Part shown: positions 1 through 64,000 of the stretch, one piece after another
Layout of the letters: every line of letters begins with the position of its first letter
Position numbering within the stretch: position 1 is the first letter of the stretch
From: Pyrinomonadaceae bacterium
Lineage (GTDB): Bacteria > Acidobacteriota > Blastocatellia > Pyrinomonadales > Pyrinomonadaceae
Direction: 5' to 3'
DNA: 64,000 nucleotides
Assembly: GCA_013811945.1 (NCBI GenBank)
Contig: JACCUI010000255.1
Location: forward strand, 1-64,000
Program-made: the position numbers and the translations under genes
Notes under the pieces: generated by a model
Database searches by the model: none
The model's input: the letters and a program-made list of their open reading frames with translations, nothing else
What the model was told of the DNA's origin: nothing

Positions 1-2
1 TC

Positions 3-506
3 GTCGCTCATCACTATTTGGGCTCGGCGTATGCGATCAAGGGCAATTTTTCAGAGGCGCTCGCTGAATATCAGAAGGCCAGACAGCTGAATCCAGATGA
101 TCCGCACGTGGTGGCCCTACTTGCACGCCTCTATGCCGTCTCGGGCAAGAGAGACGAGGCGCTGCGAACGCTTGCACAACTAAAGTCGATGGCCAGGGAG
201 CGATATGTGGCTGACTACAGCATGGCCCTGGTGTATGCGGGACTCGGCGAGAAGGAGCACGCGTTCTCGCTGCTTGAAAAAAGTTACCGAGAGCACACCG
301 TAGATATGCTCACTCTTCACTATGATCCGCTCATCGACAGCCTTCGATCAGATCCGCGCTTTACCGACCTCCTGCGACGCGTGGGATTGCCGTTGGCAAC
401 GGGAAATACTACTCAGAACGGCACAGCCAGTCAGAGCAGAATAAGAAGAAATAGAGCTTCAGATTTTTATCCTTTATCGGAATTTGGCAATCACGTGTGC
501 GCCTAA
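3..506 (+). CDS. TPR-repeat protein, C-terminal part (5' end outside window)
   Basis: The reading frame is already open at the window edge (Val-Ala-His-His-Tyr before the first possible start at 18), so this is the 3' part of a longer gene. It encodes about two tetratricopeptide repeats and then a tail with DPLIDSLRSDPRFTDLLRR. The same tail closes the Ser/Thr kinase at 3379-6090 (DPAFDPLRNDPRFADLVRR). That tail is typical of acidobacterial kinase-TolB-TPR proteins, so the missing N-terminus may be a kinase, a CadC-like DNA-binding domain or TolB-like; this is inference. About 35 polar residues follow the tail. The stop overlaps the stop of the convergent SDR gene, so the two 3' ends share bases 503-506. 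Confidence 0.75.
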   Translation, partial: VAHHYLGSAYAIKGNFSEALAEYQKARQLNPDDPHVVALLARLYAVSGKRDEALRTLAQLKSMARERYVADYSMALVYAGLGEKEHAFSLLEKSYREHTVDMLTLHYDPLIDSLRSDPRFTDLLRRVGLPLATGNTTQNGTASQSRIRRNRASDFYPLSEFGNHVCA

Positions 507-1296
507 GCGGCCGTAAACCCACCGTCAATCATGTGAATTCCACCCGAGCAGAACGAGGCTTCGTCGCTTGCCAGAAACGCGGCGAGGTGGGCCACTTCTT
601 CGTTCGTGCCGTACCGCTTCAGGGCAATCAGCGCTGTCAGAGTCTCATGCACCCCTTCGGGATTCTCAGGCTCGAGTTGCGATTCAAGCGAGCGCATCAT
701 CCGATTCTCGATGGGGCCAGGCGCCATGGCATTGACGCGTATTCCTGAAGCGCCCAACTCAAGGGCTGCCGTTTTGACCAAGCCGCACACTGCATGCTTG
801 CTGGCGATGTAGGGAGCGACTCCTGGAAAACCTATCACTCCTGCAATTGAAGCCACCGCCAGCATCGAGCCGCCACCTCGCTTTTTCATCGGCTCGACAC
901 AGTATTTCATGGCCAGCCAAACACCCAGGACGTTCGTGCGAAGTACCTGTTCAAATACTGCCAGGCATTGTTTTTCCAGCGGCTTAGTCACCCCTTCCGT
1001 GCCGGCGTTTGCGAGCAGGATGTCTACGCCGCCAAAGGCCTCAACCGTTGCGGCAACTGCGCAGCCGTCGCCTCCTCATCCGCAGCATCCGCCACAAAAT
1101 GGGCCAGTCCTCGATTAACGGCCAGTCTGTCGCGGGTGTCCTTAAGTTTTTCCGCCGAGCGGGCCACCAACATGACGTTGGCTCCTGCGTGCAGGAATAG
1201 CTTCGCCGTAGCTTCACCGATACCGCCCGTGGCCCCGGTTATGATCGCCACCTTTCCCAGCAGCTTTCTTCCAGGCTCAGGTTTCTGATTCATCAT
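503..1296 (-). pseudogene. Short-chain dehydrogenase/reductase, one frameshift
   Basis: The N-terminal frame (1296 to about 1057) has the Rossmann dinucleotide motif TGATGGIG after KVAIIT. The C-terminal frame (about 1057 to 503) has the rest of a classical SDR: GVDILLANAG, the catalytic Ser region (VASIAG), YIASK as the YxxxK pair, and the late GPIENRMM and GGIHMIDGG segments. Reading across bases 1055-1065 and shifting one base joins the two into one normal SDR of about 260 residues, so a single indel breaks it. All catalytic residues are otherwise present. It is either a young pseudogene or a base-calling error at one site; substrate unknown. The gene is convergent with the TPR gene to its left. 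Confidence 0.75.
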
Positions 1297-1517
1297 TTGA
1301 TTCCTTACGCCTTCACCGTCGTCCTAATTCGAGACCGGGACTCGTCCTCAGTGCCCCGGTCCGCCGGCAGCCCGCTTTTTCTGATTGTACGACTCTGCAA
1401 GTAGCCCTACGCGGCCCCTCTTTCATGTGCGCACGTAGCTGCGGCTGTTGACATCACGCGAACTCGGACTTTGCGCTATTTCACCAAACACAATGCATGC
1501 CATCTCACCTGAAGATC

Positions 1518-1985
1518 CTAGCTCACAGGCGTTTCTGAGTAAGAAATTATCTGCCACTTACCTCGACGGTTTACCCACACTTCGGTCGCGTACACTGGCC
1601 GAAACGGTTTCCCATCAAACGATCCTTTGAGGTCACATGTGTATCGAAGAATTACTACATCCTTCGCGGCCTTTATAATTTTTGGATCGTCTTGTGAGTA
1701 AGATTCGATGGTGAGCTTATCGATGGTAGCAATATCCTGTTGAAGATTTGAAGGGCCGGCGAGAGTGTAGGCCACATATTCCTCGGCAGAAAGAGCTTTG
1801 ATTGCCGCGATGTTTCTACTCTTGTAGGCCTCCCAAGTCTCCTTGGATCTATCCCTAATCATTTGGTCAAGGGAGTTTCCGCCGGCATTGGTGGACTTTG
1901 ACTTCGAGTTAGCGCCTGTCTGTGCGATGCTCAGAGTGGTAGCCGCCACGAGGCTGATAACGACAAGGGCGAGGTTCTTTTTCAT
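1518..1985 (-). CDS. Exported SnoaL/DUF4440-like (NTF2-fold) protein
   Basis: A 155-residue protein with a Sec signal peptide (MKKNLALVVISLVAATTLSIAQ) and a compact NTF2-like domain: a helix with RSKETWEAYKSRNIAAIKAL, then EEYVAYTLAG, later VVILRYTCDLKGSFDGK and a final strand with EVWVNRRGKWQIISYSETP. This pattern is usual for DUF4440/SnoaL-like small proteins, many of unknown function. I chose the ATG at 1985 over an in-frame start 30 bases upstream because AAAGGATTGAGACC precedes it and it places the signal peptide at the N-terminus. It lies 113 bases downstream of the next gene on the same strand. A periplasmic ligand-binding or isomerase-like role is only a guess. Confidence 0.7.
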   Translation of the reverse strand: MKKNLALVVISLVAATTLSIAQTGANSKSKSTNAGGNSLDQMIRDRSKETWEAYKSRNIAAIKALSAEEYVAYTLAGPSNLQQDIATIDKLTIESYSQDDPKIIKAAKDVVILRYTCDLKGSFDGKPFRPVYATEVWVNRRGKWQIISYSETPVS

Positions 1986-2098
1986 GGTCTCAATCCTTTC
2001 GAGTGTTGAATTCAAGTTTGTACAGATCGATCGTGGCGCCTCAGCTGAGCGCCACTGCCCGCCGTTGACGGCTTTTCCGTTGGCGGTGTGACGAGCGT

Positions 2099-2554
2099 TT
2101 AACGCTTAGGTTCCAAAACAATCTCCCGCGCCAAGCGGTCAGCCAAAACTTCTCGAATTTCCAGACGGTCGCGGTAGCCTTGTCTTTGTTTTTCGTCGTT
2201 GCCGATGACCGTTTGCAGTAGCGCATCGGTTTTGTCCAGATTTTGCTCGTATGTTGCCAGATCTTTGTATTCCGTTAAAAGCATTAGGTTCCAGTCAGTT
2301 GAGCCGTGCGCTTCGGTTTGCAGGACTTTGTAAGAGATAATTTGCCCATCTTTTTTCAACGCTTCCTGCTCGCGCTTCCAATCGCCGGCGACATAGTTTA
2401 GATAAGCCGTATCCATTCCCGGCTTCATGCGGATAAATCCGATGCTCCAAACCGAGCCGTTGCGATAAGGGCGATTGACTTGTGCAAATGTGACGACACT
2501 TAAAGCGAGCACAAGAGCGACGAGCAAACCTAAAAACTTGCGATTACTCTTCAT
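2099..2554 (-). CDS. Small exported protein of unknown function
   Basis: A 151-residue protein with a signal peptide (MKSNRKFLGLLVALVLALS, cleavage probably after FAQ). The mature part has WSIGFIRMKPGMDTAYLNYV, then SYKVLQTEAHGSTDWNLMLLTEY and a charged helical C-terminus. The strand-helix order recalls dimeric alpha/beta-barrel proteins (NIPSNAP or antibiotic-monooxygenase-like), but I cannot assign a family with certainty. The start at 2554 follows a good AAGGAG site; an upstream in-frame start would add 39 residues without signal-peptide character. The gene is divergent from the sigma-factor gene and lies ahead of the SnoaL-like gene on the same strand, so the two may be co-transcribed. 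Confidence 0.65.
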   Translation of the reverse strand: MKSNRKFLGLLVALVLALSVVTFAQVNRPYRNGSVWSIGFIRMKPGMDTAYLNYVAGDWKREQEALKKDGQIISYKVLQTEAHGSTDWNLMLLTEYKDLATYEQNLDKTDALLQTVIGNDEKQRQGYRDRLEIREVLADRLAREIVLEPKR

Positions 2555-2809
2555 AGTTCTCTCCTTCTTAATCAAATTAGTGCTGGGGATATGGGTTTTT
2601 GTCTCGACTGTTGCTGCACTGTTTAAAGTAACAGTCACCCAGGCGTCGATAACTTTGCTTAATACTCTCATTGGTAAAGGGGGAATCCGGGGACAAAAAT
2701 GTTCATGGCTGGAAAGAATATTTCAGCGGACTTCGCATTATGGCTGAGACGGAACGATGTGCTACTTTGTTGGTCCTTCGTACGACTAGCCCGAGCGGAC
2801 GAAGCGACT

Positions 2810-3382
2810 ATGGAATCCCCCAAACCACAAAACATCACCCAACTGTTGGTTGCCTGGAACCAGGGAGATCAGGAGGCGCTGGCGCAACTGACCCCCCTGG
2901 TGTACCGGGAACTCCATCGGTTGGCGCACGGCTATCTGGCGAGCGAACGGCGCGGGCACGTGCTCCAAACCACGGCGCTGGTCAATGAGGCATTCGTGCG
3001 GCTGATAGATTGGCAGCAGGTGGAATGGCAGAGCCGCGCGCATTTTTTCGGCGTCTCAGCGACGCTGATGCGGCATATTCTGGTGCAATTCGCCCGCGAA
3101 CAGCAGGCGGCGAAACGCGGTGGTGATCGGATCCAGGTTTCGCTCTCCGAAGCCGCCGCCGTCAGTACGCCGCATAATCCCGATCTCATAGCGCTGGATG
3201 ACGCCCTGACCACGCTGGAAAAACTCAACCCGCGCCAGGCCCGCATTGTCGAGTTGCGTTTTTTTGGCGGACTCAGCCTGGAGGAAGCAGCCGAGGTGGT
3301 GCGGGGTTCCGTCAGCACCGTGCGCCGCGACTGGCGCATGGCCCGAGCTTGGTTATATCAACAATTGAGTGCAACGGCATGA
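2810..3382 (+). CDS. ECF sigma factor, acidobacterial type
   Basis: A 190-residue ECF RNA-polymerase sigma factor. Region 2 (about residues 8-85) carries QGDQEALAQLTPLVYRELHR and ALVNEAFVRL. Region 4 (about 120-185) carries LNPRQARIVELRFFGGLS and the helix-turn-helix with SVSTVRRDWRMARAWL. The opening NITQLLVAWNQGD and overall layout match the sigma lineage expanded in Acidobacteria. No anti-sigma factor is adjacent. Instead the stop codon overlaps the start of a Ser/Thr kinase gene in an ATGA junction, which suggests translational coupling and phosphorylation-linked control. The ATG at 2810 was chosen because the family normally starts right before this segment; upstream codons give no recognisable protein. 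Confidence 0.9.
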   Translation: MESPKPQNITQLLVAWNQGDQEALAQLTPLVYRELHRLAHGYLASERRGHVLQTTALVNEAFVRLIDWQQVEWQSRAHFFGVSATLMRHILVQFAREQQAAKRGGDRIQVSLSEAAAVSTPHNPDLIALDDALTTLEKLNPRQARIVELRFFGGLSLEEAAEVVRGSVSTVRRDWRMARAWLYQQLSATA

Positions 3383-6090
3383 CGCCCGAACGCTATCAAC
3401 GCATTGGCCGGTTCTTTGATGAGGCGCTGGACCTCGCTCCCGAACAACGCGCCGCCTGGCTGGCTGAGGCTTGTGGTACAGATACCCGGTTGCGCGCCGA
3501 AGTCGAAAACCTGCTCGCCAATCACGCCGAGTCCGAAAAATTTCTCTCCCGTCCGGCAATGGACATTGCCGCCGCGCTGCTCGCGCAAAATCAACACGCT
3601 TCCCTGCTGGGCCAAAAGATCAATCACTACCAGATTCTTTCGCTGCTCGGCGTGGGGGGAATGGGTGAGGTGTATCTGGCCGAAGATACGCAACTCGGAC
3701 GGCGTGTGGCGCTGAAAGTCTTGCCGGCAGAGCTGGTGGCCAAAAAGGGGCCGTTACAACGCTTCCAGCAGGAAGCGCGCGCGGCCTCGGCCTTGAATCA
3801 TCCAAACATACTGACGATCTATGAAACTGGCGAAGCGAACGGGGTGCGCTTTATCGCCGCCGAGTATGTTGGCGGAGAAACTCTGCGCGAGTGTCTCCGG
3901 CGAGAAAGATTCATGGTCTCCGAAACGCTCGACATTGCGATGCAAGTTGTGGCGGCGCTGGAAGCCGCCCACCAGGCAGGCATAGTGCATCGTGACGTCA
4001 AACCGGAAAATGTCATTTTGCGCAAAGACGGTTTAGCTAAACTGCTGGATTTCGGCATCGCCAAACTCGCGCAACGTCCGGTGCAACACCTCGAAGCTGA
4101 GGTTCCAACCCGAGCACTCGTCAAGACCAGTCCCGGTATGATTATGGGCACGGTGGGTTACATGTCACCGGAACAGGTGCGCGGGCAAGCAGTCGATGGG
4201 CGCGCAGACGAGTGGAGTCTGGGCGTGATGCTCTACGAAATGCTCACCGGCCGTTTGCCGTTTGCGGGCGAAACCGTGAGCGACGCTATCGCCGCCATTC
4301 TCAAGACCGAAGCCGAGCCGCCGACAAATTTCAATTCAGAAATTCCCGTGGAACTCGAACGAATTGTTTTGAAGACGCTCCGGAAAGATGCCGACGAACG
4401 TTATCAACATATCAAGGATCTACTCTTGGATCTGCGTGACCTGAAACAGGATTTGGATTTCGGAGCAAAGCTGAAACGCACGCCTACTCAGGGTGAATTG
4501 ACTGTCCCTAAGTCTGCCGGGCGGATTACTGCAGAGCAGATTTCGTCTTCGGCTCGATTCCCAAACGCATATACGAAATCAACCGCCGAATATTTAGTCG
4601 GCGAAATAAGACAGCACAAACTTGGATTCATGGCCGCCATTGGAATTTTCCTTCTAATATTCGCCGGTGCGGGCTGGCGGTTTTACCATTCCGGTCTTGG
4701 CCAGCAGAACTCTCAGCAGATTAGTTCGCTGGCTGTGCTGCCTTTTGAAAACGGAAGCGGCGACGCCGAATTGGACTACCTTTCCGACGGCATGAGCGAA
4801 AGCCTGATCAACAAGCTCTCGCAATTGCCGCAACTTAAAGTGATCGCCCGCAACTCAAGCTTCAAATACCGCGGCCCGAACGTTGATCTTTTGGACGTGG
4901 CAAATAAGCTCGGCGTCCAGGCTGTCGTTATGGGCAAGGTCATCAAACAGGGCGATCAGCTGGCAGTACTGGTTGAGCTCGTGGACGCTCGCGACAACAA
5001 GCAACTCTGGGGCGAGCAATACAATCGAAAACTTTCGGATGCGCTGGCGGTTCAAAAGGAGATTGCTCAGACGGTTTCAGAACGTCTCAGGCCGAGGCTT
5101 TCAGGAGCGCAGGAGCAGCAACTGGCAAAAAGCGGAACATCAAGTCCACAGGCGTATGAGTTACTGTTGAGAGGGAAGTACTTGAACGAGAAGAGCGGAA
5201 CCGAGCCTCAGATTAAAGCAAAAGAGTTTTATCAACAGGCGATCGAGGCTGACCCGAATTACGCGCTTGCATACGCAGAGCTTGCGACAAGTTATAGCGT
5301 ACTTGCCACCAACGGTCATATCGATCCGAAAGACGGGTTGCCAAAAGCGGAAGCGGCCGCCAGGAAAGCATTGGAATTGGACGAAAAGCTTCCCGAGGGA
5401 CATCTGGCTCTGGGGTCTATATTTCGCAAGCAGTGGAAATGGGCAGAAGCCGAGCGCGAACTTTCCGAGGCTGTTGATCTGAACCCAAACCTGGGCGCCG
5501 CACATAGAGCGCGCTCCCGTCATTTATCAGTGATGGGACGGCACGATGAAGCTGTGGCGGAGGCGAGCCGCGCCCGCGAGCTTGATCCGCTTTCAGTCAC
5601 GGTTAATGCATACGTCTCTTACGCTTACCTGTTTGCCCGCCGCTTCGATGAAGGTATCGCGGCCGCCCGCAGCACCCTGGAGCTGGATCCAACTTCTGAT
5701 TTTGCGAATTCGATGCTTGGATACAACTACGCCGGCAAGGGCATGTACCGGGAGGCTATCGAATCCTATAAGAAAGCGGTCGAGTTTGGCGATACGTCAA
5801 CCGGCACACAGATCTATCTCGGTGCGGCGTACGCACATGCCGGCGAACGCGAAAAGGCTCTAGAGATCCTCAGACAGCTCCGATCCAGCAAAGAATATGT
5901 TTCGCCGGGTGAGCTCCCGGTTCTGCTCGGCGCGCTTGGCCTTAAAGATGAGGCGTTTGAATCATTCGAGAGAGCCTTTGCCGTCCGGGACCTTCAGCTT
6001 TCTACGATAGCAGGCGATCCGGCGTTCGATCCGCTCCGCAACGACCCGCGTTTCGCCGATCTTGTCCGACGCGTCGGTTTTCCGGGGTAG
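3379..6090 (+). CDS. Ser/Thr protein kinase with TolB-like and TPR domains
   Basis: A 903-residue single-span membrane kinase. A short N-terminal helical segment is followed by a Hanks-type kinase domain (about residues 83-350): glycine loop GVGGMGEVY (91-99), catalytic Lys in VALK (113), HRDVKPEN (204-211), DFG (224-226) and SPEQ. One transmembrane helix follows at about 418-437. Next is a TolB/FlgO-like segment (SLAVLPFENGSGDAELDYLSD, then GVQAVVMGKV), then about eight TPR motifs to the C-terminus. All kinase catalytic residues are present, so it should be active. The ATG at 3379 overlaps the sigma-factor stop by four bases. This architecture is common in Acidobacteria; the outer part probably senses or docks a partner, and the sigma factor is the obvious candidate target, by inference. 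Confidence 0.93.
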   Translation: MTPERYQRIGRFFDEALDLAPEQRAAWLAEACGTDTRLRAEVENLLANHAESEKFLSRPAMDIAAALLAQNQHASLLGQKINHYQILSLLGVGGMGEVYLAEDTQLGRRVALKVLPAELVAKKGPLQRFQQEARAASALNHPNILTIYETGEANGVRFIAAEYVGGETLRECLRRERFMVSETLDIAMQVVAALEAAHQAGIVHRDVKPENVILRKDGLAKLLDFGIAKLAQRPVQHLEAEVPTRALVKTSPGMIMGTVGYMSPEQVRGQAVDGRADEWSLGVMLYEMLTGRLPFAGETVSDAIAAILKTEAEPPTNFNSEIPVELERIVLKTLRKDADERYQHIKDLLLDLRDLKQDLDFGAKLKRTPTQGELTVPKSAGRITAEQISSSARFPNAYTKSTAEYLVGEIRQHKLGFMAAIGIFLLIFAGAGWRFYHSGLGQQNSQQISSLAVLPFENGSGDAELDYLSDGMSESLINKLSQLPQLKVIARNSSFKYRGPNVDLLDVANKLGVQAVVMGKVIKQGDQLAVLVELVDARDNKQLWGEQYNRKLSDALAVQKEIAQTVSERLRPRLSGAQEQQLAKSGTSSPQAYELLLRGKYLNEKSGTEPQIKAKEFYQQAIEADPNYALAYAELATSYSVLATNGHIDPKDGLPKAEAAARKALELDEKLPEGHLALGSIFRKQWKWAEAERELSEAVDLNPNLGAAHRARSRHLSVMGRHDEAVAEASRARELDPLSVTVNAYVSYAYLFARRFDEGIAAARSTLELDPTSDFANSMLGYNYAGKGMYREAIESYKKAVEFGDTSTGTQIYLGAAYAHAGEREKALEILRQLRSSKEYVSPGELPVLLGALGLKDEAFESFERAFAVRDLQLSTIAGDPAFDPLRNDPRFADLVRRVGFPG

Positions 6091-6237
6091 ATCCACAGTT
6101 CCTGCTTTAACAGAAGTTTTTTAAGACGACAAAGATGAATCGAAGCCCTGAATGAAGACGAGATTATTACGACACACGCTGTTTAGTTGTCTCGATAACG
6201 GCAGTCTGCTGCTCGATGGACCGGCGACCGCACGGCC

Positions 6238-6520
6238 GTGTACTACGAAACGGGATCGCAATCCGTTCAGTTACGTGCCGAGGCGCTCAAGTCAGTGCGC
6301 GAGCTCGAAGAGAAGTACGCTAAGAAGGAGGCGACCGGGTTGATCTGGCTCTGGTCCACGCGTTGGCAAACGATGACGAGGGCAATTGCCTGGCTGGAAA
6401 GGGACTTCGCAGGCCGCAACATGAGTGCTCAGCTATGTGGCGTCTACCATCGTTCATCAGCGACCGCGCAACCATCCGCGTTATCAGGATCTGTTGCAGC
6501 GAATGCGCCTCCGGGTGTAA
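6238..6520 (+). pseudogene. Decayed C-terminal tail of a TPR/kinase-type protein
   Basis: Three reading frames in succession give pieces of one typical TPR-protein tail. First comes LRAEALKSVRELEEKYAKKE (from about 6270), then ALVHALANDDEG in a second frame (near 6350), then AIAWLERDF back in the first frame (near 6385), and finally NHPRYQDLLQRMRLRV with a stop at 6518-6520. The last segment matches the DPR[FY]xDLLRR signature that ends the kinase just upstream. Several indels and no start show that this is a remnant, probably of a duplicated kinase/TPR gene. The rest of the 550-base gap between the kinase and DoxX holds nothing else I can recognise. Confidence 0.6.
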
Positions 6521-6639
6521 TTTCCGGAGAAGCGCAGCAGCAGAATTGCATGCCGGCGATCCTCCGCACCCTTGCCTTCAGGGATGCTCCAGGCTAAACG
6601 CCCCTACGTACTATGCCAAAGATGCTATCCCGACTTCCT

Positions 6640-7080
6640 TCACTCAGCGCCACCTAAGCTTCCCTCCTCTTTCCGCTTCAGGAGCGTACTATCAACGGAA
6701 AGCTTCCCGGCACCATGCAAGAAGAAAAAACATGCAGCAGCGAGCATCATTAGAGCAGGAAACATGTTCGGGTAGGTGTCTCCGCTGTGTGCGATGATGA
6801 TCGCAGCGATGAAATTTATGATCATCGCTACCGCAGCATAACGTGTAGCAACGCCTACAAGAAACAGAGCGCCGCAGATGAACTGTGTGTAAGCTGAAAG
6901 AAAGGCGGAGAACAATGGGAATGGCACGCCCCGCGCGGACAGGAAGCTGGCTAACTCCTCCATGCGGGCATAGCTGAAAACATTGTCTTGGGTACCATAG
7001 ACGAGATGAAAGCCGATAATCAGGCGGATGAAGATGACGCCATATTCTTTGTACTTCTCGAAAATTGGAAGCTTTAGCAT
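6640..7080 (-). CDS. DoxX-family membrane protein
   Basis: A 146-residue protein with four hydrophobic segments (about residues 14-30, 60-80, 82-97 and 105-122). GVIFIRLIIGFHLVYGTQDN at the N-terminus and GALFLVGVATRYAAVAMIINF in the middle are characteristic of DoxX/SURF4-like proteins of the cytoplasmic membrane. Some members are tied to thiosulfate or quinone redox chemistry; most have no known function. I see no good ribosome-binding site before the ATG at 7080, and an AT-rich TAATATATT lies only about 10 bases upstream of it, so a leaderless mRNA is possible. The gene stands alone. Confidence 0.8.
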   Translation of the reverse strand: MLKLPIFEKYKEYGVIFIRLIIGFHLVYGTQDNVFSYARMEELASFLSARGVPFPLFSAFLSAYTQFICGALFLVGVATRYAAVAMIINFIAAIIIAHSGDTYPNMFPALMMLAAACFFFLHGAGKLSVDSTLLKRKEEGSLGGAE

Positions 7081-7561
7081 ACGAAATATATTATGTGATC
7101 AGTTGATAACAAGGTACCCTACTTTTGTCCGTAACCCAGCGTGACCGCTCAACACCCTAACCTGCGTTTTAACCCGGACCCAGTTGCGAAGACAAAACCC
7201 TACATGGACCGGTTGCGATTGAGTGCGGGTAGCTCACCAAATTGTAATTGCGTGCGGGCCTGAGCATTCGCGATTAATGAACCTCTCCGAAAAAGTCATA
7301 GACGAAACTCCTCCGTTTGCCACTCCCGCAGCATTTCATTAGCGACTGGCAAAATGGGAGCGGATAAGCGACGGTTCGGATTGGGAACTTGGACGGATAT
7401 GCAGTTTTGCCAATGCGACTTAGGGACCGCAACCACGTCTGCGAGTATTCCCCATGCTAAATAATGCTGCAGCTGGTGTCGATCCGGGCCCGCGCCGTTC
7501 GACTTACTGATGGAGTTCACATGAAATACATGTTGCTGGTTTAAATTAATTAAGGAAAAGT
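7081..7561. other. Intergenic stretch with no recognised content
   Basis: About 480 bases between the DoxX start and the broken SnoaL-like gene. No frame gives a plausible protein, and I see no strong hairpin. A ribosome-binding-like AAGGAAAAG at its right end belongs to the pseudogene that follows. Confidence 0.5.
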
Positions 7562-8014
7562 GTGCCAACGGAAGCAAGACAAATAAACAACGAAACTGGG
7601 ATCCGCAACCTTATCGACATCCATGTAGGAGGCACTCCGAGCCAAGGATGCCGACGCCGTGACGGTTAACTATGCGGAGGACAACGTTATGTTTGTGATT
7701 GCGCCTCCACTTCAATACAAGGCAGCTAATTCGCCAGGCAAACAGGGCGTGGAAGAGTGGTTCGGCACGTGGGAGGGCTCGCTTGGCTACGAGATTCGAG
7801 ATTCGAATCACGGCGGGCGAAGACGTAGCCTTATGCCACAGCCTCAACAGAATGAGCGGAGTAAAGACCGATGGTGAGAAGGTGGGACATGTGGCTGCGC
7901 GAGACGCTCTGCTTCCGCAAGATCGACGGCAAGTGGAAGATTACGCACGAGCTCGAATCCGTGCTTTTCTACATGGACGGCAGTTATAAAGCGGTGGTCG
8001 ACCTCAAGCCGTAG
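7562..8014 (+). pseudogene. SnoaL/ketosteroid-isomerase-like gene with three frameshifts
   Basis: A GTG at 7562, five to ten bases after AAGGAAAAG, opens PTEARQINNETGIRNLIDIHV. A +1 shift near 7628 continues with EALRAKDADAVTVNYAEDNV and GVEEWFGTWEGSLGYEIRDS. A second shift near 7805 gives ITAGEDVALCHSLNRMSGVK. A third near 7885 gives DMWLRETLCFRKIDGKWKIT and ends with YKAVVDLKP at a TAG (8012-8014). The joined product is about 150 residues and reads as a normal NTF2-fold SnoaL/YybH-like enzyme. Two of the shifts fall at short G runs, so sequencing error cannot be excluded, but three within 450 bases suggest a real pseudogene. Confidence 0.72.
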
Positions 8015-8136
8015 TCTAACTTCCCTCCTGGTTAGAGGGCTCAGTGGCAGAGTGGTAGGCAGAACCGCCACTCCAACGGACGGTTCTAAATGCATACTCA
8101 TATCGGGTAGCTGAAAAGAGAGGAAGGGAGGAAATT

Positions 8137-8523
8137 ATGTTCAAAAACACAAAAGCATTCAGCAGCTTTTCCGTGGACGACATTCAGAAAGCGAAGGAAT
8201 TCTACGGACAAACGCTTGGGATGGAAGTTTCCGAAGAGGAAGAAGGCCTGGCCGTGAAAATCGCCGGCGGCGGTAGCGTGTTCATATATCCCAAGCAAGA
8301 CCATCAATCCGCCACGTTCACTGTGCTTAATTTTCCCGCGGACAATATTGAGGAGGCGGTGGATAAGCTGACCGGGCTTGGCGTGAGTTTCGAATCGTAT
8401 GAAGGCGAAATGAAGACCGACGAAAAAGGCATCTTTCGGGGTGAATCCCGCGGTGAGGGCCCGAACATTGCCTGGTTCAAGGATCCGGCCGGTAATATTC
8501 TTTCCGTGCTTGAGGATAAGTAA
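8137..8523 (+). CDS. VOC-family (glyoxalase/bleomycin-resistance-like) protein
   Basis: A 128-residue vicinal-oxygen-chelate fold protein of one paired beta-alpha-beta-beta-beta module. [21 protein letters not shown] opens the first half, and [17 protein letters not shown] at the C-terminus is the family's usual ending, with its last metal- or substrate-side acid. The first candidate metal ligand position (normally His) is not obvious, so it may be a non-metal member. GGGAGGAAATT directly precedes the ATG. The gene is convergent with the RpiR regulator, three bases separating the stops. Role unknown; such proteins are often detoxification or ligand-binding proteins. Confidence 0.85.
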
Positions 8524-8526
8524 CTC

Positions 8527-9510
8527 TCAAACTGTTTTTCGAGACCGTTTTGAATTCCCGACGCCGACTCGGTGATCTCCGTCGCCACCAGACTTGGCAG
8601 GACGCAGAGGTTCCTGATACCAGCGATCTCCCGATCTGTACTCCTCTTCGGTGCGGCCCAGCATATCCAGAGACCGCTTAGGCTGGATGTGAGCGCTGGC
8701 GACAATAATTGAATTCATGAGCGCCATCGGAGCCACGTATGAGCCTGTGAAAGAAGGACTGCTGGTGGAGGCGACCAGATAGGCATCACAGTGCATCGCT
8801 ATCGGGGTGGTGTTGCCGTCGGTAATTCCGAAGGTCGGCGCGCCCCGCTCACGAGCCCTGAGGACCGATTCAATTGTCTCTCTGAGGCACCGCCCGAAGC
8901 TGATGGCGATAAGCAAATCTTTGCCGGTTAAGACATCAATCTTGTGTTGTAGGTTCCCAGTACTCCCAACGGGCGCTTCGGCATCGAATCCGAGTGGCGC
9001 CAGGCCGTAAGCGAGAAACCATGCGAGCGAAGCTGCCAGATCCACCCCGATGACGAGAATGCGCCGCGAGCGATGGATAATCTTGGCTAGCTCGACAACC
9101 CGATCAGAATCAAGGCTCGATCTGAGCACGCTCAGACTCTCAGTATCTCTTTCCACGCAGTGGCGAATCTGTTCAGTCACGCTTCGTTTCTCTCGCGTGG
9201 CAGCTTTGAGCACAGTATAGGGCGTGATTTGATTGACGAAATGTTGGCGCAGGTCTGCTGCGAAGTCAGCGAAGCGTTCGTAGCCTAATGCCTGGACGGT
9301 GCGTACGATGGTTGCGGCGTCAACGTTGTAGCGCTTCGCCATTTCGCGAGACGAAAGAAAGAAAGTCTCTTCGTTGTTGTCCAAAATTGCTCTGATCAGT
9401 TGACGCCGGCTGCGGTTGAGTTGCGATTGAGCGAAGCGAACCTCAAGAGACGTAGGTGAAGCCTTACTGTGATTTCCATCTTGACCATTCAACTCGTTTC
9501 TGGCCGACAT
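8527..9510 (-). CDS. MurR/RpiR-family transcriptional regulator
   Basis: A 327-residue regulator with an N-terminal RpiR helix-turn-helix (about residues 30-105: FFLSSREMAKRYNVDAATIV and RTVQALGYERFADFAADLR). A SIS sugar-isomerase-like effector domain follows (about 135-275: ILVIGVDLAASLAWFLAYGL and DLLIAISFGRCLRETIESVL). Family members sense phosphosugars or amino-sugar metabolites; MurR senses N-acetylmuramate-6-phosphate. I chose ATG 9510 because GGAGGAAAAT precedes it; the longer frame runs through a palindromic repeat and has no regulator sequence. It reads away from the TonB receptor at the head of the peptide-use island and is its likely regulator, by position only. The last 40 residues are basic and low in complexity. 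Confidence 0.88.
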   Translation of the reverse strand: MSARNELNGQDGNHSKASPTSLEVRFAQSQLNRSRRQLIRAILDNNEETFFLSSREMAKRYNVDAATIVRTVQALGYERFADFAADLRQHFVNQITPYTVLKAATREKRSVTEQIRHCVERDTESLSVLRSSLDSDRVVELAKIIHRSRRILVIGVDLAASLAWFLAYGLAPLGFDAEAPVGSTGNLQHKIDVLTGKDLLIAISFGRCLRETIESVLRARERGAPTFGITDGNTTPIAMHCDAYLVASTSSPSFTGSYVAPMALMNSIIVASAHIQPKRSLDMLGRTEEEYRSGDRWYQEPLRPAKSGGDGDHRVGVGNSKRSRKTV

Positions 9511-9558
9511 ATTTTCCTCCCAAATCAGACCGCACAAGATTGGAGCACAAGAAAAAAG

Positions 9559-9649
9559 TGATCCACGAAGACACACGAAACTGCACGAAATAAAGACCAC
9601 GAATTTCGTGTGTGTAGCTTCGTGTCGTTTCGTGTAATTTTGTGGATCA
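9559..9649. repeat. Palindromic repeat family R1, copy a
   Basis: Imperfect inverted repeat. The left arm begins TGATCCACGAAGACACACGA, the right arm ends TTTCGTGTAATTTTGTGGATCA. Each arm is made of quasi-tandem words (CACGAA, CACACGAAA, CACGAAAT). It sits about 50 bases upstream of the RpiR start, probably in its leader. Other copies lie at 13754, 17311, 28769, 44296 and 59188. Confidence 0.85.
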
Positions 9650-9762
9650 TGTTTTCCCGTCTGTCCCGATCTCATCAGTTTCGATTTAGCCTGACTGTGC
9701 CGGTTTTTACTCCGGCTAAGCCTTTCATTTGATCAACTCAACAGTCTCGTGAGTGCGACAAA

Positions 9763-10064
9763 TTATCTTCTTAGGAACCGGATGTTCTTGACTCTCCCGG
9801 CATTCACCGTGAAGTAAGAAATTTTGTCCTGCCCGTCACGAGCGAAGTTGAGAACTATGCCGCCCACGCCGAAGGCATCCTGAGCGAGGGTTCTAACGGT
9901 TTCTTCGACAATTCAGTATCTCTGTTTGTCAGTCGAAGAAACAGCTCGCCACCTTCGAGGGCGACTCGGTAAAGTGCCAGCAACTCTTCGCTGTAATAGT
10001 CACCGACATATTCAGCCAACTGCCCCGGAGTCAGAACCGGGGGTGAAATCGCTTCGAACACCAT
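9763..10064 (-). pseudogene. Remnant of a serine-hydrolase C-terminal domain
   Basis: One frame (10064 to about 9870) gives LTPGQLAEYVGDYYSEELLA and VALEGGELFLRLTNRD. After a frameshift near 9870 a second frame gives DAFGVGGIVLNFARDGQDK, then SYFTVNAGRVKNIRF and a stop at 9763-9765. Together these form the small beta-barrel domain found behind class-C beta-lactamase-like serine hydrolases. The catalytic domain is missing: upstream frames are closed and differ. This is the sixth trace of the family in the window and may be what is left of a further paralogue between the regulator and the TonB receptor. Confidence 0.65.
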
Positions 10065-10228
10065 CGCCTTATCCGTTTCTCTGCACGCTCATCATCAGGG
10101 GTTTTCCTGCCTCTGACTTATTGAAGGAATTCCTGCCGCGGCGGGACCTCCCCAAGACCGCAGTCGTTCTCTTTCTCAGAGCAGCGTCGATGGGGGATGA
10201 AGATAACACACCATGATTTCTTGGTGCA

Positions 10229-10276
10229 ACAACTGTTGTAATTGTGTTGACAGGCTGCAACGATAGGTGTTATATA
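10229..10276 (+). promoter_or_regulatory. Sigma-70-type promoter of the TonB receptor gene, with small upstream palindrome
   Basis: TTGACA at 10247-10252 and TATATA at 10271-10276 are separated by 18 bases, a near-consensus housekeeping promoter about 110 bases upstream of the receptor start. Just before the -35 box, ACAACTGTTGT (10229-10239) is an inverted repeat with 5-bp arms and could be an operator, perhaps for the adjacent RpiR regulator. The operator role is inference. Confidence 0.55.
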
Positions 10277-10382
10277 CCAGCCACTTTTTTAGAGGAGCGT
10301 GAGCGCAGCACGTTGGATTCTCTACGACATCGCTTAAAGACATTGTGGCATCGAGTAATTTTCCTTTGAGGAGGCGAAAGCA

Positions 10383-13300
10383 ATGAACAGAACCGTCCCA
10401 ATACCGACCTACAATTTGAGACGAGCAAGCGGGCAAGCCAAACTCAGAGGTTGCTACTCTTCGCTAATAGTCCTTTTCCTTACGCTTTTCATGTTCCACG
10501 TCTTGCCCTCGGGAGCAGTGGCCCAGACGACGACTTCTACTATTGAAGGAACCGTGGCGGATGCTAACGGAGCTGTGATCGCCGGCGCAGAGATTAAGGC
10601 GATGGGGACGACGCTGGCATCGGAGCGCAGTGTCACGTCCGACTCGGAAGGTTTTTACCGTCTCACGGCGTTACCGGCGGGCACTTACACGCTGGCAGTT
10701 TCGGGGACAGGATTTGCTACGAGCACCTCCAACCTCGAGTTGACGCTCAATCGCGTCGTGACTTTGAATATCCAACTTCAAGTCGGAAGCATTGTCGGAG
10801 GTGTGACCAGCGTTACCGTAGATGCGCTGCCCTTACTGGAGCCGAACACATCTTCCACGGGCTTGACAGTTACTCCGCAACAGATCCAGGACCTGCCCGT
10901 CAATGGGCGTGACTACCTCGACCTGCTGCAGCTCGTGCCCGGAGTGGCCATTAACCGGCAAGCCAATGCTGAGAGCGATAACTCTACGCCGGTGCTGGGT
11001 GAGCGCAGCGGCAATAACAACTATTTGATTGACGGACAGCCGAACAAAGACACCGTCAACGGCGGGCCTGCCGCACAGTTCAATCAAGAGACGATTGCCG
11101 AGTTTCAGGTGCTGACGACCGGGTACAAGGCGGAGTTTGGGCAAGCTTCTGGAGCGATAATCAACGTCATCACCAAGAGCGGCGGTAATGAATTTCACGG
11201 CGTCGGGTCGCTGTTTCATCGCAATGATGCTTTTGACTCGTCCAACTCTTTGGATTCGACGAAGACCGATGCGCCCACCCTCCGCCGGTTTGACTACAGT
11301 CTGGCGCTTGGCGGGCCAGTGATTAAAGATAAAGTTTTCTTCTTCGCCTCAGCAGAGCGAATCACGGAGAGACGCCAACTGGATTTCAAATTTCCCAGTA
11401 CCGGAAATTCGCTGGTCGATCAGTTGCTGCGTGACCAGGAGAGCAGGTTCGATAATCCGTCGCGCAGCTTTGAGACGCGAGGGTTTTTGAAGTTCAGCGA
11501 GCAGTTTGGGCGTCACCAGCTGACTCAAGAAGTGAATTACACGAACCGCGTCGTCAGGGAGTTCCTGCCGCTCTCAGCCTCAGGCAGTTTGCCGTCGACA
11601 CGAAATGACTCCGGAGCGCGCAATCTGCTGTTGGGATTCGGCGACACAGTTTTGTTGGGCGAGCAGAGCAATCCGTGGGTCGTGACCCTGCGCGCCGCGT
11701 ATCGTGGCGAACCTTCCGATAGCCGACCATCCCACCCGGATGCCGGGGCAGGGACGAGATTCAACGTGTTTAGCTCTAACACGACAGGCACTTTCTTTGG
11801 CGACCTGCCCGGCGTTAACTTCGGAAATGCTGTAACGGCCTCTAATCTGGATCAGAAGTACACTTCCGTGTCGGCTTACGTCGCCAAGCTCTTTGGCAAT
11901 CACGATGTAAAGTTTGGCTGGAATTTCCTACGAACCAGAGTTGACGGCGTATCGGCGCAAATTTTGACTAACCAACTCTTTGCCACGGTCAACGACTTCG
12001 CGACCTTCGGACCGATCAACTCAGGCTTTTTTACGGTCACAACGGCTGGAGGACTCACACCCGAGGCTAACGAGATTCATCTGCGGAACAACTACCAGGG
12101 ACTGTTCGTGCAGGATGATTGGAAGCTCCGCAATAATCTCACTTTAAATCTCGGCCTCCGTTGGGACTACGACTCTGAGTTCGTGACGAAGCGGAATTTC
12201 TCCCCGCGCCTGGGCGTTGCCTGGGCGGTGACGCCGAAGACCGTCGTGCGCGGTCATTTCGGCGTCTTTTACGATCAGTTCCGGCTGGGGCTGGCGAGCA
12301 ACATTCCTTCGTTCGGCGGCGCCGATCGAAGAGTGGTTCAGCCGTTCTCATATCCACGCGGGTTTTACGGGGTTCCCACTCTGGTTGTGGCCCTCGTCAA
12401 CTCCTCGCTGTTTCCACCCAACGGACTGTGTGTTTCGCCCAGCATGACCGATGCCCAGATAACGGCTATCGGAGCGACCTGCCCGTTCGGGGGGCCATTC
12501 GTCGGAATTGATAGGCTCAACCGCGTGGTCGCGCCCGGACAAGCCCCCATTCCAGCGAACGCGGTGATTAATCTCAGCAACGTCCAGGCGCTGTCGGGGC
12601 TGACGCCAGAACAGTATGCGGCTCAGGCCAGTGCAGCCGTCGGACGACCGGCGGGCTTCTTTTTCTTCGGGCCGTTCGGAGCGTTAACTCATGCCGCCGT
12701 CCCCCCGCAGCTTTTACCCACCAGTATTGATGAATCCTTCGAGACTCCCCATACCCTCGGCTTCAGTGCCGGCGTCCAGCGTGAGATTGGGCAGGATCTG
12801 GTGGTCGAGGCGGATTACTACCATCGGAAGATCCGTAATCTTCTCGGTCTCCGGCAGACCAATCTCCGCTTCCAGTCGCGAGTTACGGGCCGCAGCTTTG
12901 ATCCGCCATTCACTGCTGGGCCAATCAGCACTTTCGGCCCTTTCTATGAAGGAAGATACGACGCGCTGATCCTTAACTTCAATAAGCGCTTCAGCCGTCG
13001 CTTCCTCCTGGGCGCGAACTATACCTTCGCCCATGCCATAGACAATCAGCTCGGTATTGGAGCTCTGCCTTCGGACAGCTTCGTCGGTACAGTGCCGGAA
13101 GTCACCGAAGCCTCAACGGGCAGGACCAACATAAACGGTTCGTTCACCCGGGCCAATGGCACGTTCGTCGCACAGGCAGGAACATTTCTCAATGGCCCTG
13201 ACCTTGATAAAGGACCGTCCGATTTGGCGGTGGATCACATCTTCCAGGTCAACGGGCTGGTTGAGTTCCCGTGGCAGATTCAGGTCAGCAGCATCTTCCG

Positions 13301-13634
13301 GGCTCAGAGTGGCTTTCACTTCAGCCGCTCCGCCGCGGTCGCGGAGGACCCCGATGGTAACGGAACTTTCAACACCATCGATCATGGACCGAGCGCAGGG
13401 CGGAATTTCTTCACCGCGCCTCCCTTCGTGAATCTCGATATGCGCTTTGCTAAGGCGTTCGACATCGGCGAAAGGGTCAAGGTGCAGGTCCTGTTCGAGT
13501 TCTTCAATCTGCTGAATCGTCAGAACCCCGCAGCGGTCGAGGCGAGCCAGACATCGCTCGCTCCCTTCTTCGGCGAAAGAACGCAAGTGTTGCCCGGACG
13601 CGAAGGACAGATCGGATTCAGAATCCAGTTCTAG
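10383..13634 (+). CDS. Oar-like TonB-dependent outer-membrane receptor
   Basis: A 1083-residue outer-membrane protein. A signal peptide (hydrophobic core LIVLFLTLFMFHVLP) precedes a carboxypeptidase-regulatory Ig-like domain (about residues 55-140: STIEGTVADANGAVIAGAEI and RLTALPAGTYTLAVSG). A plug domain follows (QQIQDLPVNGRDYLDLLQLV, NYLIDGQPNKDTVNGGP), then a large beta-barrel ending in the membrane-insertion signature GFRIQF. This layout is the standard large acidobacterial receptor. A GGAGG site lies nine bases before the ATG. Such receptors import oligosaccharides, peptides or siderophores. Here the downstream secreted peptidases point to peptides, which is inference from context. It is the first gene of the island behind a strong promoter. 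Confidence 0.92.
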   Translation: MNRTVPIPTYNLRRASGQAKLRGCYSSLIVLFLTLFMFHVLPSGAVAQTTTSTIEGTVADANGAVIAGAEIKAMGTTLASERSVTSDSEGFYRLTALPAGTYTLAVSGTGFATSTSNLELTLNRVVTLNIQLQVGSIVGGVTSVTVDALPLLEPNTSSTGLTVTPQQIQDLPVNGRDYLDLLQLVPGVAINRQANAESDNSTPVLGERSGNNNYLIDGQPNKDTVNGGPAAQFNQETIAEFQVLTTGYKAEFGQASGAIINVITKSGGNEFHGVGSLFHRNDAFDSSNSLDSTKTDAPTLRRFDYSLALGGPVIKDKVFFFASAERITERRQLDFKFPSTGNSLVDQLLRDQESRFDNPSRSFETRGFLKFSEQFGRHQLTQEVNYTNRVVREFLPLSASGSLPSTRNDSGARNLLLGFGDTVLLGEQSNPWVVTLRAAYRGEPSDSRPSHPDAGAGTRFNVFSSNTTGTFFGDLPGVNFGNAVTASNLDQKYTSVSAYVAKLFGNHDVKFGWNFLRTRVDGVSAQILTNQLFATVNDFATFGPINSGFFTVTTAGGLTPEANEIHLRNNYQGLFVQDDWKLRNNLTLNLGLRWDYDSEFVTKRNFSPRLGVAWAVTPKTVVRGHFGVFYDQFRLGLASNIPSFGGADRRVVQPFSYPRGFYGVPTLVVALVNSSLFPPNGLCVSPSMTDAQITAIGATCPFGGPFVGIDRLNRVVAPGQAPIPANAVINLSNVQALSGLTPEQYAAQASAAVGRPAGFFFFGPFGALTHAAVPPQLLPTSIDESFETPHTLGFSAGVQREIGQDLVVEADYYHRKIRNLLGLRQTNLRFQSRVTGRSFDPPFTAGPISTFGPFYEGRYDALILNFNKRFSRRFLLGANYTFAHAIDNQLGIGALPSDSFVGTVPEVTEASTGRTNINGSFTRANGTFVAQAGTFLNGPDLDKGPSDLAVDHIFQVNGLVEFPWQIQVSSIFRAQSGFHFSRSAAVAEDPDGNGTFNTIDHGPSAGRNFFTAPPFVNLDMRFAKAFDIGERVKVQVLFEFFNLLNRQNPAAVEASQTSLAPFFGERTQVLPGREGQIGFRIQF

Positions 13635-13753
13635 TGTCCCATAGAGTGAGCCGCGCGCCACAGAGACAGTTTGAAAGGGCGTGCTGGTACAACAACTTGG
13701 AGTCAGTACATTAGCAGGCTGCTGAAAAGTGGTTAGTAGCAATCGAAGGTAAA

Positions 13754-13819
13754 GCGATCCACGAAATCATACGACGTAAGTCGGATTAAGACTTCTATTC
13801 GTGTGGTTTTGTGGATCGC
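13754..13819. repeat. Palindromic repeat family R1, copy b
   Basis: The left arm is GCGATCCACGAAATCATACG, the right arm ends TGTGGTTTTGTGGATCGC. It lies in the gap between the TonB receptor and the tricorn-like gene and could fold in the transcript as a long stem. Confidence 0.82.
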
Positions 13820-13931
13820 GTTGTCTTCGCAACCTGCGGCCTAAGATGCTTCTCAAAGATTCCGTTGGTTTGTCCGAGTGCGGTGAAGTTTCACATTTCG
13901 GTATGCCTAGCTGGAAATCTGAGATCCTAAA

Positions 13932-16900
13932 ATGAACTTGAGGAAGCTGTCCGTGAATATACGTCATCTGATCTTTGCCATATTGCTATGCCTCCCCCTC
14001 TGCTCCGCTGTGCCCGCGCAAGGTACGCGACTGCTCCGTCACCCAACCGTGAGCCGTGATCTGGTGGCCTTCTCATACGCTGGCGACTTATGGGTCGTCT
14101 CGCGAAGCGGAGGAGAATCGCGTCGTCTCACGTCTACTTCCGGCGTCGAGACTGATCCCCACTTTTCACCGGATGGTTCCCAGATCGCCTTCACGGCCAC
14201 AGTGGCAGGCAACACGGACGTGTACGTTGTGCCGACCTCCGGGGGTGATCCCAAACGACTAACCTACCACCCGGGAGTTGATCGGGTTAGGAGCTGGACG
14301 CCGGATGGCCGCCGCGTGGTCCTGGCAACGGGACGGACCAGTGCGCCCCACCAGGCCTACTTCCGCCTTTGGTCGCTCGGCTTGGAAGGCGGGCTCCCCG
14401 AACCGCTCCTCATGCCCAGGGCCTTTAAGGGCGCCTATTCTCCTGATGGGCGGCGGATCGCCTACGAGGAGTTCTCGACGGCGTTCATTCCCGCGTGGTA
14501 TGAGACCAGTCAGTGGCGGCATTATCGCGGCGGTCGTACGCACCCGATCCGGATCATGACCCTGGCTGACTACTCCGTGGAAATGGTTCCATGGAGCAAT
14601 AGCAACGACACCGACCCGATGTGGATCGGCAATACTGTGTACTTCCTCTCGGACCGCAACCACACGGTCAACCTGTTCTCCTACCGCCTCGACACCAAAC
14701 AACTCACGCAACTCACTCGGCACGACGACTTCGACGTTATGAATGCGTCGGCGGGCTCAGACGCGATCGTCTACGAGCATGCCGGCTATGTTTATTTGGT
14801 CGACACGAAGACGGGGCAGGCGCAAAGGCTCAACATCGATGTGAAAGGCGACCTCCCTTGGGCGCTCCCGCAGTTCAAAAAGGTAGTTAGCATGATCCGG
14901 AACGCGGCGCTCTCGCCGGGCGGGGTGCGCGCGGCCTTCGAGGCGCGAGGCGAAATTTTCACGGTGCCGGCGGAAAAGGGAGACTATCGAAACCTGACGC
15001 AGAGTTCGGGTGCGCACGACCGCAGTCCCACGTGGTCGCCCGACGGAGCCCAACTCGCCTGGCTTTCGGACGCGAGCGGGGAGTATCAGCTCATGCTGGG
15101 AGAGCCGACCGGCGTCACGACCCCCCGGGCAATCCCTTTACCGTCCTCGGCCTTCTTCTCCGAGCCTGCATGGTCGCCGGATGGGACGCGGATCGTGCTT
15201 CAGGATAATCACCAGAACCTGTGGACGATTGAAGTGGCAAGTGGGACGGCTACGAAGATTGATACCGATAACTATCCCGACCCTATGCGCGACTTCGACG
15301 CCGCCTGGTCGCCGGATTCGCGGTGGGTTACTTACTCAAAGAACCTGGCCAACCACCTGCGGGCTATCTTCGTTTATTCTCTCGCTGAGAAGAAGACGCA
15401 CCAGATCACTGACGGCCTGGCGGACTCGATTTCACCCACCTTCGACGCGGGAGGCAAGTACCTCTACTTCCTGACGAGCACGGATTTCGGGCCCAGTACC
15501 GGCTGGCTGGAAATGAGCTCCCTCGACCGCCCGGTGCGGCGGGCCATCTATTTGGCTGTGCTAAGTGCGGCTGAGGCGTCACCACTCTTGCCGGAGACTG
15601 GCGACGAGCCGCAACCCGCGCCGCGCGCCGCAACCAGCGAAGAGCCGAAACCGCAGCCGACGGCGACGCCGGCCACACCGACAAAGGTAACCGTTCGCAT
15701 CGACCCGAGCGGGATTGGGCAGCGGATACTCGCCGTAAACGTCCCGGCCGGGGATTACAGTAGCCTTTTGGCCGGTCCGCCGGAGACGTTCTTCTACACG
15801 GAACCAATCGCGGCGAGCCGGAGCGGTGGCGGACCGCCATCACTGCGTCTGCAGCGATATCAACTCAAAGAGCGGACCGCCGCGCCATTCCTCGAAGGCA
15901 TTCGTTCCTACACGCTCTCGGCGGACAAGAAGAAACTTCTCTATCAGGCGAGCGCCGGTGGCGGCACGTCCTGGGGGATCGTCGCAGCGGAACGTCCGGC
16001 CAAAGTCGGAGATGGACCAATCAACGTGGCCCAATTGGAGATGCGGGTCGATCCTCGCGCCGAATGGCAGCAGATCTACCGTGAGACGTGGAGGATTCAG
16101 CGCGAGTACTTCTATGACCCCAAGATGCATGGGAATGATTGGCAAGCGATCTATGAGAAGTATCGCCCGTTGCTTGCTTACGTGGGCCATCGCATCGACT
16201 TGGGATACCTGATCGCCATGGTGGGAGGTGAGTTGACAGTGGGACACTCGTATCTGACCGGCGAGGGTGATATGCCGCGCGAGGACCCGGTGTCAGTTGG
16301 CTTGTTGGGGGCGGACCTGGCAGTGGAGAACGGGCGTTACCGGATCAAGCGAATTTACACCGGCGAGAACTGGAACCCCGACCTGCGAGCGCCGCTCAGC
16401 GCTCCGGGCATCCAGGTTGCCGAAGGAGATTATCTGCTCGAGGTGAATGGCCGGTCACTCGTACCACCCACTAGTCTGTACAGCATCTTCGAGGGAACAG
16501 CCGGACGGCAAACGCTGATCAGAGTTAATAAGACTCCCTCACTGGAAGGTTCGCGCCTCGTTACTGTGGTCCCTGTTCCGAGCGAAGAAGGACTGCGGAC
16601 GCGGGCGTGGATTGAGGAGAATCGCAGGCTGGTCGACAAGCTTTCGGGCGGGCGCTTAGCGTACGTCTGGCTGCCGAACACTGGGGGCCCCGGTTACACT
16701 GCTTTCACTCGCTATTACTATGCGCAGCAGGACAAAGAGGGCGCAATCATCGATGAGCGTTACAACCAGGGCGGGATGGTGGCGGACTACATCGTGAACG
16801 AAATGGATCGAAAACTTATGGGCTACTTCGCAATGCGCCATGGCCAGCCTACCACCTCACCAATCGCCGGCATCTACGGCCCCAAAGTGATGATCATCAA

Positions 16901-17270
16901 CGAGTCCGCTGGCTCGGGCGGGGACGCGTTGCCGTTCTACTTTCGCTTGCGAAAAGTTGGGCCGCTGGTAGGTACGCGCACCTGGGGAGGACTCGTCGGC
17001 ACTCTCGGTGTCCCGGCGACAATCGATGGCGGTGGCATCACGGCGCCCATCCTCGCGTTCTATAACCTTAAAGGTGAATGGGATGTCGAGAACATTGGCG
17101 TGGCGCCCGACATCGAGGTGGAATATACGCCGGCCGAGGTGATTAAGGGCCACGATCCGCAACTCGAACGGGCCGTAACCGAGGCAATGAAGTTACTTGA
17201 GCAGAATCCCGTGCGGCGAATGCCGAGGCCTGCACCAATCGACCGCGTTTCAAAGGGTCGAGAGAAATAG
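13932..17270 (+). CDS. Exported tricorn-like protease (S41 family)
   Basis: A 1112-residue protein with a signal peptide (IFAILLCLPLCSAVPAQ). A TolB/PD40-type beta-propeller region covers about residues 35-520, with repeated HFSPDGSQIAF, WSPDGAQLAWLSD and WSPDGTRIVLQD units. A low-complexity linker rich in Pro and Thr follows (about 550-590). The C-terminal half has a tricorn core, a PDZ-like stretch and an S41 catalytic domain: GHSYLTGEG (His near 772), INESAGSGGDALPFYF (nucleophile region, Ser 992/995), then GTRTWGGLVG and NIGVAPDIEVEYTP with the late acidic residue. Length and order fit tricorn protease (about 1070 residues), which cuts oligopeptides into short peptides. As an exported form it would feed the peptidases encoded next. 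Catalytic residues appear intact. Confidence 0.9.
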   Translation: MNLRKLSVNIRHLIFAILLCLPLCSAVPAQGTRLLRHPTVSRDLVAFSYAGDLWVVSRSGGESRRLTSTSGVETDPHFSPDGSQIAFTATVAGNTDVYVVPTSGGDPKRLTYHPGVDRVRSWTPDGRRVVLATGRTSAPHQAYFRLWSLGLEGGLPEPLLMPRAFKGAYSPDGRRIAYEEFSTAFIPAWYETSQWRHYRGGRTHPIRIMTLADYSVEMVPWSNSNDTDPMWIGNTVYFLSDRNHTVNLFSYRLDTKQLTQLTRHDDFDVMNASAGSDAIVYEHAGYVYLVDTKTGQAQRLNIDVKGDLPWALPQFKKVVSMIRNAALSPGGVRAAFEARGEIFTVPAEKGDYRNLTQSSGAHDRSPTWSPDGAQLAWLSDASGEYQLMLGEPTGVTTPRAIPLPSSAFFSEPAWSPDGTRIVLQDNHQNLWTIEVASGTATKIDTDNYPDPMRDFDAAWSPDSRWVTYSKNLANHLRAIFVYSLAEKKTHQITDGLADSISPTFDAGGKYLYFLTSTDFGPSTGWLEMSSLDRPVRRAIYLAVLSAAEASPLLPETGDEPQPAPRAATSEEPKPQPTATPATPTKVTVRIDPSGIGQRILAVNVPAGDYSSLLAGPPETFFYTEPIAASRSGGGPPSLRLQRYQLKERTAAPFLEGIRSYTLSADKKKLLYQASAGGGTSWGIVAAERPAKVGDGPINVAQLEMRVDPRAEWQQIYRETWRIQREYFYDPKMHGNDWQAIYEKYRPLLAYVGHRIDLGYLIAMVGGELTVGHSYLTGEGDMPREDPVSVGLLGADLAVENGRYRIKRIYTGENWNPDLRAPLSAPGIQVAEGDYLLEVNGRSLVPPTSLYSIFEGTAGRQTLIRVNKTPSLEGSRLVTVVPVPSEEGLRTRAWIEENRRLVDKLSGGRLAYVWLPNTGGPGYTAFTRYYYAQQDKEGAIIDERYNQGGMVADYIVNEMDRKLMGYFAMRHGQPTTSPIAGIYGPKVMIINESAGSGGDALPFYFRLRKVGPLVGTRTWGGLVGTLGVPATIDGGGITAPILAFYNLKGEWDVENIGVAPDIEVEYTPAEVIKGHDPQLERAVTEAMKLLEQNPVRRMPRPAPIDRVSKGREK

Positions 17271-17310
17271 ATTCCTAGTTCTGCATGGTGCCGCTCCGAA
17301 TGCTGAAGAC

Positions 17311-17387
17311 GATCCACGAAATCACACGAAACCACACGAAATCGACACTAAGAGAATTTCGTGTTCGTTCGTGTGATTTCGTGGATC
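17311..17387. repeat. Palindromic repeat family R1, copy c
   Basis: The most regular copy. The left arm starts GATCCACGAAATCACACGAA, the right arm ends TGTGATTTCGTGGATC. It fills the gap before the CocE-like gene and stays open in that gene's frame, which tempts gene finders to extend the protein into it. Confidence 0.9.
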
Positions 17388-17395
17388 AAATAGTT

Positions 17396-19243
17396 TTGCT
17401 CAAACCCAGCTCAAAATTTTGGGCTGCGCTTGTCCTACTCGTTAGCCTGGCAACCTTCGCGCCCATCCATGCGCAGCAATCGGATTCGCTCCTCACCCAC
17501 AAAGACGCCATGATCCCGATGCGCGACGGCGTGCGACTCTACACCCAGGTGTACACGCCGACTCAGGCCGCCGAACGACTCCCGATCCTGCTACTCCGGA
17601 CTCCATACGGAATCGGCGAGTTAAGCTCGGCGCAACTGACGGCCGCGCTCCCGGAACTAACGGCAGACGGTTATGTCATCGTCCGCCAGGACATCCGTGG
17701 GAGGTTCAAGTCGGAAGGGCAGTTCGTCATGCTCCGACAACCGCGCGACCCAAAAGATAAGCAGGCGATTGATGAAAGCACCGACACCTACGACACCATC
17801 GAGTGGCTCCTCAAGCAAGTGCCAAACCACAATGGGCGCGTCGGGATGGCCGGCACGAGCTACGGCGCCTGGCTGACCGTAATGGGAATGCTTGATCCAC
17901 ACCCGGCGCTGCAGGCCGTGGTCCCGCAAGCCTCTCCGGCCGATATGTGGATGGGAGACGACTTCCACCACAACGGTGCGTTCCGGTTGAGCTACGGCTT
18001 CGAATACACGTACATGATGGAATCGTCGAAGGAAATTTCTGACGTCTCCTCCGTCATCGATCGCTACGACGCCTACGAGTGGTATTTGGACCTCGGGCCG
18101 TTATCGAACGTCAATGCAAAGTACTTCAACGGTCGACTCCCCACCTGGAACGACTTCGTGAACCACCCTGACTACGACGCGTTCTGGAAGCGGCAGGGCT
18201 TCGCTCCGTGGCTGACTCGCGTAACAGTGCCCACGCTAAACGTGGCGGGATGGTGGGATCAAGAAGATTTTTATGGCCCGATCAAGATCTATGAATTGCT
18301 TGAACGGCACGATTCGGCGAACAAGAACTTCCTCGTCGTCGGTCCATGGAACCACGGCGGATGGTCCAGAGGCGATGGCCAAAAGCTGGGACGCATTGAC
18401 TTTGGGAGTGCGACTGCGCAGCACTATCGGCGGAATATACTGGCGCGGTTCCTGGCTTATCACCTGAAGGGAAAGGCCAGTCCGGACCTCCCCGAGGCTC
18501 TGACATTCAGGACTGGAGCTAACGAGTGGGTAAGACACGACGCCTGGCCGCCGAAACGCAATATCGTCGGGCGAAAGCTCTTCTTCCAGAAGGACAGAAA
18601 GCTCTCGTTTGAACCGCCACCAGTGAAGGACCAGCCAGAATTCGACAGCTACATTTCAGATCCCGCGAACCCGGTTCCCTATCGTCCGCGACCAATTGAG
18701 CTGAAGTCGGGATGGTCGACGTGGTTGGTCGAGGACCAGCGCTTCGTCGACCATCGCCCCGACGTACTCACCTGGGCGACCGACCCGCTTAGGGATGATG
18801 TCATCGTTTCGGGGCAGATCGTGGCTAACCTATTCGCTTCTACCACGGGCACCGACAGCGACTGGATCGTGAAGCTCATCGACGTGTACCCGGAGAAGTA
18901 CGCTAGCGATCCGAAGATGGGCGGCTACCAACTCATGATCGCGGGTGACGTTTTCCGTGGTCGTTACCTCAAGAGCTTTGAAAAGCCCGCGCCAATCGCG
19001 CCCAATACAGTGCTGCACTACCAGATCGGATTCCCGGCCAACGACCACGTCTTTAAGAAGGGACATCGGATCATGGTGCAGGTCCAGAGCAGTTGGTTTC
19101 CCGTGATTGATCGCAACCCACAACGTTTCGTGGCGAACATCTTCCTCGCGAAAGAGTCGGATTTTCAGCGGGCGACTCAGCAAGTGTTTCGCTCGGGCCA
19201 GTATGCGTCATTCATCGAGGTGCCAGTAGTGGAGACGAAGTGA
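17396..19243 (+). CDS. CocE/NonD-family hydrolase (X-Pro dipeptidyl-peptidase-like)
   Basis: An exported 615-residue alpha/beta hydrolase. The nucleophile elbow is GTSYGAW (Ser 155), the acid is probably in WWDQEDFYGP and the base in GPWNHGGW. A C-terminal jelly-roll domain as in CocE and S15 peptidases ends the protein. The family cleaves X-Pro dipeptides, glutaryl-7-ACA or ester substrates. I start at TTG 17396 because it yields a clean signal peptide (MLKPSSKFWAALVLLVSLAT, cut near IHA-QQ). Earlier ATG and GTG codons from 17285 would translate the R1 repeat ahead of the signal peptide; none has a good ribosome-binding site, so the start is uncertain. It follows the tricorn-like gene and fits extracellular peptide breakdown. 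Confidence 0.85.
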   Translation: MLKPSSKFWAALVLLVSLATFAPIHAQQSDSLLTHKDAMIPMRDGVRLYTQVYTPTQAAERLPILLLRTPYGIGELSSAQLTAALPELTADGYVIVRQDIRGRFKSEGQFVMLRQPRDPKDKQAIDESTDTYDTIEWLLKQVPNHNGRVGMAGTSYGAWLTVMGMLDPHPALQAVVPQASPADMWMGDDFHHNGAFRLSYGFEYTYMMESSKEISDVSSVIDRYDAYEWYLDLGPLSNVNAKYFNGRLPTWNDFVNHPDYDAFWKRQGFAPWLTRVTVPTLNVAGWWDQEDFYGPIKIYELLERHDSANKNFLVVGPWNHGGWSRGDGQKLGRIDFGSATAQHYRRNILARFLAYHLKGKASPDLPEALTFRTGANEWVRHDAWPPKRNIVGRKLFFQKDRKLSFEPPPVKDQPEFDSYISDPANPVPYRPRPIELKSGWSTWLVEDQRFVDHRPDVLTWATDPLRDDVIVSGQIVANLFASTTGTDSDWIVKLIDVYPEKYASDPKMGGYQLMIAGDVFRGRYLKSFEKPAPIAPNTVLHYQIGFPANDHVFKKGHRIMVQVQSSWFPVIDRNPQRFVANIFLAKESDFQRATQQVFRSGQYASFIEVPVVETK

Positions 19244-19246
19244 AGT

Positions 19247-19371
19247 CATTGCCGATTGCCGATTGCCAATTGGCGAGTCAGCAACATTTTCTTTGACTGG
19301 AACTCGTATCTAGGTCACGGCTTTGCCGCCCGATGTGAGGTGTTTCTTAGGGGCAATCGATAATCGGCAAT
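19247..19371. repeat. Palindromic repeat family R3, copy a
   Basis: The left arm CATTGCCGATTGCCGATTGC (to 19274) and the right arm GGCAATCGATAATCGGCAAT (to 19371) are built of ATTGCC/GGCAAT words. It ends eight bases before the start codon of the amidohydrolase, so a hairpin would cover the ribosome-binding region; no Shine-Dalgarno sequence is visible there. Confidence 0.8.
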
Positions 19372-19378
19372 AACTCTT

Positions 19379-21019
19379 ATGAATAATCTCCGCCGCACCT
19401 TTACCTGCACAGTCATTTGCCTGCTCGCGTTGAGCGTCGTGCCAGCGCCGGCGCAAGACGGCGCGCCTGTTTATGACATCGTAATCCGCAATGGCCGCGT
19501 GCTTGATGGCGCGGGAAATCCCTGGATTTTGGCGGATGTTGCGATTAAGAACGGTCGCTTTGTCCGCATCGGTAGAGTCGAAGGCAAAGGCAAACGCGAG
19601 ATTGACGCGAGCGGCAAGTATGTCACGCCCGGATGGATTGATGTGATGGATCAATCAGGCGGCGTGCTTCCGCACAACGGGCTGGCCGAAAACAAATTGC
19701 TGATGGGCGTCACGACCGCCATCGGTGGCGAAGGCGGAACGCCCGTCCCGGCGGAGAAGATCACCGACTATTTTGCCGGTCTTGAGAAGACCGGCATCAG
19801 TATCAACTTCGGTACCTACTTCAGCGAAACACAAGCCCGCTTAGCCGTGCTTGGCGAAGCGTCGAGAGCACCGACGCCCGAAGAGCTCGCGCGCATGAAA
19901 GCCATCATGGAGACCGCCATGAAAGCGGGCGCGATGGGCATGACCACAGCGCTGATCTATCCGCCATCGAGTTACGCCACGACCAACGAGTTGATCGAGA
20001 TGGCGAAAGTCGCCGGGCGTTACGGCGGCATCTACGCCAGCCATATCCGTGGCGAAGGAAAGGAGCTCATCCAGTCAATTGAAGAAGCGATTACCATTGG
20101 TGAGAAAGGGGGATTGCCCGTCGAGGTTTTCCACCTCAAAGCCGCTTACCAACCAGGCTGGGGCACGCTCATGCGACGGGCGGGGAGCACAATCGAGCAG
20201 GCGCGTGCACGCGGTGTAGATGTCGCGGCGGACATGTACCTCTACACGGCGGGCGGCACCGGACTGGAGGCCGTGATCCCGTCCTGGGCCTTCGAGGGCG
20301 GGACCGATAAACTTCAGACCCGTCTCACAGATCCCGCGACCCGCAGGCGGCTCAAGAAAGAGATGGCTTCAGGCTCACCCGGCTGGTGGAACATCGTCGA
20401 AGCGGCGGGCGGTTGGAACGGCATCGTAGTGGTCAATGCGCAAAACGAAAAGAACGCGCGCTTTGAAGGTAAGAGCCTGACCAGGATCGCGAAAGAGTGG
20501 CGCAAGACGCCGGCGGATGCGGCGTTCGACCTGGTTATGCAAGGCAACGGAAGAGTGCTGGCGCTTTTTCACATGATGAGCGAGCAGGACATCGTCACCG
20601 CGCTCAAGTTTCCGTGGACGAGCATCGGCAGCGACGCGGCAGCAGCACTTAAGCCGGGGGACGTTGACGCATTAGGATTGGCGCACCCTCGCAGCTACGG
20701 AAATTTTCCCCGCCTCATCGCCCGCTTCGTTCGCGAGCAGCGCGTGCTCGCGCTGGAAGAGGCGATCCGCAAAATGACCTCGTGGCCCGCGACCCGGATG
20801 CGTCTCGCCTTACGCGGACTGATTAAAGAGGGCTGTTGGGGCGACGTCGTCATCTTCGATTACGACAAAATTCAGGACCGCGCGACCTACGAGCAGCCGC
20901 TTCTTTCTCCCGAAGGGATTGAATACGTGCTCGTGAATGGACAAGTCGTGATCGAACACGGAAAGCACACCGGCGTGCGCTCCGGACAGGTGCTTTATGG
21001 TCCGGGTCGCAAGCCTTAG
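19379..21019 (+). CDS. N-acyl-D-amino-acid deacylase-like amidohydrolase
   Basis: An exported 546-residue amidohydrolase-superfamily protein with a signal peptide (VICLLALSVVPAPAQ). DIVIRNGRVLDGAGNPW and a beta-sandwich open it, and the family motif YVTPGWID marks the barrel entry (81-88). Where D-aminoacylases have HxH after this motif, the sequence reads VMDQSGG, so both N-terminal metal His are absent. The usual Cys ligand position is in GGEGGTP (Glu 118). His 222 (ASHIRGEG), His 252 (EVFHLKAA) and the catalytic Asp 419 (IGSDAAA) remain. A relic one-metal or altered active site is likely. D-aminoacylase homologues cut N-acyl-D-amino acids and D-peptides. The gene follows the CocE-like gene and precedes a serine hydrolase. 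Confidence 0.85.
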   Translation: MNNLRRTFTCTVICLLALSVVPAPAQDGAPVYDIVIRNGRVLDGAGNPWILADVAIKNGRFVRIGRVEGKGKREIDASGKYVTPGWIDVMDQSGGVLPHNGLAENKLLMGVTTAIGGEGGTPVPAEKITDYFAGLEKTGISINFGTYFSETQARLAVLGEASRAPTPEELARMKAIMETAMKAGAMGMTTALIYPPSSYATTNELIEMAKVAGRYGGIYASHIRGEGKELIQSIEEAITIGEKGGLPVEVFHLKAAYQPGWGTLMRRAGSTIEQARARGVDVAADMYLYTAGGTGLEAVIPSWAFEGGTDKLQTRLTDPATRRRLKKEMASGSPGWWNIVEAAGGWNGIVVVNAQNEKNARFEGKSLTRIAKEWRKTPADAAFDLVMQGNGRVLALFHMMSEQDIVTALKFPWTSIGSDAAAALKPGDVDALGLAHPRSYGNFPRLIARFVREQRVLALEEAIRKMTSWPATRMRLALRGLIKEGCWGDVVIFDYDKIQDRATYEQPLLSPEGIEYVLVNGQVVIEHGKHTGVRSGQVLYGPGRKP

Positions 21020-21040
21020 CGGCCACCCCGTTAGGGGTAA

Positions 21041-21181
21041 GATGTTTATAGAACCGGACGGCCAAGAATTTCACGGTGCCGCTCGGAGGAGCGGAACTCG
21101 AGTTGACAGATACCCGTCTAGATTCGTTCCGCTCCTCCGAACGGCGTGTGATGTTTTGAGGTTGACCAGTCTATAAACATC
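21041..21181. repeat. Nested perfect inverted repeats (family R7)
   Basis: Two nested perfect arms. The outer GATGTTTATAGA (21041-21052) pairs with TCTATAAACATC (21170-21181); the inner TCGGAGGAGCGGAAC (21083-21097) pairs with GTTCCGCTCCTCCGA (21126-21140). It fills the gap between the amidohydrolase and the next serine hydrolase. It could be a bidirectional terminator or a small non-autonomous mobile element; no target duplication is clear. Confidence 0.85.
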
Positions 21182-21254
21182 TCACTCCAAACGGAGTGAA
21201 AAATCCCGGTCGAACCCTTTTTCTTTCGAGGCATTGAGTCGCCATTTTTTGAAG

Positions 21255-22994
21255 ATGAAGCAAAATAGAAACCAAGTAACCCGGCGCGAGATGCTCAAAC
21301 GAACCTTGGCAGCAGGCGCGGCGACGCTCTCGAGTAGGTTTTTCGTCATCGAGTCAACCGGCATAACTCAAAATGCGAAGGCGAACGCGAAGCACAAAGA
21401 TGTGTTTGAAGCGTTAGACGGCTTCGTCAAGCAATACATGCTGGAGATGAATTCGCCCGGTATGACGGTGGTGCTGGCAAACCGGGACGGGGTGTTACGC
21501 GCCGCAACTTACGGTTTCAGCGATCTCGAGCGAAGGCTGAACGTCAAGCCGGAGCAACTTTTTCACATCGGCTCAATCAGCAAGTCATTCACCGCCCTCG
21601 CGCTTCTGCAACTACGCGAAGAAGGTATGCTGGATTTGCATAAACCCATTGTCGAATACCTGCCGTGGCTGAAGATCGAGACGCAGTACGCGCCCATTAC
21701 TCCGCATCATCTGCTTACGCATTCCGCGGGGTTACCAGGCAATGTGCCGATCTTTCTTTCCGACCCGGCGGCGAAGCACAAAACAGCCTTCGCTCCCGGC
21801 GAGCACTTCCATTATTGCAACTTGGGCTATGACATTTTGGGCCGCCTGTTGAGCATCCTCGATCGCCGGCCCTACGGCGAGTCCATGCGCAAACGCATCC
21901 TGGAGCCGCTCGATATGAGTGCCACCGAGCCTGCCATTAACAGTGACATCCGCGACCGCACGGCGCGCAACTACATGATCTATCATGACGAGCGCCCGCA
22001 CTCGCGCTACGGGAAACTCGCCGAGGCTCCTCAACTCATCTTTGAGAAGGGATCGGGCAGCATCGCCTCCACCGCGCGCGATATGGGTCTGTACGTCAAC
22101 ATGCTCGCGAATCGCGGCAGAACTCCGAAGGGGCGCGTACTCTCGGAAAAGAGTTTCAGCCTGTTCGCCAAAACACACATTAAGGCCAAAGACTTCGGGC
22201 CGACCGCCAGCTACGGCTACGGTCTGGCCATCGACGAGTTAGACGGGCATACCGTCGCGCGCCACACCGGCGGCATGGTCTCATTCATGTCAGCAATGCA
22301 GGTTGACTTGGACGAAGGCGTCGGCGCTTTCGCTTCCATCAACGCGATGCAGGGTTACCGCCCAAACCCGGTTGTGGTCTACGCTCTGAAAGTGATGCGC
22401 GCCGCGAACGCAACTCAAGCGATTCCTCCTCTGCCGCCACCTAATCCGCCGGGCAAAATCGAGATGGCCGAAGAATACGCCGGCGTATTCACATCTCCCG
22501 ACGGCAGGAAGCTGGAGTTCATTGCCGAGGGCGGCAGACTCTTTCTGATCCACAAAGGACAGCGTCTGCAATTGGAAACCACGACCGGCAACGGTTTTCT
22601 GGCACAGCACCCTGATCTCGACCGCTTCCTCATCAGTTTCGCACGTAACAAAGGTGAGAAGGGCAAGATCACGGAGGTTTCGCACGGAGCCGATTGGTAC
22701 GTTAATCATCAATACGCCGGCCCGCGAGACTTCACCCGCTCCAAGGAGTTGGACGCATTCATAGGACATTACCGAAACGACAGCCCCTGGATCGGCAGCC
22801 TCCGGGTAGTGCAGCGTAAAGGCAGGCTCTGGCTGGATGGCGACTTGCCGCTCGATCCCGTGACCGTTAACACTTTCAAGCTGGCTGATTCGCCTTACAA
22901 CCCTGAGTGGATAAGCTTCTTAGATGTGGTGAAAGGTAAATCCATGCACCTGAAGCTCTCGGGCGAGGACTACTGGCGCGTGGAAGCGAAGTGA
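21255..22994 (+). CDS. Tat-exported serine hydrolase (class-C beta-lactamase/DD-peptidase fold)
   Basis: A 579-residue protein with a twin-arginine signal (TRREMLKRTLAAGAATLSS). The penicillin-binding fold carries SISK (Ser 107-Lys 110), YCN (187-189) as the YxN motif, and ARHTGGM in place of KTG. A small beta-barrel domain typical of the family follows. Such enzymes act as D-aminopeptidases, DD-carboxypeptidases or esterases; this locus suggests D-amino-acid peptides. ATG 21255 is preferred to an upstream TTG because the Tat motif then falls near the N-terminus, as in the dipeptidase homologue at 27557. The stop overlaps the GTG start of the GNAT gene in a GTGA junction, so the two are co-translated. 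Confidence 0.9.
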   Translation: MKQNRNQVTRREMLKRTLAAGAATLSSRFFVIESTGITQNAKANAKHKDVFEALDGFVKQYMLEMNSPGMTVVLANRDGVLRAATYGFSDLERRLNVKPEQLFHIGSISKSFTALALLQLREEGMLDLHKPIVEYLPWLKIETQYAPITPHHLLTHSAGLPGNVPIFLSDPAAKHKTAFAPGEHFHYCNLGYDILGRLLSILDRRPYGESMRKRILEPLDMSATEPAINSDIRDRTARNYMIYHDERPHSRYGKLAEAPQLIFEKGSGSIASTARDMGLYVNMLANRGRTPKGRVLSEKSFSLFAKTHIKAKDFGPTASYGYGLAIDELDGHTVARHTGGMVSFMSAMQVDLDEGVGAFASINAMQGYRPNPVVVYALKVMRAANATQAIPPLPPPNPPGKIEMAEEYAGVFTSPDGRKLEFIAEGGRLFLIHKGQRLQLETTTGNGFLAQHPDLDRFLISFARNKGEKGKITEVSHGADWYVNHQYAGPRDFTRSKELDAFIGHYRNDSPWIGSLRVVQRKGRLWLDGDLPLDPVTVNTFKLADSPYNPEWISFLDVVKGKSMHLKLSGEDYWRVEAK

Positions 22995-23926
22995 ACGTCT
23001 TCAACAAAGAGAGTGTTCATCTACAACCGCTATCACAGCTTTTCACTGAACCTCAAGAGATGCCACCGATGGCTGCCTTAACTGAAACATCAAGCATCGT
23101 CATCCGCGACATTGACGGGGGAGCGGAGATGCGCGCCGTCGAAGAACTCCAGCAGGAAGTGTGGGGGCTACCTGATCTCGATATCGTACCGCTGACGCAA
23201 CTCGTCGCCGCCAAAGCGGCGGGCGGCGTTTTGCTCGGCGCGTTCGACCACGAGACTTTAATCGGTTTCGCTTATGGTTTCGTTAGTTACGAAAACGGAG
23301 AGATGGCGCATCATTCGCACATGCTCGCCGTCAAGCCCGCTTATCGCAACTTCAATCTCGGTCACAAGCTCAAGCTGGCGCAGCGCGAGCGCTTATTGGT
23401 GCAGGGCATCACCATGATGACATGGACATTTGATCCGTTGCAGAGCTTGAATGCATATTTCAACTTCAACAAACTAGGGGTAGTCTCGGATCGCTATCTC
23501 ATCAACTTCTATGGCGACGACGCCGCTAGTTTTCTGCTTCGCAACGGCACTGATCGCCTATGGGTCACGTGGCTACTCACGAGCCGCCGTGTGCATGAGC
23601 GACTCGACAAGACAGGTTTCAAGCTGGAATTCGAGCGTGTCATCCCGCTGGTCCAGCTCGGGATAGATGACTCGCCGAGCAGGAACAATCTGCCCGAAGG
23701 ACTATCACACGAGCAGGCTTTGATAGAGATACCAGCGGACATTAACGCCCTGGAGCGGCAAAGTAGCGAATTGGCATTCGAATGGCGGGACGCCACGCGC
23801 TGGGCTTTTAACGAGGCAATTGCTGCGGGCTATCTAGTCGTGGATTTCTCTCGACAGAGTCGAGGCGACCAGCGCTTCGGAATATATCTTCTCAGCCGTG
23901 GAAAAAGGCTTGGTGATTTCGTCTGA
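22991..23926 (+). CDS. Large GNAT-family acyltransferase, possible D-amino-acid N-acyltransferase
   Basis: A 311-residue protein whose GNAT domain lies at about residues 35-200: IRDIDGGAEMRAVEELQQEV, then LLGAFDHETLIGFAYGFVSY, and the acyl-CoA loop region MLAVKPAYRNFNLGHKLK. A family-specific C-terminal extension follows (about 200-310). It resembles the uncharacterised GNAT proteins of about 270-310 residues (COG3375 type) that neighbour N-succinylamino-acid racemase genes in other phyla. A GNAT enzyme N-succinylates D-amino acids in the Geobacillus pathway. The racemase lies 2.4 kb downstream here. The GTG start overlaps the upstream stop by four bases, with in-frame ATGs 69 and 78 bases later as alternatives. 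Substrate is inference. Confidence 0.8.
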   Translation: MNVFNKESVHLQPLSQLFTEPQEMPPMAALTETSSIVIRDIDGGAEMRAVEELQQEVWGLPDLDIVPLTQLVAAKAAGGVLLGAFDHETLIGFAYGFVSYENGEMAHHSHMLAVKPAYRNFNLGHKLKLAQRERLLVQGITMMTWTFDPLQSLNAYFNFNKLGVVSDRYLINFYGDDAASFLLRNGTDRLWVTWLLTSRRVHERLDKTGFKLEFERVIPLVQLGIDDSPSRNNLPEGLSHEQALIEIPADINALERQSSELAFEWRDATRWAFNEAIAAGYLVVDFSRQSRGDQRFGIYLLSRGKRLGDFV

Positions 23927-23985
23927 TAAAAGAAGCGTTGGATTGCTTCGTTGATTTCAACAACATCTTTAACCAGACTAAGCCT

Positions 23986-24090
23986 GTGACTGACGCAAGT
24001 GATCAAATCGAAACAAGAGATCACGAGATTAGAGCGCGAGTGGATTGAGGCTATCAGGCGACAGCATGCCACCGCTTTAGCACTATTGAA
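23986..24090 (+). pseudogene. Possible N-terminal remnant of a DUF4440/SnoaL-like gene
   Basis: A GTG at 23986 opens VTDASDQIETRD. A one-frame shift gives RLEREWIEAIRRQHATALA, a typical DUF4440 opening helix, which then stops. A second open piece in another frame (EIFKAELPSKLITQ to about 24225) is not recognised and runs into the next gene. The 276-base gap holds nothing else. Weak call. Confidence 0.35.
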
Positions 24091-24202
24091 ATATTCAAGG
24101 CCGAGCTCCCATCCAAGCTGATCACGCAGGCGGCTCGTAAAATGAGCGTTCAGCGTGTGGAAGAGATGAAGCATTTTCTTAAAATGCTGGAAACGGAAAC
24201 TT

Positions 24203-24694
24203 ATGGGAAGAAAACAATTTAGGATCAAGAGTGCTACCGCAGAAGATGTCCCTCTGATCCTCTCTTTCATTAGAAAATTGGCTGAGTATGAACTCTTGTC
24301 TCACGCTGTTGTTGCTACTGAAGACGTGCTCAGAGATGAGTTGTTCGGCGAGCATCCCGCGGCTGAGGCGATCATCGGCTATTTGCCAGAGGAGCCGGTG
24401 AGCTTTGCCATCTTCTTCCACAACTTCTCGACATTTGTCGGCAGGAGAGGTCTATATCTGGAGGACTTGTATGTGAATCCAGAAGTGAGAGGCAAAGGCA
24501 TCGGTCGCGAGATGTTGGTCTATCTTGCAGGATTAGCGAAGGAGCGTGGTTGCGGCAAGATGGAATGGGCAGTGTTAGATTGGAATGAGAGTGCGATCAG
24601 GTTCTATAGGAATTTAGGTGCGATTCCAATGAAGGAGTGGACAGGCTTTAGAGTCTCAGGTGAAGCGCTAGAGCGTTTAGCAGGGGAGGGTTAG
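24203..24694 (+). CDS. GNAT-family N-acetyltransferase, SSAT-like
   Basis: A 163-residue single-domain GNAT protein. It has FRIKSATAEDVPLILSFIRK, strand 4 with LYLEDLYVNPEVRGKGIG (the acetyl-CoA pyrophosphate loop, RGKGIG) and WAVLDWNESAIRFYRNLGA at the C-terminus. The pattern is that of diamine/spermidine acetyltransferase-like GNATs, which acylate primary amines. Its place between a serine hydrolase and the racemase would also suit acylation of amino acids. GGAAAC lies before the ATG. It is a different subfamily from the GNAT gene at 22991. The amine substrate is not predictable from sequence alone. Confidence 0.88.
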   Translation: MGRKQFRIKSATAEDVPLILSFIRKLAEYELLSHAVVATEDVLRDELFGEHPAAEAIIGYLPEEPVSFAIFFHNFSTFVGRRGLYLEDLYVNPEVRGKGIGREMLVYLAGLAKERGCGKMEWAVLDWNESAIRFYRNLGAIPMKEWTGFRVSGEALERLAGEG

Positions 24695-24749
24695 GTTTTT
24701 GGTATGGTCTGGATCAGTCCTTGCAGGATTGAGAAATCCGAAGGTTATC

Positions 24750-26321
24750 ATGAAGCTACAGCGAAACATTTGGCTAGTCACACTTGTGCTGATAACTCTA
24801 ACGAATGGACAACTCGCCCGCGCACAGGAAGCGCCGATCAGCGGATTTGACGATTACGTGAACAGAACACTGCGCGATTGGAAGGTGCCGGGCCTCGCCA
24901 TCGCCATTATCAAGGGTGATCAAATCGAGCTGGCGAAAGGGTACGGGGTAAGAAAGCTCGGCGACCCTACGCCCGTCAACGAGCGTACTCTTTTCGCCAT
25001 CGGCTCGACCTCGAAGGCGTTTCCCGCCGCTTTGATCGCGATGCTCGTGGATGAAGGCAAACTCAAGTGGGATGACCCGGCGACGAGATATCTTCCGGGC
25101 TTTGAGATGTACGACCCATACGTCACCCGCGAGTTGACGGTGCGCGACCTGCTGTCACACCGGAGCGGGCAGGAGGGCGGCGACTTCCTCTGGTACGGCA
25201 CCGAGTACGACCGCGACGAAGTCCTGCGCCGTGCACGTCACCTCAAGCCAACCAGGAGCCTGCGGAGCAGATTCGGCTACCAAAACGTGATGTATCTGGC
25301 AGCCGGCCAGATCATCGCCAAGGTGAGCGGCAAGAGCTGGGATGAGTTCATCCGCCAGCGCATCTTCGCTCCGTTGGACATGACTGCCAGCAACACGAGT
25401 ATTAGAGATTTAACAAAATCCGACAATGTCGCATCGCCTCATGCTGAAATTGACGACCAGGTGAAAGTGGTTCCTTGGCGCAGTCTTGACAACATCGCTC
25501 CCGCTGGCTCGATCAATTCAAATGTCGTGGATGTCGCTCAGTGGGTGCGGCTGCAACTCGGGCAAGGGACTTATCAGAATCGGCGCCTGATCAGCCCTGG
25601 CGCTATTAAAGAGATGCAGACGTCGCAGACCGTGATGCGTGCTGAGTCGCCTTTTTCGCTGTGGTATCCCGAAATTCATTTCGTGAATTACGGGCTTGGC
25701 TGGTTCTTGTCGGATTATCGAGGCCGCAAGGTTGTCGAGCACGTCGGAGCCATCGACGGCATGAGGGCGCAGGTTGCGTTGATTCCCGAAGAAAAACTTG
25801 GCCTCGTCATCCTGGCCAATCGGGGCGGCTCAACGCTGCCGGCGGCTCTTACGTACAAAATCTTCGACGCCTACCTCGGCGCACCGCCACGCGATTGGAG
25901 CGCGGAGATGTTGAAAACCGAGAAGTCATTGGTGGAGCAAAACGAGGCGGCGGAGAAAAAGCTGGAGGCCGAGCGAGTCAAAAATACTAAGCCGACGCAC
26001 ACGCTGGAGAAGTACGCTGGGACGTACCAGAACGACCTATACGGCGAAGTGAAGGTGACGCATGAGAACGGCAAGCTGAATTTGCGTTTCGGCTCGGCTT
26101 TCACCGGCGAATTGGAGCACTGGCACTACAACACCTTCCGAGCGCTTTTTTCCCCCAACGCTTTCGACGCGAATGCTTACGCCACGTTCTCGCTGAATCC
26201 TCAGGGCAGAATGGAAAACGTGACGTTGAATCTAATGCCGGGCTACCCGTTCAAGCGAGTTCCCGAACCGGCAGCCGCCGGCGTGGGTTCCCTGAGCGAA
26301 GAAGAACTCTGGAATCATTGA
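24750..26321 (+). CDS. Exported serine hydrolase, C-terminally shortened paralogue
   Basis: A 523-residue class-C beta-lactamase-fold protein with a signal peptide (WLVTLVLITLTNGQLARA). The nucleophile motif is STSK (Ser 86-Lys 89), the second motif YQN, and the third reads EHVGAID, with Val where the paralogue has Gly. By eye it is very close over its whole length to the gene at 28954. It stops at SEEELWNH, where the paralogue continues for about 80 residues with another small barrel segment. The loss of that segment and the HVG variant suggest a duplicated copy under relaxed selection. The ATG at 24750 follows GAAGGT. Its stop is 11 bases before the racemase start, so the two are likely co-transcribed. 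Confidence 0.88.
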   Translation: MKLQRNIWLVTLVLITLTNGQLARAQEAPISGFDDYVNRTLRDWKVPGLAIAIIKGDQIELAKGYGVRKLGDPTPVNERTLFAIGSTSKAFPAALIAMLVDEGKLKWDDPATRYLPGFEMYDPYVTRELTVRDLLSHRSGQEGGDFLWYGTEYDRDEVLRRARHLKPTRSLRSRFGYQNVMYLAAGQIIAKVSGKSWDEFIRQRIFAPLDMTASNTSIRDLTKSDNVASPHAEIDDQVKVVPWRSLDNIAPAGSINSNVVDVAQWVRLQLGQGTYQNRRLISPGAIKEMQTSQTVMRAESPFSLWYPEIHFVNYGLGWFLSDYRGRKVVEHVGAIDGMRAQVALIPEEKLGLVILANRGGSTLPAALTYKIFDAYLGAPPRDWSAEMLKTEKSLVEQNEAAEKKLEAERVKNTKPTHTLEKYAGTYQNDLYGEVKVTHENGKLNLRFGSAFTGELEHWHYNTFRALFSPNAFDANAYATFSLNPQGRMENVTLNLMPGYPFKRVPEPAAAGVGSLSEEELWNH

Positions 26322-26332
26322 AGGTGGAGGAG

Positions 26333-27460
26333 ATGAGACTACAACTAGAGAGAATCGAACTCAGGGAGATCGAGCTGCCGCTCAAGTCTCCGTTCGAGAC
26401 TAGCTTCGGTCGCACCACGCGGCGTCGAATCCTTATCGTCAGAGCGGTCGACAAAACAGGTGATTGCGGTTACGGCGAATGCGTAGCCCCAGAAGGTCCT
26501 TTCTACAATCACGAAACCGTCGACACGGCGTGGCTGATCACTGCCAAGTATGTCGCGCCGATTTTGGCCCGAGCCCGTGTCGAAACTGCAAGCGAAGTCA
26601 ACGCCGCACTCGCACCAATTCGCGGCAACCGGATGGCTAAGGCCGGCGTTGAGGCGGCGGTTTGGGACCTGGAAGCGAAACTCGCGGGCCGCCCGCTCTG
26701 GCAGCATCTCGGAGGCATACGGGATGAGATCGCTTGTGGGGTTTCTATTGGTTTACAGGAAACGGTGGAAGCGTTAATCGATAAAGTCACTAACGAACTG
26801 GAGTCCGGCTATCAGAGGATTAAGATCAAGATCAAACCGGGAAAAGATGTTCAGTTAGTTGAAGCAATTCGTTCTCGATTCCCTTCGATTACTCTCTCTG
26901 TTGATGCAAATTCCGCCTATTCTCTTAATGGGGATTTAAGTGTAGTTAGGCAGCTTGATCAGTATAACCTTTTGATGATCGAACAGCCGCTGGCACCCGG
27001 TGACCTTGTTGATCACGCAAAATTGCAGCGAGAAATCAAGACACCAATCTGTCTCGATGAGTCAATCGTCAGCCTTGCTGATGCGCGTCACGCTTTTGAA
27101 TTAGGCTCATGCCGGATCATTAACATTAAGCTCGGACGCGTCGGGGGCCACACAGAAGTTCGACTGATTCAAGCATACGCGGTTGAGCACGGCATACCCG
27201 TATGGTGCGGCGGCATGCTCGAAGCGGGGATAGGGCGGGCGCACAACATCGCCTTGTCGACGCTGCCCGGCTTCACCCTACCCGGGGATGTCTCGGCCTC
27301 GGCGCGCTACTGGGAAGAGGACATCATCGAGCCGCCGGTCACTGTGAGCCGAAAAGGCACGATTAAAGCGCCAACAGGTCACGGCATCGGCTATGAAGTT
27401 AATGAAGCTCGCATCGAGGCCCTGACGGTCCGGAGGGAGACCGTTCATCTGACTTCTTAA
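26333..27460 (+). CDS. N-acylamino-acid racemase / o-succinylbenzoate-synthase-type enzyme
   Basis: A 375-residue enolase-superfamily enzyme of the muconate-lactonising subgroup, OSBS/NSAR family. Catalytic pieces are visible: the KxK motif in IKIKIKPG (Lys 164/166), metal ligands Asp 191 (SVDANSAY), Glu 217 (MIEQPL) and Asp 242 (CLDESI), and Lys 266 (NIKLGRVGG). The signature WCGGMLEAGIGRAHNIAL is diagnostic of the family. Enzymes of this family dehydrate SHCHC in menaquinone synthesis, racemise N-succinyl or N-acyl amino acids, or do both. With no other men genes here but with GNAT and D-aminoacylase-like neighbours, racemisation is the better guess. The start at 26333 follows AAGGTGGAGG. 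L-Ala-D/L-Glu epimerase is less likely given the signature. Confidence 0.85.
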   Translation: MRLQLERIELREIELPLKSPFETSFGRTTRRRILIVRAVDKTGDCGYGECVAPEGPFYNHETVDTAWLITAKYVAPILARARVETASEVNAALAPIRGNRMAKAGVEAAVWDLEAKLAGRPLWQHLGGIRDEIACGVSIGLQETVEALIDKVTNELESGYQRIKIKIKPGKDVQLVEAIRSRFPSITLSVDANSAYSLNGDLSVVRQLDQYNLLMIEQPLAPGDLVDHAKLQREIKTPICLDESIVSLADARHAFELGSCRIINIKLGRVGGHTEVRLIQAYAVEHGIPVWCGGMLEAGIGRAHNIALSTLPGFTLPGDVSASARYWEEDIIEPPVTVSRKGTIKAPTGHGIGYEVNEARIEALTVRRETVHLTS

Positions 27461-27556
27461 TCAACGTCAGAGGCAGACGGTAGACAGACCTGACGAGAAA
27501 AGACCAGGGCTCAATCGTTGAAAGTCATGGACGACGTCCAAGATCAATCTTTACCT

Positions 27557-28729
27557 ATGAAGCAAGAAAGAAACCCTATAACACGGCGCGAAATACTCAA
27601 GCGAGTGGCGGTCGCCAGCGTGGGCGCGCTCGCCGCGCCGATGTTTAATCGCGGGCGTTACCGGATTGCTGCCGGTTCTTTGACCGAATACTCGGCGCGG
27701 GCGATCGATCTAGTTAATCGCTCCACCGTCATAGACATGCTCAGCATACTGACGCTTGACTTTTCCACGCAGGCGAGGTGGATGGCAGACCCTGAAAGTT
27801 TTACGGCAACCGACCTCCAGCCATACAAAGATTCAGGCATCAACATCATTCATCCCGCGATTGGATTGGGCGGGCCGGAGGCTCACCAGCAGGCAATAAA
27901 GTTCTTCGCATCGTGGAATGGATTTATCGCCAACGCCGACGAAAACTTCATGCGCGTGGATAGCACGGCAGACTTAAACCGGGTGAAAAAATCAGGCAAG
28001 ATCGGCATTCTGCTCGGCCTGCAAAATTCAGATCAGTTCCGCGGGCCCGAAGACGTTGACTTTTTCCGCGGACTCGGACAGCGGGTCTCGCAACTCACTT
28101 ACAATTCGCGCAATCTCATCGGCAACGGCTCGACCGAGCGGCGCGACGACGGCATTTCAGACTTCGGCGTAGCAATCATCGAGCGCATGAACAAGGTCGG
28201 AATGGCCGTTGACGTATCACACTGCGGCGACCGCACCACCCTCGACGCCTTCGAGATTTCTAAAAAGCCCGTGCTGATTACACACTCCAACTGCCGTGCG
28301 CTCGTGCCGGGCCACCCCCGTTTGAAGACCGACGAAGCGATCAAGAGGGTGGGCGCGGCCGGGAGCGTCATGGGAATCACAGGCGTGCGGATGTTTGTTA
28401 AAGGAGATGAGCCCACAACCATCGAGCATGTGCTGGATCATTTCGATCACGTGACAAAGCTGATTGGACCAGAGCATCTGGGTGTCGGCAGCGACATGGA
28501 CCTTCGCGGGTACGACGCGATGCCGCCGGAGCTTAACAAGAGACTGCGCGCCAGTTACAAGGGGAGCTATGGCTTTCGAGAGAAGATTGATATTGAAGGT
28601 CTGAATCATCCAAGGCGCATGTTTGATCTGACCGAAGGGCTGATCCGCCGGAAATATAGCGGCAAGGACATTGAATTGATCCTTGGCGGAAACTTCAAGC
28701 GGGCGCTCGCTCAGATTTGGACGGTCTAA
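27557..28729 (+). CDS. Tat-exported M19 (renal dipeptidase-like) homologue lacking half of the metal site
   Basis: A 390-residue protein with a Tat signal (ITRREILKRVAVASVGAL). The M19 barrel is recognisable: VDVSHCGDRTTLDAFEIS (His 222), VLITHSNCRAL (His 243) and LGVGSDMDLRG (Asp 313). However, the DGHNDL-type HxD is replaced by VIDMLSIL (about 59-66), and the bridging Glu by Gln 156 (GLQNSDQF). A binuclear zinc site as in renal dipeptidase cannot form in the usual way. M19 enzymes accept a D-residue at the second position of dipeptides, which suits this locus, but here the activity may be lost or changed. The start at 27557 was chosen by comparison with the Tat leader at 21255; no clear ribosome-binding site. 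Confidence 0.85.
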   Translation: MKQERNPITRREILKRVAVASVGALAAPMFNRGRYRIAAGSLTEYSARAIDLVNRSTVIDMLSILTLDFSTQARWMADPESFTATDLQPYKDSGINIIHPAIGLGGPEAHQQAIKFFASWNGFIANADENFMRVDSTADLNRVKKSGKIGILLGLQNSDQFRGPEDVDFFRGLGQRVSQLTYNSRNLIGNGSTERRDDGISDFGVAIIERMNKVGMAVDVSHCGDRTTLDAFEISKKPVLITHSNCRALVPGHPRLKTDEAIKRVGAAGSVMGITGVRMFVKGDEPTTIEHVLDHFDHVTKLIGPEHLGVGSDMDLRGYDAMPPELNKRLRASYKGSYGFREKIDIEGLNHPRRMFDLTEGLIRRKYSGKDIELILGGNFKRALAQIWTV

Positions 28730-28768
28730 ATCAGTCTTTACGGGATTGCAACAGAAGCAGAAAGACAT

Positions 28769-28825
28769 GATCCACGAAATCACACAAATCTTTTCGCGTA
28801 ATTTGATTCGAGTGGTTTCGTGGAT
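28769..28825. repeat. Palindromic repeat family R1, copy d
   Basis: GATCCACGAAATCACACAAA pairs with TTCGAGTGGTTTCGTGGAT across about 20 bases. It lies between the dipeptidase homologue and the next serine hydrolase. Confidence 0.82.
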
Positions 28826-28953
28826 AGTTTTTCTTTGTGTCCCAATCTCGTTAGTTTCGATTTAGATTCCAGCTAAAAATCGCAACCAGTCCGATTTCGG
28901 GCTGGATGGAAATAGCTCAGGACAAGAGTTGTTAACAAAATCGGAGGATTGTC

Positions 28954-30774
28954 ATGAAACTACGTCGACACATCTGGCTGATCGGCCTTTTGCTTGCAAC
29001 TCTGACAAGCGGACAGTTTGCTCACGCCCAAGAAGCGCCGCTCGGCGGGTTTGACGATTATGTGAACAAGTCCATTCGCGAATGGGAAGTGCCGGGCCTC
29101 GCCATCGCAATAATCAAGGATGATCGAATTGTGCTTGCGAGAGGTTACGGGGTGAGAAAGCTCGGCGATCCGAGATCGGTTGACGAGCGCACGCTGTTTG
29201 CTATTGGCTCGTCCTCAAAGGCTTTTACCGCCGCTGCGGTCGCCATGCTCGTCGATGATGGCAAACTCAAGTGGGATGATCCGGCGACGAAGTATCTTCC
29301 GGGCTTTGAGACGTTCGACCCGCACGTAACACGCGAACTGTCTGTGCGCGACCTGCTGTCGCACCGCAGCGGGCTGGAACGCGGCGACTTTCTGTGGTAC
29401 GGCACTGAGTACGACCGCGACGAAATTCTCCGTCGCACCCGTTTTCTTAAACCAACATGGAGTCTGCGAAGCACATTCGGCTATCAAAACCTCATGTTTT
29501 TGGCGGCCGGGCAGGTCGTCGCTAAGCTACACGGCAAGAGTTGGGATGAATTCATTCGGCAACGCATCTTCTCACCTCTCGGCATGACTTCGAGCAGCAC
29601 TAGCATCAGGGACTTCAAAAACGCGGACAACGTAGCGACGCCTCACGCCAAGATCGAAAACAAAGTCGAATCTATCCCGTGGCGCAACATTGACAACATC
29701 GCTCCCGCCGGCTCGATCAACTCAAACGTTCTGGAAATGGCGCAGTGGATACGGCTGCAATTAGGCGATGGCGTCTATCAGAAACAACGACTGCTCAGTT
29801 CCGGCGCCGTCAAAGAGATGCACACGCCTCAGACTATCATCCGGCTCCAGGGTCCGATGGAGTTGCTCTATCCTGAAGCCCATTTTCTGTCTTACGGATT
29901 GGGCTGGTTCCTGAGTGACCACCGAGGCCGGAAAGTTGTTGAACACGGCGGCGCCATCGACGGGATGAGGGCGCAGGTGGCAATGATCCCTGAGGAGAAA
30001 CTCGGCGTAATCATCCTCACAAACCTGCACGGCACGCCGCTGCCTCATGCTTTGATGTACAAGGTCTTCGATGCTTACCTGGGCGCACCGCGACAGCGCG
30101 ACTGGAGCGCGGAATTGCTAAAGACGATTAAGGCCCTTGAGGGGCAAGGCAAGGAGGCGGAAAAAAAGCTGGAGGCGGAGCGGGTCAAAGACACCAGAGC
30201 CTCGCTCGCGCTGGAGAAGTACGTGGGAACGTACAAGAACGACTTATACGGCGACGTTAAGGTGACGAACGAGAACGACAAACTGAAATTGAGTTTCGGC
30301 TCTGCTTTCTCTAGTGGTTTGGAGCATTGGCACTACGATACCTTCCGAGCAAAGTTCGTCGCTGCCGGAGTCACCAAAGCTTATGTGTCGTTCGCTCTAA
30401 ACGCGCAGGGCAAGACAGAAACTGTGACGTTAAATCTGCCGGGCGTGGCGGACTATCCGTTCAAACGAGCGCCCGAATCGGCAGACGCCGCCGCCGTTTC
30501 CATGAGCGAAGAGGAACTGAAGAAATTCGCTGGTAAGTACGAATCAAAGACCCCGCCGATAGAGGTAAGCCTCGAACTGGTCGGCGGTAAGCTGAAGGCG
30601 GTCGTGCCGGGCCAGCCCGTCTATGATCTCGTGCCGGTCGCCCCATCGCGCTTTCGCATCGGGGGGGCGCCCGATGGCTTTTTCATTCAGTTCGAAATGG
30701 CCGAAGCCAAGCCGAAGAGCTTAACTTTTTTGCAAGGCTCAGGACCAAGCCTCGTATTGCTGCCCAAGCAGTAA
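28954..30774 (+). CDS. Exported serine hydrolase with two C-terminal beta domains
   Basis: A 606-residue class-C beta-lactamase-fold protein with a signal peptide (IWLIGLLLATLTSGQFAHA). SSSK (Ser 86-Lys 89), YQN and EHGGAID (HGG as third motif) form an apparently complete active site. Two lipocalin-like segments follow (YVGTYKNDLYGDVKV and FAGKYESKTPPIEVSLEL). It is the complete counterpart of the gene at 24750. A GGAGG site lies seven bases before the ATG. In this family, members act as D-aminopeptidases or D-amino-acid amidases, and others as esterases; the locus favours peptides containing D-residues. The two copies bracket the racemase and dipeptidase genes. Confidence 0.9.
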   Translation: MKLRRHIWLIGLLLATLTSGQFAHAQEAPLGGFDDYVNKSIREWEVPGLAIAIIKDDRIVLARGYGVRKLGDPRSVDERTLFAIGSSSKAFTAAAVAMLVDDGKLKWDDPATKYLPGFETFDPHVTRELSVRDLLSHRSGLERGDFLWYGTEYDRDEILRRTRFLKPTWSLRSTFGYQNLMFLAAGQVVAKLHGKSWDEFIRQRIFSPLGMTSSSTSIRDFKNADNVATPHAKIENKVESIPWRNIDNIAPAGSINSNVLEMAQWIRLQLGDGVYQKQRLLSSGAVKEMHTPQTIIRLQGPMELLYPEAHFLSYGLGWFLSDHRGRKVVEHGGAIDGMRAQVAMIPEEKLGVIILTNLHGTPLPHALMYKVFDAYLGAPRQRDWSAELLKTIKALEGQGKEAEKKLEAERVKDTRASLALEKYVGTYKNDLYGDVKVTNENDKLKLSFGSAFSSGLEHWHYDTFRAKFVAAGVTKAYVSFALNAQGKTETVTLNLPGVADYPFKRAPESADAAAVSMSEEELKKFAGKYESKTPPIEVSLELVGGKLKAVVPGQPVYDLVPVAPSRFRIGGAPDGFFIQFEMAEAKPKSLTFLQGSGPSLVLLPKQ

Positions 30775-30985
30775 GTGGGTCAGTACCACCACGAGGATAG
30801 GGGGTGGGTCCTGAGTAGCGACTCACTCATGCCACGGCCGATGAGGTCAGTACCACCACGCGGTGGCGGGTGGGTCCTTGTTAGCATGCTCAATCATCGA
30901 ATTCTGAGGATGGTACTGACCTGGTGAGACCGCGGCTTGAGTGATGAGTAGCCGACCCACCCGCTAGTGCGTGGTGGTACCGACC
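30775..30985. repeat. Cluster of family R8 repeats, two direct and one inverted
   Basis: Copies at 30775-30811 and 30845-30877 share GGTCAGTACCACCACG and GGGTGGGTCC. An inverted copy at 30954-30985 reads GACCCACCCGCTAGTGCG then GTGGTGGTACCGACC, and a partial inverted copy TGGTACTGACC lies at 30911-30921. Paired TGAGTGATGA words lie between. The copies can fold on each other in several registers. The 280-base gap holds no gene. Confidence 0.85.
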
Positions 30986-31056
30986 TCATGAGATCGCTGC
31001 ATGAGTGATGACCTGTTAGCAGATATCGAAACCTGAAAAATACAAAGGACACCGCC

Positions 31057-33027
31057 GTGAGAAAATTGATGCCTTTGATGATGCTCGGTTTAATCCTTTT
31101 CTCGTCCGTGTGGGGACAGGTTCCGAATTTGCCAACTACCCCGAACCGAGAAGGAAACGCGCAACTAACGGCGGACAAAACTCCTTCAGGTGTCCACGAG
31201 TTGACGGCTTTGGATGTGGAGGCTTTTCTCGATGGAATTGTGCCACTGCAACTTGAGCGAGATGACATTGCAGGCGCTACAGTCGCTATCGTCAAGGATG
31301 GAAAGCTGTTGTTCGCTAAGGGGTATGGTTACTCCGATTACGAAAAGAAAAAGACCGTCTCGGCCGATGAGACACTGTTTCGACCTGGCTCGGTGTCCAA
31401 GCTGTTCACTTGGACGGCGATGATGCAGTTGGCTGAACAAGGCAAGCTCGACCTTGACCGCAACGTGAACGATTACCTTGATTTCAAGATTCCCGATGCC
31501 TTCGGGCAGCCCGTCACGCTTAAGAACTTACTGACTCATACTCCCGGATTTGAGGAGCAAATTAAAGACCTGTTTACGATCGGTTCCGAAAGTCCCAATC
31601 TTGGGGGATATCTGAAGACCCACATTCCGAGGCGAATATATCCTCCTGGGACAGTGCCTGCTTACTCTAACTATGGGGCGGCGCTGGCCGGATATATCGT
31701 CGAGCTTGTTTCGGGCCGCCCCTTCCACGAATATGTCGAGGAGAATATTTTTAAACCCCTCGGCATGATTCATTCAACTTTTCGCCAACCTCTTCCGCCT
31801 GCTCTTGCTCCATTCATGTCTAATGGTTATCAACTGGCATCCGATGAACCGAAGCCGTTTGAAGTAGTAGTCCCTTTTCCAGCGGGAAGTATGAGCAGCA
31901 CTGCCGCCGACATGTCTCGCTTCATGCTCGCTCATCTGCAAGACGGGCAATTCGGCGACGCCCGGATACTGCGCCCAGAGACCGCGCGGCTCATGCACAG
32001 TCGCCTGTTCGCTTTAGACCAGGCGGCTAACGCGATGGCATATGGCTTCTACGAAGAATCAAGAAACGGGCACCGGATCATCGGCCATGCGGGAGACACC
32101 CTCTACTTCCATAGCGACCTGCACCTGATTCCAGACGCGGGCGTTGGATTTTTTGTGTCGCACAACAGTTTGGGGAGCGGAAACCCTCTGCCCCGAACGA
32201 CCCTGTGGGAGATGTTCCTGGATCGGTATTTTCCATACACCGCTCCAGCTACGCCGACGCTAGACAGTGCGAAAGAAGATGCCACAGCGGTAAGCGGCTC
32301 ATATATTTTAAGCCGCCGGAGCGAGACGTCATTTTTGAAGGCGGCAACATTGATTGGAGAGTTCACCGTCTCGCCGGTTGGGGACGGAATGATCGAGGTG
32401 GCTCAACTGACAGGCCCGAACGGAAAGCCCAAACGGTGGCGGGAAGTGGCCCCTATGACATTTCTCGAAACAAACGGGCGGGACAAACTCATATTCAAAC
32501 CAGACCAGAATGGTCGGATGCAGGTGATCTTGCCTTACCCGTTTTTCGTCGGTCAAAGAGTTGGACTATTCGAGAACAATAAGATTCTCTTACCAGTGAT
32601 TGGGATTTCGCTTCTGATCATGCTTCTGACTCTGGTTTTGTGGCCCCTCGCGTGGTTTGTGAGGAGACATCACGGCCACAAGCTGGAGTTGACACCAATT
32701 GAACGTCGCCTGCGGCTGGCAGTGCGGATCGTTTTTGCGTTGGTTCTATTTTTTATGGCGGCTATGACAGGTCTTGTTGTGTACGCCTCGACGCATATCT
32801 GGTTCCTCAGCGATCGCGGGAATACCTGGTTTCATCTTGCTCAGGTGATTGGCGTTCTCGGAGCGATTGGAACGCTGGTCGTATTCTATAACGCTATCCA
32901 GTCTTGGCGGAATCAGGAGAAGAGAATCTGGAGCAAGCTCCAAGCCACCCTCTTTGTGCTGGTGTGCTTCGGTTTCCTCTGGTTCGCCTTTGCGGGAAAT
33001 TTATTACGTTTCAGCTCGAATTATTGA
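31057..33027 (+). CDS. Membrane-anchored serine hydrolase
   Basis: A 656-residue protein with a signal peptide (MRKLMPLMMLGLILFSSVWG) and a class-C beta-lactamase-like domain: SVSK (Ser 112-Lys 115), YSN and GHAGDT. The C-terminus has four transmembrane helices (about residues 508-532, 550-575, 590-612 and 625-650), the form seen in FmtA/Pbp-like membrane serine hydrolases. It is distant from the three paralogues upstream. GTG 31057 follows AAAGGACACC. Probably acts on peptides or D-amino-acyl esters on the periplasmic side, by family analogy. The C-terminal helices are not required for catalysis in relatives and suggest tethering or coupling to transport. Confidence 0.9.
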   Translation: MRKLMPLMMLGLILFSSVWGQVPNLPTTPNREGNAQLTADKTPSGVHELTALDVEAFLDGIVPLQLERDDIAGATVAIVKDGKLLFAKGYGYSDYEKKKTVSADETLFRPGSVSKLFTWTAMMQLAEQGKLDLDRNVNDYLDFKIPDAFGQPVTLKNLLTHTPGFEEQIKDLFTIGSESPNLGGYLKTHIPRRIYPPGTVPAYSNYGAALAGYIVELVSGRPFHEYVEENIFKPLGMIHSTFRQPLPPALAPFMSNGYQLASDEPKPFEVVVPFPAGSMSSTAADMSRFMLAHLQDGQFGDARILRPETARLMHSRLFALDQAANAMAYGFYEESRNGHRIIGHAGDTLYFHSDLHLIPDAGVGFFVSHNSLGSGNPLPRTTLWEMFLDRYFPYTAPATPTLDSAKEDATAVSGSYILSRRSETSFLKAATLIGEFTVSPVGDGMIEVAQLTGPNGKPKRWREVAPMTFLETNGRDKLIFKPDQNGRMQVILPYPFFVGQRVGLFENNKILLPVIGISLLIMLLTLVLWPLAWFVRRHHGHKLELTPIERRLRLAVRIVFALVLFFMAAMTGLVVYASTHIWFLSDRGNTWFHLAQVIGVLGAIGTLVVFYNAIQSWRNQEKRIWSKLQATLFVLVCFGFLWFAFAGNLLRFSSNY

Positions 33028-33230
33028 GGCGGCGATTGTGAGTATGAGACCCAAGAAAGACCTCAGCGGATGAGCAGGACTTTTAATTGAGATGAGTTTA
33101 CAACTAGAGCGCAAGTTAAACATTCAGAGCGCGAGTGGGTCAGGACACCTCTTACTCCGATTCCTTCGGGGCGAGAATTCTTACCAGCGGAAGCCTTGAT
33201 TTAAAAAATCTTGAGAGGGGATCGGAGACA

Positions 33231-34394
33231 GTGCCGACGAAGACCCGACCGGATATTAGAACAATCACACGACTGGTTCCTTCCAGCGGAAATCTCGTGC
33301 AAGGCCAATCAGAGTTGGCCATCAACCCAGCCCTTGCCCGGGCGGCCAGCGAGGTGATTCACGCTAGTCAAAACCACTATAGCCGCGCGGAAGGTGTCAT
33401 CGAGCTACGCAACGCAGTGGCCCAAAAGATCGCCTTATTCAACGGCATGAAGGTTGACCCGAAGGTTACACCGCCTGAGTTATTAATCACTGCCGGCGCG
33501 ACAGGCGGTCTTATTGCTATCGCTCATACCCATCTGAAGGGTACTTCAGCCCTCGTTTTCGAGCCTTACTACCCCTACCACCGTCGAATTCTTGATGAAC
33601 TAGGCGGATCGACCGAGGTTTTACCATTGCATGGTGAAAACCTGGAATTAGATGGAGATGAATTGCGCGACCGCTGCCGCAAGATGAAGAATCGCCAGCC
33701 CTTCCCGCTGCGCGCCATCATCGCCTGCACTCCGGTGAATCCGACCGGTAAAGTCTTTACGAGAAGCGAACTCGAGATGGTGGCGGAGGTTTGTCAGGAA
33801 TTTGATCTCCTCTGCATTGCGGATGAGGTTTATGAGCACTACGTAGTTGGTGATAGAACGCACGTTTCCATCGCTACGCTCGATGGAATGTGGGAGCGCA
33901 CGCTCACGGTCAACTCATTTTCCAAGTCGTGGAACATCTCGGGTTGGCGACTCGGCTACGTTTACGGCACCAATCGACTCGTTGCTCCTCTAAATAATAC
34001 CATTAACGTCTTCTATGTGTGCTCACCGACGCCGCTTCAACGCGCACTCTCTGAGGTGCTGATGTCGGACCCGCACTACTACACTGAATTACGCGGGCAA
34101 TTTACTCTCAAACGCCGCATTGCGGCCGAAGCCTTAGAGCAGGTGGGATTCCGGATTTATGACTCAGGATCAGCTTTTTATATATGGGCGCGCATTCCGG
34201 AAGGCCACAAAGATGCAATGCAGCTCAACGAGATGTTGATCAGCCAGGCTGGGGTGGCTGGAGTGCCGGGCAGCGCCTTCGCCGATAGCGATCTGTACGA
34301 CGGCTACATGCGCTTTTGCATCGCACGCGAAGACGAGATTTTAAAAGGTGCGCTCGACAAAATTCAGACCGCACTATCGGAAAAGCATATGTAG
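33231..34394 (+). CDS. PLP-dependent class I/II aminotransferase
   Basis: A 387-residue fold-type I aminotransferase. SSGNLVQGQSELAINPALA opens the N-terminus, ACTPVNPTGKVF is the substrate/PLP region, CIADEVYEHYVV holds the Asp and Tyr contacting PLP, and SFSKSWNISGWRLGY has the Schiff-base Lys; FCIAREDEIL near the end holds the carboxylate-binding Arg. The start GTG 33231 follows GGAGA and matches the usual family start; an earlier in-frame start at 33135 adds 32 atypical residues. It could move the amino group of amino acids released by the island's peptidases into the central pool; its substrate is unknown. A truncated amino-acid permease gene follows 29 bases later. Confidence 0.88.
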   Translation: MPTKTRPDIRTITRLVPSSGNLVQGQSELAINPALARAASEVIHASQNHYSRAEGVIELRNAVAQKIALFNGMKVDPKVTPPELLITAGATGGLIAIAHTHLKGTSALVFEPYYPYHRRILDELGGSTEVLPLHGENLELDGDELRDRCRKMKNRQPFPLRAIIACTPVNPTGKVFTRSELEMVAEVCQEFDLLCIADEVYEHYVVGDRTHVSIATLDGMWERTLTVNSFSKSWNISGWRLGYVYGTNRLVAPLNNTINVFYVCSPTPLQRALSEVLMSDPHYYTELRGQFTLKRRIAAEALEQVGFRIYDSGSAFYIWARIPEGHKDAMQLNEMLISQAGVAGVPGSAFADSDLYDGYMRFCIAREDEILKGALDKIQTALSEKHM

Positions 34395-34423
34395 AGCCTG
34401 AGCAGCCGGGAGGTTCGCATCTC

Positions 34424-34555
34424 ATGACAAGTGTGCCGCGCACGCTCGGGTCGCGGGCTCTGATCCTGGTGACCATCGGATCAGTGATAGGCTCAGGTAT
34501 CTTCCTCGTCCCCCGGCGCGGTGCTGCGCCAAGTGGATGGTTTCATTCTCCATAA
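34424..34555 (+). pseudogene. Truncated APC-family amino-acid permease
   Basis: A good GGGAGG site and ATG at 34424 open TSVPRTLGSRALILVTIGSV and IGSGIFLVP, the unmistakable first helix of APC-superfamily amino-acid permeases. After Pro 30 the sequence no longer resembles a permease, and it stops at 34555. The gene was evidently co-transcribed with the aminotransferase. About 400 residues are missing and not found nearby, so a deletion removed them. Confidence 0.65.
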
Positions 34556-34841
34556 GACGCACTACGACTATCTCGCAGCTCTTTCTACCAGTGAGATCGC
34601 GGCACTGACCAAGCGGCATTACTTTGTGCGTAATTACCGTCGGGCAGCCTCAACTCGTCTTCGAAGGGCCGCTGCTGAGTCATTTCCTGGCTGCCCGAGC
34701 GTTCCCAACTGGGGCTTCAACTCCCACCCCTTTACCAAACCGCTACCTCATTACTTTCATCGCGCCCTCTTCGTGGACGTTCACCGAGGCGAAGTCCGGC
34801 AACATTAAGATCGAGCCGCCGTCCGACGTGATTCTCCGCGC
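34556..34841. other. Patchwork of unrecognised gene fragments
   Basis: Open stretches such as DGFILHKTHYDYLAALST (plus strand, from about 34528) and PLPNRYLITFIAPSSWTF (to about 34845, in another frame) look like pieces of real proteins because of their composition. They have no start, are in different frames, and I cannot name them. They probably record the deletion that removed the permease. Confidence 0.35.
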
Positions 34842-34871
34842 TTGATTTAAGACGAACGTTCGTGCTATATA
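34842..34871 (+). promoter_or_regulatory. Promoter with perfect 12-bp palindrome, likely TetR autoregulation
   Basis: TTGATT (34842-34847) and TATATA (34866-34871), 18 bases apart, make a plausible promoter. Inside the spacer lies the perfect palindrome ACGAACGTTCGT (34852-34863). An operator in this place would block RNA polymerase directly. The TetR-family gene starts about 30 bases downstream, so autorepression is the simple reading. Confidence 0.65.
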
Positions 34872-34899
34872 CCGGCAACTGGTATCTGGGGTTTTGCTT

Positions 34900-35595
34900 G
34901 TGGATGTCATAACGGAGACAAAGACGGCGGGTAAAGGTCGCAAAGCAAGGGGCGGGCGCACGCGACAAACTATTTTAGAAGCCGCGGTCGACACCGCCTC
35001 GGCAGAGGGGCTGGAAGGGCTAACCATCGGGCGTCTTGCCACGCAACTCTCGATGAGCAAGAGCGGGCTTTTCGCCCACTTCGGCTCGAAGGAGGATTTG
35101 CAGCTGGCGACAATCGAGGCGGCGCGCTCCGTCTTCATCCGCGAGGTTATCCTCCCGGCCTTCGAAGCTGAACGCGGAGTGAGGCGCCTCTGGAAGCTCT
35201 GCGATGTTTGGCTCAGCTATGTGCAGGGCGGGGTCTTCAGCGGAGGCTGTTTTTTCGCCGCCGCCGCCTCAGAGTTTGACAGCCGTCCAGGGCCGGTACG
35301 CGACCGCATCGCCGGAATAATGAAGGAGTGGCTCGTCACCGTTCGGCGAGCTATCGTCGAGTCTCAGGAGGCAGGGCAGCTGAACACGGACGTTGACCCG
35401 ACGCAACTCGCTTTCGAGTTCAACTCCTTCGAACTGGGGGCTAACTGGGCTTTCCAGCTCTATGGCGACAAGCAGGCGTTTGCGCGCGCGCGTGAGTCCA
35501 TACTTGAACGCTTGCGCCGTCACTCAACCAGGAGCGGCGCCTCGTTGTTACCACCGACTCAACAGAAACGTGGTCGTACTTGCGCAAAGAGATAG
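34900..35595 (+). CDS. TetR/AcrR-family transcriptional regulator
   Basis: A 231-residue repressor. The N-terminal helix-turn-helix (about residues 18-65) reads TRQTILEAAVDTASAEGLEG and IGRLATQLSMSKSGLFAHFG, and the all-helical ligand domain follows, with a GGCFFAAAASEFDSRPGPVR motif as in the YxaF/AcrR-like subgroup that responds to small hydrophobic or aromatic compounds. I use GTG 34900, eight bases from GGGG; a TTG at 34894 is too close to that site. The gene has its own promoter with a palindromic operator. An AraC regulator follows eight bases after the stop, so both are probably one transcript. Confidence 0.88.
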   Translation: MDVITETKTAGKGRKARGGRTRQTILEAAVDTASAEGLEGLTIGRLATQLSMSKSGLFAHFGSKEDLQLATIEAARSVFIREVILPAFEAERGVRRLWKLCDVWLSYVQGGVFSGGCFFAAAASEFDSRPGPVRDRIAGIMKEWLVTVRRAIVESQEAGQLNTDVDPTQLAFEFNSFELGANWAFQLYGDKQAFARARESILERLRRHSTRSGASLLPPTQQKRGRTCAKR

Positions 35596-35602
35596 GTTCA
35601 AT

Positions 35603-36466
35603 ATGAACTCACCGGAAATGAATCACCTGTCGCCAGTCGTGCTCAAGAGAGAGGCCGCTTGGGACGGGATCAAGCTCGCGCACTATCGTTTCCAAGCCGG
35701 AGATTTGCCGGAACACCGCCACAAGGAACACCTGATCACCATCGCGCTGGGCGAGGGTTGCAACGGTGAAATACGCACGGCCAGCGGATTTCGGACCCGC
35801 GGACAGACCCGAGATAGCATCTGCGTGATCCCTTCGGGACAGCCTTTCGCTGCCACGCTCGAAAGCGCTTCAGAGCACCTGGCAATTTATCTGGAGCCGT
35901 CTCTCGTCTTGCGGGCGGCCAGCGAGTCGCCCGCGACGGGAGGCGGCATCGAGGTCGTTGAAGCGTGTTCTCCGAGTGATCCGGTTATCAAGAGTGTCGG
36001 GCTGGCGCTGCTGGCCGAGCTCGAGTCGGAAGGCTTGAGCGGCCGTCTTTATGCTGAATCGTTGGCGAATGTTCTCGCCGTTCACCTCTTGAGGCATTAC
36101 ACGACTGCGGGGGATGGTTCGCGGCGATTCACGGGCGGCTTGTCTGGGCAGAAGCTGCGGCGAACGATGGCTTTCATCGCCGACAATTTTGAAAGCGAGC
36201 TGAGTCTCGCTGACTTGGCGGGCGTTGCCGGGATGAGTACCTTTCATTTCGCGCGTGAGTTCAAGCGAACGACGGGTACGACACCGCACCAGTATTTGAT
36301 AAAGTTTCGTGTCGACCGCGCCAAGGCGCTGCTGACCGGAAGTGAGATGCCGCTCGTTGAGGTCAGTTCCCGGTCGGGGTTCAGCCATCAGAGCCACTTC
36401 ACACGACTCTTCCGCCGGCTCACCGGCACGACGCCGCAATCTTACCGCCTGATGTTTCAGCCGTAG
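35603..36466 (+). CDS. AraC-family transcriptional regulator
   Basis: A 287-residue activator. A cupin-like N-terminal domain carries LPEHRHKEHLITIALGEGC. The double helix-turn-helix occupies about residues 185-285: SLADLAGVAGMSTFHFAREF in the first and PLVEVSSRSGFSHQSHFTRL in the second, ending with RRLTGTTPQSYR. The ATG at 35603 is close after AGATAGGTTC and only eight bases after the TetR stop; an open frame upstream overlaps the TetR gene and is its shadow. No target gene is evident from position, although the arylamine acetyltransferase and TPR genes follow. The effector is unknown. Confidence 0.9.
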   Translation: MNSPEMNHLSPVVLKREAAWDGIKLAHYRFQAGDLPEHRHKEHLITIALGEGCNGEIRTASGFRTRGQTRDSICVIPSGQPFAATLESASEHLAIYLEPSLVLRAASESPATGGGIEVVEACSPSDPVIKSVGLALLAELESEGLSGRLYAESLANVLAVHLLRHYTTAGDGSRRFTGGLSGQKLRRTMAFIADNFESELSLADLAGVAGMSTFHFAREFKRTTGTTPHQYLIKFRVDRAKALLTGSEMPLVEVSSRSGFSHQSHFTRLFRRLTGTTPQSYRLMFQP

Positions 36467-36602
36467 CCTCGCTTCAAACAAACTGCTGCCAACGAGTAGC
36501 AAGATCCGTCAAGCGCCAGCAATAACTGGAAAGACTCAAAGCTCCTGCCGCCTGTACGCTGTCTCAATTGCCAAATTCAGCACAGACAGTGGAGGGATAA
36601 CA

Positions 36603-37325
36603 ATGAGGCAGAGGAGACTACTGTTAGCGATCTTACTGATGACGTTGCTAGGCAGCGTCAGCCTAGCTCAAACTGGCCGAGATGACGCGCAGAACGCTAT
36701 CCGGCGTGGTAACGAAAAGTACGCGAAGGCAAAATATCAGCTCGCCATCGAGGAGTATCGTCGCGTCCCTCCTGGTGCGGGCGAAACCTACGCTCAGTCG
36801 CTGTACAATATCGGTGTCTGTTATTACGAACTCTGGAGAACCGACGAGGCTATGATCTATTACAGGAGAGCTGTCGAAGCGCGGAAGGGGCGCTACCCGA
36901 TGGCCCTCTACGCAATCGGCGTCGCCCTCACCGATTTCAAACGGCTATCGGAAGCGAAGGAAGCCTTCAGGCAAGCAGTCGCCAGGTCGGACGAAAAATA
37001 CGCGCCGTCTCACTACATGTTAGGGCTGCTCGCGATGCGTGAAGGCGATAACGAAGCTGCGGCAGCTTATTTTAAGGAAGCCATCGCCCGCTCCAAGGAT
37101 CGTTTCCCGGCCAGTCACAATAATCTCGGCGTGGCGCTGGCAAGGATGGGGCGCTTGCCGCAAGCACATCGAGAATTCGAGGCTGCTCTGAGAACGGCAG
37201 ACGGTGAGTTTAATGAGGCGAGACACAACCTCAAGCTCTGCCGCTCGTTGCTGGCTCTATCTGCGAAAGCCCAACTGGCGTCCCTGAAGACGTTTGAAAC
37301 AACTGATAGCCCCACAGGAAATTAG
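36603..37325 (+). CDS. Exported TPR protein
   Basis: A 240-residue protein with a signal peptide (LLLAILLMTLLGSVSLAQ) and about five tetratricopeptide repeats: KYAKAKYQLAIEEYRRVPPG, YAQSLYNIGVCYYELWRTDE, YPMALYAIGVALTDFKRLSE, YAPSHYMLGLLAMREGDNEA and FPASHNNLGVALARMGRLPQ. Nearly every unit begins after a Lys/Arg-Tyr or Phe pair, giving a very regular 34-36 residue period. Likely a periplasmic scaffold or assembly factor; no partner is clear. GGAGGG precedes the ATG. It is convergent with the NAT gene. Confidence 0.85.
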   Translation: MRQRRLLLAILLMTLLGSVSLAQTGRDDAQNAIRRGNEKYAKAKYQLAIEEYRRVPPGAGETYAQSLYNIGVCYYELWRTDEAMIYYRRAVEARKGRYPMALYAIGVALTDFKRLSEAKEAFRQAVARSDEKYAPSHYMLGLLAMREGDNEAAAAYFKEAIARSKDRFPASHNNLGVALARMGRLPQAHREFEAALRTADGEFNEARHNLKLCRSLLALSAKAQLASLKTFETTDSPTGN

Positions 37326-37381
37326 CTGACCGAAAGGAATAATCCTGCGTTCGACGTTCCATCCCTCTGCATCGCGCTCAG

Positions 37382-38158
37382 TTAGATAGAGCTACACGGA
37401 TTGCCCGTCATCAGGATGCCGAAATGCTCGCGTAGAATCGCCGCATAGTCCGCTTCGTTCGTCAGTCCCCTCTCCTGCCGACCGTGGCCTACTCTAGATG
37501 TGATGAAACGCATCTCGCTGAGAGTGATGCGCCCTTCCGGCGTCGCTCGTGAGCAGATGCGCGTTTTGGTGAAGTGCGACTCCGGCGAGGTCTGATGGTA
37601 ACAACACATCCCGACGTAGTCAGAATACTGATGCGGCCGGAGGGTGAAGCGGTGCTGCATTTTCCATTCAGCGCCGCCATCACGCTCCAACAGAATCAGG
37701 TATTCGCCATCAGGAACTAGACGATAAGAGCGCTCACCTTGCGCCTGCTCGCCCCGTTCATCGAGCAGCAACGGCTCTCGAAACGAATCGCCAAAGCCGA
37801 CGTCCACGATCCAACGTTCGTCAAGGGAAACCATCAATGCCATATGATCGAAGTCCGGTCCGAATCCCCCTTCGGCCTTCGCCACCTCAGCCGAAAGCAT
37901 GGCGACCTCAAAACCCAACGCGCGCAGCAACGCGGCGAACAGTCCGTTGAGCTCGTAACAAAAGCCGCCGCGTCGTCGTTCCACAATCTTGTCGAACAAG
38001 GCATCGTCGGAAAGAGTTATCGGCTCTCCTGCGTGGATGCTGAGATTCTCAAAAGGCACCGCCAGCAGGTGCGCCAATTGCAACGCCCTCAAGGTCTCAG
38101 CGTTGGGAACAAGCGAACCACTATACTTGATGCGATCGAGGTAAGCCTTCGGGTTCAA
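37382..38158 (-). CDS. nat: Arylamine N-acetyltransferase
   Basis: A 258-residue NAT-family enzyme transferring an acetyl group from acetyl-CoA to arylamines or hydrazines. The catalytic triad is plain: Cys in RRGGFCYELNGLF, His in DFDHMALMV and Asp in WIVDVGFGDSF. VPFENLSIHAGEPI is the conserved N-terminal segment. The C-terminal domain is somewhat shorter than in vertebrate forms, as usual for bacteria. I start at TTG 38158 (reading MNPKAYLDRI), preceded by AGGAG, since known NATs begin here; the frame stays open for 34 more codons upstream, but that part has no family resemblance. A cytoplasmic housekeeping or detoxification function is expected. Confidence 0.92.
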   Translation of the reverse strand: MNPKAYLDRIKYSGSLVPNAETLRALQLAHLLAVPFENLSIHAGEPITLSDDALFDKIVERRRGGFCYELNGLFAALLRALGFEVAMLSAEVAKAEGGFGPDFDHMALMVSLDERWIVDVGFGDSFREPLLLDERGEQAQGERSYRLVPDGEYLILLERDGGAEWKMQHRFTLRPHQYSDYVGMCCYHQTSPESHFTKTRICSRATPEGRITLSEMRFITSRVGHGRQERGLTNEADYAAILREHFGILMTGNPCSSI

Positions 38159-38533
38159 GTAGGGGCTCCTCCCGTTGTAAGCACTATCAATACTGTTATA
38201 GCCCGCAAATCCGATCAATAGATTCTGTGAGGGAATTTTGACGACAACGCCTAAGTCCAAACGTCACGCAACAACTAATAAAGCATATTTCGACAATACG
38301 GACCAGAGTGTAGCTCATGTTATTTGCCGTTGCAGTTCTTTACGTAACCGTAACCACATGGGCAAGCAGTTTTTAACGAGAGTCAAGTGGCAAAAGCCCA
38401 CTGCCGGGCTACTGCCGCGGTGTGAATGAGAGCACGCAAGCTAATGAGTCTGCATGCAAATGTGTAGCCGAGAGTCGCGATGCAGGATAAAGTAGAGTTC
38501 TGTTCAACCAGTCGCACTAACCAATTTTGGATA

Positions 38534-38549
38534 TGTGTGCTGTCGCTCA
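38534..38549 (+). promoter_or_regulatory. Weak copy of the Crp/Fnr-type palindrome (site f)
   Basis: TGTGTGCTGTCGCTCA. Its reverse complement agrees with site a (40645) at 11 of 16 positions by my count. It lies 81 bases before the first receiver-domain gene, in a 470-base gap (38159-38629) that holds no other gene. Confidence 0.35.
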
Positions 38550-38629
38550 GAAGGCTGTCCTTTCCAGTTGTATATTCACGGTTACGCACCATGATGGGGC
38601 TGTGGAACCGAAGCGATCAAGAAACCGTG

Positions 38630-39028
38630 ATGAATCTAGAAACTGACATAAGGCGGGCCGTCCTAGTAGTGGAGGATGTCGCGGAGACCCGCGACGGCAT
38701 TGAAAAGTTGCTCAGTGCAGACGGTTATCGCGTGGCAGTGGCCAGAGATGAACGAGACGCAATAGAAAGCGGCCAGTTAAAGCGGCCAGACCTGATTCTG
38801 GTGAGCCTGGGTGGGCTACCGCGCGAAGTTATTAATACCGCACTTCGCATTCGTGAACTCTCGGGGATAGCAGAAGAGGTGCCGATTGTGGTCTTTTGCA
38901 TTGGAGAAGTCGCTGAGGGTGATGAAGTCGCGATCGGCCACAATGTATACGTCACCCGGCCTGACAACTTCAATCAGTTAAGAAGCCTTATCACTCGCCT
39001 GCTGCGCAAGATTCCAAAGGCCGCTTGA
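38630..39028 (+). CDS. Receiver-only protein without the phospho-acceptor Asp
   Basis: A 132-residue CheY-like domain. The N-terminal acidic pair is present (VVEDVAETRD, Glu 15/Asp 16), but the acceptor position after PDLIL reads VSLGG, so Ser 59 stands where Asp is expected. The conserved Lys is Arg (YVTRP). The C-terminus (FNQLRSLITRLLRKIP) resembles the end of the receiver at 39865-40386, and the two are diverged paralogues. It cannot be phosphorylated in the normal way and may be a constitutive or decoy regulator. The ATG at 38630 fits the domain start; an earlier ATG at 38591 is possible. A Crp-like site lies upstream. Confidence 0.8.
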   Translation: MNLETDIRRAVLVVEDVAETRDGIEKLLSADGYRVAVARDERDAIESGQLKRPDLILVSLGGLPREVINTALRIRELSGIAEEVPIVVFCIGEVAEGDEVAIGHNVYVTRPDNFNQLRSLITRLLRKIPKAA

Positions 39029-39150
39029 CTTACTGCAACTCGCTGAGAGAAACCCGACTCCGTTTATTTTCGGTCACATCGATGACCCCAACACACAAGC
39101 GCAACCCAGTCGCAACAGGCTGGGCGACAATTAGAAGTATCTTTGTGGCC

Positions 39151-39447
39151 ATGAAGACATCAATAGAAACCCTGAGGTTGGGCGCCCAACAAACTCTTGA
39201 TGAGCTCTTTGCCCAAAGGCTAATCCCTTTCGCATTGTCAGCTCGGGCGGTGGAGTCCCTGGGGCTTGAAGAATACATCGTTCGTTTTCACGATGCTCGG
39301 CTACATTCGGTCGATGTTTCCTGGCCGGAAGGCCGCTCCTTCGAAGAAATGGTCCGAGCTGCCGTATTGGACCGGGTGTCGAGACTCAGTTATCCCGGAC
39401 AAAGAGAGGCCCCTGTACGCCACCAACGAGAGCAAAGCATGCTTTAA
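39151..39447 (+). CDS. Conserved-looking hypothetical protein
   Basis: A 98-residue soluble protein beginning KTSIETLRLGAQQTLDELFA, then IPFALSARAVESLGLEEYIV, RFHDARLHSVDVSWPEGRSF and EEMVRAAVLDRVSRL. The balanced composition and lack of low complexity suggest a real gene; I do not recognise a domain. It follows the variant receiver gene on the same strand. The ATG at 39151 lacks a strong ribosome-binding site. An upstream in-frame ATG at 39025 would overlap the receiver's stop but adds a sequence without protein character. Confidence 0.55.
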   Translation: MKTSIETLRLGAQQTLDELFAQRLIPFALSARAVESLGLEEYIVRFHDARLHSVDVSWPEGRSFEEMVRAAVLDRVSRLSYPGQREAPVRHQREQSML

Positions 39448-39864
39448 AATTAAGTGAGCTTGCGCACTTCGCTCGACTTCCACCGATGTCGCAGTCGCCG
39501 TCGACTCCGAATATCCTTTCTGTAATGCTAATCAGGCGACTCAAGCCTTTCTGCTTTGGAGCCCCAACGCCAAGCGCTAGCCGCTTTCGATCATTATCCA
39601 TGGGTGCCTCCCTTCAACGGGCAAGTAGAAGGCCTAACACTTGATCTTCTTGCTTAGGAATAATCGATCGTCTGCGGCCTTTGCCAGGCGTCGCATGTTG
39701 CCCCTGGATCCTCCGGGTGCGCAGACACACCGGCTCATACCGAATTCGGCTTGAGGCCTTTTGGTCTACCTATTCCTTAAAGTCGTCTGAATCAGTGCTT
39801 TGGGCTTCATCTTCGGCATGAGCCGAAGCGGTGATGGGCCGGCGTACTCTCGACCACATTGGTA
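39448..39864. other. Gene-free stretch, one hairpin
   Basis: About 415 bases between convergent genes. No convincing frame. A perfect 7-bp stem with 4-base loop, CTTCGGC-ATGA-GCCGAAG (39811-39828), lies 37 bases past the stop of the minus-strand receiver gene and may help end its transcript; it lacks a T-run on either strand. Confidence 0.45.
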
Positions 39865-40386
39865 TCAAGTAGGTTGGAGCGCATCGGGGGCGAAGCGTTC
39901 TAGCGCATCAGTTCTGAAGTTGTTGGAACTAGTAAGGTCGCTCGCGGGGGTCTGGGGCAATACGGCGGGCAACAGGTAGTCCAGGAGGTATTGCAGTTGG
40001 TCGTAGTCTGAGAGTCTCGTGACATACTCGTTACGACGGGCGCCAACTTCCATGATCGAGCCGGAGTCTATTGCGTCCTCATGCGTAACGATCACAACAG
40101 GCAGCTGCCACAACTGTGCCTGCTTCAGGATCTGTCGCGCGGCCACCAACTCGTACAGCAAAGGTACATCGAGATCAACCAGGAGAAGATCGGGATGGAT
40201 CCGCCGGGCATGCTGAGCCGCGTCTTGTCCGTTGTCAGTCCCTATCACGCCGTATCCGTTTTGTGCCAGGACCTCCTTAAGATCGGACCGTGCGTCCTGG
40301 TGGTCTTCCACCACTAGCACAAGATGGTTAGCTTGCGAACGCTCCGGATGCCGAGGTGCTAAAGCTGAGTTGAGTTTTATAGGCAT
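39865..40386 (-). CDS. Receiver-only response regulator
   Basis: A 173-residue protein with one CheY-like domain. LVLVVEDHQDARSDLKEVLA contains the acidic pair (Glu 27/Asp 28), PDLLLVDLDVP has the phospho-acceptor Asp 71, VVIVTHEDA has the conserved Thr region, and YVTRLSDYDQLQYLL has Arg where Lys is usual. A disordered tail of about 35 residues follows. There is no output domain, so it must act through a partner. It diverges from the Crp/Fnr gene at 40819 across a 430-base gap with two Crp-like palindromes. The start at 40386 was taken over one three codons upstream; neither has a good ribosome-binding site, and a leader hairpin lies at 40412-40427. Confidence 0.82.
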   Translation of the reverse strand: MPIKLNSALAPRHPERSQANHLVLVVEDHQDARSDLKEVLAQNGYGVIGTDNGQDAAQHARRIHPDLLLVDLDVPLLYELVAARQILKQAQLWQLPVVIVTHEDAIDSGSIMEVGARRNEYVTRLSDYDQLQYLLDYLLPAVLPQTPASDLTSSNNFRTDALERFAPDALQPT

Positions 40387-40411
40387 GAACGACACCGCTA
40401 TGTGATGAACT

Positions 40412-40427
40412 CGGGGCGAAAGCCCCG
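40412..40427 (-). promoter_or_regulatory. GAAA-capped hairpin in the leader of the receiver gene
   Basis: CGGGGC-GAAA-GCCCCG on the plus strand, a perfect 6-bp stem, 26-41 bases upstream of the start at 40386. On the transcribed strand the loop is TTTC. Nearby, GGGGGCAGATTA (40429-40440) and GGGGGCAAATTA (40454-40465) are direct repeats. Possibly a leader control element; function unknown. Confidence 0.4.
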
Positions 40428-40644
40428 TGGGGGCAGATTAATTGGGTAAATGGGGGCAAATTACAAATGAGGCGAAGGCGAAGATGTTGCTAAGTCTGCC
40501 TGCCGTCTAGTTGTTAGTCTACCTTCTATCCCCCCTCATTATCAGGAACCTCGTCGATTGCACTTCAATAACGCAGGACCTTATCTTGTCAGGCCACTTC
40601 TCTGCCTAGTTGTGTAAAGTTACACGAGGCGTCTTTTTTACGTC

Positions 40645-40660
40645 TGTGCGCTACCACACA
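40645..40660. promoter_or_regulatory. Crp/Fnr-type palindrome, site a
   Basis: TGTGCGCTACCACACA, an inverted repeat of the TGTG-N8-CACA form, in the divergent region between the receiver gene and Crp/Fnr gene 1, 159 bases before the latter's start. Confidence 0.6.
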
Positions 40661-40752
40661 TAGCGATATACTCCGTCTACCTTCATTCTAAGATCGACCT
40701 CTATCGGAGTTTTCCGGAGCCCTTGTACGCTTTCCCACTGCTTTTGAGCGTA

Positions 40753-40768
40753 TGTGTGTTGCCACACA
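40753..40768. promoter_or_regulatory. Crp/Fnr-type palindrome, site b
   Basis: TGTGTGTTGCCACACA, matching site a at 13 of 16 positions, 51 bases before the start of Crp/Fnr gene 1, a position suitable for autoregulation. Confidence 0.6.
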
Positions 40769-40818
40769 GACGGTCAGCACTGCTGGTGTTACTCCTTACA
40801 CAGCAAGATCTTAGGTTA

Positions 40819-41559
40819 ATGCAGATGCCACTATCAAAAAACCACAGCGTGGTCCGGGCTAACCGGCTACTGGCTACGCTTCCGAGAAAAGAATACCAAC
40901 GTCTGCTCCCCAGCATGGAAGAGATTCCTTTGCTCTTCGAGAAGATCGAACCAGGGGAGCCCATCCTCGACGTTTACTTCCCCACCAGTGGCATTGTGTC
41001 TTTGCTCGCTGCTGTTGAAGATCGAGCGACGCTCGAAGTCGGACTCGTAGGAAGGGAAGGCATGGTGGGCCTGCCAGTATTCATGGAGGTGAAAACGTCG
41101 CGTAATCTCGCCGTAGTGCAAGGTGCGGGCTCCGCACTCAGAATGAAGGCAAACATCTTTGCCAAAGAGTGCCAAGACGGTGGTTCGTTGCCCCGCTTGC
41201 TGCGTCGCTACTCCCACTCATTGTTAACGCAGATCTCTCAAACCGCGGTCTGCAACCGATTTCATCCCATCGACGCGCGTCTAGCCCGGTGGCTGCTAAT
41301 GACCCGTGACCGGATGGGCTCTGACGAGTTTCAACTCACACAGGAATTCTTGTCCAACATGCTGGGTGTGCGGCGCGAGGGCGTTAACAAGGCCGCCGGT
41401 ATGCTTCAGCAAAAGCAGTTGATCAATTACAGTCGCGGCACTCTCACGATTCTAAATGGAACCGGCCTGGAAGCAATCGCCTGCAATTGCTACGGAATCA
41501 TCAGAGAGGAATACGATGCCCTCCTCCCGGAAAAGGCGCGCGTTAAAACACTTCACTGA
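40819..41559 (+). CDS. Crp/Fnr-family transcriptional regulator 1
   Basis: A 246-residue regulator. The N-terminal cyclic-nucleotide-binding-like barrel (about residues 15-135) carries ILDVYFPTSGIVSLLAAVED and EVGLVGREGMVGLPVFM, without the cAMP-binding RxS signature, so another signal is likely. The C-terminal Crp-type winged helix (about 160-230) carries FQLTQEFLSNMLGVRREGVN and KAAGMLQQKQLINYSRGTLT. There are no Fnr-type clustered cysteines at the N-terminus. The ATG at 40819 follows TTAGGT; the longer frame upstream covers the operator region. It is a clear paralogue of the regulator at 42613-43326, and TGTG-N8-CACA sites lie before both. Confidence 0.9.
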   Translation: MQMPLSKNHSVVRANRLLATLPRKEYQRLLPSMEEIPLLFEKIEPGEPILDVYFPTSGIVSLLAAVEDRATLEVGLVGREGMVGLPVFMEVKTSRNLAVVQGAGSALRMKANIFAKECQDGGSLPRLLRRYSHSLLTQISQTAVCNRFHPIDARLARWLLMTRDRMGSDEFQLTQEFLSNMLGVRREGVNKAAGMLQQKQLINYSRGTLTILNGTGLEAIACNCYGIIREEYDALLPEKARVKTLH

Positions 41560-41703
41560 TGGAAATCAAGAGGTTTTTCGCACCGTCGGTGTAAAGCGTT
41601 TCGGCCTATATGGCTTGGTGTCGAAGAGTCAGGGATAGGCGACCTCTCTCCGCGATTTAGAATCCAGCATCCCCCGCGCAACTGTTCGTGATACGACGAT
41701 TTA

Positions 41704-42303
41704 CTAGCCGGAAACGACAATCTGATTGTCGACTGCTCTCACGCCTCGAACAGCCTTTACAATCTGCTCAACCTTTGCCTTTGTGGCCTCGGAATTGACA
41801 GTTCCAGTCAAGACTGCTCGTGCGTCTGTAATAGTCAGAATTACTCCAGCCATATCCGAATCTTGGGTCAGCCTTTTTGTGGCGACGTCCTGCATGTTCG
41901 CGTCTTCATTCGCGCTGGTAAATTCCCTTTGGCTTGGCTCGGCAGGTTGCGGAGCAGGTTGCTGAATAATTACCGGCGCCTGCTGGGCGGGAGCCGGCTG
42001 CTGTATGATTACAGGGGCTTGCTGAGCGGGAGCCGGCTGTTGGACTATAGTCGTAGGTGGCGCTTGGCTGGCCAAATCGATGTTAGCATTTCTGTTGGCG
42101 GATTCATTCGCGTTTCGGTTACTAACTATATAGAAAATCACGGCGACAGCGGTGATTGCGAGAATCGCAACTATGGCTATTGTCGCCGTTGAAACACCAG
42201 GTTCGCTCGGGGTTCTCCGTGTTCTCTCGGTTAGAACCTCGCTTCGCTGGCCAGGGCTATTTACAACGACGTGCTTCTGTACTGTCTCTTTATTGGAATC
42301 CAT
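41704..42303 (-). CDS. Membrane-anchored BON-domain protein with Pro/Gln repeats
   Basis: A 199-residue protein. A cytoplasmic N-terminus (about 38 residues) is followed by one transmembrane helix (STATIAIVAILAITAVAVIF, about 38-58), an Asn/Ala-rich stretch, two copies of a 13-residue PAPAQQAPVIIQQ repeat (about 93-118), and a BON domain (about 140-199: AGVILTITDARAVLTGTVNS and KVEQIVKAVRGVRAVDNQIV). BON domains bind phospholipid or envelope structures (OsmY, Kbp and secretin families). AAGGAGA precedes the ATG. Upstream are a strong and a shorter Crp-like palindrome, suggesting Crp/Fnr-controlled envelope maintenance. The Pro/Gln stretch is likely a flexible periplasmic spacer. Confidence 0.85.
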   Translation of the reverse strand: MDSNKETVQKHVVVNSPGQRSEVLTERTRRTPSEPGVSTATIAIVAILAITAVAVIFYIVSNRNANESANRNANIDLASQAPPTTIVQQPAPAQQAPVIIQQPAPAQQAPVIIQQPAPQPAEPSQREFTSANEDANMQDVATKRLTQDSDMAGVILTITDARAVLTGTVNSEATKAKVEQIVKAVRGVRAVDNQIVVSG

Positions 42304-42374
42304 AAATTTCTCCTTCTTGATATCACCCGATCATGAAACGCAGCGGTTAGATTACTCGCTTCATATTTAGCTTC

Positions 42375-42582
42375 TGTGTGCAACACAAAATGCCATTAAG
42401 TGCTTGATTCCTGCTGACGCTAACCCAGAGTTTCCGCTTCAGCGTTTTACTGAGAAAAACAGCAGACGGCACACAAGAAGCGAGGTTGCCGGCAGAATTC
42501 TGGCGTCGCAGGTGATTGTCCTAACGAACAACTAGCGTAGGAATACCACTGCCGGCAGGGATTGTCCGTGCGCTAACACACA
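42375..42582. promoter_or_regulatory. Crp/Fnr-type palindromes upstream of the BON gene, sites c and d
   Basis: Site c, CGTGCGCTAACACACA (42567-42582), matches site a at 14 of 16 positions. Site d, TGTGTGCAACACA (42375-42387), has a shorter spacer and lies 72 bases before the BON start. The 308-base gap has no gene. Site c lies just past the stop of Crp/Fnr gene 2. Confidence 0.5.
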
Positions 42583-42612
42583 TATCAGAAGGCAGGAAAA
42601 AGGGATGAAGTG

Positions 42613-43326
42613 CTATCCTAGCAACCGATCGAACTCATTCTTGACCACCACGTAACATTCGCAGACGGTATCTTCCAGCTTCTGGCGATCGAGGATCTTG
42701 ATGTGACCGCGGACGTAACTAATCGCACCGGCGTCTTGCAGGCGACCGGCAGCCACGGTGACACCTTCACGGCGAACGCCCAACATGTCGGCAATCAGTT
42801 CTTGAGTCATGATCAACTCATCTACCTTCACACGGTCGTGGCTTAGCAAGAGCCAGCGGCAAAGTTGCTGCTCTACTGAGTGAAGACGGTTGCAAACGGC
42901 CGTCTGTGATATCTGAGTGATCAATGCTTGTGTGTAGCGCAGCAGCAACTGTTGGAATTTTCCGCCCCGAGCGAATTCGTCTTGCAGCATCTTTGCCTTC
43001 ATCCGGATGGCACCGCCGGCGCTCTGTACGACGGCCCGGTTAGGCATGGTGCCGCCTCCCATGAAGAGGGCAATCCCGACCACGCCATCATTACCAGTCA
43101 AACCCATTTCAGCGCTGATGCCGTTTTCCATGGTGTAGAGCAAAGAGACGATTGAAGTCGTTGGAAAATAGACATAATTCAAGAGTCCGCCGAATTCGTA
43201 AACAACTTCACCGAGAGAAAACGAGACTGGCAGCAGTTGTGGACGCAGGCGTTCATACTCGGTACGCGGAAGTGCGGCGAGCAGCCGGTTTTCAACTGCA
43301 GCATTAGATACATTGGATACTGACAT
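42613..43326 (-). CDS. Crp/Fnr-family transcriptional regulator 2
   Basis: A 237-residue paralogue of regulator 1 with the same architecture. The effector barrel reads VVYEFGGLLNYVYFPTTSIV and GLTGNDGVVGIALFMGGGTM; the recognition domain reads IMTQELIADMLGVRREGVTV and RLQDAGAISYVRGHIKILDR. It shares the unusual TQISQTAVCNRLHSVEQQLC connector with its sister, so both arose by duplication. No cAMP-binding motif and no Fe-S cysteine cluster. GAGG lies before the ATG. A Crp-like palindrome lies 137 bases upstream. Acts in the cytoplasm, perhaps as a heterodimer or in competition with regulator 1 for the same sites (inference). Confidence 0.9.
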   Translation of the reverse strand: MSVSNVSNAAVENRLLAALPRTEYERLRPQLLPVSFSLGEVVYEFGGLLNYVYFPTTSIVSLLYTMENGISAEMGLTGNDGVVGIALFMGGGTMPNRAVVQSAGGAIRMKAKMLQDEFARGGKFQQLLLRYTQALITQISQTAVCNRLHSVEQQLCRWLLLSHDRVKVDELIMTQELIADMLGVRREGVTVAAGRLQDAGAISYVRGHIKILDRQKLEDTVCECYVVVKNEFDRLLG

Positions 43327-43462
43327 GCGAAGCCTCGATGTCGCTGCCGCCGTCCAAAAAAACCAATCAGTGTGAGGAGTAAATTATAGCGCTACCTTAT
43401 GTCGGAAGGTGAAGCCCTAAAGAGCAACCACAACCTTAGGACGCTCAGCAGAGGATATCATA

Positions 43463-43478
43463 TGTGTTATACCGCACA
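43463..43478. promoter_or_regulatory. Crp/Fnr-type palindrome, site e
   Basis: TGTGTTATACCGCACA. Its reverse complement TGTGCGGTATAACACA matches site a at 13 of 16 positions. It lies 137 bases before the start of Crp/Fnr gene 2. The rest of the 266-base gap has a T-run and no gene. Confidence 0.55.
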
Positions 43479-43592
43479 TTCGTTTTTTTTTCGGGCAATT
43501 TTGCCCCCACGCCAACGATGACATCACTACGGACCGCGAGCGGTGGCGACCGGGACTTCGGCATGGCAGCGGGACGATCTGGGTCCTAGCAA

Positions 43593-44165
43593 TTAAGCTC
43601 TTCCGGCCACTTCGCCTGTCTGAGTGTTCACCCGGACCAGGTCCCCCGCTTTGATAAAGAGCGGTACGCGTACGGAGAGACCCGTCTCCAGCATGGCCTG
43701 CTTGGTGGCGCCACCGGCTGCGGTGTCACCCCGCAGCCCCAGGTGCGCGGAAACCACCGCGAGCTCAACGTATTGTGGCAGTTGCAATGAAACAGGAGCA
43801 CCGTTGTACTTCAAAACCTGAAGCGATACTCCTTCTTTAAGATAGCCACGATCGGATTCGACGGCTTCCTCCGAAAATGTAAACTGCTCGTAACTCTTCT
43901 GGTCCATAAAATGGAAACCGTGCGCATCATTATAGAGAAATGAGGCGGGCGACAGCTGAATGTCAGGCTCCTCAAACTTTTCCCCTGAACGAAAGCTCTT
44001 TTCCATGACCGCACCCGTTAATAGTTGACGCAAACGGGTGCGTACCATCGTCGCCGCACCTCGCGCAGTCGGCGAAGCAAAGAAAACTTCAAGCACCACG
44101 TACGGCTGAGAATCAACAGCGATCAGCATTTTTCGTTTTAGTTCGTTGGCTGCGATTAGCGCCAT
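43593..44165 (-). CDS. Elongation factor P paralogue with EfpL/YeiP-type loop
   Basis: A 190-residue three-domain EF-P-like protein. ALIAANELKRKMLIAVDSQ is the KOW domain start, FLYNDAHGFHFMDQKSYEQF domain II, and LGLRGDTAAGGATKQAMLET with a basic C-terminus domain III. EF-P rescues ribosomes stalled at polyproline. The tip loop that carries the modified Lys or Arg in EF-P is longer here and reads SPTARGAAT (31-39, Arg 35). That is the loop of EfpL/YeiP, in which Arg works without modification. The rest resembles ordinary EF-P. The start at 44165 has a weak upstream GGGGAGGATC site. No EF-P-modifying enzyme gene is nearby, consistent with an unmodified form. Confidence 0.88.
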   Translation of the reverse strand: MALIAANELKRKMLIAVDSQPYVVLEVFFASPTARGAATMVRTRLRQLLTGAVMEKSFRSGEKFEEPDIQLSPASFLYNDAHGFHFMDQKSYEQFTFSEEAVESDRGYLKEGVSLQVLKYNGAPVSLQLPQYVELAVVSAHLGLRGDTAAGGATKQAMLETGLSVRVPLFIKAGDLVRVNTQTGEVAGRA

Positions 44166-44295
44166 TCAATTGATCCTCCCCAACTGTTGCGGCTCGACGC
44201 GCAGCACCGGCGCGGAACCATCCTAGTGCAGCGTCTCGGAATAACTGTACAACAGTCCGGCATGTTCGCTGCTTTTCATGCAATATAGTAAGCCA

Positions 44296-44387
44296 TTTTA
44301 GTTCGTGATCTTCGTGTGACTTAGTGGATCGCCTGCCGTAGGCAAGAAACTCGATTCACCAACTCACACGAAACCGAAACACTAAAA
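44296..44387. repeat. Palindromic repeat family R1, copy e (inside-out)
   Basis: Arms run in the opposite sense to copies a-d. The outer TTTTAGTTCGTGATCTTCGT pairs with ACGAAACCGAAACACTAAAA, and the GATC ends face a loop (GCCTGCCGTAGGC) also seen in copy f. The divergence between arms is higher than in copy c. Confidence 0.7.
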
Positions 44388-44443
44388 GAGACTGTAAGGT
44401 CAAGGTGAGACAAGTGGTTATTGCGAACATCCTGTGCAAGAAT

Positions 44444-44551
44444 TTCACGCAAAGACGCTAAGGGAGCAAAGACGCCAGAAGTAACTAAATTAAACTAAAT
44501 AATTTGCGTCTTTGCTCGCTTTGCGCCTTTGCCTTTCCGTCTTTGCGTGAA
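44444..44551. repeat. Palindromic repeat family R2, copy a, followed by a single R4 arm
   Basis: TTCACGCAAAGACGCTAAGG pairs with TTTGCGCCTTTG and CCGTCTTTGCGTGAA. The arms are made of GCAAAG words around an AT-rich loop. At 44579-44602 a single arm with ATCTGCGTAATCTGCGGATC follows, just before the glycosylase gene. These and R1e fill the 460-base gap. Confidence 0.82.
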
Positions 44552-44626
44552 CCGTTTGTTTGCGGCATGGCCGCGCCGTGATTATCTGCGTAATCTGCGG
44601 ATCGATTTAAGTGAGCTTGAGCATGC

Positions 44627-45613
44627 ATGCCTGAATTCCCGGACATCATGGTTTATATCCAAGCGCTGGAGCAGCGCATTATGGGTGAGACGCTCCAACG
44701 CGTACAGCTGGGGTCGGCTTTTCTTCTGCGTACTCCACGACCGCCAATCAAAAGCGTGGAAGGCCGGAAGGTGGTGAAGTTGCGTCACTTAGGTAAGCGC
44801 ATCTGTATCGGTCTCGAAGAAGATCTGTGGTTGGTGTTCCATTTGATGATTGCCGGCCGCCTTCACTGGCACGAGCGGACAGTGAAAGCTTCCAGGATAC
44901 GCTTAGCAGTTTTCGATTTCCCTAGCGGAACTCTTTCACTCACTGAAGCCGGCACGCAGCGGCGGGCCTCTCTCCACCTAATCGAGGGCGAAGCCGAACT
45001 TCAGCGACTGAACCCAGGTGGTCTCGATACTCTTGAGATTGACTTGGAAAGCTTCGCGAAAGTTCTGCTGTCGGCCAACCACACGTTGAAGCGGGCACTC
45101 ACTGACCCTCGATTATTTAGCGGCATCGGCAACGCCTATTCAGACGAAATTCTTTGGCTCGCTCAGCTGTCCCCGATTGCGCTCACGCAAAAGCTCACCT
45201 CAGAGGAAATCCTGCGCCTGTTCAACTCAACGCGCACGACGCTCAATCACTGGGTTGAACTCCTGCGCGCAGAAGTGGTGAAAGATGATGCAAAGAAACC
45301 AGGCAAAGGTCTCGCGGGAGCCGGCGGATCTGCAGAGGCGGGCGCCCCTCCGAGAGCACGGGGAGCTCAGGGCTTTCCCGAAAAGGTGACCGCGTTTCGT
45401 CCAGAGATGGCCGTTCACGGTCGCTACGGGCTGCCATGTCCGCGCTGCAACGCGAAGGTCCAGCGTATCCGCTACGCCTCCAACGAGACTAACTACTGTC
45501 CGGTCTGCCAAACCGCGGGGAAGCTACTCGCAGACCGAGCCCTCTCCCGTCTCCTCCGCGCGGATTGGCCCAGGACCGCTGAAGAGCTGGAAGTGCTGAC
45601 ATCCAACTCCTGA
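44627..45613 (+). CDS. Formamidopyrimidine-DNA glycosylase family (Fpg/Nei)
   Basis: A 328-residue base-excision DNA glycosylase/AP lyase. The mature N-terminus Pro 2-Glu 3 is kept (MPEFPD), Lys 57 lies in LGKRICIGL, and the helix-two-turn-helix is TLKRALTDPRLFSGIGNAYS. The zinc finger has Cys 271, 274, 291 and 294 (CPRCN and CPVCQ). Between helix-turn-helix domain and zinc finger is an extra Gly/Ala/Pro-rich stretch at about residues 224-251 that makes the protein longer than the usual 270-290. FPD in place of LPE is common in the acidobacterial/plant-like branch. Repairs oxidised bases. Start set by Pro 2, essential for chemistry. Confidence 0.88.
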   Translation: MPEFPDIMVYIQALEQRIMGETLQRVQLGSAFLLRTPRPPIKSVEGRKVVKLRHLGKRICIGLEEDLWLVFHLMIAGRLHWHERTVKASRIRLAVFDFPSGTLSLTEAGTQRRASLHLIEGEAELQRLNPGGLDTLEIDLESFAKVLLSANHTLKRALTDPRLFSGIGNAYSDEILWLAQLSPIALTQKLTSEEILRLFNSTRTTLNHWVELLRAEVVKDDAKKPGKGLAGAGGSAEAGAPPRARGAQGFPEKVTAFRPEMAVHGRYGLPCPRCNAKVQRIRYASNETNYCPVCQTAGKLLADRALSRLLRADWPRTAEELEVLTSNS

Positions 45614-45669
45614 ACCCAGGTCCGGCTGATCCCATGCCCATGTAATCAAGAGGAACGCCTCAAGTAAGG

Positions 45670-47121
45670 CTAGAGCGGCCGCAGCCACTTCTCCATAACC
45701 TCCCGAGTGTCGACGCCGGTGCCCTCAGCTAAGATCGCCGGCAATTCTTCAATATGAAAAGCCCGCCGGTAACGCACGCTCCAGGTCATGAGACTTCTCA
45801 TCCCGTCGCGGAAGCTTTTCTTTCCCGCCGTGCGCTCGCGGATGCGCTCATCCATTTCGGCCGCCATTAGCGCGCCGCGTGAGAAGAGGTTGCGGCCGGT
45901 GCGGAAGTCTTCCGAGTAACGTGTCGAGCCAACTCGGGACAGTTCAACCAACGTCATCCTGCGGATAAATGCGGGCGACTCTGCCACGATGCCGCGGAGG
46001 CCGTCCAGCATCCGCTGCCGGTAGGCCTTCGATTCTGATTCAGGTCGACCGGCACTCGAGACTTCTATCGCGAGGTACCTGACGAAACCTTCGCTCAACC
46101 AGATCGTGTCGATGACCGGTGCCAGCTCCCAGGTGAAGGGGAAATAGCCTTCGCCATATGCGCGCTTCGGCACCCAGGCATGAGCGATGTGATGAGCAAA
46201 GTTAAAACGCTCACGATCTCTCTGCTCGGCACTCGACTTTGAGGTAATCCCTCGGTCCATGCCCAGATAATAAGTGCTACTGTCGAGGTGTTCCATGCTG
46301 AAGCCGTAGCGATGTTCAGGTGAAACCGGGCGAAGCAACTCGATTAGGATTGTGTAATGAGGAAACGGCGCACCGCCGAAATACGCGATCACCTGTTCCA
46401 TCGCCTCGAGTGCCAGTTTGCCATGCAGTTCAATATCCACTCCGCCCTCGGCGTAGAGGGCGACAAACAACGGAACAGCTCCCGTCAGACGTTGCACCTG
46501 GAGTTTTGGCCCCATGGCGATCTGTGAATCGGCGAGCACGTAGAAGCTGGCGGCTTGAGCTGCCGTCGAACCAGTTGCGGCAGGCATCCGCGGGGCGAGC
46601 GTCGAGAAGATGGGCCAGGCAGCAGGACCATCAATATGTAAACGAATCGGCTGGTCTTCAAAGCCATCGACAAATGCGAAGATCGAATAACCGAGCAACC
46701 CGACATATGCAGGTCGTACCATTGAAGAGTCGGAAGCTCCGAGGATCTCACGTTCCATTCGCGCGAGATTGACTTCGTACTCAATACGACGCACACGTAC
46801 ACCGGCCTTGCCAATAACCCACCGCGGTCCGTCGGTCCGCCGAACCGGCAAGGGCTCTCCCAAGTTTGAGAAGGCCAGGACCGGATCCACGTAGCGATCA
46901 AACTGTTGCTCGCCATACCCCATGGGAATCGCACGCGGCATGACGAGAGTCAGCGGCGCGGCTTGCGCATCCGGCAATGCAATGGTCACGCGGACTCGCT
47001 CGCTTCCAGGTGCCGAGTAACGCAGAGCATAGGTGAGCTGCGGCTGTTGAGAATTAGCGAGGACCGGCGCGCAAATTAATAAGAGAAGTGCAAGCAAGAC
47101 TTTCAAGGTTGATGTCTCCAC
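45670..47121 (-). CDS. M61-like exported protein with altered zinc motif
   Basis: A 483-residue protein with a signal peptide (LLALLLLICAPVLA) and the M61 glycyl-aminopeptidase layout. The N-terminal beta domain opens LTYALRYSAPGSERVRVTIA and the gluzincin-like core is near residue 310. The zinc-binding HExxH reads HHIAH (310-314), so the catalytic Glu is replaced, although the third-ligand motif WLSEGFVRYL (Glu 344) and the following helix are conserved. Hydrolysis by the normal mechanism is doubtful; a binding or altered role is possible. GTG 47121 is at the edge of palindrome R6. No obvious partner nearby. Confidence 0.75.
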   Translation of the reverse strand: METSTLKVLLALLLLICAPVLANSQQPQLTYALRYSAPGSERVRVTIALPDAQAAPLTLVMPRAIPMGYGEQQFDRYVDPVLAFSNLGEPLPVRRTDGPRWVIGKAGVRVRRIEYEVNLARMEREILGASDSSMVRPAYVGLLGYSIFAFVDGFEDQPIRLHIDGPAAWPIFSTLAPRMPAATGSTAAQAASFYVLADSQIAMGPKLQVQRLTGAVPLFVALYAEGGVDIELHGKLALEAMEQVIAYFGGAPFPHYTILIELLRPVSPEHRYGFSMEHLDSSTYYLGMDRGITSKSSAEQRDRERFNFAHHIAHAWVPKRAYGEGYFPFTWELAPVIDTIWLSEGFVRYLAIEVSSAGRPESESKAYRQRMLDGLRGIVAESPAFIRRMTLVELSRVGSTRYSEDFRTGRNLFSRGALMAAEMDERIRERTAGKKSFRDGMRSLMTWSVRYRRAFHIEELPAILAEGTGVDTREVMEKWLRPL

Positions 47122-47290
47122 TCAACCAGCGCCGGAGGCGCGGCAGAAGAAGCCAGGGGTTAAGCGTTGGCGCGCAGCCCCTGGATAAAGCGTTATACAC
47201 CACCGCGCCCTGTTTGGGGGACGTGATCCAGGGGCAGCGCGCGAAGCGCTGGCCCTGGCTACCTTCTGCCGCGCCTCCAGCGCTAGTTGA
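47122..47290. repeat. Palindromic repeat family R6
   Basis: Long GC-rich inverted repeat. CTCAACCAGCGCCGGAGGCG (47121 on) pairs with CGCCTCCAGCGCTAGTTGAG (to 47291), and inner arms contain AGCCAGGGG and CCAGGGGC. It abuts the M61-like gene's start codon and fills most of the 295-base gap to the LuxE-like gene. Confidence 0.85.
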
Positions 47291-47416
47291 GGTTCCTCCT
47301 CTCCCAAGGTCAGTTACCTCAATACCACCTCACGCGGGTTATGTTTTCAAAACCTCCTCTGTTATTTTATCGTTAAAGAATAAGGTGAGTTAGCGCCTGC
47401 CAAACCTGGAAGCAAA

Positions 47417-48505
47417 ATGTCTACTGCCGAAGCGACGCTGGAAACAAACATCAAACAATCACGCGCAACCCTCGATACCTGGGTGCGCGAGGTCGTCCAA
47501 TGGCATTTCACTTCGGAGACGGGCTGCACTTTCTGGTTGGATTACGCGCAGACACTTTCCTTTGATCCACGAAAGGCAATTGAAACCTACGAGGATCTTT
47601 CGAAGTTAGGCCCTTTTCAGGATGAATGGCTGCGCGGTGGTCCGGTGCGCCGGTGGGTACCGAAAGGTTATGCCGGACGTCCGGTCTATACGTTTGAAAC
47701 GGGCGGCAGCACAGGTGTTCCTAAATCTCGGATCAATATCGAGGATTTTCGTCTCGACTATGAAGCCTTCAGCGCCACGCTGCCCGATGAGTTCTTTCCC
47801 AAGGGAACAGACTGGTTATCGCTGGGTCCGACTGGCCCACGGCGCTTGCGGCTAGCGGTCGAACATCTGGCGCAATATCGCAGCGGCATCTGTTTCATGG
47901 TCGATCTCGATCCGCGCTGGGTCATCAAGCTATTGAAGATGGGTCAGCCAAAGATGGCCGAGCAGTACAAGCAGCACGTGATTGAGCAAGGTCTCACTCT
48001 GCTGCGGGCCCATGACAACATTCGTTGCCTGTTTACCACTCCGAAACTGCTGGAAGCATTGTGCGAGAAGGTCTCGCTCAAGAAGCTCGGCATAACCGGC
48101 GTCTTTTGCGGCGGCACGGAGATGACGCAACAGTTTCATCGTTTTGCAGTCGAAGAGCTGCTTGATGGGGCATACTTTGCCGCGACCTACGGCAATACCT
48201 TGATGGGTTTGGCCGTACACAAGCCGCGGATCCCGGAAGACAACTACGCTATCATCTATTACCCGCCTCTCCCGCGCGCGATGATTGAGGTAGTGGATCC
48301 GGATAATCCAGATAGGGTTGTTGATTATGGCGAGACGGGTCGCGTTCGTTTGACAACGTTGACGAAAGAGTTCTTTATGCCGCGCTTCCTTGAGCGGGAC
48401 GCAGCCGAACGCGAACCACCCTGCGAGCTTTATCCGTGGGACGGTGTGCGCAATGTAAGACCCTTCGCCGGATTTCAGAATACAGTCGTCGAAGGAGTGT
48501 ATTAA
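47417..48505 (+). CDS. LuxE/PaaK-like acyl-activating (AMP-forming) enzyme
   Basis: A 362-residue adenylate-forming enzyme. The phosphate-loop motif is FETGGSTGVPKSRI (about residues 94-107), TPKLLEALCEKVSLKKLGI is the AMP-binding region, and GVFCGGTEMTQQFHRFAVEE and ATYGNTLMG (the YGxTE-like motif) follow. DYGETGRVRLTTLTKEFFMP is the hinge. The length fits LuxE-type acyl-protein synthetases (about 370) better than phenylacetate-CoA ligases (about 430). LuxE activates a fatty acid to acyl-AMP and hands it to a LuxC reductase. A LuxC-like gene follows 121 bases downstream across repeat R3b, which supports that reading. The acid used is unknown. Confidence 0.85.
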   Translation: MSTAEATLETNIKQSRATLDTWVREVVQWHFTSETGCTFWLDYAQTLSFDPRKAIETYEDLSKLGPFQDEWLRGGPVRRWVPKGYAGRPVYTFETGGSTGVPKSRINIEDFRLDYEAFSATLPDEFFPKGTDWLSLGPTGPRRLRLAVEHLAQYRSGICFMVDLDPRWVIKLLKMGQPKMAEQYKQHVIEQGLTLLRAHDNIRCLFTTPKLLEALCEKVSLKKLGITGVFCGGTEMTQQFHRFAVEELLDGAYFAATYGNTLMGLAVHKPRIPEDNYAIIYYPPLPRAMIEVVDPDNPDRVVDYGETGRVRLTTLTKEFFMPRFLERDAAEREPPCELYPWDGVRNVRPFAGFQNTVVEGVY

Positions 48506-48629
48506 CATTGCCAATTTCCGATTGCCAATTGCCAATTGGCTTCGCAATGGAAATTGAATCGGGGCATCACACGGTCAATCGCTGAAATCAAAATCACAAT
48601 CGGCAATCGGCAATTGGAAATTGGCAATG
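48506..48629. repeat. Palindromic repeat family R3, copy b
   Basis: The left arm starts CATTGCCAATTTCCGATTGC; the right arm ends GCAATTGGAAATTGGCAATG at 48629. The arms are built of ATTGCCAA words. The final ATG of the right arm (48627-48629) is the start codon of the next gene, and the hairpin would bury it. Confidence 0.88.
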
Positions 48630-50054
48630 ATTAAGATTCCATTACTTCGCCGCGGCGAGCCATACACCAGTCTGGATGTGGCGTTAATTCCGCACCACCA
48701 AACCCGCGAAATGTTTGTCGAGGTCAGCCAGGCTAACGCCGGTTTGATTCGGCGGGATCTTCGCGATCAAGCAATGGCCCGAGGCAAACTAGCGCGCTTC
48801 TCAACTACCGAGTTAGTGGCAATGTGCCGGCACGCGGCTGATCACTTCCTGAACGACACGCTATTGCTCGGCGCGGAGCCGCAGACTGCAGAAGATTATG
48901 TAAAGCACGTTTCGGCCACGACCGGTTTGCCACTCGTAATGGTCCGGAAAAACATGCAGAAGATCCGCAGCATGCTCGCCGAAATGGGAGACGTGCTGAA
49001 CGGATTGACGCGCAACATTGATTCGGAGGTTCTAGACCGCGGCTTCGGAGAAGTTGAGGGCCATGCCGTCAGTTTCTTTCCTTGCGCAGAATCCCTTGGG
49101 GTCGTGCTGCCAAATAATTCCCCAGGCGTGCACTCGCTGTGGATTCCGGCCTTCCCCCTGAAAATTCCCCTCGTTCTGAAACCCGGTAGCGCCGAGCCGT
49201 GGACTCCCTACAGAATTGTGCAAGCGCTAATTAAAGCGGGTGCACCGAGAGAAGCGTTCTGTTTCTATCCTGCGGATCACGCGGGTGCTGGCGAAATCCT
49301 GCGCAGTTGTGGACGGGGGATGATGTTCGGAGATGCGTCTGCGATAGGTGCGTGGGAGAGCGACTCGCGCGTGGAGATCCACGGCCCGGGTTACAGCAAA
49401 GTTATCCTGGGCGAAGACTGCGTCGATGAATGGGAGAAGTATCTGGATGTGATGGTCGCGTCGATTGCTGAAAATGGCGGGCGCTCCTGCGTCAACGCGT
49501 CATCCGTTTGGACTCCCGCACACGCCGAAGAGATTAGCGAGGCGCTGGCAGAACGTCTGGCGAGAATCATTCCGCGAGCTGCTGACGACGAAGCGGCCCA
49601 GCTCGCCCCTTTCGCAAATCCCGAAGTCGCTTCACGTATCTCACAAATCATCGATCAAGGATTGGCAGAGCCAGGCGCTCGCGACGTCACCGCCGCCCAC
49701 CGCAAAGGCGAGCGATTGGTGAGCTGGAACGGTTGCTCGTATCTGCTGCCGACCATAGTTCACTGCGAGAATTTGGCTCATCCACTCGCCAACAAGGAAT
49801 TTCTGTTCCCGTTTTCCAGCGTTGTGAACGTCCCACAACGCCAGCTCACCGAAACACTAGGACCCAGCCTGGTGGTCACGGCAATTACTCGGGATCCGGA
49901 ACTAGTTCAGCGACTAGTCTCGTCACCAAATGTCGATCGTCTGAATGTTGGCCCTGTGCCTACAAACCAAGTGAGCTGGGATCAGCCGCACGAGGGCAAT
50001 CTCTTCGAACACCTATACGCGCGGCGGGCTTTCCAACGCGCTGTCTCCTTCTGA
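48627..50054 (+). CDS. LuxC-like acyl-CoA/acyl-protein reductase (ALDH superfamily)
   Basis: A 475-residue member of the aldehyde dehydrogenase superfamily, LuxC-type. LGVVLPNNSPGVHSLWIPAF and LVLKPGSAEPWTPYRIVQAL contact NAD(P)H, and the catalytic Cys 288 lies in GGRSCVNASSVW. VNVPQRQLTETLGPSLVVTA and DRLNVGPVPTNQVSW follow in the C-terminal part. Such enzymes reduce an activated acyl group to an aldehyde. The length equals LuxC (about 480). The start ATG is the last codon of palindrome R3b; a TTG two codons earlier is also inside it. No Shine-Dalgarno sequence is free. Ten bases after the stop, the glycosyltransferase gene starts, so the two are one operon with the ligase. Confidence 0.88.
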   Translation: MIKIPLLRRGEPYTSLDVALIPHHQTREMFVEVSQANAGLIRRDLRDQAMARGKLARFSTTELVAMCRHAADHFLNDTLLLGAEPQTAEDYVKHVSATTGLPLVMVRKNMQKIRSMLAEMGDVLNGLTRNIDSEVLDRGFGEVEGHAVSFFPCAESLGVVLPNNSPGVHSLWIPAFPLKIPLVLKPGSAEPWTPYRIVQALIKAGAPREAFCFYPADHAGAGEILRSCGRGMMFGDASAIGAWESDSRVEIHGPGYSKVILGEDCVDEWEKYLDVMVASIAENGGRSCVNASSVWTPAHAEEISEALAERLARIIPRAADDEAAQLAPFANPEVASRISQIIDQGLAEPGARDVTAAHRKGERLVSWNGCSYLLPTIVHCENLAHPLANKEFLFPFSSVVNVPQRQLTETLGPSLVVTAITRDPELVQRLVSSPNVDRLNVGPVPTNQVSWDQPHEGNLFEHLYARRAFQRAVSF

Positions 50055-50064
50055 AACACTTGCA

Positions 50065-51435
50065 GTGAGGATTTTATATCTAACGGGTGGCGCAGGTCAG
50101 ATGTATTGCGGGAGTTGTCTGCGCGATAACGCCCTGGCAGCGGAGCTGCTTTCTCGCGGCCACGATGTCACCCTCCTCCCTGTCTACACTCCCACGCTCA
50201 CGGATGAACCGAACGTGAGCCAGGAGAAAGTTTTCCTGGGTGGTATCAGCGTTTATCTCGAACAATACTTCCCGATGTTTCGCAGGTCGCCTCGGTGGCT
50301 CGACCGACTCTGGGATTCAAATGCCATGTTGCATCTGGCGTCGCGTCGTTCTATTTCAACGAGTCCGAAGATGCTGGGGGAGCTGACCGCCTCGATGTTG
50401 AGGGGTGAAAACGGATTTCAACATAAAGAGATCGCAAAACTCACGGACTGGATCAAGCACGAAGCGGCGCCAGATCTAGTCAGCCTGCCCTACTCGCTAC
50501 TGCTAGGGTTGGCAAGACCGATCAAAGACGCAATAAACCGGCCCATCTGTTGTACGCTGCAGGGCGAAGATCTCTTTCTTGAAGGACTTGAGGAGCCGTA
50601 CAAGAGCGAATGTCATAGTCTCATTCGGGCGAATCTCAAGCACGTCGATGCTTTTATCTCCGTGAGCGAATACTACACGGGGTTTATGACGGAGTATCTG
50701 AATATACCGCCGGAAAAGATCAGGCTTGTGCCGCTGGGAATTAACCTGCAAGGGTACGAAAAAAGGAAACGTGAGTCGTCGCGGCCTTTCACGGTAGGCT
50801 TTTTCGCGCGGGTCGCGCCGGAAAAAGGATTGCATGTTCTCGCCGAGGCTTACCGACGCTTGCGCGCGGACGGGCGAATTCCTGAAGCTCGGCTGGAGGT
50901 GGCGGGATACATGGCACCGGAACATAAGAGTTACCTGAGCAAGATTAAACAAGCGATGAAAGACGCGGGTTTGGGCGCGGAGTTCAACTACCACGGTGCG
51001 GTAGATCGCGAGGAGAAGATTTCGTTCCTACGAAAACTCGACGTGCTCTCCGTGCCGGCCACGTACAACGAACCAAAAGGAATTTTTCTCCTTGAGGCAA
51101 TGGCTTGCGGTGTGCCGGTGGTGCAGCCCAGACGCGGGGCGTTTACTGAGGTCGTTGAGAAGACTGGCGGCGGTTTGCTGGTCGAGCCCGACAGCCCAGA
51201 GAGTCTAGCGGGGGGAATCTTAAAGATTTATCACGAGCCGGCGCTGGGCGAGAAGCTTGGTCTGAGCGGTTTTGACAACGTGCGCCTGCATTATACCGTG
51301 GCGCGCATGGCCGACCGCGCTCTGGAGGTTTATGAGAGTGTGACAGGAAATGAGAACGGGCCACAGATTAACACGGATAAGGACGGATCAGAAAGAATTG
51401 GCAGACAGGCATCAGAAGAAGTGCTCATACAGTGA
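50065..51435 (+). CDS. GT4-family glycosyltransferase
   Basis: A 456-residue GT-B enzyme. The N-terminal domain opens MRILYLTGGAGQMYCGSCLR with a Gly-rich loop; VGFFARVAPEKGLHVLAEAY begins the donor domain, and EPKGIFLLEAMACGVPVVQP is the E-x7-E retaining motif with RRGAFTEVVEKTGGGLLV after it. A retaining sugar transfer from a nucleotide sugar is expected, at the membrane face. The acceptor may be the product of the LuxE/LuxC-like pair. The last 30 codons run into palindrome R4 (GPQINTDKDG and onward), so the natural C-terminus was probably near residue 430. GTG 50065 is the only start near the preceding stop. Confidence 0.88.
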   Translation: MRILYLTGGAGQMYCGSCLRDNALAAELLSRGHDVTLLPVYTPTLTDEPNVSQEKVFLGGISVYLEQYFPMFRRSPRWLDRLWDSNAMLHLASRRSISTSPKMLGELTASMLRGENGFQHKEIAKLTDWIKHEAAPDLVSLPYSLLLGLARPIKDAINRPICCTLQGEDLFLEGLEEPYKSECHSLIRANLKHVDAFISVSEYYTGFMTEYLNIPPEKIRLVPLGINLQGYEKRKRESSRPFTVGFFARVAPEKGLHVLAEAYRRLRADGRIPEARLEVAGYMAPEHKSYLSKIKQAMKDAGLGAEFNYHGAVDREEKISFLRKLDVLSVPATYNEPKGIFLLEAMACGVPVVQPRRGAFTEVVEKTGGGLLVEPDSPESLAGGILKIYHEPALGEKLGLSGFDNVRLHYTVARMADRALEVYESVTGNENGPQINTDKDGSERIGRQASEEVLIQ

Positions 51436-51489
51436 TACAGCTTCGCCTGGTTCCAGTTCATATCCGCATTTATCCGTGTTCATTTGTGG
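51361..51489. repeat. Palindromic repeat family R4
   Basis: CCACAGATTAACACGGATAA pairs with TTATCCGTGTTCATTTGTGG over about 30-base arms of CACGGAT-like words, loop about 60 bases. The left arm and loop encode the C-terminus of the glycosyltransferase. Confidence 0.85.
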
Positions 51490-51522
51490 CAGATTTCTTT
51501 ATTGCAGTAGTACTGGAGGGTT

Positions 51523-52188
51523 GTGCTGAAGGTTGAGAACGTCTCGAAGGAGTATCCCACTCCTCGGGGGCCACTTAAGATAGTTTCCCACATCTCGCTC
51601 TCACTTTCTCGAGGCGACGCGTTGTCGATTATGGGTCCCTCCGGAAGCGGCAAGAGTACGCTGCTTTACATGATGGGTGCGCTCGAGCCACCCACGAGCG
51701 GCACAGTTACCCTTAACGGTAAGGATCCCTTTCAACTCAAGGAGAAAGACCTGGCTGCATTCCGCAATCGTGAAATTGGCTTCATCTTTCAGGACCACTG
51801 TCTCCTGCCGCAGTGTTCTGTGATCGAAAATGTTCTGACTCCGACGCTTGTTTCATCGAAAGACGGTCATGATAACGAACGCGCCCGGCTGTTGTTGACT
51901 GAGGTAGGATTAAAAGATCGCCTCGAGCACCGCCCGGCACAACTTTCCGGAGGCGAGAAGCAGCGGGTGGCCCTCGCTCGCGCTCTGGTTATGAAACCGC
52001 AACTGCTCTTGTGTGACGAACCAACTGGTAATCTCGATCACCAGGCAGCGGCGGTGGTTGCTTCCCTGCTCTTTGAGCTACACCAGCAACAGGAGACAAT
52101 TCTGGTGGTAGTGACTCACAACACCGAGCTGGCATCCAGATTTCCCCTCCGCTACGAGTTAATCGATCAACAACTCCGCCAACTCTGA
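51523..52188 (+). CDS. ABC transporter ATPase, LolD/MacB type
   Basis: A 221-residue ATPase. Walker A is GPSGSGKST (about residues 38-46), signature [15 protein letters not shown] (about 142-156), Walker [13 protein letters not shown] (about 162-173), and switch His in VVVTHN. The size and GNLD ending are typical for the LolD/MacB/FtsE group that powers mechanotransmission rather than classic transport. The GTG start follows GGAGGG closely. Its stop overlaps the ATG of the permease by one base (TGATG), so the two are co-translated. It is separated by 87 bases, including palindrome R4, from the glycosyltransferase. Confidence 0.92.
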
Positions 52189-55100
52189 TGACGACCGTGC
52201 AACTTCTACAGCGGAACCTCGCCTATTTCTGGCGTACTAATCTGGCCGTAGTCGCTGGCGTCGCGATTGCGGTGTCGGTGCTCGCGGGAGCGTTGCTCGT
52301 GGGAGATTCCGTGCGCGGCAGTTTGCGGGATATGTTCCTACAGCGACTGGGGAACACAGACTACGTAGTCACATCGGCAGGATTCTTCCGTGAACCACTT
52401 GCCGCGGATATTCAGAATCACAAGGAATTTGCCGGTGTGGGATTCGCTGCTGCTGCTCCGCTCATCGCTCTTGAAGGATCAATTACTCATGAGCCGAGCG
52501 GGAGGCTCGGCGGCGGCATTCATGTGTATGGAGTCGATGAGAAGTTCTGGGCTTTCCATGGGCAGCAGAATCGTGCGCCGGTGAATCGCGAGATTTTAGT
52601 CAGCGATGGTTTGGCTAGGGAGTTAGGCAGCAGCGAAGGCGATGCCTTGTTGCTCCGCGTGCAGAAGCCTTCTGAGATCCCAATCGAATCCCTGCACAGC
52701 AAGAAAGAAGACGTAGGTCGTACGTTACGCGTAACGATGCGGGAGTCGCTTTCGTCCGCAGCGCTGGGTGAGTTTTCCGTGCAACCTCAACAGAGCCCAA
52801 CGCGCGCGGTCTTCGTGCCATTGAAATTGCTGCAAAAGGATTTGGAACAGGAGGGCAAGGCGAATCTGATCCTAATCGCCGAAGCGTCACGAGCACAATC
52901 TACCGCAGACAAGAGCGCATCGCTTGAGAGGATTCTCAAGGACAAGACTTCTCTTGAGGATTATGGCATCACGCTGCGTCCGTTGGATGAGCAACGAGGT
53001 TTCTCGCTTGAACACGATAGCAAACTGCTGAATGACGCGCTGGCAGAAACCGCAAGCCAGACTGCCGGCCGGTTATCGATGAGTGTCACCCCCGTGTTTT
53101 CTTACCTTGCAAACAACATAGCTTCCGGTGAGCGTTCGGTTCCATATTCGCTAGTGACAGCGCTGGATGAGGAAAGCCTGAAAGAACTCAGACAGGGAGA
53201 AGAAGTTAAAGAGAGATGGGGCGCAGGGGGGACGGGGAGAGATGAGGAGCAAGGGAGGCAAGCCCCCGGTTCCAACATTTCTCAATCTCCGAATCACCCC
53301 GTCTCATCTCCTCCTATTCCCCCGATCATCCTCAACGACTGGGCTGCCCGTGAGCTCAGCGTTCGCGAAGGCGATCCAATTTCGATCGAGTATTATGTCT
53401 GGCACGAAGACGGGCGACTTGAGACTAAGACGGAACAGTTTCAACTCGCCGGCATCGTGGCGATTCTGGGCGCCGCTGCTGATCGGAATCTAGTCCCAGA
53501 GTATCCGGGAATCACCGGCTCGGAAAATCTCTCGGACTGGGACCCACCCTTCCCGGTCGACCTCGATCGCATACGCAAACAGGATGAAGATTACTGGGAC
53601 CGGTACCGCACCACGCCGAAAGCATTCATCCCTTTGAGTACAGCTCAGAAGCTGTGGCAGTCACGCTTCGGCAACTTGACCTCGCTGCGGTTGGTTCCCT
53701 CAGGAATACTACTGGCACAGGCGCTCGATAATTATCGGCAACACTTGAAGTCATCCATTGCTCCCGCGCACATGGGGTTCAACGTTATTCCCGCTCGGCA
53801 GCAGGGACTGGAAGCTTCGCGCGGAGCTACAAACTTCGGCGAGTACTTTCTTTATTTCAGTTTCTTCCTTGTTATCTCGGCACTGCTTCTGACTGCCCTG
53901 TTCTTCAAGCTGGGCGTCGAACAGCGTTTGCGCGAGATTGGGCTCCTGCAGGCGATTGGTTATCCGGCTTCACAGGTACGGAAACTGTTTCTTGTCGAGG
54001 GCATTGTCATTTCAATTGTCGGTAGTGTGATTGGACTGGCTGGGGCCCTGGCCTATGGCCAGTTGATGATGATAGGTCTGAGCACCTGGTGGGTGGAAGC
54101 CGTCGGAACTACGATGCTAAGGCTGCATATTGCTCCACTGTCGCTCTTAATCGGCGCAGTTGCGGGAGTCGTCGCGGCCCTGGTTTGCATCGTCTGGACC
54201 TTAAGACGATTGGGAAGAGCGTCCTCCCGCAGCCTTTTGATGGGAACTCTGGGAGGAGACGCGGCGACGCGGAGACACGGGGAGAAGGTGCGACGGAGAG
54301 ATGAGGCGGCACGACGAAGCGAAAATCGGGGTACAAGGAAAGACGAAGAAACGGAGACGAGGAGGGACGGCGATGAGAGGAATAACGGGATCAGATCGCC
54401 CCGTCGCCCCTTCTCCCTTTCTCCCCGTCTCTTGATTGCCTTCCTACTTACGCTCCTTGGACTTCTTCTACTTCTCCTGGCTTCATTCCAGGTCATCAGA
54501 CAGATCGTCGGATTCTTCGGTGGCGGCCTGCTGTTGCTGGCGGCCGCTCTTTGCTATCAATCCGTCTGGCTACGTGGCCACCGCGGGAAAGCGATTCATG
54601 GGACCGGCTGGTGGCCCGTTTCCCAGCTTGGGTTCAGAAATGCGACATACCATCCGGGACGAAGTGTTCTGTGTATCGCATTAATTGCTTCGGCTGCGTT
54701 CATCATCGTTTCTGTCGATGCATTCAGACGCCGCGAGGGCGCCTCTGAGCTTGACCGGAAATCAGGTAACGGAGGCTTTCCCTTGCTGGCCGATTCGCTA
54801 CTACCTTTGGTTCATGACCCAAACACGCACGACGGTCGAGAGGCTTTGAATCTTGCGGCAGAGGATTCCGCGTCCTCGCTTTCAACCGTCACCTTTACAC
54901 GCTTCCGGGTGCGCCCCGGCGAGGATGCCAGCTGTTTGAACCTTTACCAGCCGCGCAACCCAAGAATCATCGCCCCGACGGACGACTTCATTCAGAGCGG
55001 TCGCTTTGAGTTCCAAGACTCCCTCGCGGAGAGCAAAGAAGAGAAAGACAACCCGTGGCTGCTTTTGAATCGCGAATCTCCGGACGGCGCAATCCCGATC

Positions 55101-55817
55101 ATTGCGGATGCGAATTCACTCGGCTATGTTCTGCACCTCAAGCTCGGCGACGAATTCGTTCTGCAGCGTCAGAGCCGTCCGGTGCGGTTGCGTGTGGTGG
55201 GTTCCCTTGCCGATAGCATTCTTCAGAGCGAACTCGTGATGGCGGAAAAACATTTCCTGCGTCTCTTTCCTGAGCAGGAAGGTTACCGCTTCTTTTTGAT
55301 AGACACACCGGCCCCCAATAATTCATCTGTCCCGTCGTCTGCGCTTGCTACTACCCTCGAAGATCGTCTCTCGGATTTTGGTTTCGACGTGGTTCCGACA
55401 GGGGAGCGCCTCGCAAATTTCCATCGCGTCGAGAACACCTATCTATCCACGTTTCAGATGCTAGGTGGCCTGGGTCTGCTTCTGGGAACGTTGGGGATGG
55501 CTGCGGTATTGCTTCGAAACGTGCTGGAGCGACGGCGCGAACTGGCCTTGCTGCGCGCAGTCGGTTATAACTCCTCGCACTTCACGCTAATGGTAATTGC
55601 GGAGAATGCCCTGTTGCTTTTCGGTGGTCTGATCACGGGCACGGTCTGCGCGCTGCTGGCCATTGCGCCGGTATTCTTTGAACGAGGCGGTCGATTGCCG
55701 AATATTTCCCTGGGCTTGTTGCTGACGGGGGTATTTATATCTGGGCTGACCGCGTCCCTGATAGCTACCTGGGCTGCCCTGCGTTCGCCGTTGTTGCCGG
55801 CGCTGCGGGCAGAGTAA
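52188..55817 (+). CDS. Large FtsX-type ABC permease with two in-frame repeat insertions
   Basis: A 1209-residue permease of the MacB/LolCE-like class with two FtsX units. TM1 is at about residues 18-38 (LAVVAGVAIAVSVLAGALLV), followed by a large periplasmic domain, three helices at about 555-580, 597-622 and 645-668, a second set from about 750 (LLIAFLLTLLGLLLLLLASF) and the last three near 1095-1205. Residues about 342-379 and 689-748 are low-complexity, Gly/Glu/Arg-rich and encoded by palindromic repeats (53211-53324 and 54253-54431). They interrupt otherwise ordinary sequence, one in a periplasmic loop and one in a cytoplasmic linker. Probable substrate: a lipid-like molecule or the product of the upstream enzymes. 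Confidence 0.9.
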   Translation: MTTVQLLQRNLAYFWRTNLAVVAGVAIAVSVLAGALLVGDSVRGSLRDMFLQRLGNTDYVVTSAGFFREPLAADIQNHKEFAGVGFAAAAPLIALEGSITHEPSGRLGGGIHVYGVDEKFWAFHGQQNRAPVNREILVSDGLARELGSSEGDALLLRVQKPSEIPIESLHSKKEDVGRTLRVTMRESLSSAALGEFSVQPQQSPTRAVFVPLKLLQKDLEQEGKANLILIAEASRAQSTADKSASLERILKDKTSLEDYGITLRPLDEQRGFSLEHDSKLLNDALAETASQTAGRLSMSVTPVFSYLANNIASGERSVPYSLVTALDEESLKELRQGEEVKERWGAGGTGRDEEQGRQAPGSNISQSPNHPVSSPPIPPIILNDWAARELSVREGDPISIEYYVWHEDGRLETKTEQFQLAGIVAILGAAADRNLVPEYPGITGSENLSDWDPPFPVDLDRIRKQDEDYWDRYRTTPKAFIPLSTAQKLWQSRFGNLTSLRLVPSGILLAQALDNYRQHLKSSIAPAHMGFNVIPARQQGLEASRGATNFGEYFLYFSFFLVISALLLTALFFKLGVEQRLREIGLLQAIGYPASQVRKLFLVEGIVISIVGSVIGLAGALAYGQLMMIGLSTWWVEAVGTTMLRLHIAPLSLLIGAVAGVVAALVCIVWTLRRLGRASSRSLLMGTLGGDAATRRHGEKVRRRDEAARRSENRGTRKDEETETRRDGDERNNGIRSPRRPFSLSPRLLIAFLLTLLGLLLLLLASFQVIRQIVGFFGGGLLLLAAALCYQSVWLRGHRGKAIHGTGWWPVSQLGFRNATYHPGRSVLCIALIASAAFIIVSVDAFRRREGASELDRKSGNGGFPLLADSLLPLVHDPNTHDGREALNLAAEDSASSLSTVTFTRFRVRPGEDASCLNLYQPRNPRIIAPTDDFIQSGRFEFQDSLAESKEEKDNPWLLLNRESPDGAIPIIADANSLGYVLHLKLGDEFVLQRQSRPVRLRVVGSLADSILQSELVMAEKHFLRLFPEQEGYRFFLIDTPAPNNSSVPSSALATTLEDRLSDFGFDVVPTGERLANFHRVENTYLSTFQMLGGLGLLLGTLGMAAVLLRNVLERRRELALLRAVGYNSSHFTLMVIAENALLLFGGLITGTVCALLAIAPVFFERGGRLPNISLGLLLTGVFISGLTASLIATWAALRSPLLPALRAE
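53211..53324. repeat. In-frame palindromic repeat (family R5) in the permease gene, copy a
   Basis: The left arm contains GGGGACGGGGAGAGATGAGG; the right arm contains CCCCGTCTCATCTCCTCC. It is purine-rich then pyrimidine-rich on the coding strand, and encodes about 38 residues (VKERWGAGGTG and so on) in the periplasmic domain without breaking the frame. Confidence 0.85.
54253..54431. repeat. In-frame palindromic repeat (family R5) in the permease gene, copy b
   Basis: The left arm contains GACGCGGAGACACGGGGAGA; the right arm contains GCCCCTTCTCCC and TCTCCCCGTCTC. It encodes about 60 very basic and acidic residues (RRHGEKVRRRDEAARRSEN and onward) between two transmembrane regions. Arms are 35-40 bases, with an insert of similar word composition between them. 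Confidence 0.85.
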
Positions 55818-55854
55818 GAACTATTCCGACTCTGCTTGTAAGCTCGAGTATTAG

Positions 55855-55996
55855 TTCACGCAAAGACGCAAAAGGGGCAAAGTCGCAAAGAAAGCTGAGA
55901 AATAAAATGAGATCAAGTTAATGATTCCAGTAAGTCGAATGATCACATTTTCAATGCTGATCTTTGCGTCTTTGCCCCCTTTGCGTCTTTGCGTGA
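55855..55996. repeat. Palindromic repeat family R2, copy b
   Basis: TTCACGCAAAGACGCAAAAG pairs with CTTTGCGTCTTTGCGTGA. GGGGCAAAGTCGCAAAG and CTTTGCGTCTTTGCCCC form the inner stem, with an AT-rich loop. It follows the permease stop and may end the ABC operon's transcript. Confidence 0.87.
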
Positions 55997-56040
55997 TTAA
56001 CGTGATCCGCCTCACCCTTGGCCGCCCGATTAGATTTCGT

Positions 56041-56055
56041 GAGAGAGAGAGAGAG
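56041..56055 (+). repeat. GA microsatellite in the ribosome-binding region
   Basis: Fifteen bases of uninterrupted GA (7.5 units) ending five bases before the ATG of the beta-propeller gene. The tract itself provides the only purine-rich Shine-Dalgarno-like sequence. Confidence 0.9.
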
Positions 56056-56059
56056 CAAA

Positions 56060-57349
56060 ATGCGAAAACATATTTTCAGCTTCTCCCTGATCTTGGTTTC
56101 AATCACCGCGGCCTACGCTGAGAATTGGCCCCAGTGGCGCGGGCCGAATCTCAATGGCCTAAGCAATGAAACAAATCTTCCCATGAAGTGGACTACGGAA
56201 GAGAACGTCATCTGGAAACTGGCGCTGCCCGGCTGGAGCGGATCGACCCCGGTCATCTGGCGTGACCGAGTTTTTATGAACGTCGCCGATGGCAATGATC
56301 TCTTCCTTTGGAGCGTTGATCGCACCAAGGGTACGGTCCTTTGGAAAAAGTTGCTGGGTAGCGGCAACGTTAAGATGCTCAAACACAATATGTCGTCGCC
56401 CTCGCCGGTTACGAACGGCAAGAGCGTTTACGTCATGACCGGTACCGGGATTCTCAAAGGCTTTGATTTCAGCGGCAAAGAATTATGGTCGCGCGACATT
56501 CAGAAAGACTACGGCGAGTTTGGGCTGCAATGGGGCTACGCATCCTCGCCGCTGTTGTTTGAAGACGCACTTTATGTTCAGGTGCTACACGGTACGAAGA
56601 CGGACGATCCTTCCTACGTCCTGCGCATTGACAGGAGGAGCGGCAAGACTCTTTGGAAAGTTGAGCGTCCGACCAATGCAATAAGAGAATCGCCCGACTC
56701 CTATTCGACACCCGGCCTGTTACGATACGGCAAGACTGTGGAACTAGTGATTACCGGCGGCGATTGTGTCACCGGCCATGATTTAGTCAACGGCAACGAA
56801 CTCTGGCGCGCGAATGGCCTGAATCCTGACAACAATCCCGTTTATCGAATCGTCGCCTCGCCGGTGATATTCAACGACATTATTTATGTGCCGACACGTG
56901 TCAAGCCCTTGCTTGCCCTGCGCGCAGGCGGACGCGGAGATATCACCAGCTCGCATCTGCTCTGGTCTACCGTGAATGGGCCAGACGTCCCGACTCCGGT
57001 AACTGACGGAAAATATTTTTACGTCGTCAACGACAAGGGTATCGTCTGGTGCATGGACGCTAAGACTGGCGCGGAGATTTATGCCCAGCAGCGCCTCAAA
57101 CCAGGAACCTACAGCGGGTCGCCGGTCCTGGCGGATGGAAAGATCTACGTAACTAACGAAGAAGGGCTGACAACCGTGATCAAAGCTGGGCCGACCTTTG
57201 AAGTGTTAGCCGAAAACGCGCTCAATGATTATTGTCTTAGCTCGCCGGCGATTTCCGATGGGCAGATCTTCATTCGGACGGCAACAAATCTGTATTGCAT
57301 AGGGAAAAGCCAAAGACGTAGCTCGATCGCGCAGGATGAGGAGCGTTAG
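56060..57349 (+). CDS. Exported PQQ-like beta-propeller protein
   Basis: A 429-residue protein with a signal peptide (IFSFSLILVSITAAYA) and a beta-propeller of PQQ/BamB-type blades. NWPQWRGPNLNGLSNET is the family opening; repeats such as RTKGTVLWKKLL, FSGKELWSRDI, RRSGKTLWKVERP and DLVNGNELWRANG have the W-docking pattern. No PQQ-dehydrogenase catalytic Asp/Ca site is evident, so a scaffold or binding role is more likely than dehydrogenase. It is a paralogue of the gene at 61460-62698. The GA microsatellite before the ATG may vary expression. It follows the ABC operon after repeat R2b, so co-transcription is uncertain. Confidence 0.88.
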   Translation: MRKHIFSFSLILVSITAAYAENWPQWRGPNLNGLSNETNLPMKWTTEENVIWKLALPGWSGSTPVIWRDRVFMNVADGNDLFLWSVDRTKGTVLWKKLLGSGNVKMLKHNMSSPSPVTNGKSVYVMTGTGILKGFDFSGKELWSRDIQKDYGEFGLQWGYASSPLLFEDALYVQVLHGTKTDDPSYVLRIDRRSGKTLWKVERPTNAIRESPDSYSTPGLLRYGKTVELVITGGDCVTGHDLVNGNELWRANGLNPDNNPVYRIVASPVIFNDIIYVPTRVKPLLALRAGGRGDITSSHLLWSTVNGPDVPTPVTDGKYFYVVNDKGIVWCMDAKTGAEIYAQQRLKPGTYSGSPVLADGKIYVTNEEGLTTVIKAGPTFEVLAENALNDYCLSSPAISDGQIFIRTATNLYCIGKSQRRSSIAQDEER

Positions 57350-57421
57350 AGGCTCTGTCGGCGCACTCCAAGATTAGCTCTTTCCACTTAAGAATCACTG
57401 ATCCCTCGCGAGGTGGATGTT

Positions 57422-59095
57422 ATGTTTTCTCAAATTATGTGGCGACTCCGATTCCTGGTTGGGCTGGCATTGATGGCGGCGCTGACTACAACAGCGCTCG
57501 CACAAAATCCTCAACTCGGAAAAGTCGAATTTCAAACCTCCGGCTCAGAAAAAGCGCAAGCGCACTTCTTGCGCGGCCTAGCGGCGCTTCATTCATTTTG
57601 GTACGAAGAGGCGCTGGAAGCCTTTCGCGAGTCAACCAGGATTGAACCAGACTTCATGATGGGCTACTGGGGCGAGGCCATGGCCCACAATCACCCGCTC
57701 TGGTCGGAACAGGATACTTCGGCGGCGCGCGAGGTGATTAAGAAGATCAAACAGACACCCAACCTCACTGCGAGAGAGCGAGGGTACCTGGATGCAGTGA
57801 AGATGCTGTATGGCGAGGGCGACAAGCGTGCTCGCGACACAGCCTATTCAGCGGCCATGGAGAAGGTCTATGGCAACTATGCTACCGATCTTGACGCGGC
57901 GGCTTTCTATTCCTTATCGCTCCTCGGTTTGGTCAGATCGGAAGAGAAGAGCTACCGGTTACAGGCGCGTGCTGGAGCCATCGCTCTGGATGTTTATGAG
58001 AAAAACCCTAACCACCCAGGGGCAGCGCATTACATCATTCACGCCTTTGACGATCCTGAACATGCGATCCTCGCCCTGCCTGCCGCCCGTCGATATGCCG
58101 GCATCGCCCCGGAAGCTCATCACGCGCGTCATATGCCTTCGCACATCTTCCTGCAACTGGGGATGTGGGCTGAGGCAGCCACATCAAATGAGTCCGCATG
58201 GGAAGCTTCGGATTCCTGGATGAAACGCAAGAACCTTTCAACCAGCGTGCGTGACTACCACAGCCTCCACTGGCTTCTCTACGTTTACTTGCAGCAGGGC
58301 CGATACCGCAAAGCTGAAGAGTTAGTTACCCTGATGAAGAAAACTATGTCCGAGACGAGCTACGAGAATAAACTGCGGCCCGGGTATTACGAAAACAACT
58401 ACGCAAACATGGCCGCAGCTTTTATCGTTGAAACCGAACGTTGGGACCTCGCCTCAACCCTCTTCCCAGCTGCCGCCGGACAAGTTGCTGCAGCATCGCC
58501 AGAGCAGGGCGCACATGGTGCCCACGGTGGAGATCAGCCGGTTTCGAGTGATGGGTCCGCCAAGGTGCGCTCTTCGAACCGCAGTCAGAGGCTGCCGATT
58601 TTCGTACGTGGGTTGGCGACCGCACTGGGTGGTCCTGCAGCGGGTGAAGAGAATGTCGCTAAATCCGGAACCATATCTCGTGACAAGGAGTCTAAGACAA
58701 TTGGCGAACTGGAGATTGCTGCGGTCACCGCTTCGGTTAAGCGGGATCATGAGCAGGCGGCAGAGTTGATGAGGCAAGCGATTAAGCTCGAAGAAGAGAT
58801 GGGTCCACCTTCGGGTCCGCCCGGGCTCATCAAACCGGCACACGAACTTTTTGGCGAGATCCTCTTGCGAGCCGGTAAGCCTGAAGCTGCTGCTGAGCAG
58901 TTCAAAGTCTCGTTACTCCGGCAACCAAACCGGGCCCGTTCCCTACTCGGCGCGGCGCGGGCCGGGATGCAAAGTGGGGACCGGCGCGGAGCAGCGGCTG
59001 CCTATGCCAAACTCTTGGAACAGTGGCAATACGGGGACGAGGGGTTGCCGGAACTGCGCGAGGCTCGAGATTATTTGAAGAAGGCTCAGCCCTAG
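57422..59095 (+). CDS. Exported TPR-domain protein
   Basis: A 557-residue protein with a signal peptide (LVGLALMAALTTTALAQ). Helical repeats run the whole length: ALHSFWYEEALEAFRESTRI, then PNHPGAAHYIIHAFDDPEHA and HHARHMPSHIFLQLGMWAEA. The HxRHMPSHIF motif is a signature of a widespread but uncharacterised family of TPR proteins. An unusual Gly/Ser-rich stretch (about residues 355-430, starting AAASPEQGAHGAHGGDQP) interrupts the repeats and looks inserted. The ATG at 57422 follows GAGGTGGA. It lies 72 bases after the beta-propeller gene, so the two may work together at the envelope; the function is unknown. Confidence 0.85.
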   Translation: MFSQIMWRLRFLVGLALMAALTTTALAQNPQLGKVEFQTSGSEKAQAHFLRGLAALHSFWYEEALEAFRESTRIEPDFMMGYWGEAMAHNHPLWSEQDTSAAREVIKKIKQTPNLTARERGYLDAVKMLYGEGDKRARDTAYSAAMEKVYGNYATDLDAAAFYSLSLLGLVRSEEKSYRLQARAGAIALDVYEKNPNHPGAAHYIIHAFDDPEHAILALPAARRYAGIAPEAHHARHMPSHIFLQLGMWAEAATSNESAWEASDSWMKRKNLSTSVRDYHSLHWLLYVYLQQGRYRKAEELVTLMKKTMSETSYENKLRPGYYENNYANMAAAFIVETERWDLASTLFPAAAGQVAAASPEQGAHGAHGGDQPVSSDGSAKVRSSNRSQRLPIFVRGLATALGGPAAGEENVAKSGTISRDKESKTIGELEIAAVTASVKRDHEQAAELMRQAIKLEEEMGPPSGPPGLIKPAHELFGEILLRAGKPEAAAEQFKVSLLRQPNRARSLLGAARAGMQSGDRRGAAAAYAKLLEQWQYGDEGLPELREARDYLKKAQP

Positions 59096-59187
59096 ACAGG
59101 ACCTTGTTGCCACGGGTGCAGTGCTTAAGAATGACTGGACATCAGTCAAGTGTTCGATGACTTCTGAATAATTAGAAAGGCGCTTCG

Positions 59188-59266
59188 GGTTTCGTGATTT
59201 TTCGTGTCATTTCGTGGATCGTCTGCCCGTGGGCCAACACTCGATCCACGAAATCACACGAAGCAG
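59188..59266. repeat. Palindromic repeat family R1, copy f (inside-out)
   Basis: TTTCGTGATTTTTCGTGTCA and TTTCGTGGATC face CTCGATCCACGAAATCACAC across the loop TCTGCCCGTGGGCC, as in copy e. It lies in a 400-base gap (59096-59496) that otherwise holds only one arm of family R9 (near 59376-59404: CGATCGCTACTGCTCCTCGG). Confidence 0.82.
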
Positions 59267-59496
59267 CAGGAAAAAGACTGTGAAATCAATTGAGACACTT
59301 CACTAAGCGTGCTTCTTTCGAATAATCAATGGACCAGATTGCGCATCGCGTTTTCTGAGTTTGATCCAGACCTCGATCGCTACTGCTCCTCGGTTCTGTA
59401 GTTGAGTCGCCATCAAGAGTAGGTCTCAAGTCCAGACTAAGACAACTAACGTGTCATAAGGTCTTTGGTTTCTTAACTCTATATCAGGAGAATGCA

Positions 59497-61245
59497 ATGA
59501 ATAGACAAACTACTCTCCGAATCAGGGCGCTCGTGATCTGCGCCATGATCCTGGTCGCGTTTCACAGCGCTGCTCTTGGTCAGTATACGGCCCGGGACAA
59601 GGCCGCAAAGATCGACGAAGTGATGACGGCTGCAAATAAATATCGTCTCTTTAACGGGTCTGTGCTGGTGGCTGAAAATGGCAAGGTGATTTACCAAAAG
59701 GGTTTCGGCCTGGCAAACATGGAATGGAATATTCCCAATACACCCCAGACCAGATTTCGTCTCGGTTCGATTACAAAGCAATTTACTGCCGCGCTCATCT
59801 TACAACTCGTAGAGCAAGGAAAGATCGAGCTCGACGGCAAGATCACAGATTACCTGCCTGACTATCGCAAAGACACCGGCGAGAAAGTGACGGTTCATCA
59901 ACTACTCACCACACATCCGGCATTCCCAGCTATACCGGCCTGCCCGGCTTTCGTAATGATGTAAGTCGCTATCCATACACGGTTGACGACTTTGTCAAAA
60001 AGTACGCGAGCAAGGATGTGGAATTCGAGCCTGGCAGCAAGTTCTCCTATAACAACTCCGGTTACTTCCTGCTCGGGGCAATTATCGAAAAGGTAACCGG
60101 GCAAACCTATGAACAGGTTCTCAAGGAGAAGATTCTGAATCCTCTGGGTATGAAAAACGGGCTACGACCACCATGGAACAATCCTGGAGAAGCGCGCTTC
60201 AGGTTACGAAAAGAACGGCGAGGGTTATGTGAACGCACCCTATCTTGACATGTCTCTTCCCTACGCCGCCGGGTCATTGTATTCGACTGTGGAAGATCTC
60301 TACCTCTGGGATCAGGCGCTCTATACGGATCGCGTACTGTCAGCTGCGACGAAAGAACTCATGTATAGGCCCAATCTAAGCGACTACACTTATGGATGGG
60401 TCGTAACCAAAGCCAAGTTGGGAGCCGGGACAGAGAGGTGTGCATAAGATCACACACGATGGCGGCATTAATGGCTTCAACACCGTAATCGCCCGGTTTC
60501 CTGCCCAGAAACATCTCATCGCGCTTCTTGATAACACGTCGCAGGGCGCGAATTAGGGCCGGATCGAGCGAGAATTGACCAGTATCCTCTACAACCAACC
60601 TCACACCTTACCCAAAATGCCTTTGGCCGAGGTGCTGCACAAGACGATCACTGAAAAAGGGATTGAAGCCGGTCTGGCGCAGTATCGCGATCTAAAAGCA
60701 CGACAAGGGAGCGTTTTCGAATTCGGCGAACCGGAGACTAAACCAGCTCGGGTACCAGCTGCTGCAGGCGAGGAAACTCAAAGAGGCGGTCGAAGTATTC
60801 AAACTCAATGTGGAAGTATATCCCCAAGGATTCAACACCTACGATAGTCTCGGCGAAGCTTATATGATTAGCGGCATCACCGAACTCGCTATTCAGAATT
60901 ACAAGAAGTCGCTTGAATTGAACCCAGAAAATACCGGCGCTACGGAGATGCTCAAAAGGTTGGAGAACAAGTCGGTAGCTGTCGATCCCAAAACTTACGA
61001 CGCTTACGCCGGCGAGTATGAGGTGACTCCGACTTTTATGGTAAGGGTTTTCAAGGAAGGCGAAAAGCTTATGACTCAGGCCACCGGGCAACCTCCCTTC
61101 GAACTCTTTCCAGAAGCCGAGAATAGATTTTTCCTGCGGGTGGAAAATGCGAAAGTTACGTTCAACAGGGACGACAAAAGGTTCCGTCACCGGTCTGGTC
61201 ATTCACCAAGGTGGCCGAGATATGCCGGGAAAAAAGATCAAATGA
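59497..61245 (+). pseudogene. Serine hydrolase with TPR, five frameshifts and one nonsense codon
   Basis: Joining frames recovers a class-C beta-lactamase-like protein of about 580 residues with a signal peptide. GSITKQFTAA gives SxxK, and NNSGYFLLGAIIEKVTGQ the YxN region. HDGGINGFNT is the third motif, FNTYDSLGEAYMISGITELA a TPR unit, and GLVIHQGGRDMPGKKIK the end (TGA 61243-61245). Frameshifts lie near 59912, 60165, 60428, 60745 and 61185, and an in-frame TAG at 60554-60556 interrupts GAN-GRIEREL. The many lesions over the whole length show true decay and not sequencing error. It keeps an AGGAGA site before the ATG. This is another lost paralogue of the island's serine hydrolases. Confidence 0.88.
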
Positions 61246-61248
61246 GCT

Positions 61249-61429
61249 CTACGGAACCGGAAGCGGTAGCGATCGCACTCAACCAACCAGATCACTATGT
61301 TGTCACCAATTTGGCTCGGCGCCGATCCGGTTGGATGAAGATTTCTATGCCGCACTCTTTCCCTATGTGTTTGTCCAGCGAACAATCAATTCGTTAGTTG
61401 AGTGCGGTCGCTACCGCTCCCGGTTCTGT
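61249..61429. repeat. Palindromic repeat family R9
   Basis: CGGAACCGGAAGCGGTAGCG with ATCGCACTCAACCAAC pairs with GTTAGTTGAGTGCGGTCG and CTACCGCTCCCGGTTCTG across about 100 bases. It starts right after the pseudogene stop and ends 30 bases before the beta-propeller gene stop. Confidence 0.82.
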
Positions 61430-61459
61430 TTTTAGGGTTGCTTGCCGTCCAAGCTCCCT

Positions 61460-62698
61460 CTATTTCTTCTCCCCCACATCGTAAGCATAAATAGTGTCCT
61501 GGTCCCGAAGGTATAACCGGCCACCGGCTATGACTGGATGCGCCCAGGTCGGTAAGGAGTCTTGCTGGATGCGGAAGCGACCTTTCTCCTGATATCCCGT
61601 AGGCGTCGCTGCGACGAGCCCAACCACGCCGTTCTCGCTCAGTGCGTAGAGATGACCGTCGGCGTAGACCAATGAGCCTTTGCCCACGCTGCGGTCTTTC
61701 CAGGCGACCTCACCGGTGTCGAAACGCATGGCCGTCAGGATGCCGCTGGAAAAGCCGTACATGTGATCGCCGACGAGAATCGAACTGCTGTGGTGATTCC
61801 GCATCTCCTTCGTGAAGTAGACCTCAGATACCCCTAGCCCGTTTGCCTTGATCTCGACGAGACCGCCGCCGTTCCCATAGTCTGAAGAAATGAAGACACG
61901 GTTGCCGCGCGCGACCGGGGTCGCTGCGTTGGCCACGTTGTTGGCTGCACGCGGGTACTCCCAGAGAAGCTTTCCGTCTTTCACGTCTAACCCCAGCCCG
62001 CGCGTGTGGGTAAAGAAGACCACTTGTGTCGTGTTCCCGACCTGAAGGGGAATCGCCGAGGAATAGCCGGCTCGGTCGCTCTGGCTCTTCCAGATTAAGG
62101 ATCCGTCTTTTTTATTGAGCGCGACAATGGAAGCGCCGGGCCCGCCTGCGTTGACCAGCAGTTTCTCGCCAACCACCAGCGGCGACTCGCTGATCCCCCA
62201 AGTGATGTTCGAGCCGCCAAACTTCTCGAGAACATTCATCGTCCAAATGAGCCGGCCTGTTCGCACGTCGAGGGCTGAGAGGTCACCGCTCCCCCCGAGG
62301 GCATAAAGGGTTTGGCCGTCTACGGTTGGGGTCCCGCGCGGGCCATCGCCACGATCGTTGCGGAAGCGAGTACCGGAGGCCGTGGCCCACGCTTCCTTTC
62401 CCGATGCGGCATCGAAAGCAATCACGTATTCGCGGTCTCCTCGGAGTCCCATCGTGAAGAGACGGCCTTTGGCAATCGCAAACGAAGAGTATCCCGCTCC
62501 CGCACCTGTGGCCTTCCAGGCCAGCGGCGGGCCGTTCTCGGGCCACTGTTTCAAGAGGCCCGTCTCTTTGGAGATTCCGTCACGGTTCGCACCGCGCCAT
62601 TGTGGCCAGTCAGCGCCGACCTGAGCAGCAATCTCGGTGGACAGAAACAGAGCGATAACTGCGAGACTCATCAGAGTCTTGATACTAATAGTCTTCAC
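61460..62698 (-). CDS. Exported PQQ-like beta-propeller protein 2
   Basis: A 412-residue protein with a signal peptide (LMSLAVIALFLSTEIAAQ) and BamB/PQQ-type blades. It opens DWPQWRGANRDGISKETGLL, has AASGKEAWATAS, RTGRLIWTMNVL, KKDGSLIWKSQS, VKDGKLLWEYP and DTGEVAWKDRS units, and closes RLYLRDQDTIYAYDVGEKK. It shares the WPQWRG.N.DG/NG start with the gene at 56060. No catalytic PQQ-dehydrogenase site is evident. The GTG start lies 11 bases after AAGGAG. Probably periplasmic; role unknown. The EamA gene lies upstream on the same strand. Confidence 0.88.
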   Translation of the reverse strand: MKTISIKTLMSLAVIALFLSTEIAAQVGADWPQWRGANRDGISKETGLLKQWPENGPPLAWKATGAGAGYSSFAIAKGRLFTMGLRGDREYVIAFDAASGKEAWATASGTRFRNDRGDGPRGTPTVDGQTLYALGGSGDLSALDVRTGRLIWTMNVLEKFGGSNITWGISESPLVVGEKLLVNAGGPGASIVALNKKDGSLIWKSQSDRAGYSSAIPLQVGNTTQVVFFTHTRGLGLDVKDGKLLWEYPRAANNVANAATPVARGNRVFISSDYGNGGGLVEIKANGLGVSEVYFTKEMRNHHSSSILVGDHMYGFSSGILTAMRFDTGEVAWKDRSVGKGSLVYADGHLYALSENGVVGLVAATPTGYQEKGRFRIQQDSLPTWAHPVIAGGRLYLRDQDTIYAYDVGEKK

Positions 62699-62798
62699 GT
62701 TCGAATCTCCTTATCTCATTGTCTCCTTAACGGAGGGGGGCAGCCGGAACTCTTAACAGTTGGGGAGGATGATTGTGAACATTCGTAGTGAAATAAAC

Positions 62799-63248
62799 TC
62801 ATGCCTGCGGTTTGAAATACAAGACCATGGCGGCGCCTGCGGCCGCCAACACGAAGCCGACGTAGAGCAAGGGATTGGGTGCTGTTCTGGGAGGATGCAG
62901 CCACATGGAAAAAAGTACATTGACGAGCGGCGCACCCGCGAAGACGAGCGGCATCACATAAGTTGGCAAGCCACCTGACTTAAAGGCAAAGATGATGCAG
63001 ACCGCACCAATAGCGCCCAGTGCCCCACCGCCGATTGCAGCTAAGGAGCCCTTTGTCGTGAAGCCTTGCAACTGGCCTTGATAGGACAGGTTGGCCACCG
63101 GCACCAACACTCCGATTAAGAAGTAAGCGAGTCCTACACAGAGCAACGCGCGCATCGGATTACCGAGCGCCACCTGACCGCGATGCAGCGCCGGACCATA
63201 CAGACCCCACGCCAGAGCCGCGCCCAGCGCGAAGATTATCCAAAGCAT
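62799..63248 (-). CDS. Half-size EamA/DMT-family transporter
   Basis: A 149-residue membrane protein with five hydrophobic segments: MLWIIFALGAALAWGLYGPA, ALLCVGLAYFLIGVLVP, GGALGAIGAVCIIFAFKSG, YVMPLVFAGAPLVNVLFSMW and LLYVGFVLAAAGAAMVLYF. This is one EamA repeat, half of a ten-helix drug/metabolite transporter, in the size of dimerising small members. The closing GFVLAAAGAAMVL is typical. The substrate is unknown. The start at 63248 was chosen for its position directly before the first helix, and a GGTCTCCC-side purine tract gives a weak ribosome-binding site. It precedes the beta-propeller gene by 100 bases. Confidence 0.82.
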   Translation of the reverse strand: MLWIIFALGAALAWGLYGPALHRGQVALGNPMRALLCVGLAYFLIGVLVPVANLSYQGQLQGFTTKGSLAAIGGGALGAIGAVCIIFAFKSGGLPTYVMPLVFAGAPLVNVLFSMWLHPPRTAPNPLLYVGFVLAAAGAAMVLYFKPQA

Positions 63249-63422
63249 TTGGGAGACCTCGTTTCGTTGGAACTTTTGTTCTTTATACTTTGTTTTTAGT
63301 ACCAGGAACTTTGTACCTTGCGATCAGTTTGGTAGTTCGTGGTTGGTATTCCGAACTGGAAGTTCAAATACCTTGGCCGCTAAAGTTCTAAGCACAAAGT
63401 TCAAGGTTCTATTCAGCATCCG

Positions 63423-64000
63423 CTAAAACGTTATTCTTAGTCCAAGTTGAATCTGCCGCGAAGAAGTTACCGTCGAGCGAATGACTCCAAACGTTGAAAG
63501 AGGCTGTTCTATGTCCGACGCTCCGGTGAAAGCGATTAGGCTGGGATTGCCAAAGTTCGCGCGATTGAAAATATTGAACGCCTCGACGCGAAATTGGATT
63601 AGCGCATTCTCGCCCAGGCGAGACCAGCGCGTTTTCTTCACGGCCGAGAAGTCAAAGGTCCGCAGGTTTGGACCAATCAAAACGCCCCGACCGAGATTAC
63701 CCAGCCGCCCTGCTGGTTGTAGCCGGAAAGCCGCAGGATCAAAATAACCTCCCGGATCGCCCACAACTGCCGTTTCTGCGTTAAAGCCAGGTGCGATGTT
63801 CGCGCGGTCAAAGCCAATCCCCGGCGCCAGCGATGGCGACCATTGAGAGCGGGAACGATTGCGGGCCACGAACACAGTCAAAGGATTTCCGCTCCGCATC
63901 TGACCAATCCCCGCCAGCTGCCAGCCGTCCAGAATCTTGCCAGTCACGCCGTTTAAGCCTCTCGCAAAGGGGATTTCCCAGGTGAAGTTGACGACCAGAT
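63423..64000 (-). CDS. Oar-like TonB-dependent receptor, C-terminal part (5' end outside window)
   Basis: The frame is open from the window end. It gives VVNFTWEIPFARGLNG, then GKILDGWQLAGIGQMRSGNP with LTVFVARNRSRSQW, FRVEAFNIFNRANFGNP near the end and a final GLRITF. These are the last strands of the acidobacterial TonB receptor barrel; the terminal Phe is the outer-membrane assembly signal. Similar strands close the receptor at 10383-13634 (VLFEFFNLLNRQNP, GFRIQF). The missing N-terminal part of about 900 residues lies beyond 64000. The substrate cannot be judged here. Confidence 0.88.
   Translation of the reverse strand, partial: LVVNFTWEIPFARGLNGVTGKILDGWQLAGIGQMRSGNPLTVFVARNRSRSQWSPSLAPGIGFDRANIAPGFNAETAVVGDPGGYFDPAAFRLQPAGRLGNLGRGVLIGPNLRTFDFSAVKKTRWSRLGENALIQFRVEAFNIFNRANFGNPSLIAFTGASDIEQPLSTFGVIRSTVTSSRQIQLGLRITF

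Follow-up and report, generated by a model that had tools for sequence, protein, structure and literature searches.

The DNA examined here probably encodes an additional, accessory version of a known pathway for inverting D- to L-amino acids. The genes lie within a 26-kb locus for exported hydrolases, where a TonB-dependent receptor is also encoded along with an RpiR-type regulator. Central to this reading are a putative D-amino acid N-succinyl/acyltransferase (GNAT-A) and a putative N-succinyl(acyl)amino acid racemase (NSAR-A), which probably turn D- into L-amino acids, a function well supported by their genomic context. Few organisms are known to have the N-succinyl D- to L-amino acid route; its genes occur twice in this one Acidobacteriota genome and recur throughout the family, in genomes that make no use of the Men pathway. 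The locus offers a testable route for the possible use by soil bacteria of D-amino acids derived from cell walls and peptides.

Organization and conservation of the hydrolase locus

Within the window, by which we mean the whole 64,000-nucleotide (64-kb) stretch analyzed, an RpiR-family regulator with HTH_6 and SIS domains (Pfam; 8527..9675, minus strand) diverges from a cluster carried on the plus strand, and homologues with 51 to 86% identity are found in the same cluster at nine related loci. The plus-strand genes begin with a TonB-dependent receptor bearing a CarboxypepD_reg domain (Pfam; 10383..13634), probably for outer-membrane uptake, with homologues (61 to 76%) in the cluster at six of these loci. 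Next come a tricorn-type S41 protease with PD40, PDZ, and S41 domains (Pfam; 13932..17270; homologues of 66 to 82% at four related loci) and a CocE/NonD (S15-type) hydrolase (17285..19243; TIGR00976, 273 bits against a cut-off of 66; homologues of 81% at the related locus L061 and of 82.5% on contig C65). The D-aminoacylase-family amidohydrolase discussed below (19379..21019) precedes a serine hydrolase of the beta-lactamase/DD-peptidase family PF00144 with a Tat-like signal (Pfam; 21234..22994), whose stop codon shares 4 bp with the start of GNAT-A (22991..23926).

The interval from GNAT-A to the end of NSAR-A (26318..27460) also holds a small second GNAT (24203..24694; PF00583, 63.7 bits) and a beta-lactamase-family serine hydrolase with a DUF3471 domain (Pfam; 24699..26321). 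Beyond NSAR-A lie an M19 membrane-dipeptidase-family enzyme with a Tat-like signal (27518..28729; PF01244, 241 bits), whose PDB relatives are renal-type dipeptidases and which has homologues of 73 to 91% in the cluster of relatives, and two cluster-conserved serine hydrolases of the beta-lactamase family (Pfam), one with DUF3471 (28954..30774) and the other with C-terminal hydrophobic segments (31057..33027). A class I/II aminotransferase follows (Pfam; 33135..34394).

In 10 of 15 genomes of the Pyrinomonadaceae-type family, GNAT-A has an NSAR no more than 10 kb away, an arrangement with a probability of about 1e-19 under random placement, and these clusters share neighbors, including the conserved RpiR regulator. 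Since the GNAT-NSAR pair recurs in many genomes, chance is excluded as an explanation. The clusters are patchy in distribution; they could have spread by horizontal transfer, or the accessory copy could act on a different substrate. Virgibacillus and Chloroflexi loci recovered in the GNAT scan showed no NSAR within the flanks fetched.

The putative acyltransferase and racemase pair

The initial annotation had described a COG3375-like GNAT next to an enolase-family enzyme with an NSAR/OSBS signature, and both assignments were borne out. GNAT-A, a two-domain protein, scores 22.0 bits against Pfam Acetyltransf_1 (cut-off, 20.7), and its confident AlphaFold model (pLDDT, 89.2) places a GNAT fold in the first domain, with structure matches at E values down to 1e-7. 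In alignment, it shares 27 to 38% identity and 17 invariant columns with NSAR-linked Bacillales GNATs. GNATs in general carry an acyl-CoA loop of the form Q/R-x-x-G-x-G/A; the GNAT-A alignment instead shows RNFNLG, with Asn replacing the first Gly, and this position is N, D, H, or R in nearly all clade A GNATs. The substitution may alter donor use.

NSAR-A exceeds the TIGR01928 cut-off of 200.65 with 352.1 bits, carries the WCGGMLEAGIGRAHN motif, and has N-acyl/N-succinylamino acid racemases as its best solved relatives (2zc8, E = 2.3e-107; 1sja, E = 5e-102). With numbering that begins at the ATG encoding MRLQ..., five codons inside the listed open reading frame, residues K164, K166, D191, E217, D242, and K266 are invariant in alignment and correspond to the KxK motif, the Asp/Glu/Asp metal ligands, and the second catalytic Lys. 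R269, a second-shell Arg matching R266 of the Amycolatopsis enzyme, is invariant across all 72 alignment rows; we take the Arg at this position to be tied to racemase activity and specificity. The tree places NSAR-A in racemase clade A, and its active-site residues are the same as those of the M20-linked clade and of Bacillales.

TIGR01928 takes its name from o-succinylbenzoate synthase (OSBS) of menaquinone synthesis, and many NSAR-family enzymes retain OSBS activity, so that the above-cut-off match could be read as assigning NSAR-A to that pathway. The initial annotation had itself named a racemase with OSBS activity alone, completing a men pathway elsewhere in the genome, as an outcome that would count against D-to-L inversion. 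MenD, the enzyme through which the Men pathway was probed, was above cut-off in 0 of 13 genomes, whereas the futalosine MqnA/MqnD family was present in all 13, and an OSBS role is therefore unlikely. The presence of as many as five NSAR-like genes in a single genome and the linkage of NSAR to GNAT and M20 genes also argue against this assignment, which we regard as scarcely credible. As the Men pathway is not used in these genomes, the o-succinylbenzoate synthase annotation of their racemase copies is probably wrong.

In Geobacillus kaustophilus, D-to-L amino acid conversion is attributed to a GNAT succinyltransferase, an NSAR, and an L-desuccinylase (Sakai et al. 2006, as cited in PMC8762209). 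Across Bacillales, the GNAT lies within 1.5 kb of the NSAR in 24 of 30 loci; among 10 extended loci, an M20D-like hydrolase occupies the same cluster in eight, and an RpiR gene stands ahead of the M20D-GNAT-NSAR genes in six. The present locus resembles the Geobacillus pathway in that homologous GNAT and NSAR genes share one cluster, the arrangement of the examined Bacillales loci, with RpiR nearby. It differs in that the pair sits within a set of genes for exported hydrolases and a TonB receptor and in that the M20 gene, carboxypeptidase-G2-like rather than M20D, lies on another contig (C153) of the same genome, leaving the window with two members of the three-gene Geobacillus-type cluster. 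The part of the initial proposal that concerns a Geobacillus-like acylation and racemization pair is upheld by Bacillales linkage, trees, and catalytic residues, whereas its picture of a pathway lacking M20 is not.

The proposed deacylation step and the exported amidohydrolase

The M20 desuccinylase is indeed missing from the 64-kb window, both among its larger open reading frames and by tblastn with an M20 query. In the same genome, where the initial annotation had suggested looking for one, an M20 gene lies on contig C153, 24 bp from another racemase gene, NSAR-B. An M20 gene adjoins NSAR-B in 29 genomes, the source genome included, with gaps of 12 to 232 bp. The C153 enzyme belongs to a carboxypeptidase-G2-like branch and not to the Bacillales M20D type, which suggests that two different M20 branches act as the final hydrolase. 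Completeness of the source genome is 67% and contamination 2.7%, and the assignment of contigs C125 and C153 to a single organism depends on binning; in the tree, the C153 NSAR falls with the same genus, and a glycosylase gene of the window has its best match in that genus as well. NSAR-A is of the same racemase family as this housekeeping NSAR-B and has identical catalytic residues, whereas NSAR-B falls in a different clade and is paired directly with M20; a further GNAT, GNAT-B, is unlinked. M20 genes also occur with GNAT-A itself: relative G002 keeps an intact M20 beside GNAT-A, and G014 has a frame-shifted M20 remnant immediately upstream of NSAR-A. In G058, which has GNAT-A, no M20 of the NSAR-B-linked type was found.

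The initial annotation had instead offered the amidohydrolase at 19379 as a substitute desuccinylase, and its description of a D-aminoacylase-like enzyme with an altered active site proved accurate. The enzyme belongs to the same family as its solved relatives D-aminoacylase and N-acyl-D-glutamate deacylase (1m7j, 3gip) and keeps their second-site His/His and Asp (equivalents of His220, His250, and Asp366, in YASHIR, VFHLKA, and IGSDA). Unlike them, it has lost the HxH (GWIDVMDQ at that stretch) and carries Glu for the bridging Cys96 (GGEGG for GNCG), a change that presumably gives a one-metal site like that of E. coli NagA. In favor of a substitute role, the altered site is conserved, M20 is absent from the window, and in G002, the sole relative where an intact M20 adjoins GNAT-A, the best amidohydrolase match reaches 44%, too low for a close orthologue. 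However, an N-terminal signal peptide is present on the amidohydrolase and its full-length relatives and on neither GNAT-A nor NSAR-A, and the enzyme is therefore unlikely to meet a cytoplasmic N-succinyl-L-amino acid. In addition, its solved relatives act on D-substrates, an activity that would reverse the inversion, and M20 adjoins NSAR-B in the same genome. Orthologues with at least 69% identity occur in 8 of 60 family genomes; seven of these have GNAT-A, and seven of the eight also hold an M20 of the NSAR-linked type. Disfavored by both its signal peptide and the presence of M20 elsewhere in the genome, the amidohydrolase is very unlikely to be the desuccinylase; judging from its sequence, its more likely place of action is outside the cytoplasm, at a step preceding the pathway.

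Proposed route and alternative substrates

In the accessory inversion pathway that we favor, the exported amidohydrolase, M19 dipeptidase, beta-lactamase-family hydrolases, tricorn S41 protease, and CocE/NonD hydrolase would free amino acids, some of them D-forms, from peptides or N-acyl conjugates. GNAT-A, in the cytoplasm, would transfer the acyl group of succinyl-CoA (or acetyl-CoA) to the D-amino acid, and NSAR-A would racemize the N-acyl product. The L-specific M20 encoded next to housekeeping NSAR-B, serving both racemases, would then strip the acyl group and pull the equilibrium toward the L-amino acid, a possible substrate of the aminotransferase in a next step.

The accessory pair might instead serve some other N-acyl substrate than in general D-to-L inversion, for example in scavenging N-acyl amino acids or in detoxifying D-amino acids or amines freed by the exported hydrolases. 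The altered acyl-CoA loop of GNAT-A is consistent with this, as are the usual absence of M20 from its cluster and the separation of accessory and housekeeping copies into distinct clades in both the GNAT and NSAR trees. Nevertheless, the match of active-site residues to the M20-linked clade and Bacillales, together with M55 D-aminopeptidase and M20 genes in clusters of relatives, argues against a distinct substrate, and we consider one unlikely, though deserving some weight.

Beyond an accessory inversion pathway, the locus may, more tentatively, be a dedicated D-peptide/D-amino-acid utilization system of Acidobacteriota, combining TonB uptake, several exported D-specific hydrolases, and cytoplasmic acylation, racemization, and deacylation, with a carboxypeptidase-G2-like M20 replacing the Bacillales M20D desuccinylase. 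An M55 D-aminopeptidase gene occurs in the GNAT-A cluster of two relatives. In G002, M55, M20, GNAT-A, and RpiR genes are clustered with an aminotransferase gene, a 70% homologue of that at 33135..34394 that adjoins M20 and GNAT-A, and NSAR-A and a YkvI-like transporter lie about 5 kb away. In the Chloracidobacterium locus (L043), M55 is immediately ahead of GNAT-A.

Location of the putative desuccinylase

The putative D-to-L inversion pathway of the initial annotation, pairing a GNAT with an NSAR/OSBS-family racemase, is real, and its "missing" M20 desuccinylase is not absent but probably encoded elsewhere in the genome. GNAT-A (22991-23926) and the racemase NSAR-A (26318-27460) are genuine plus-strand genes within a co-directional run (10383-34394), and, as originally noted, no M20 gene was found within the 64-kb window. 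Searching the window's own genome, which is 67% complete, gave ten M20 matches, including a 391-aa protein encoded 24 bp from an NSAR gene on contig C153. Three NSAR genes were present: the window copy, a copy on contig C65 (89% identity), and the C153 copy (58% identity). The housekeeping NSAR-B lies 12-232 bp from an M20 gene in 29 genomes of the family, and GNAT-B occurs on contig C20 of the window genome and in nearly every family genome. Thus, besides GNAT-A and NSAR-A, this genome holds a complete dispersed set (GNAT-B, NSAR-B, and M20). The evidence base is metagenome-assembled genomes, in which the pathway is predicted from gene content.

An accessory, hydrolase-rich cluster

Neighbors of the window pair include an RpiR regulator (8527-9675, minus strand), a TonB-dependent receptor, a tricorn S41 protein, a CocE/NonD protein, an amidohydrolase, four beta-lactamase-family serine hydrolases, an M19 dipeptidase, an aminotransferase, and a small second GNAT (24203-24694) between GNAT-A and the racemase. 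Such neighbors accompany GNAT-A and NSAR genes again in nine relatives (G005, G014, G047, G008, G017, G058, G053, G027, and G002), and NSAR lies within 10 kb of GNAT-A in 10 of 15 genomes (chance of ~1e-19 under random placement, a rough model ignoring shared ancestry). In G002, M55 D-aminopeptidase, aminotransferase, M20, GNAT-A, and RpiR genes form a single run; NSAR-A and a gene for a YkvI-like transporter lie ~5 kb from it. In G014, an M20 remnant just upstream of NSAR-A (locus L062, 5669-5960, minus strand) retains the first 48 and last 56 residues across an out-of-frame internal deletion, although misassembly is possible. Gene content in these two relatives suggests that an M20 belongs with the pathway genes, that the accessory cluster lost it or had it relocated, and that the C153 copy could serve, which argues against a pathway lacking a desuccinylase.

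The amidohydrolase at 19379, initially proposed as a possible replacement, is a conserved variant in which HxH is replaced, Cys is changed to Glu, and two His and an Asp are retained, an altered site resembling the single-metal site of NagA from E. coli. Visual inspection indicates a signal peptide at its N terminus, which predicts a location outside the cytoplasm; with a C153 M20 that could serve, the proposed substitution is disfavored. Seven of the eight genomes with an orthologue also carry GNAT-A (Fisher p = 1e-4; relatedness not corrected), which ties the amidohydrolase to the locus, where it more likely supplies D-amino acids.

M55 D-aminopeptidase genes lie near GNAT-A in two relatives in all, G002 (L060, 3507-7824, minus strand) and the one with the Chloracidobacterium locus L043 (1-1571). 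The window also carries short, broken beta-lactamase-family matches (59581-61242), possibly decayed copies, and an arylamine N-acetyltransferase-family gene (PF00797; 37382-38260, minus strand). On C65 (locus L049, 172-10775), genes for the large and small subunits of a methylmalonyl-CoA-mutase-type enzyme come before the second NSAR-A copy. After it come genes for an amino-acid permease, a beta-lactamase-family protein, an amidohydrolase that has likewise lost HxH, and a CocE/NonD protein sharing 82.5% identity with its window counterpart.

Comparison with Bacillales

As a control, 101 genomes of the order of a central Virgibacillus genome were searched, and 90 had an NSAR homologue. A GNAT related to that of the window (27-38% identity) immediately adjoins NSAR in 24 of 30 stretches examined; among 10 longer stretches, eight have M20 within the cluster and six an RpiR regulator. 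A YkvI-like gene follows NSAR in two Bacillales loci, as one also occurs in the G002 cluster. One Bacillales cluster M20 exceeds the TIGR01891 cut-off of 153.75 with 297.7 bits. The M20 proteins of C153 and G002 reach 50 and 44 bits with this model and instead resemble PRK07473/PRK06133, that of C153 also resembling carboxypeptidase G2 (1cg2, E=6.9e-38). Different M20 branches therefore probably carry out the last step in the two groups, judging from these similarities. What appears new is an accessory, hydrolase-rich Acidobacteriota locus of a known pathway, with a different M20 branch as its likely partner.

Racemase and GNAT assignments

The window racemase exceeds the TIGR01928 cut-off (352 versus 200.65 bits); among proteins of solved structure, N-acyl/N-succinylamino acid racemases are its closest relatives. 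NSAR-A (12 rows) and NSAR-B (26 rows) form sister clades, and the aligned active-site residues are invariant throughout, among them the Arg that corresponds to R266 of the Amycolatopsis enzyme. The possibility that the enzyme is an OSBS finishing a men pathway was not borne out: MenD scored above cut-off in none of 13 genomes, and all 13 have two MqnA/MqnD-family matches, so the OSBS name attached to TIGR01928 is probably misleading here.

The Pfam match of GNAT-A is weak (22.0 bits; cut-off, 20.7). In its predicted structure, built from 40 relatives (pLDDT 89.2), the first domain matches GNAT enzymes and an extra C-terminal domain is present. PMC8762209, with reference to Sakai et al. 2006, states that on aromatic D-amino acids the known pathway's GNAT uses acetyl- as well as succinyl-CoA; the acyl group in the window pathway could thus be either. 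GNAT-A, GNAT-B, and the Bacillales GNATs form separate groups in the tree. The GNAT-A acyl-CoA loop (residues ~118-124) lacks its first Gly; the GNAT-A clade has Asn, Asp, His, or Arg at this position, which is mostly Gly in GNAT-B and the Bacillales relatives.
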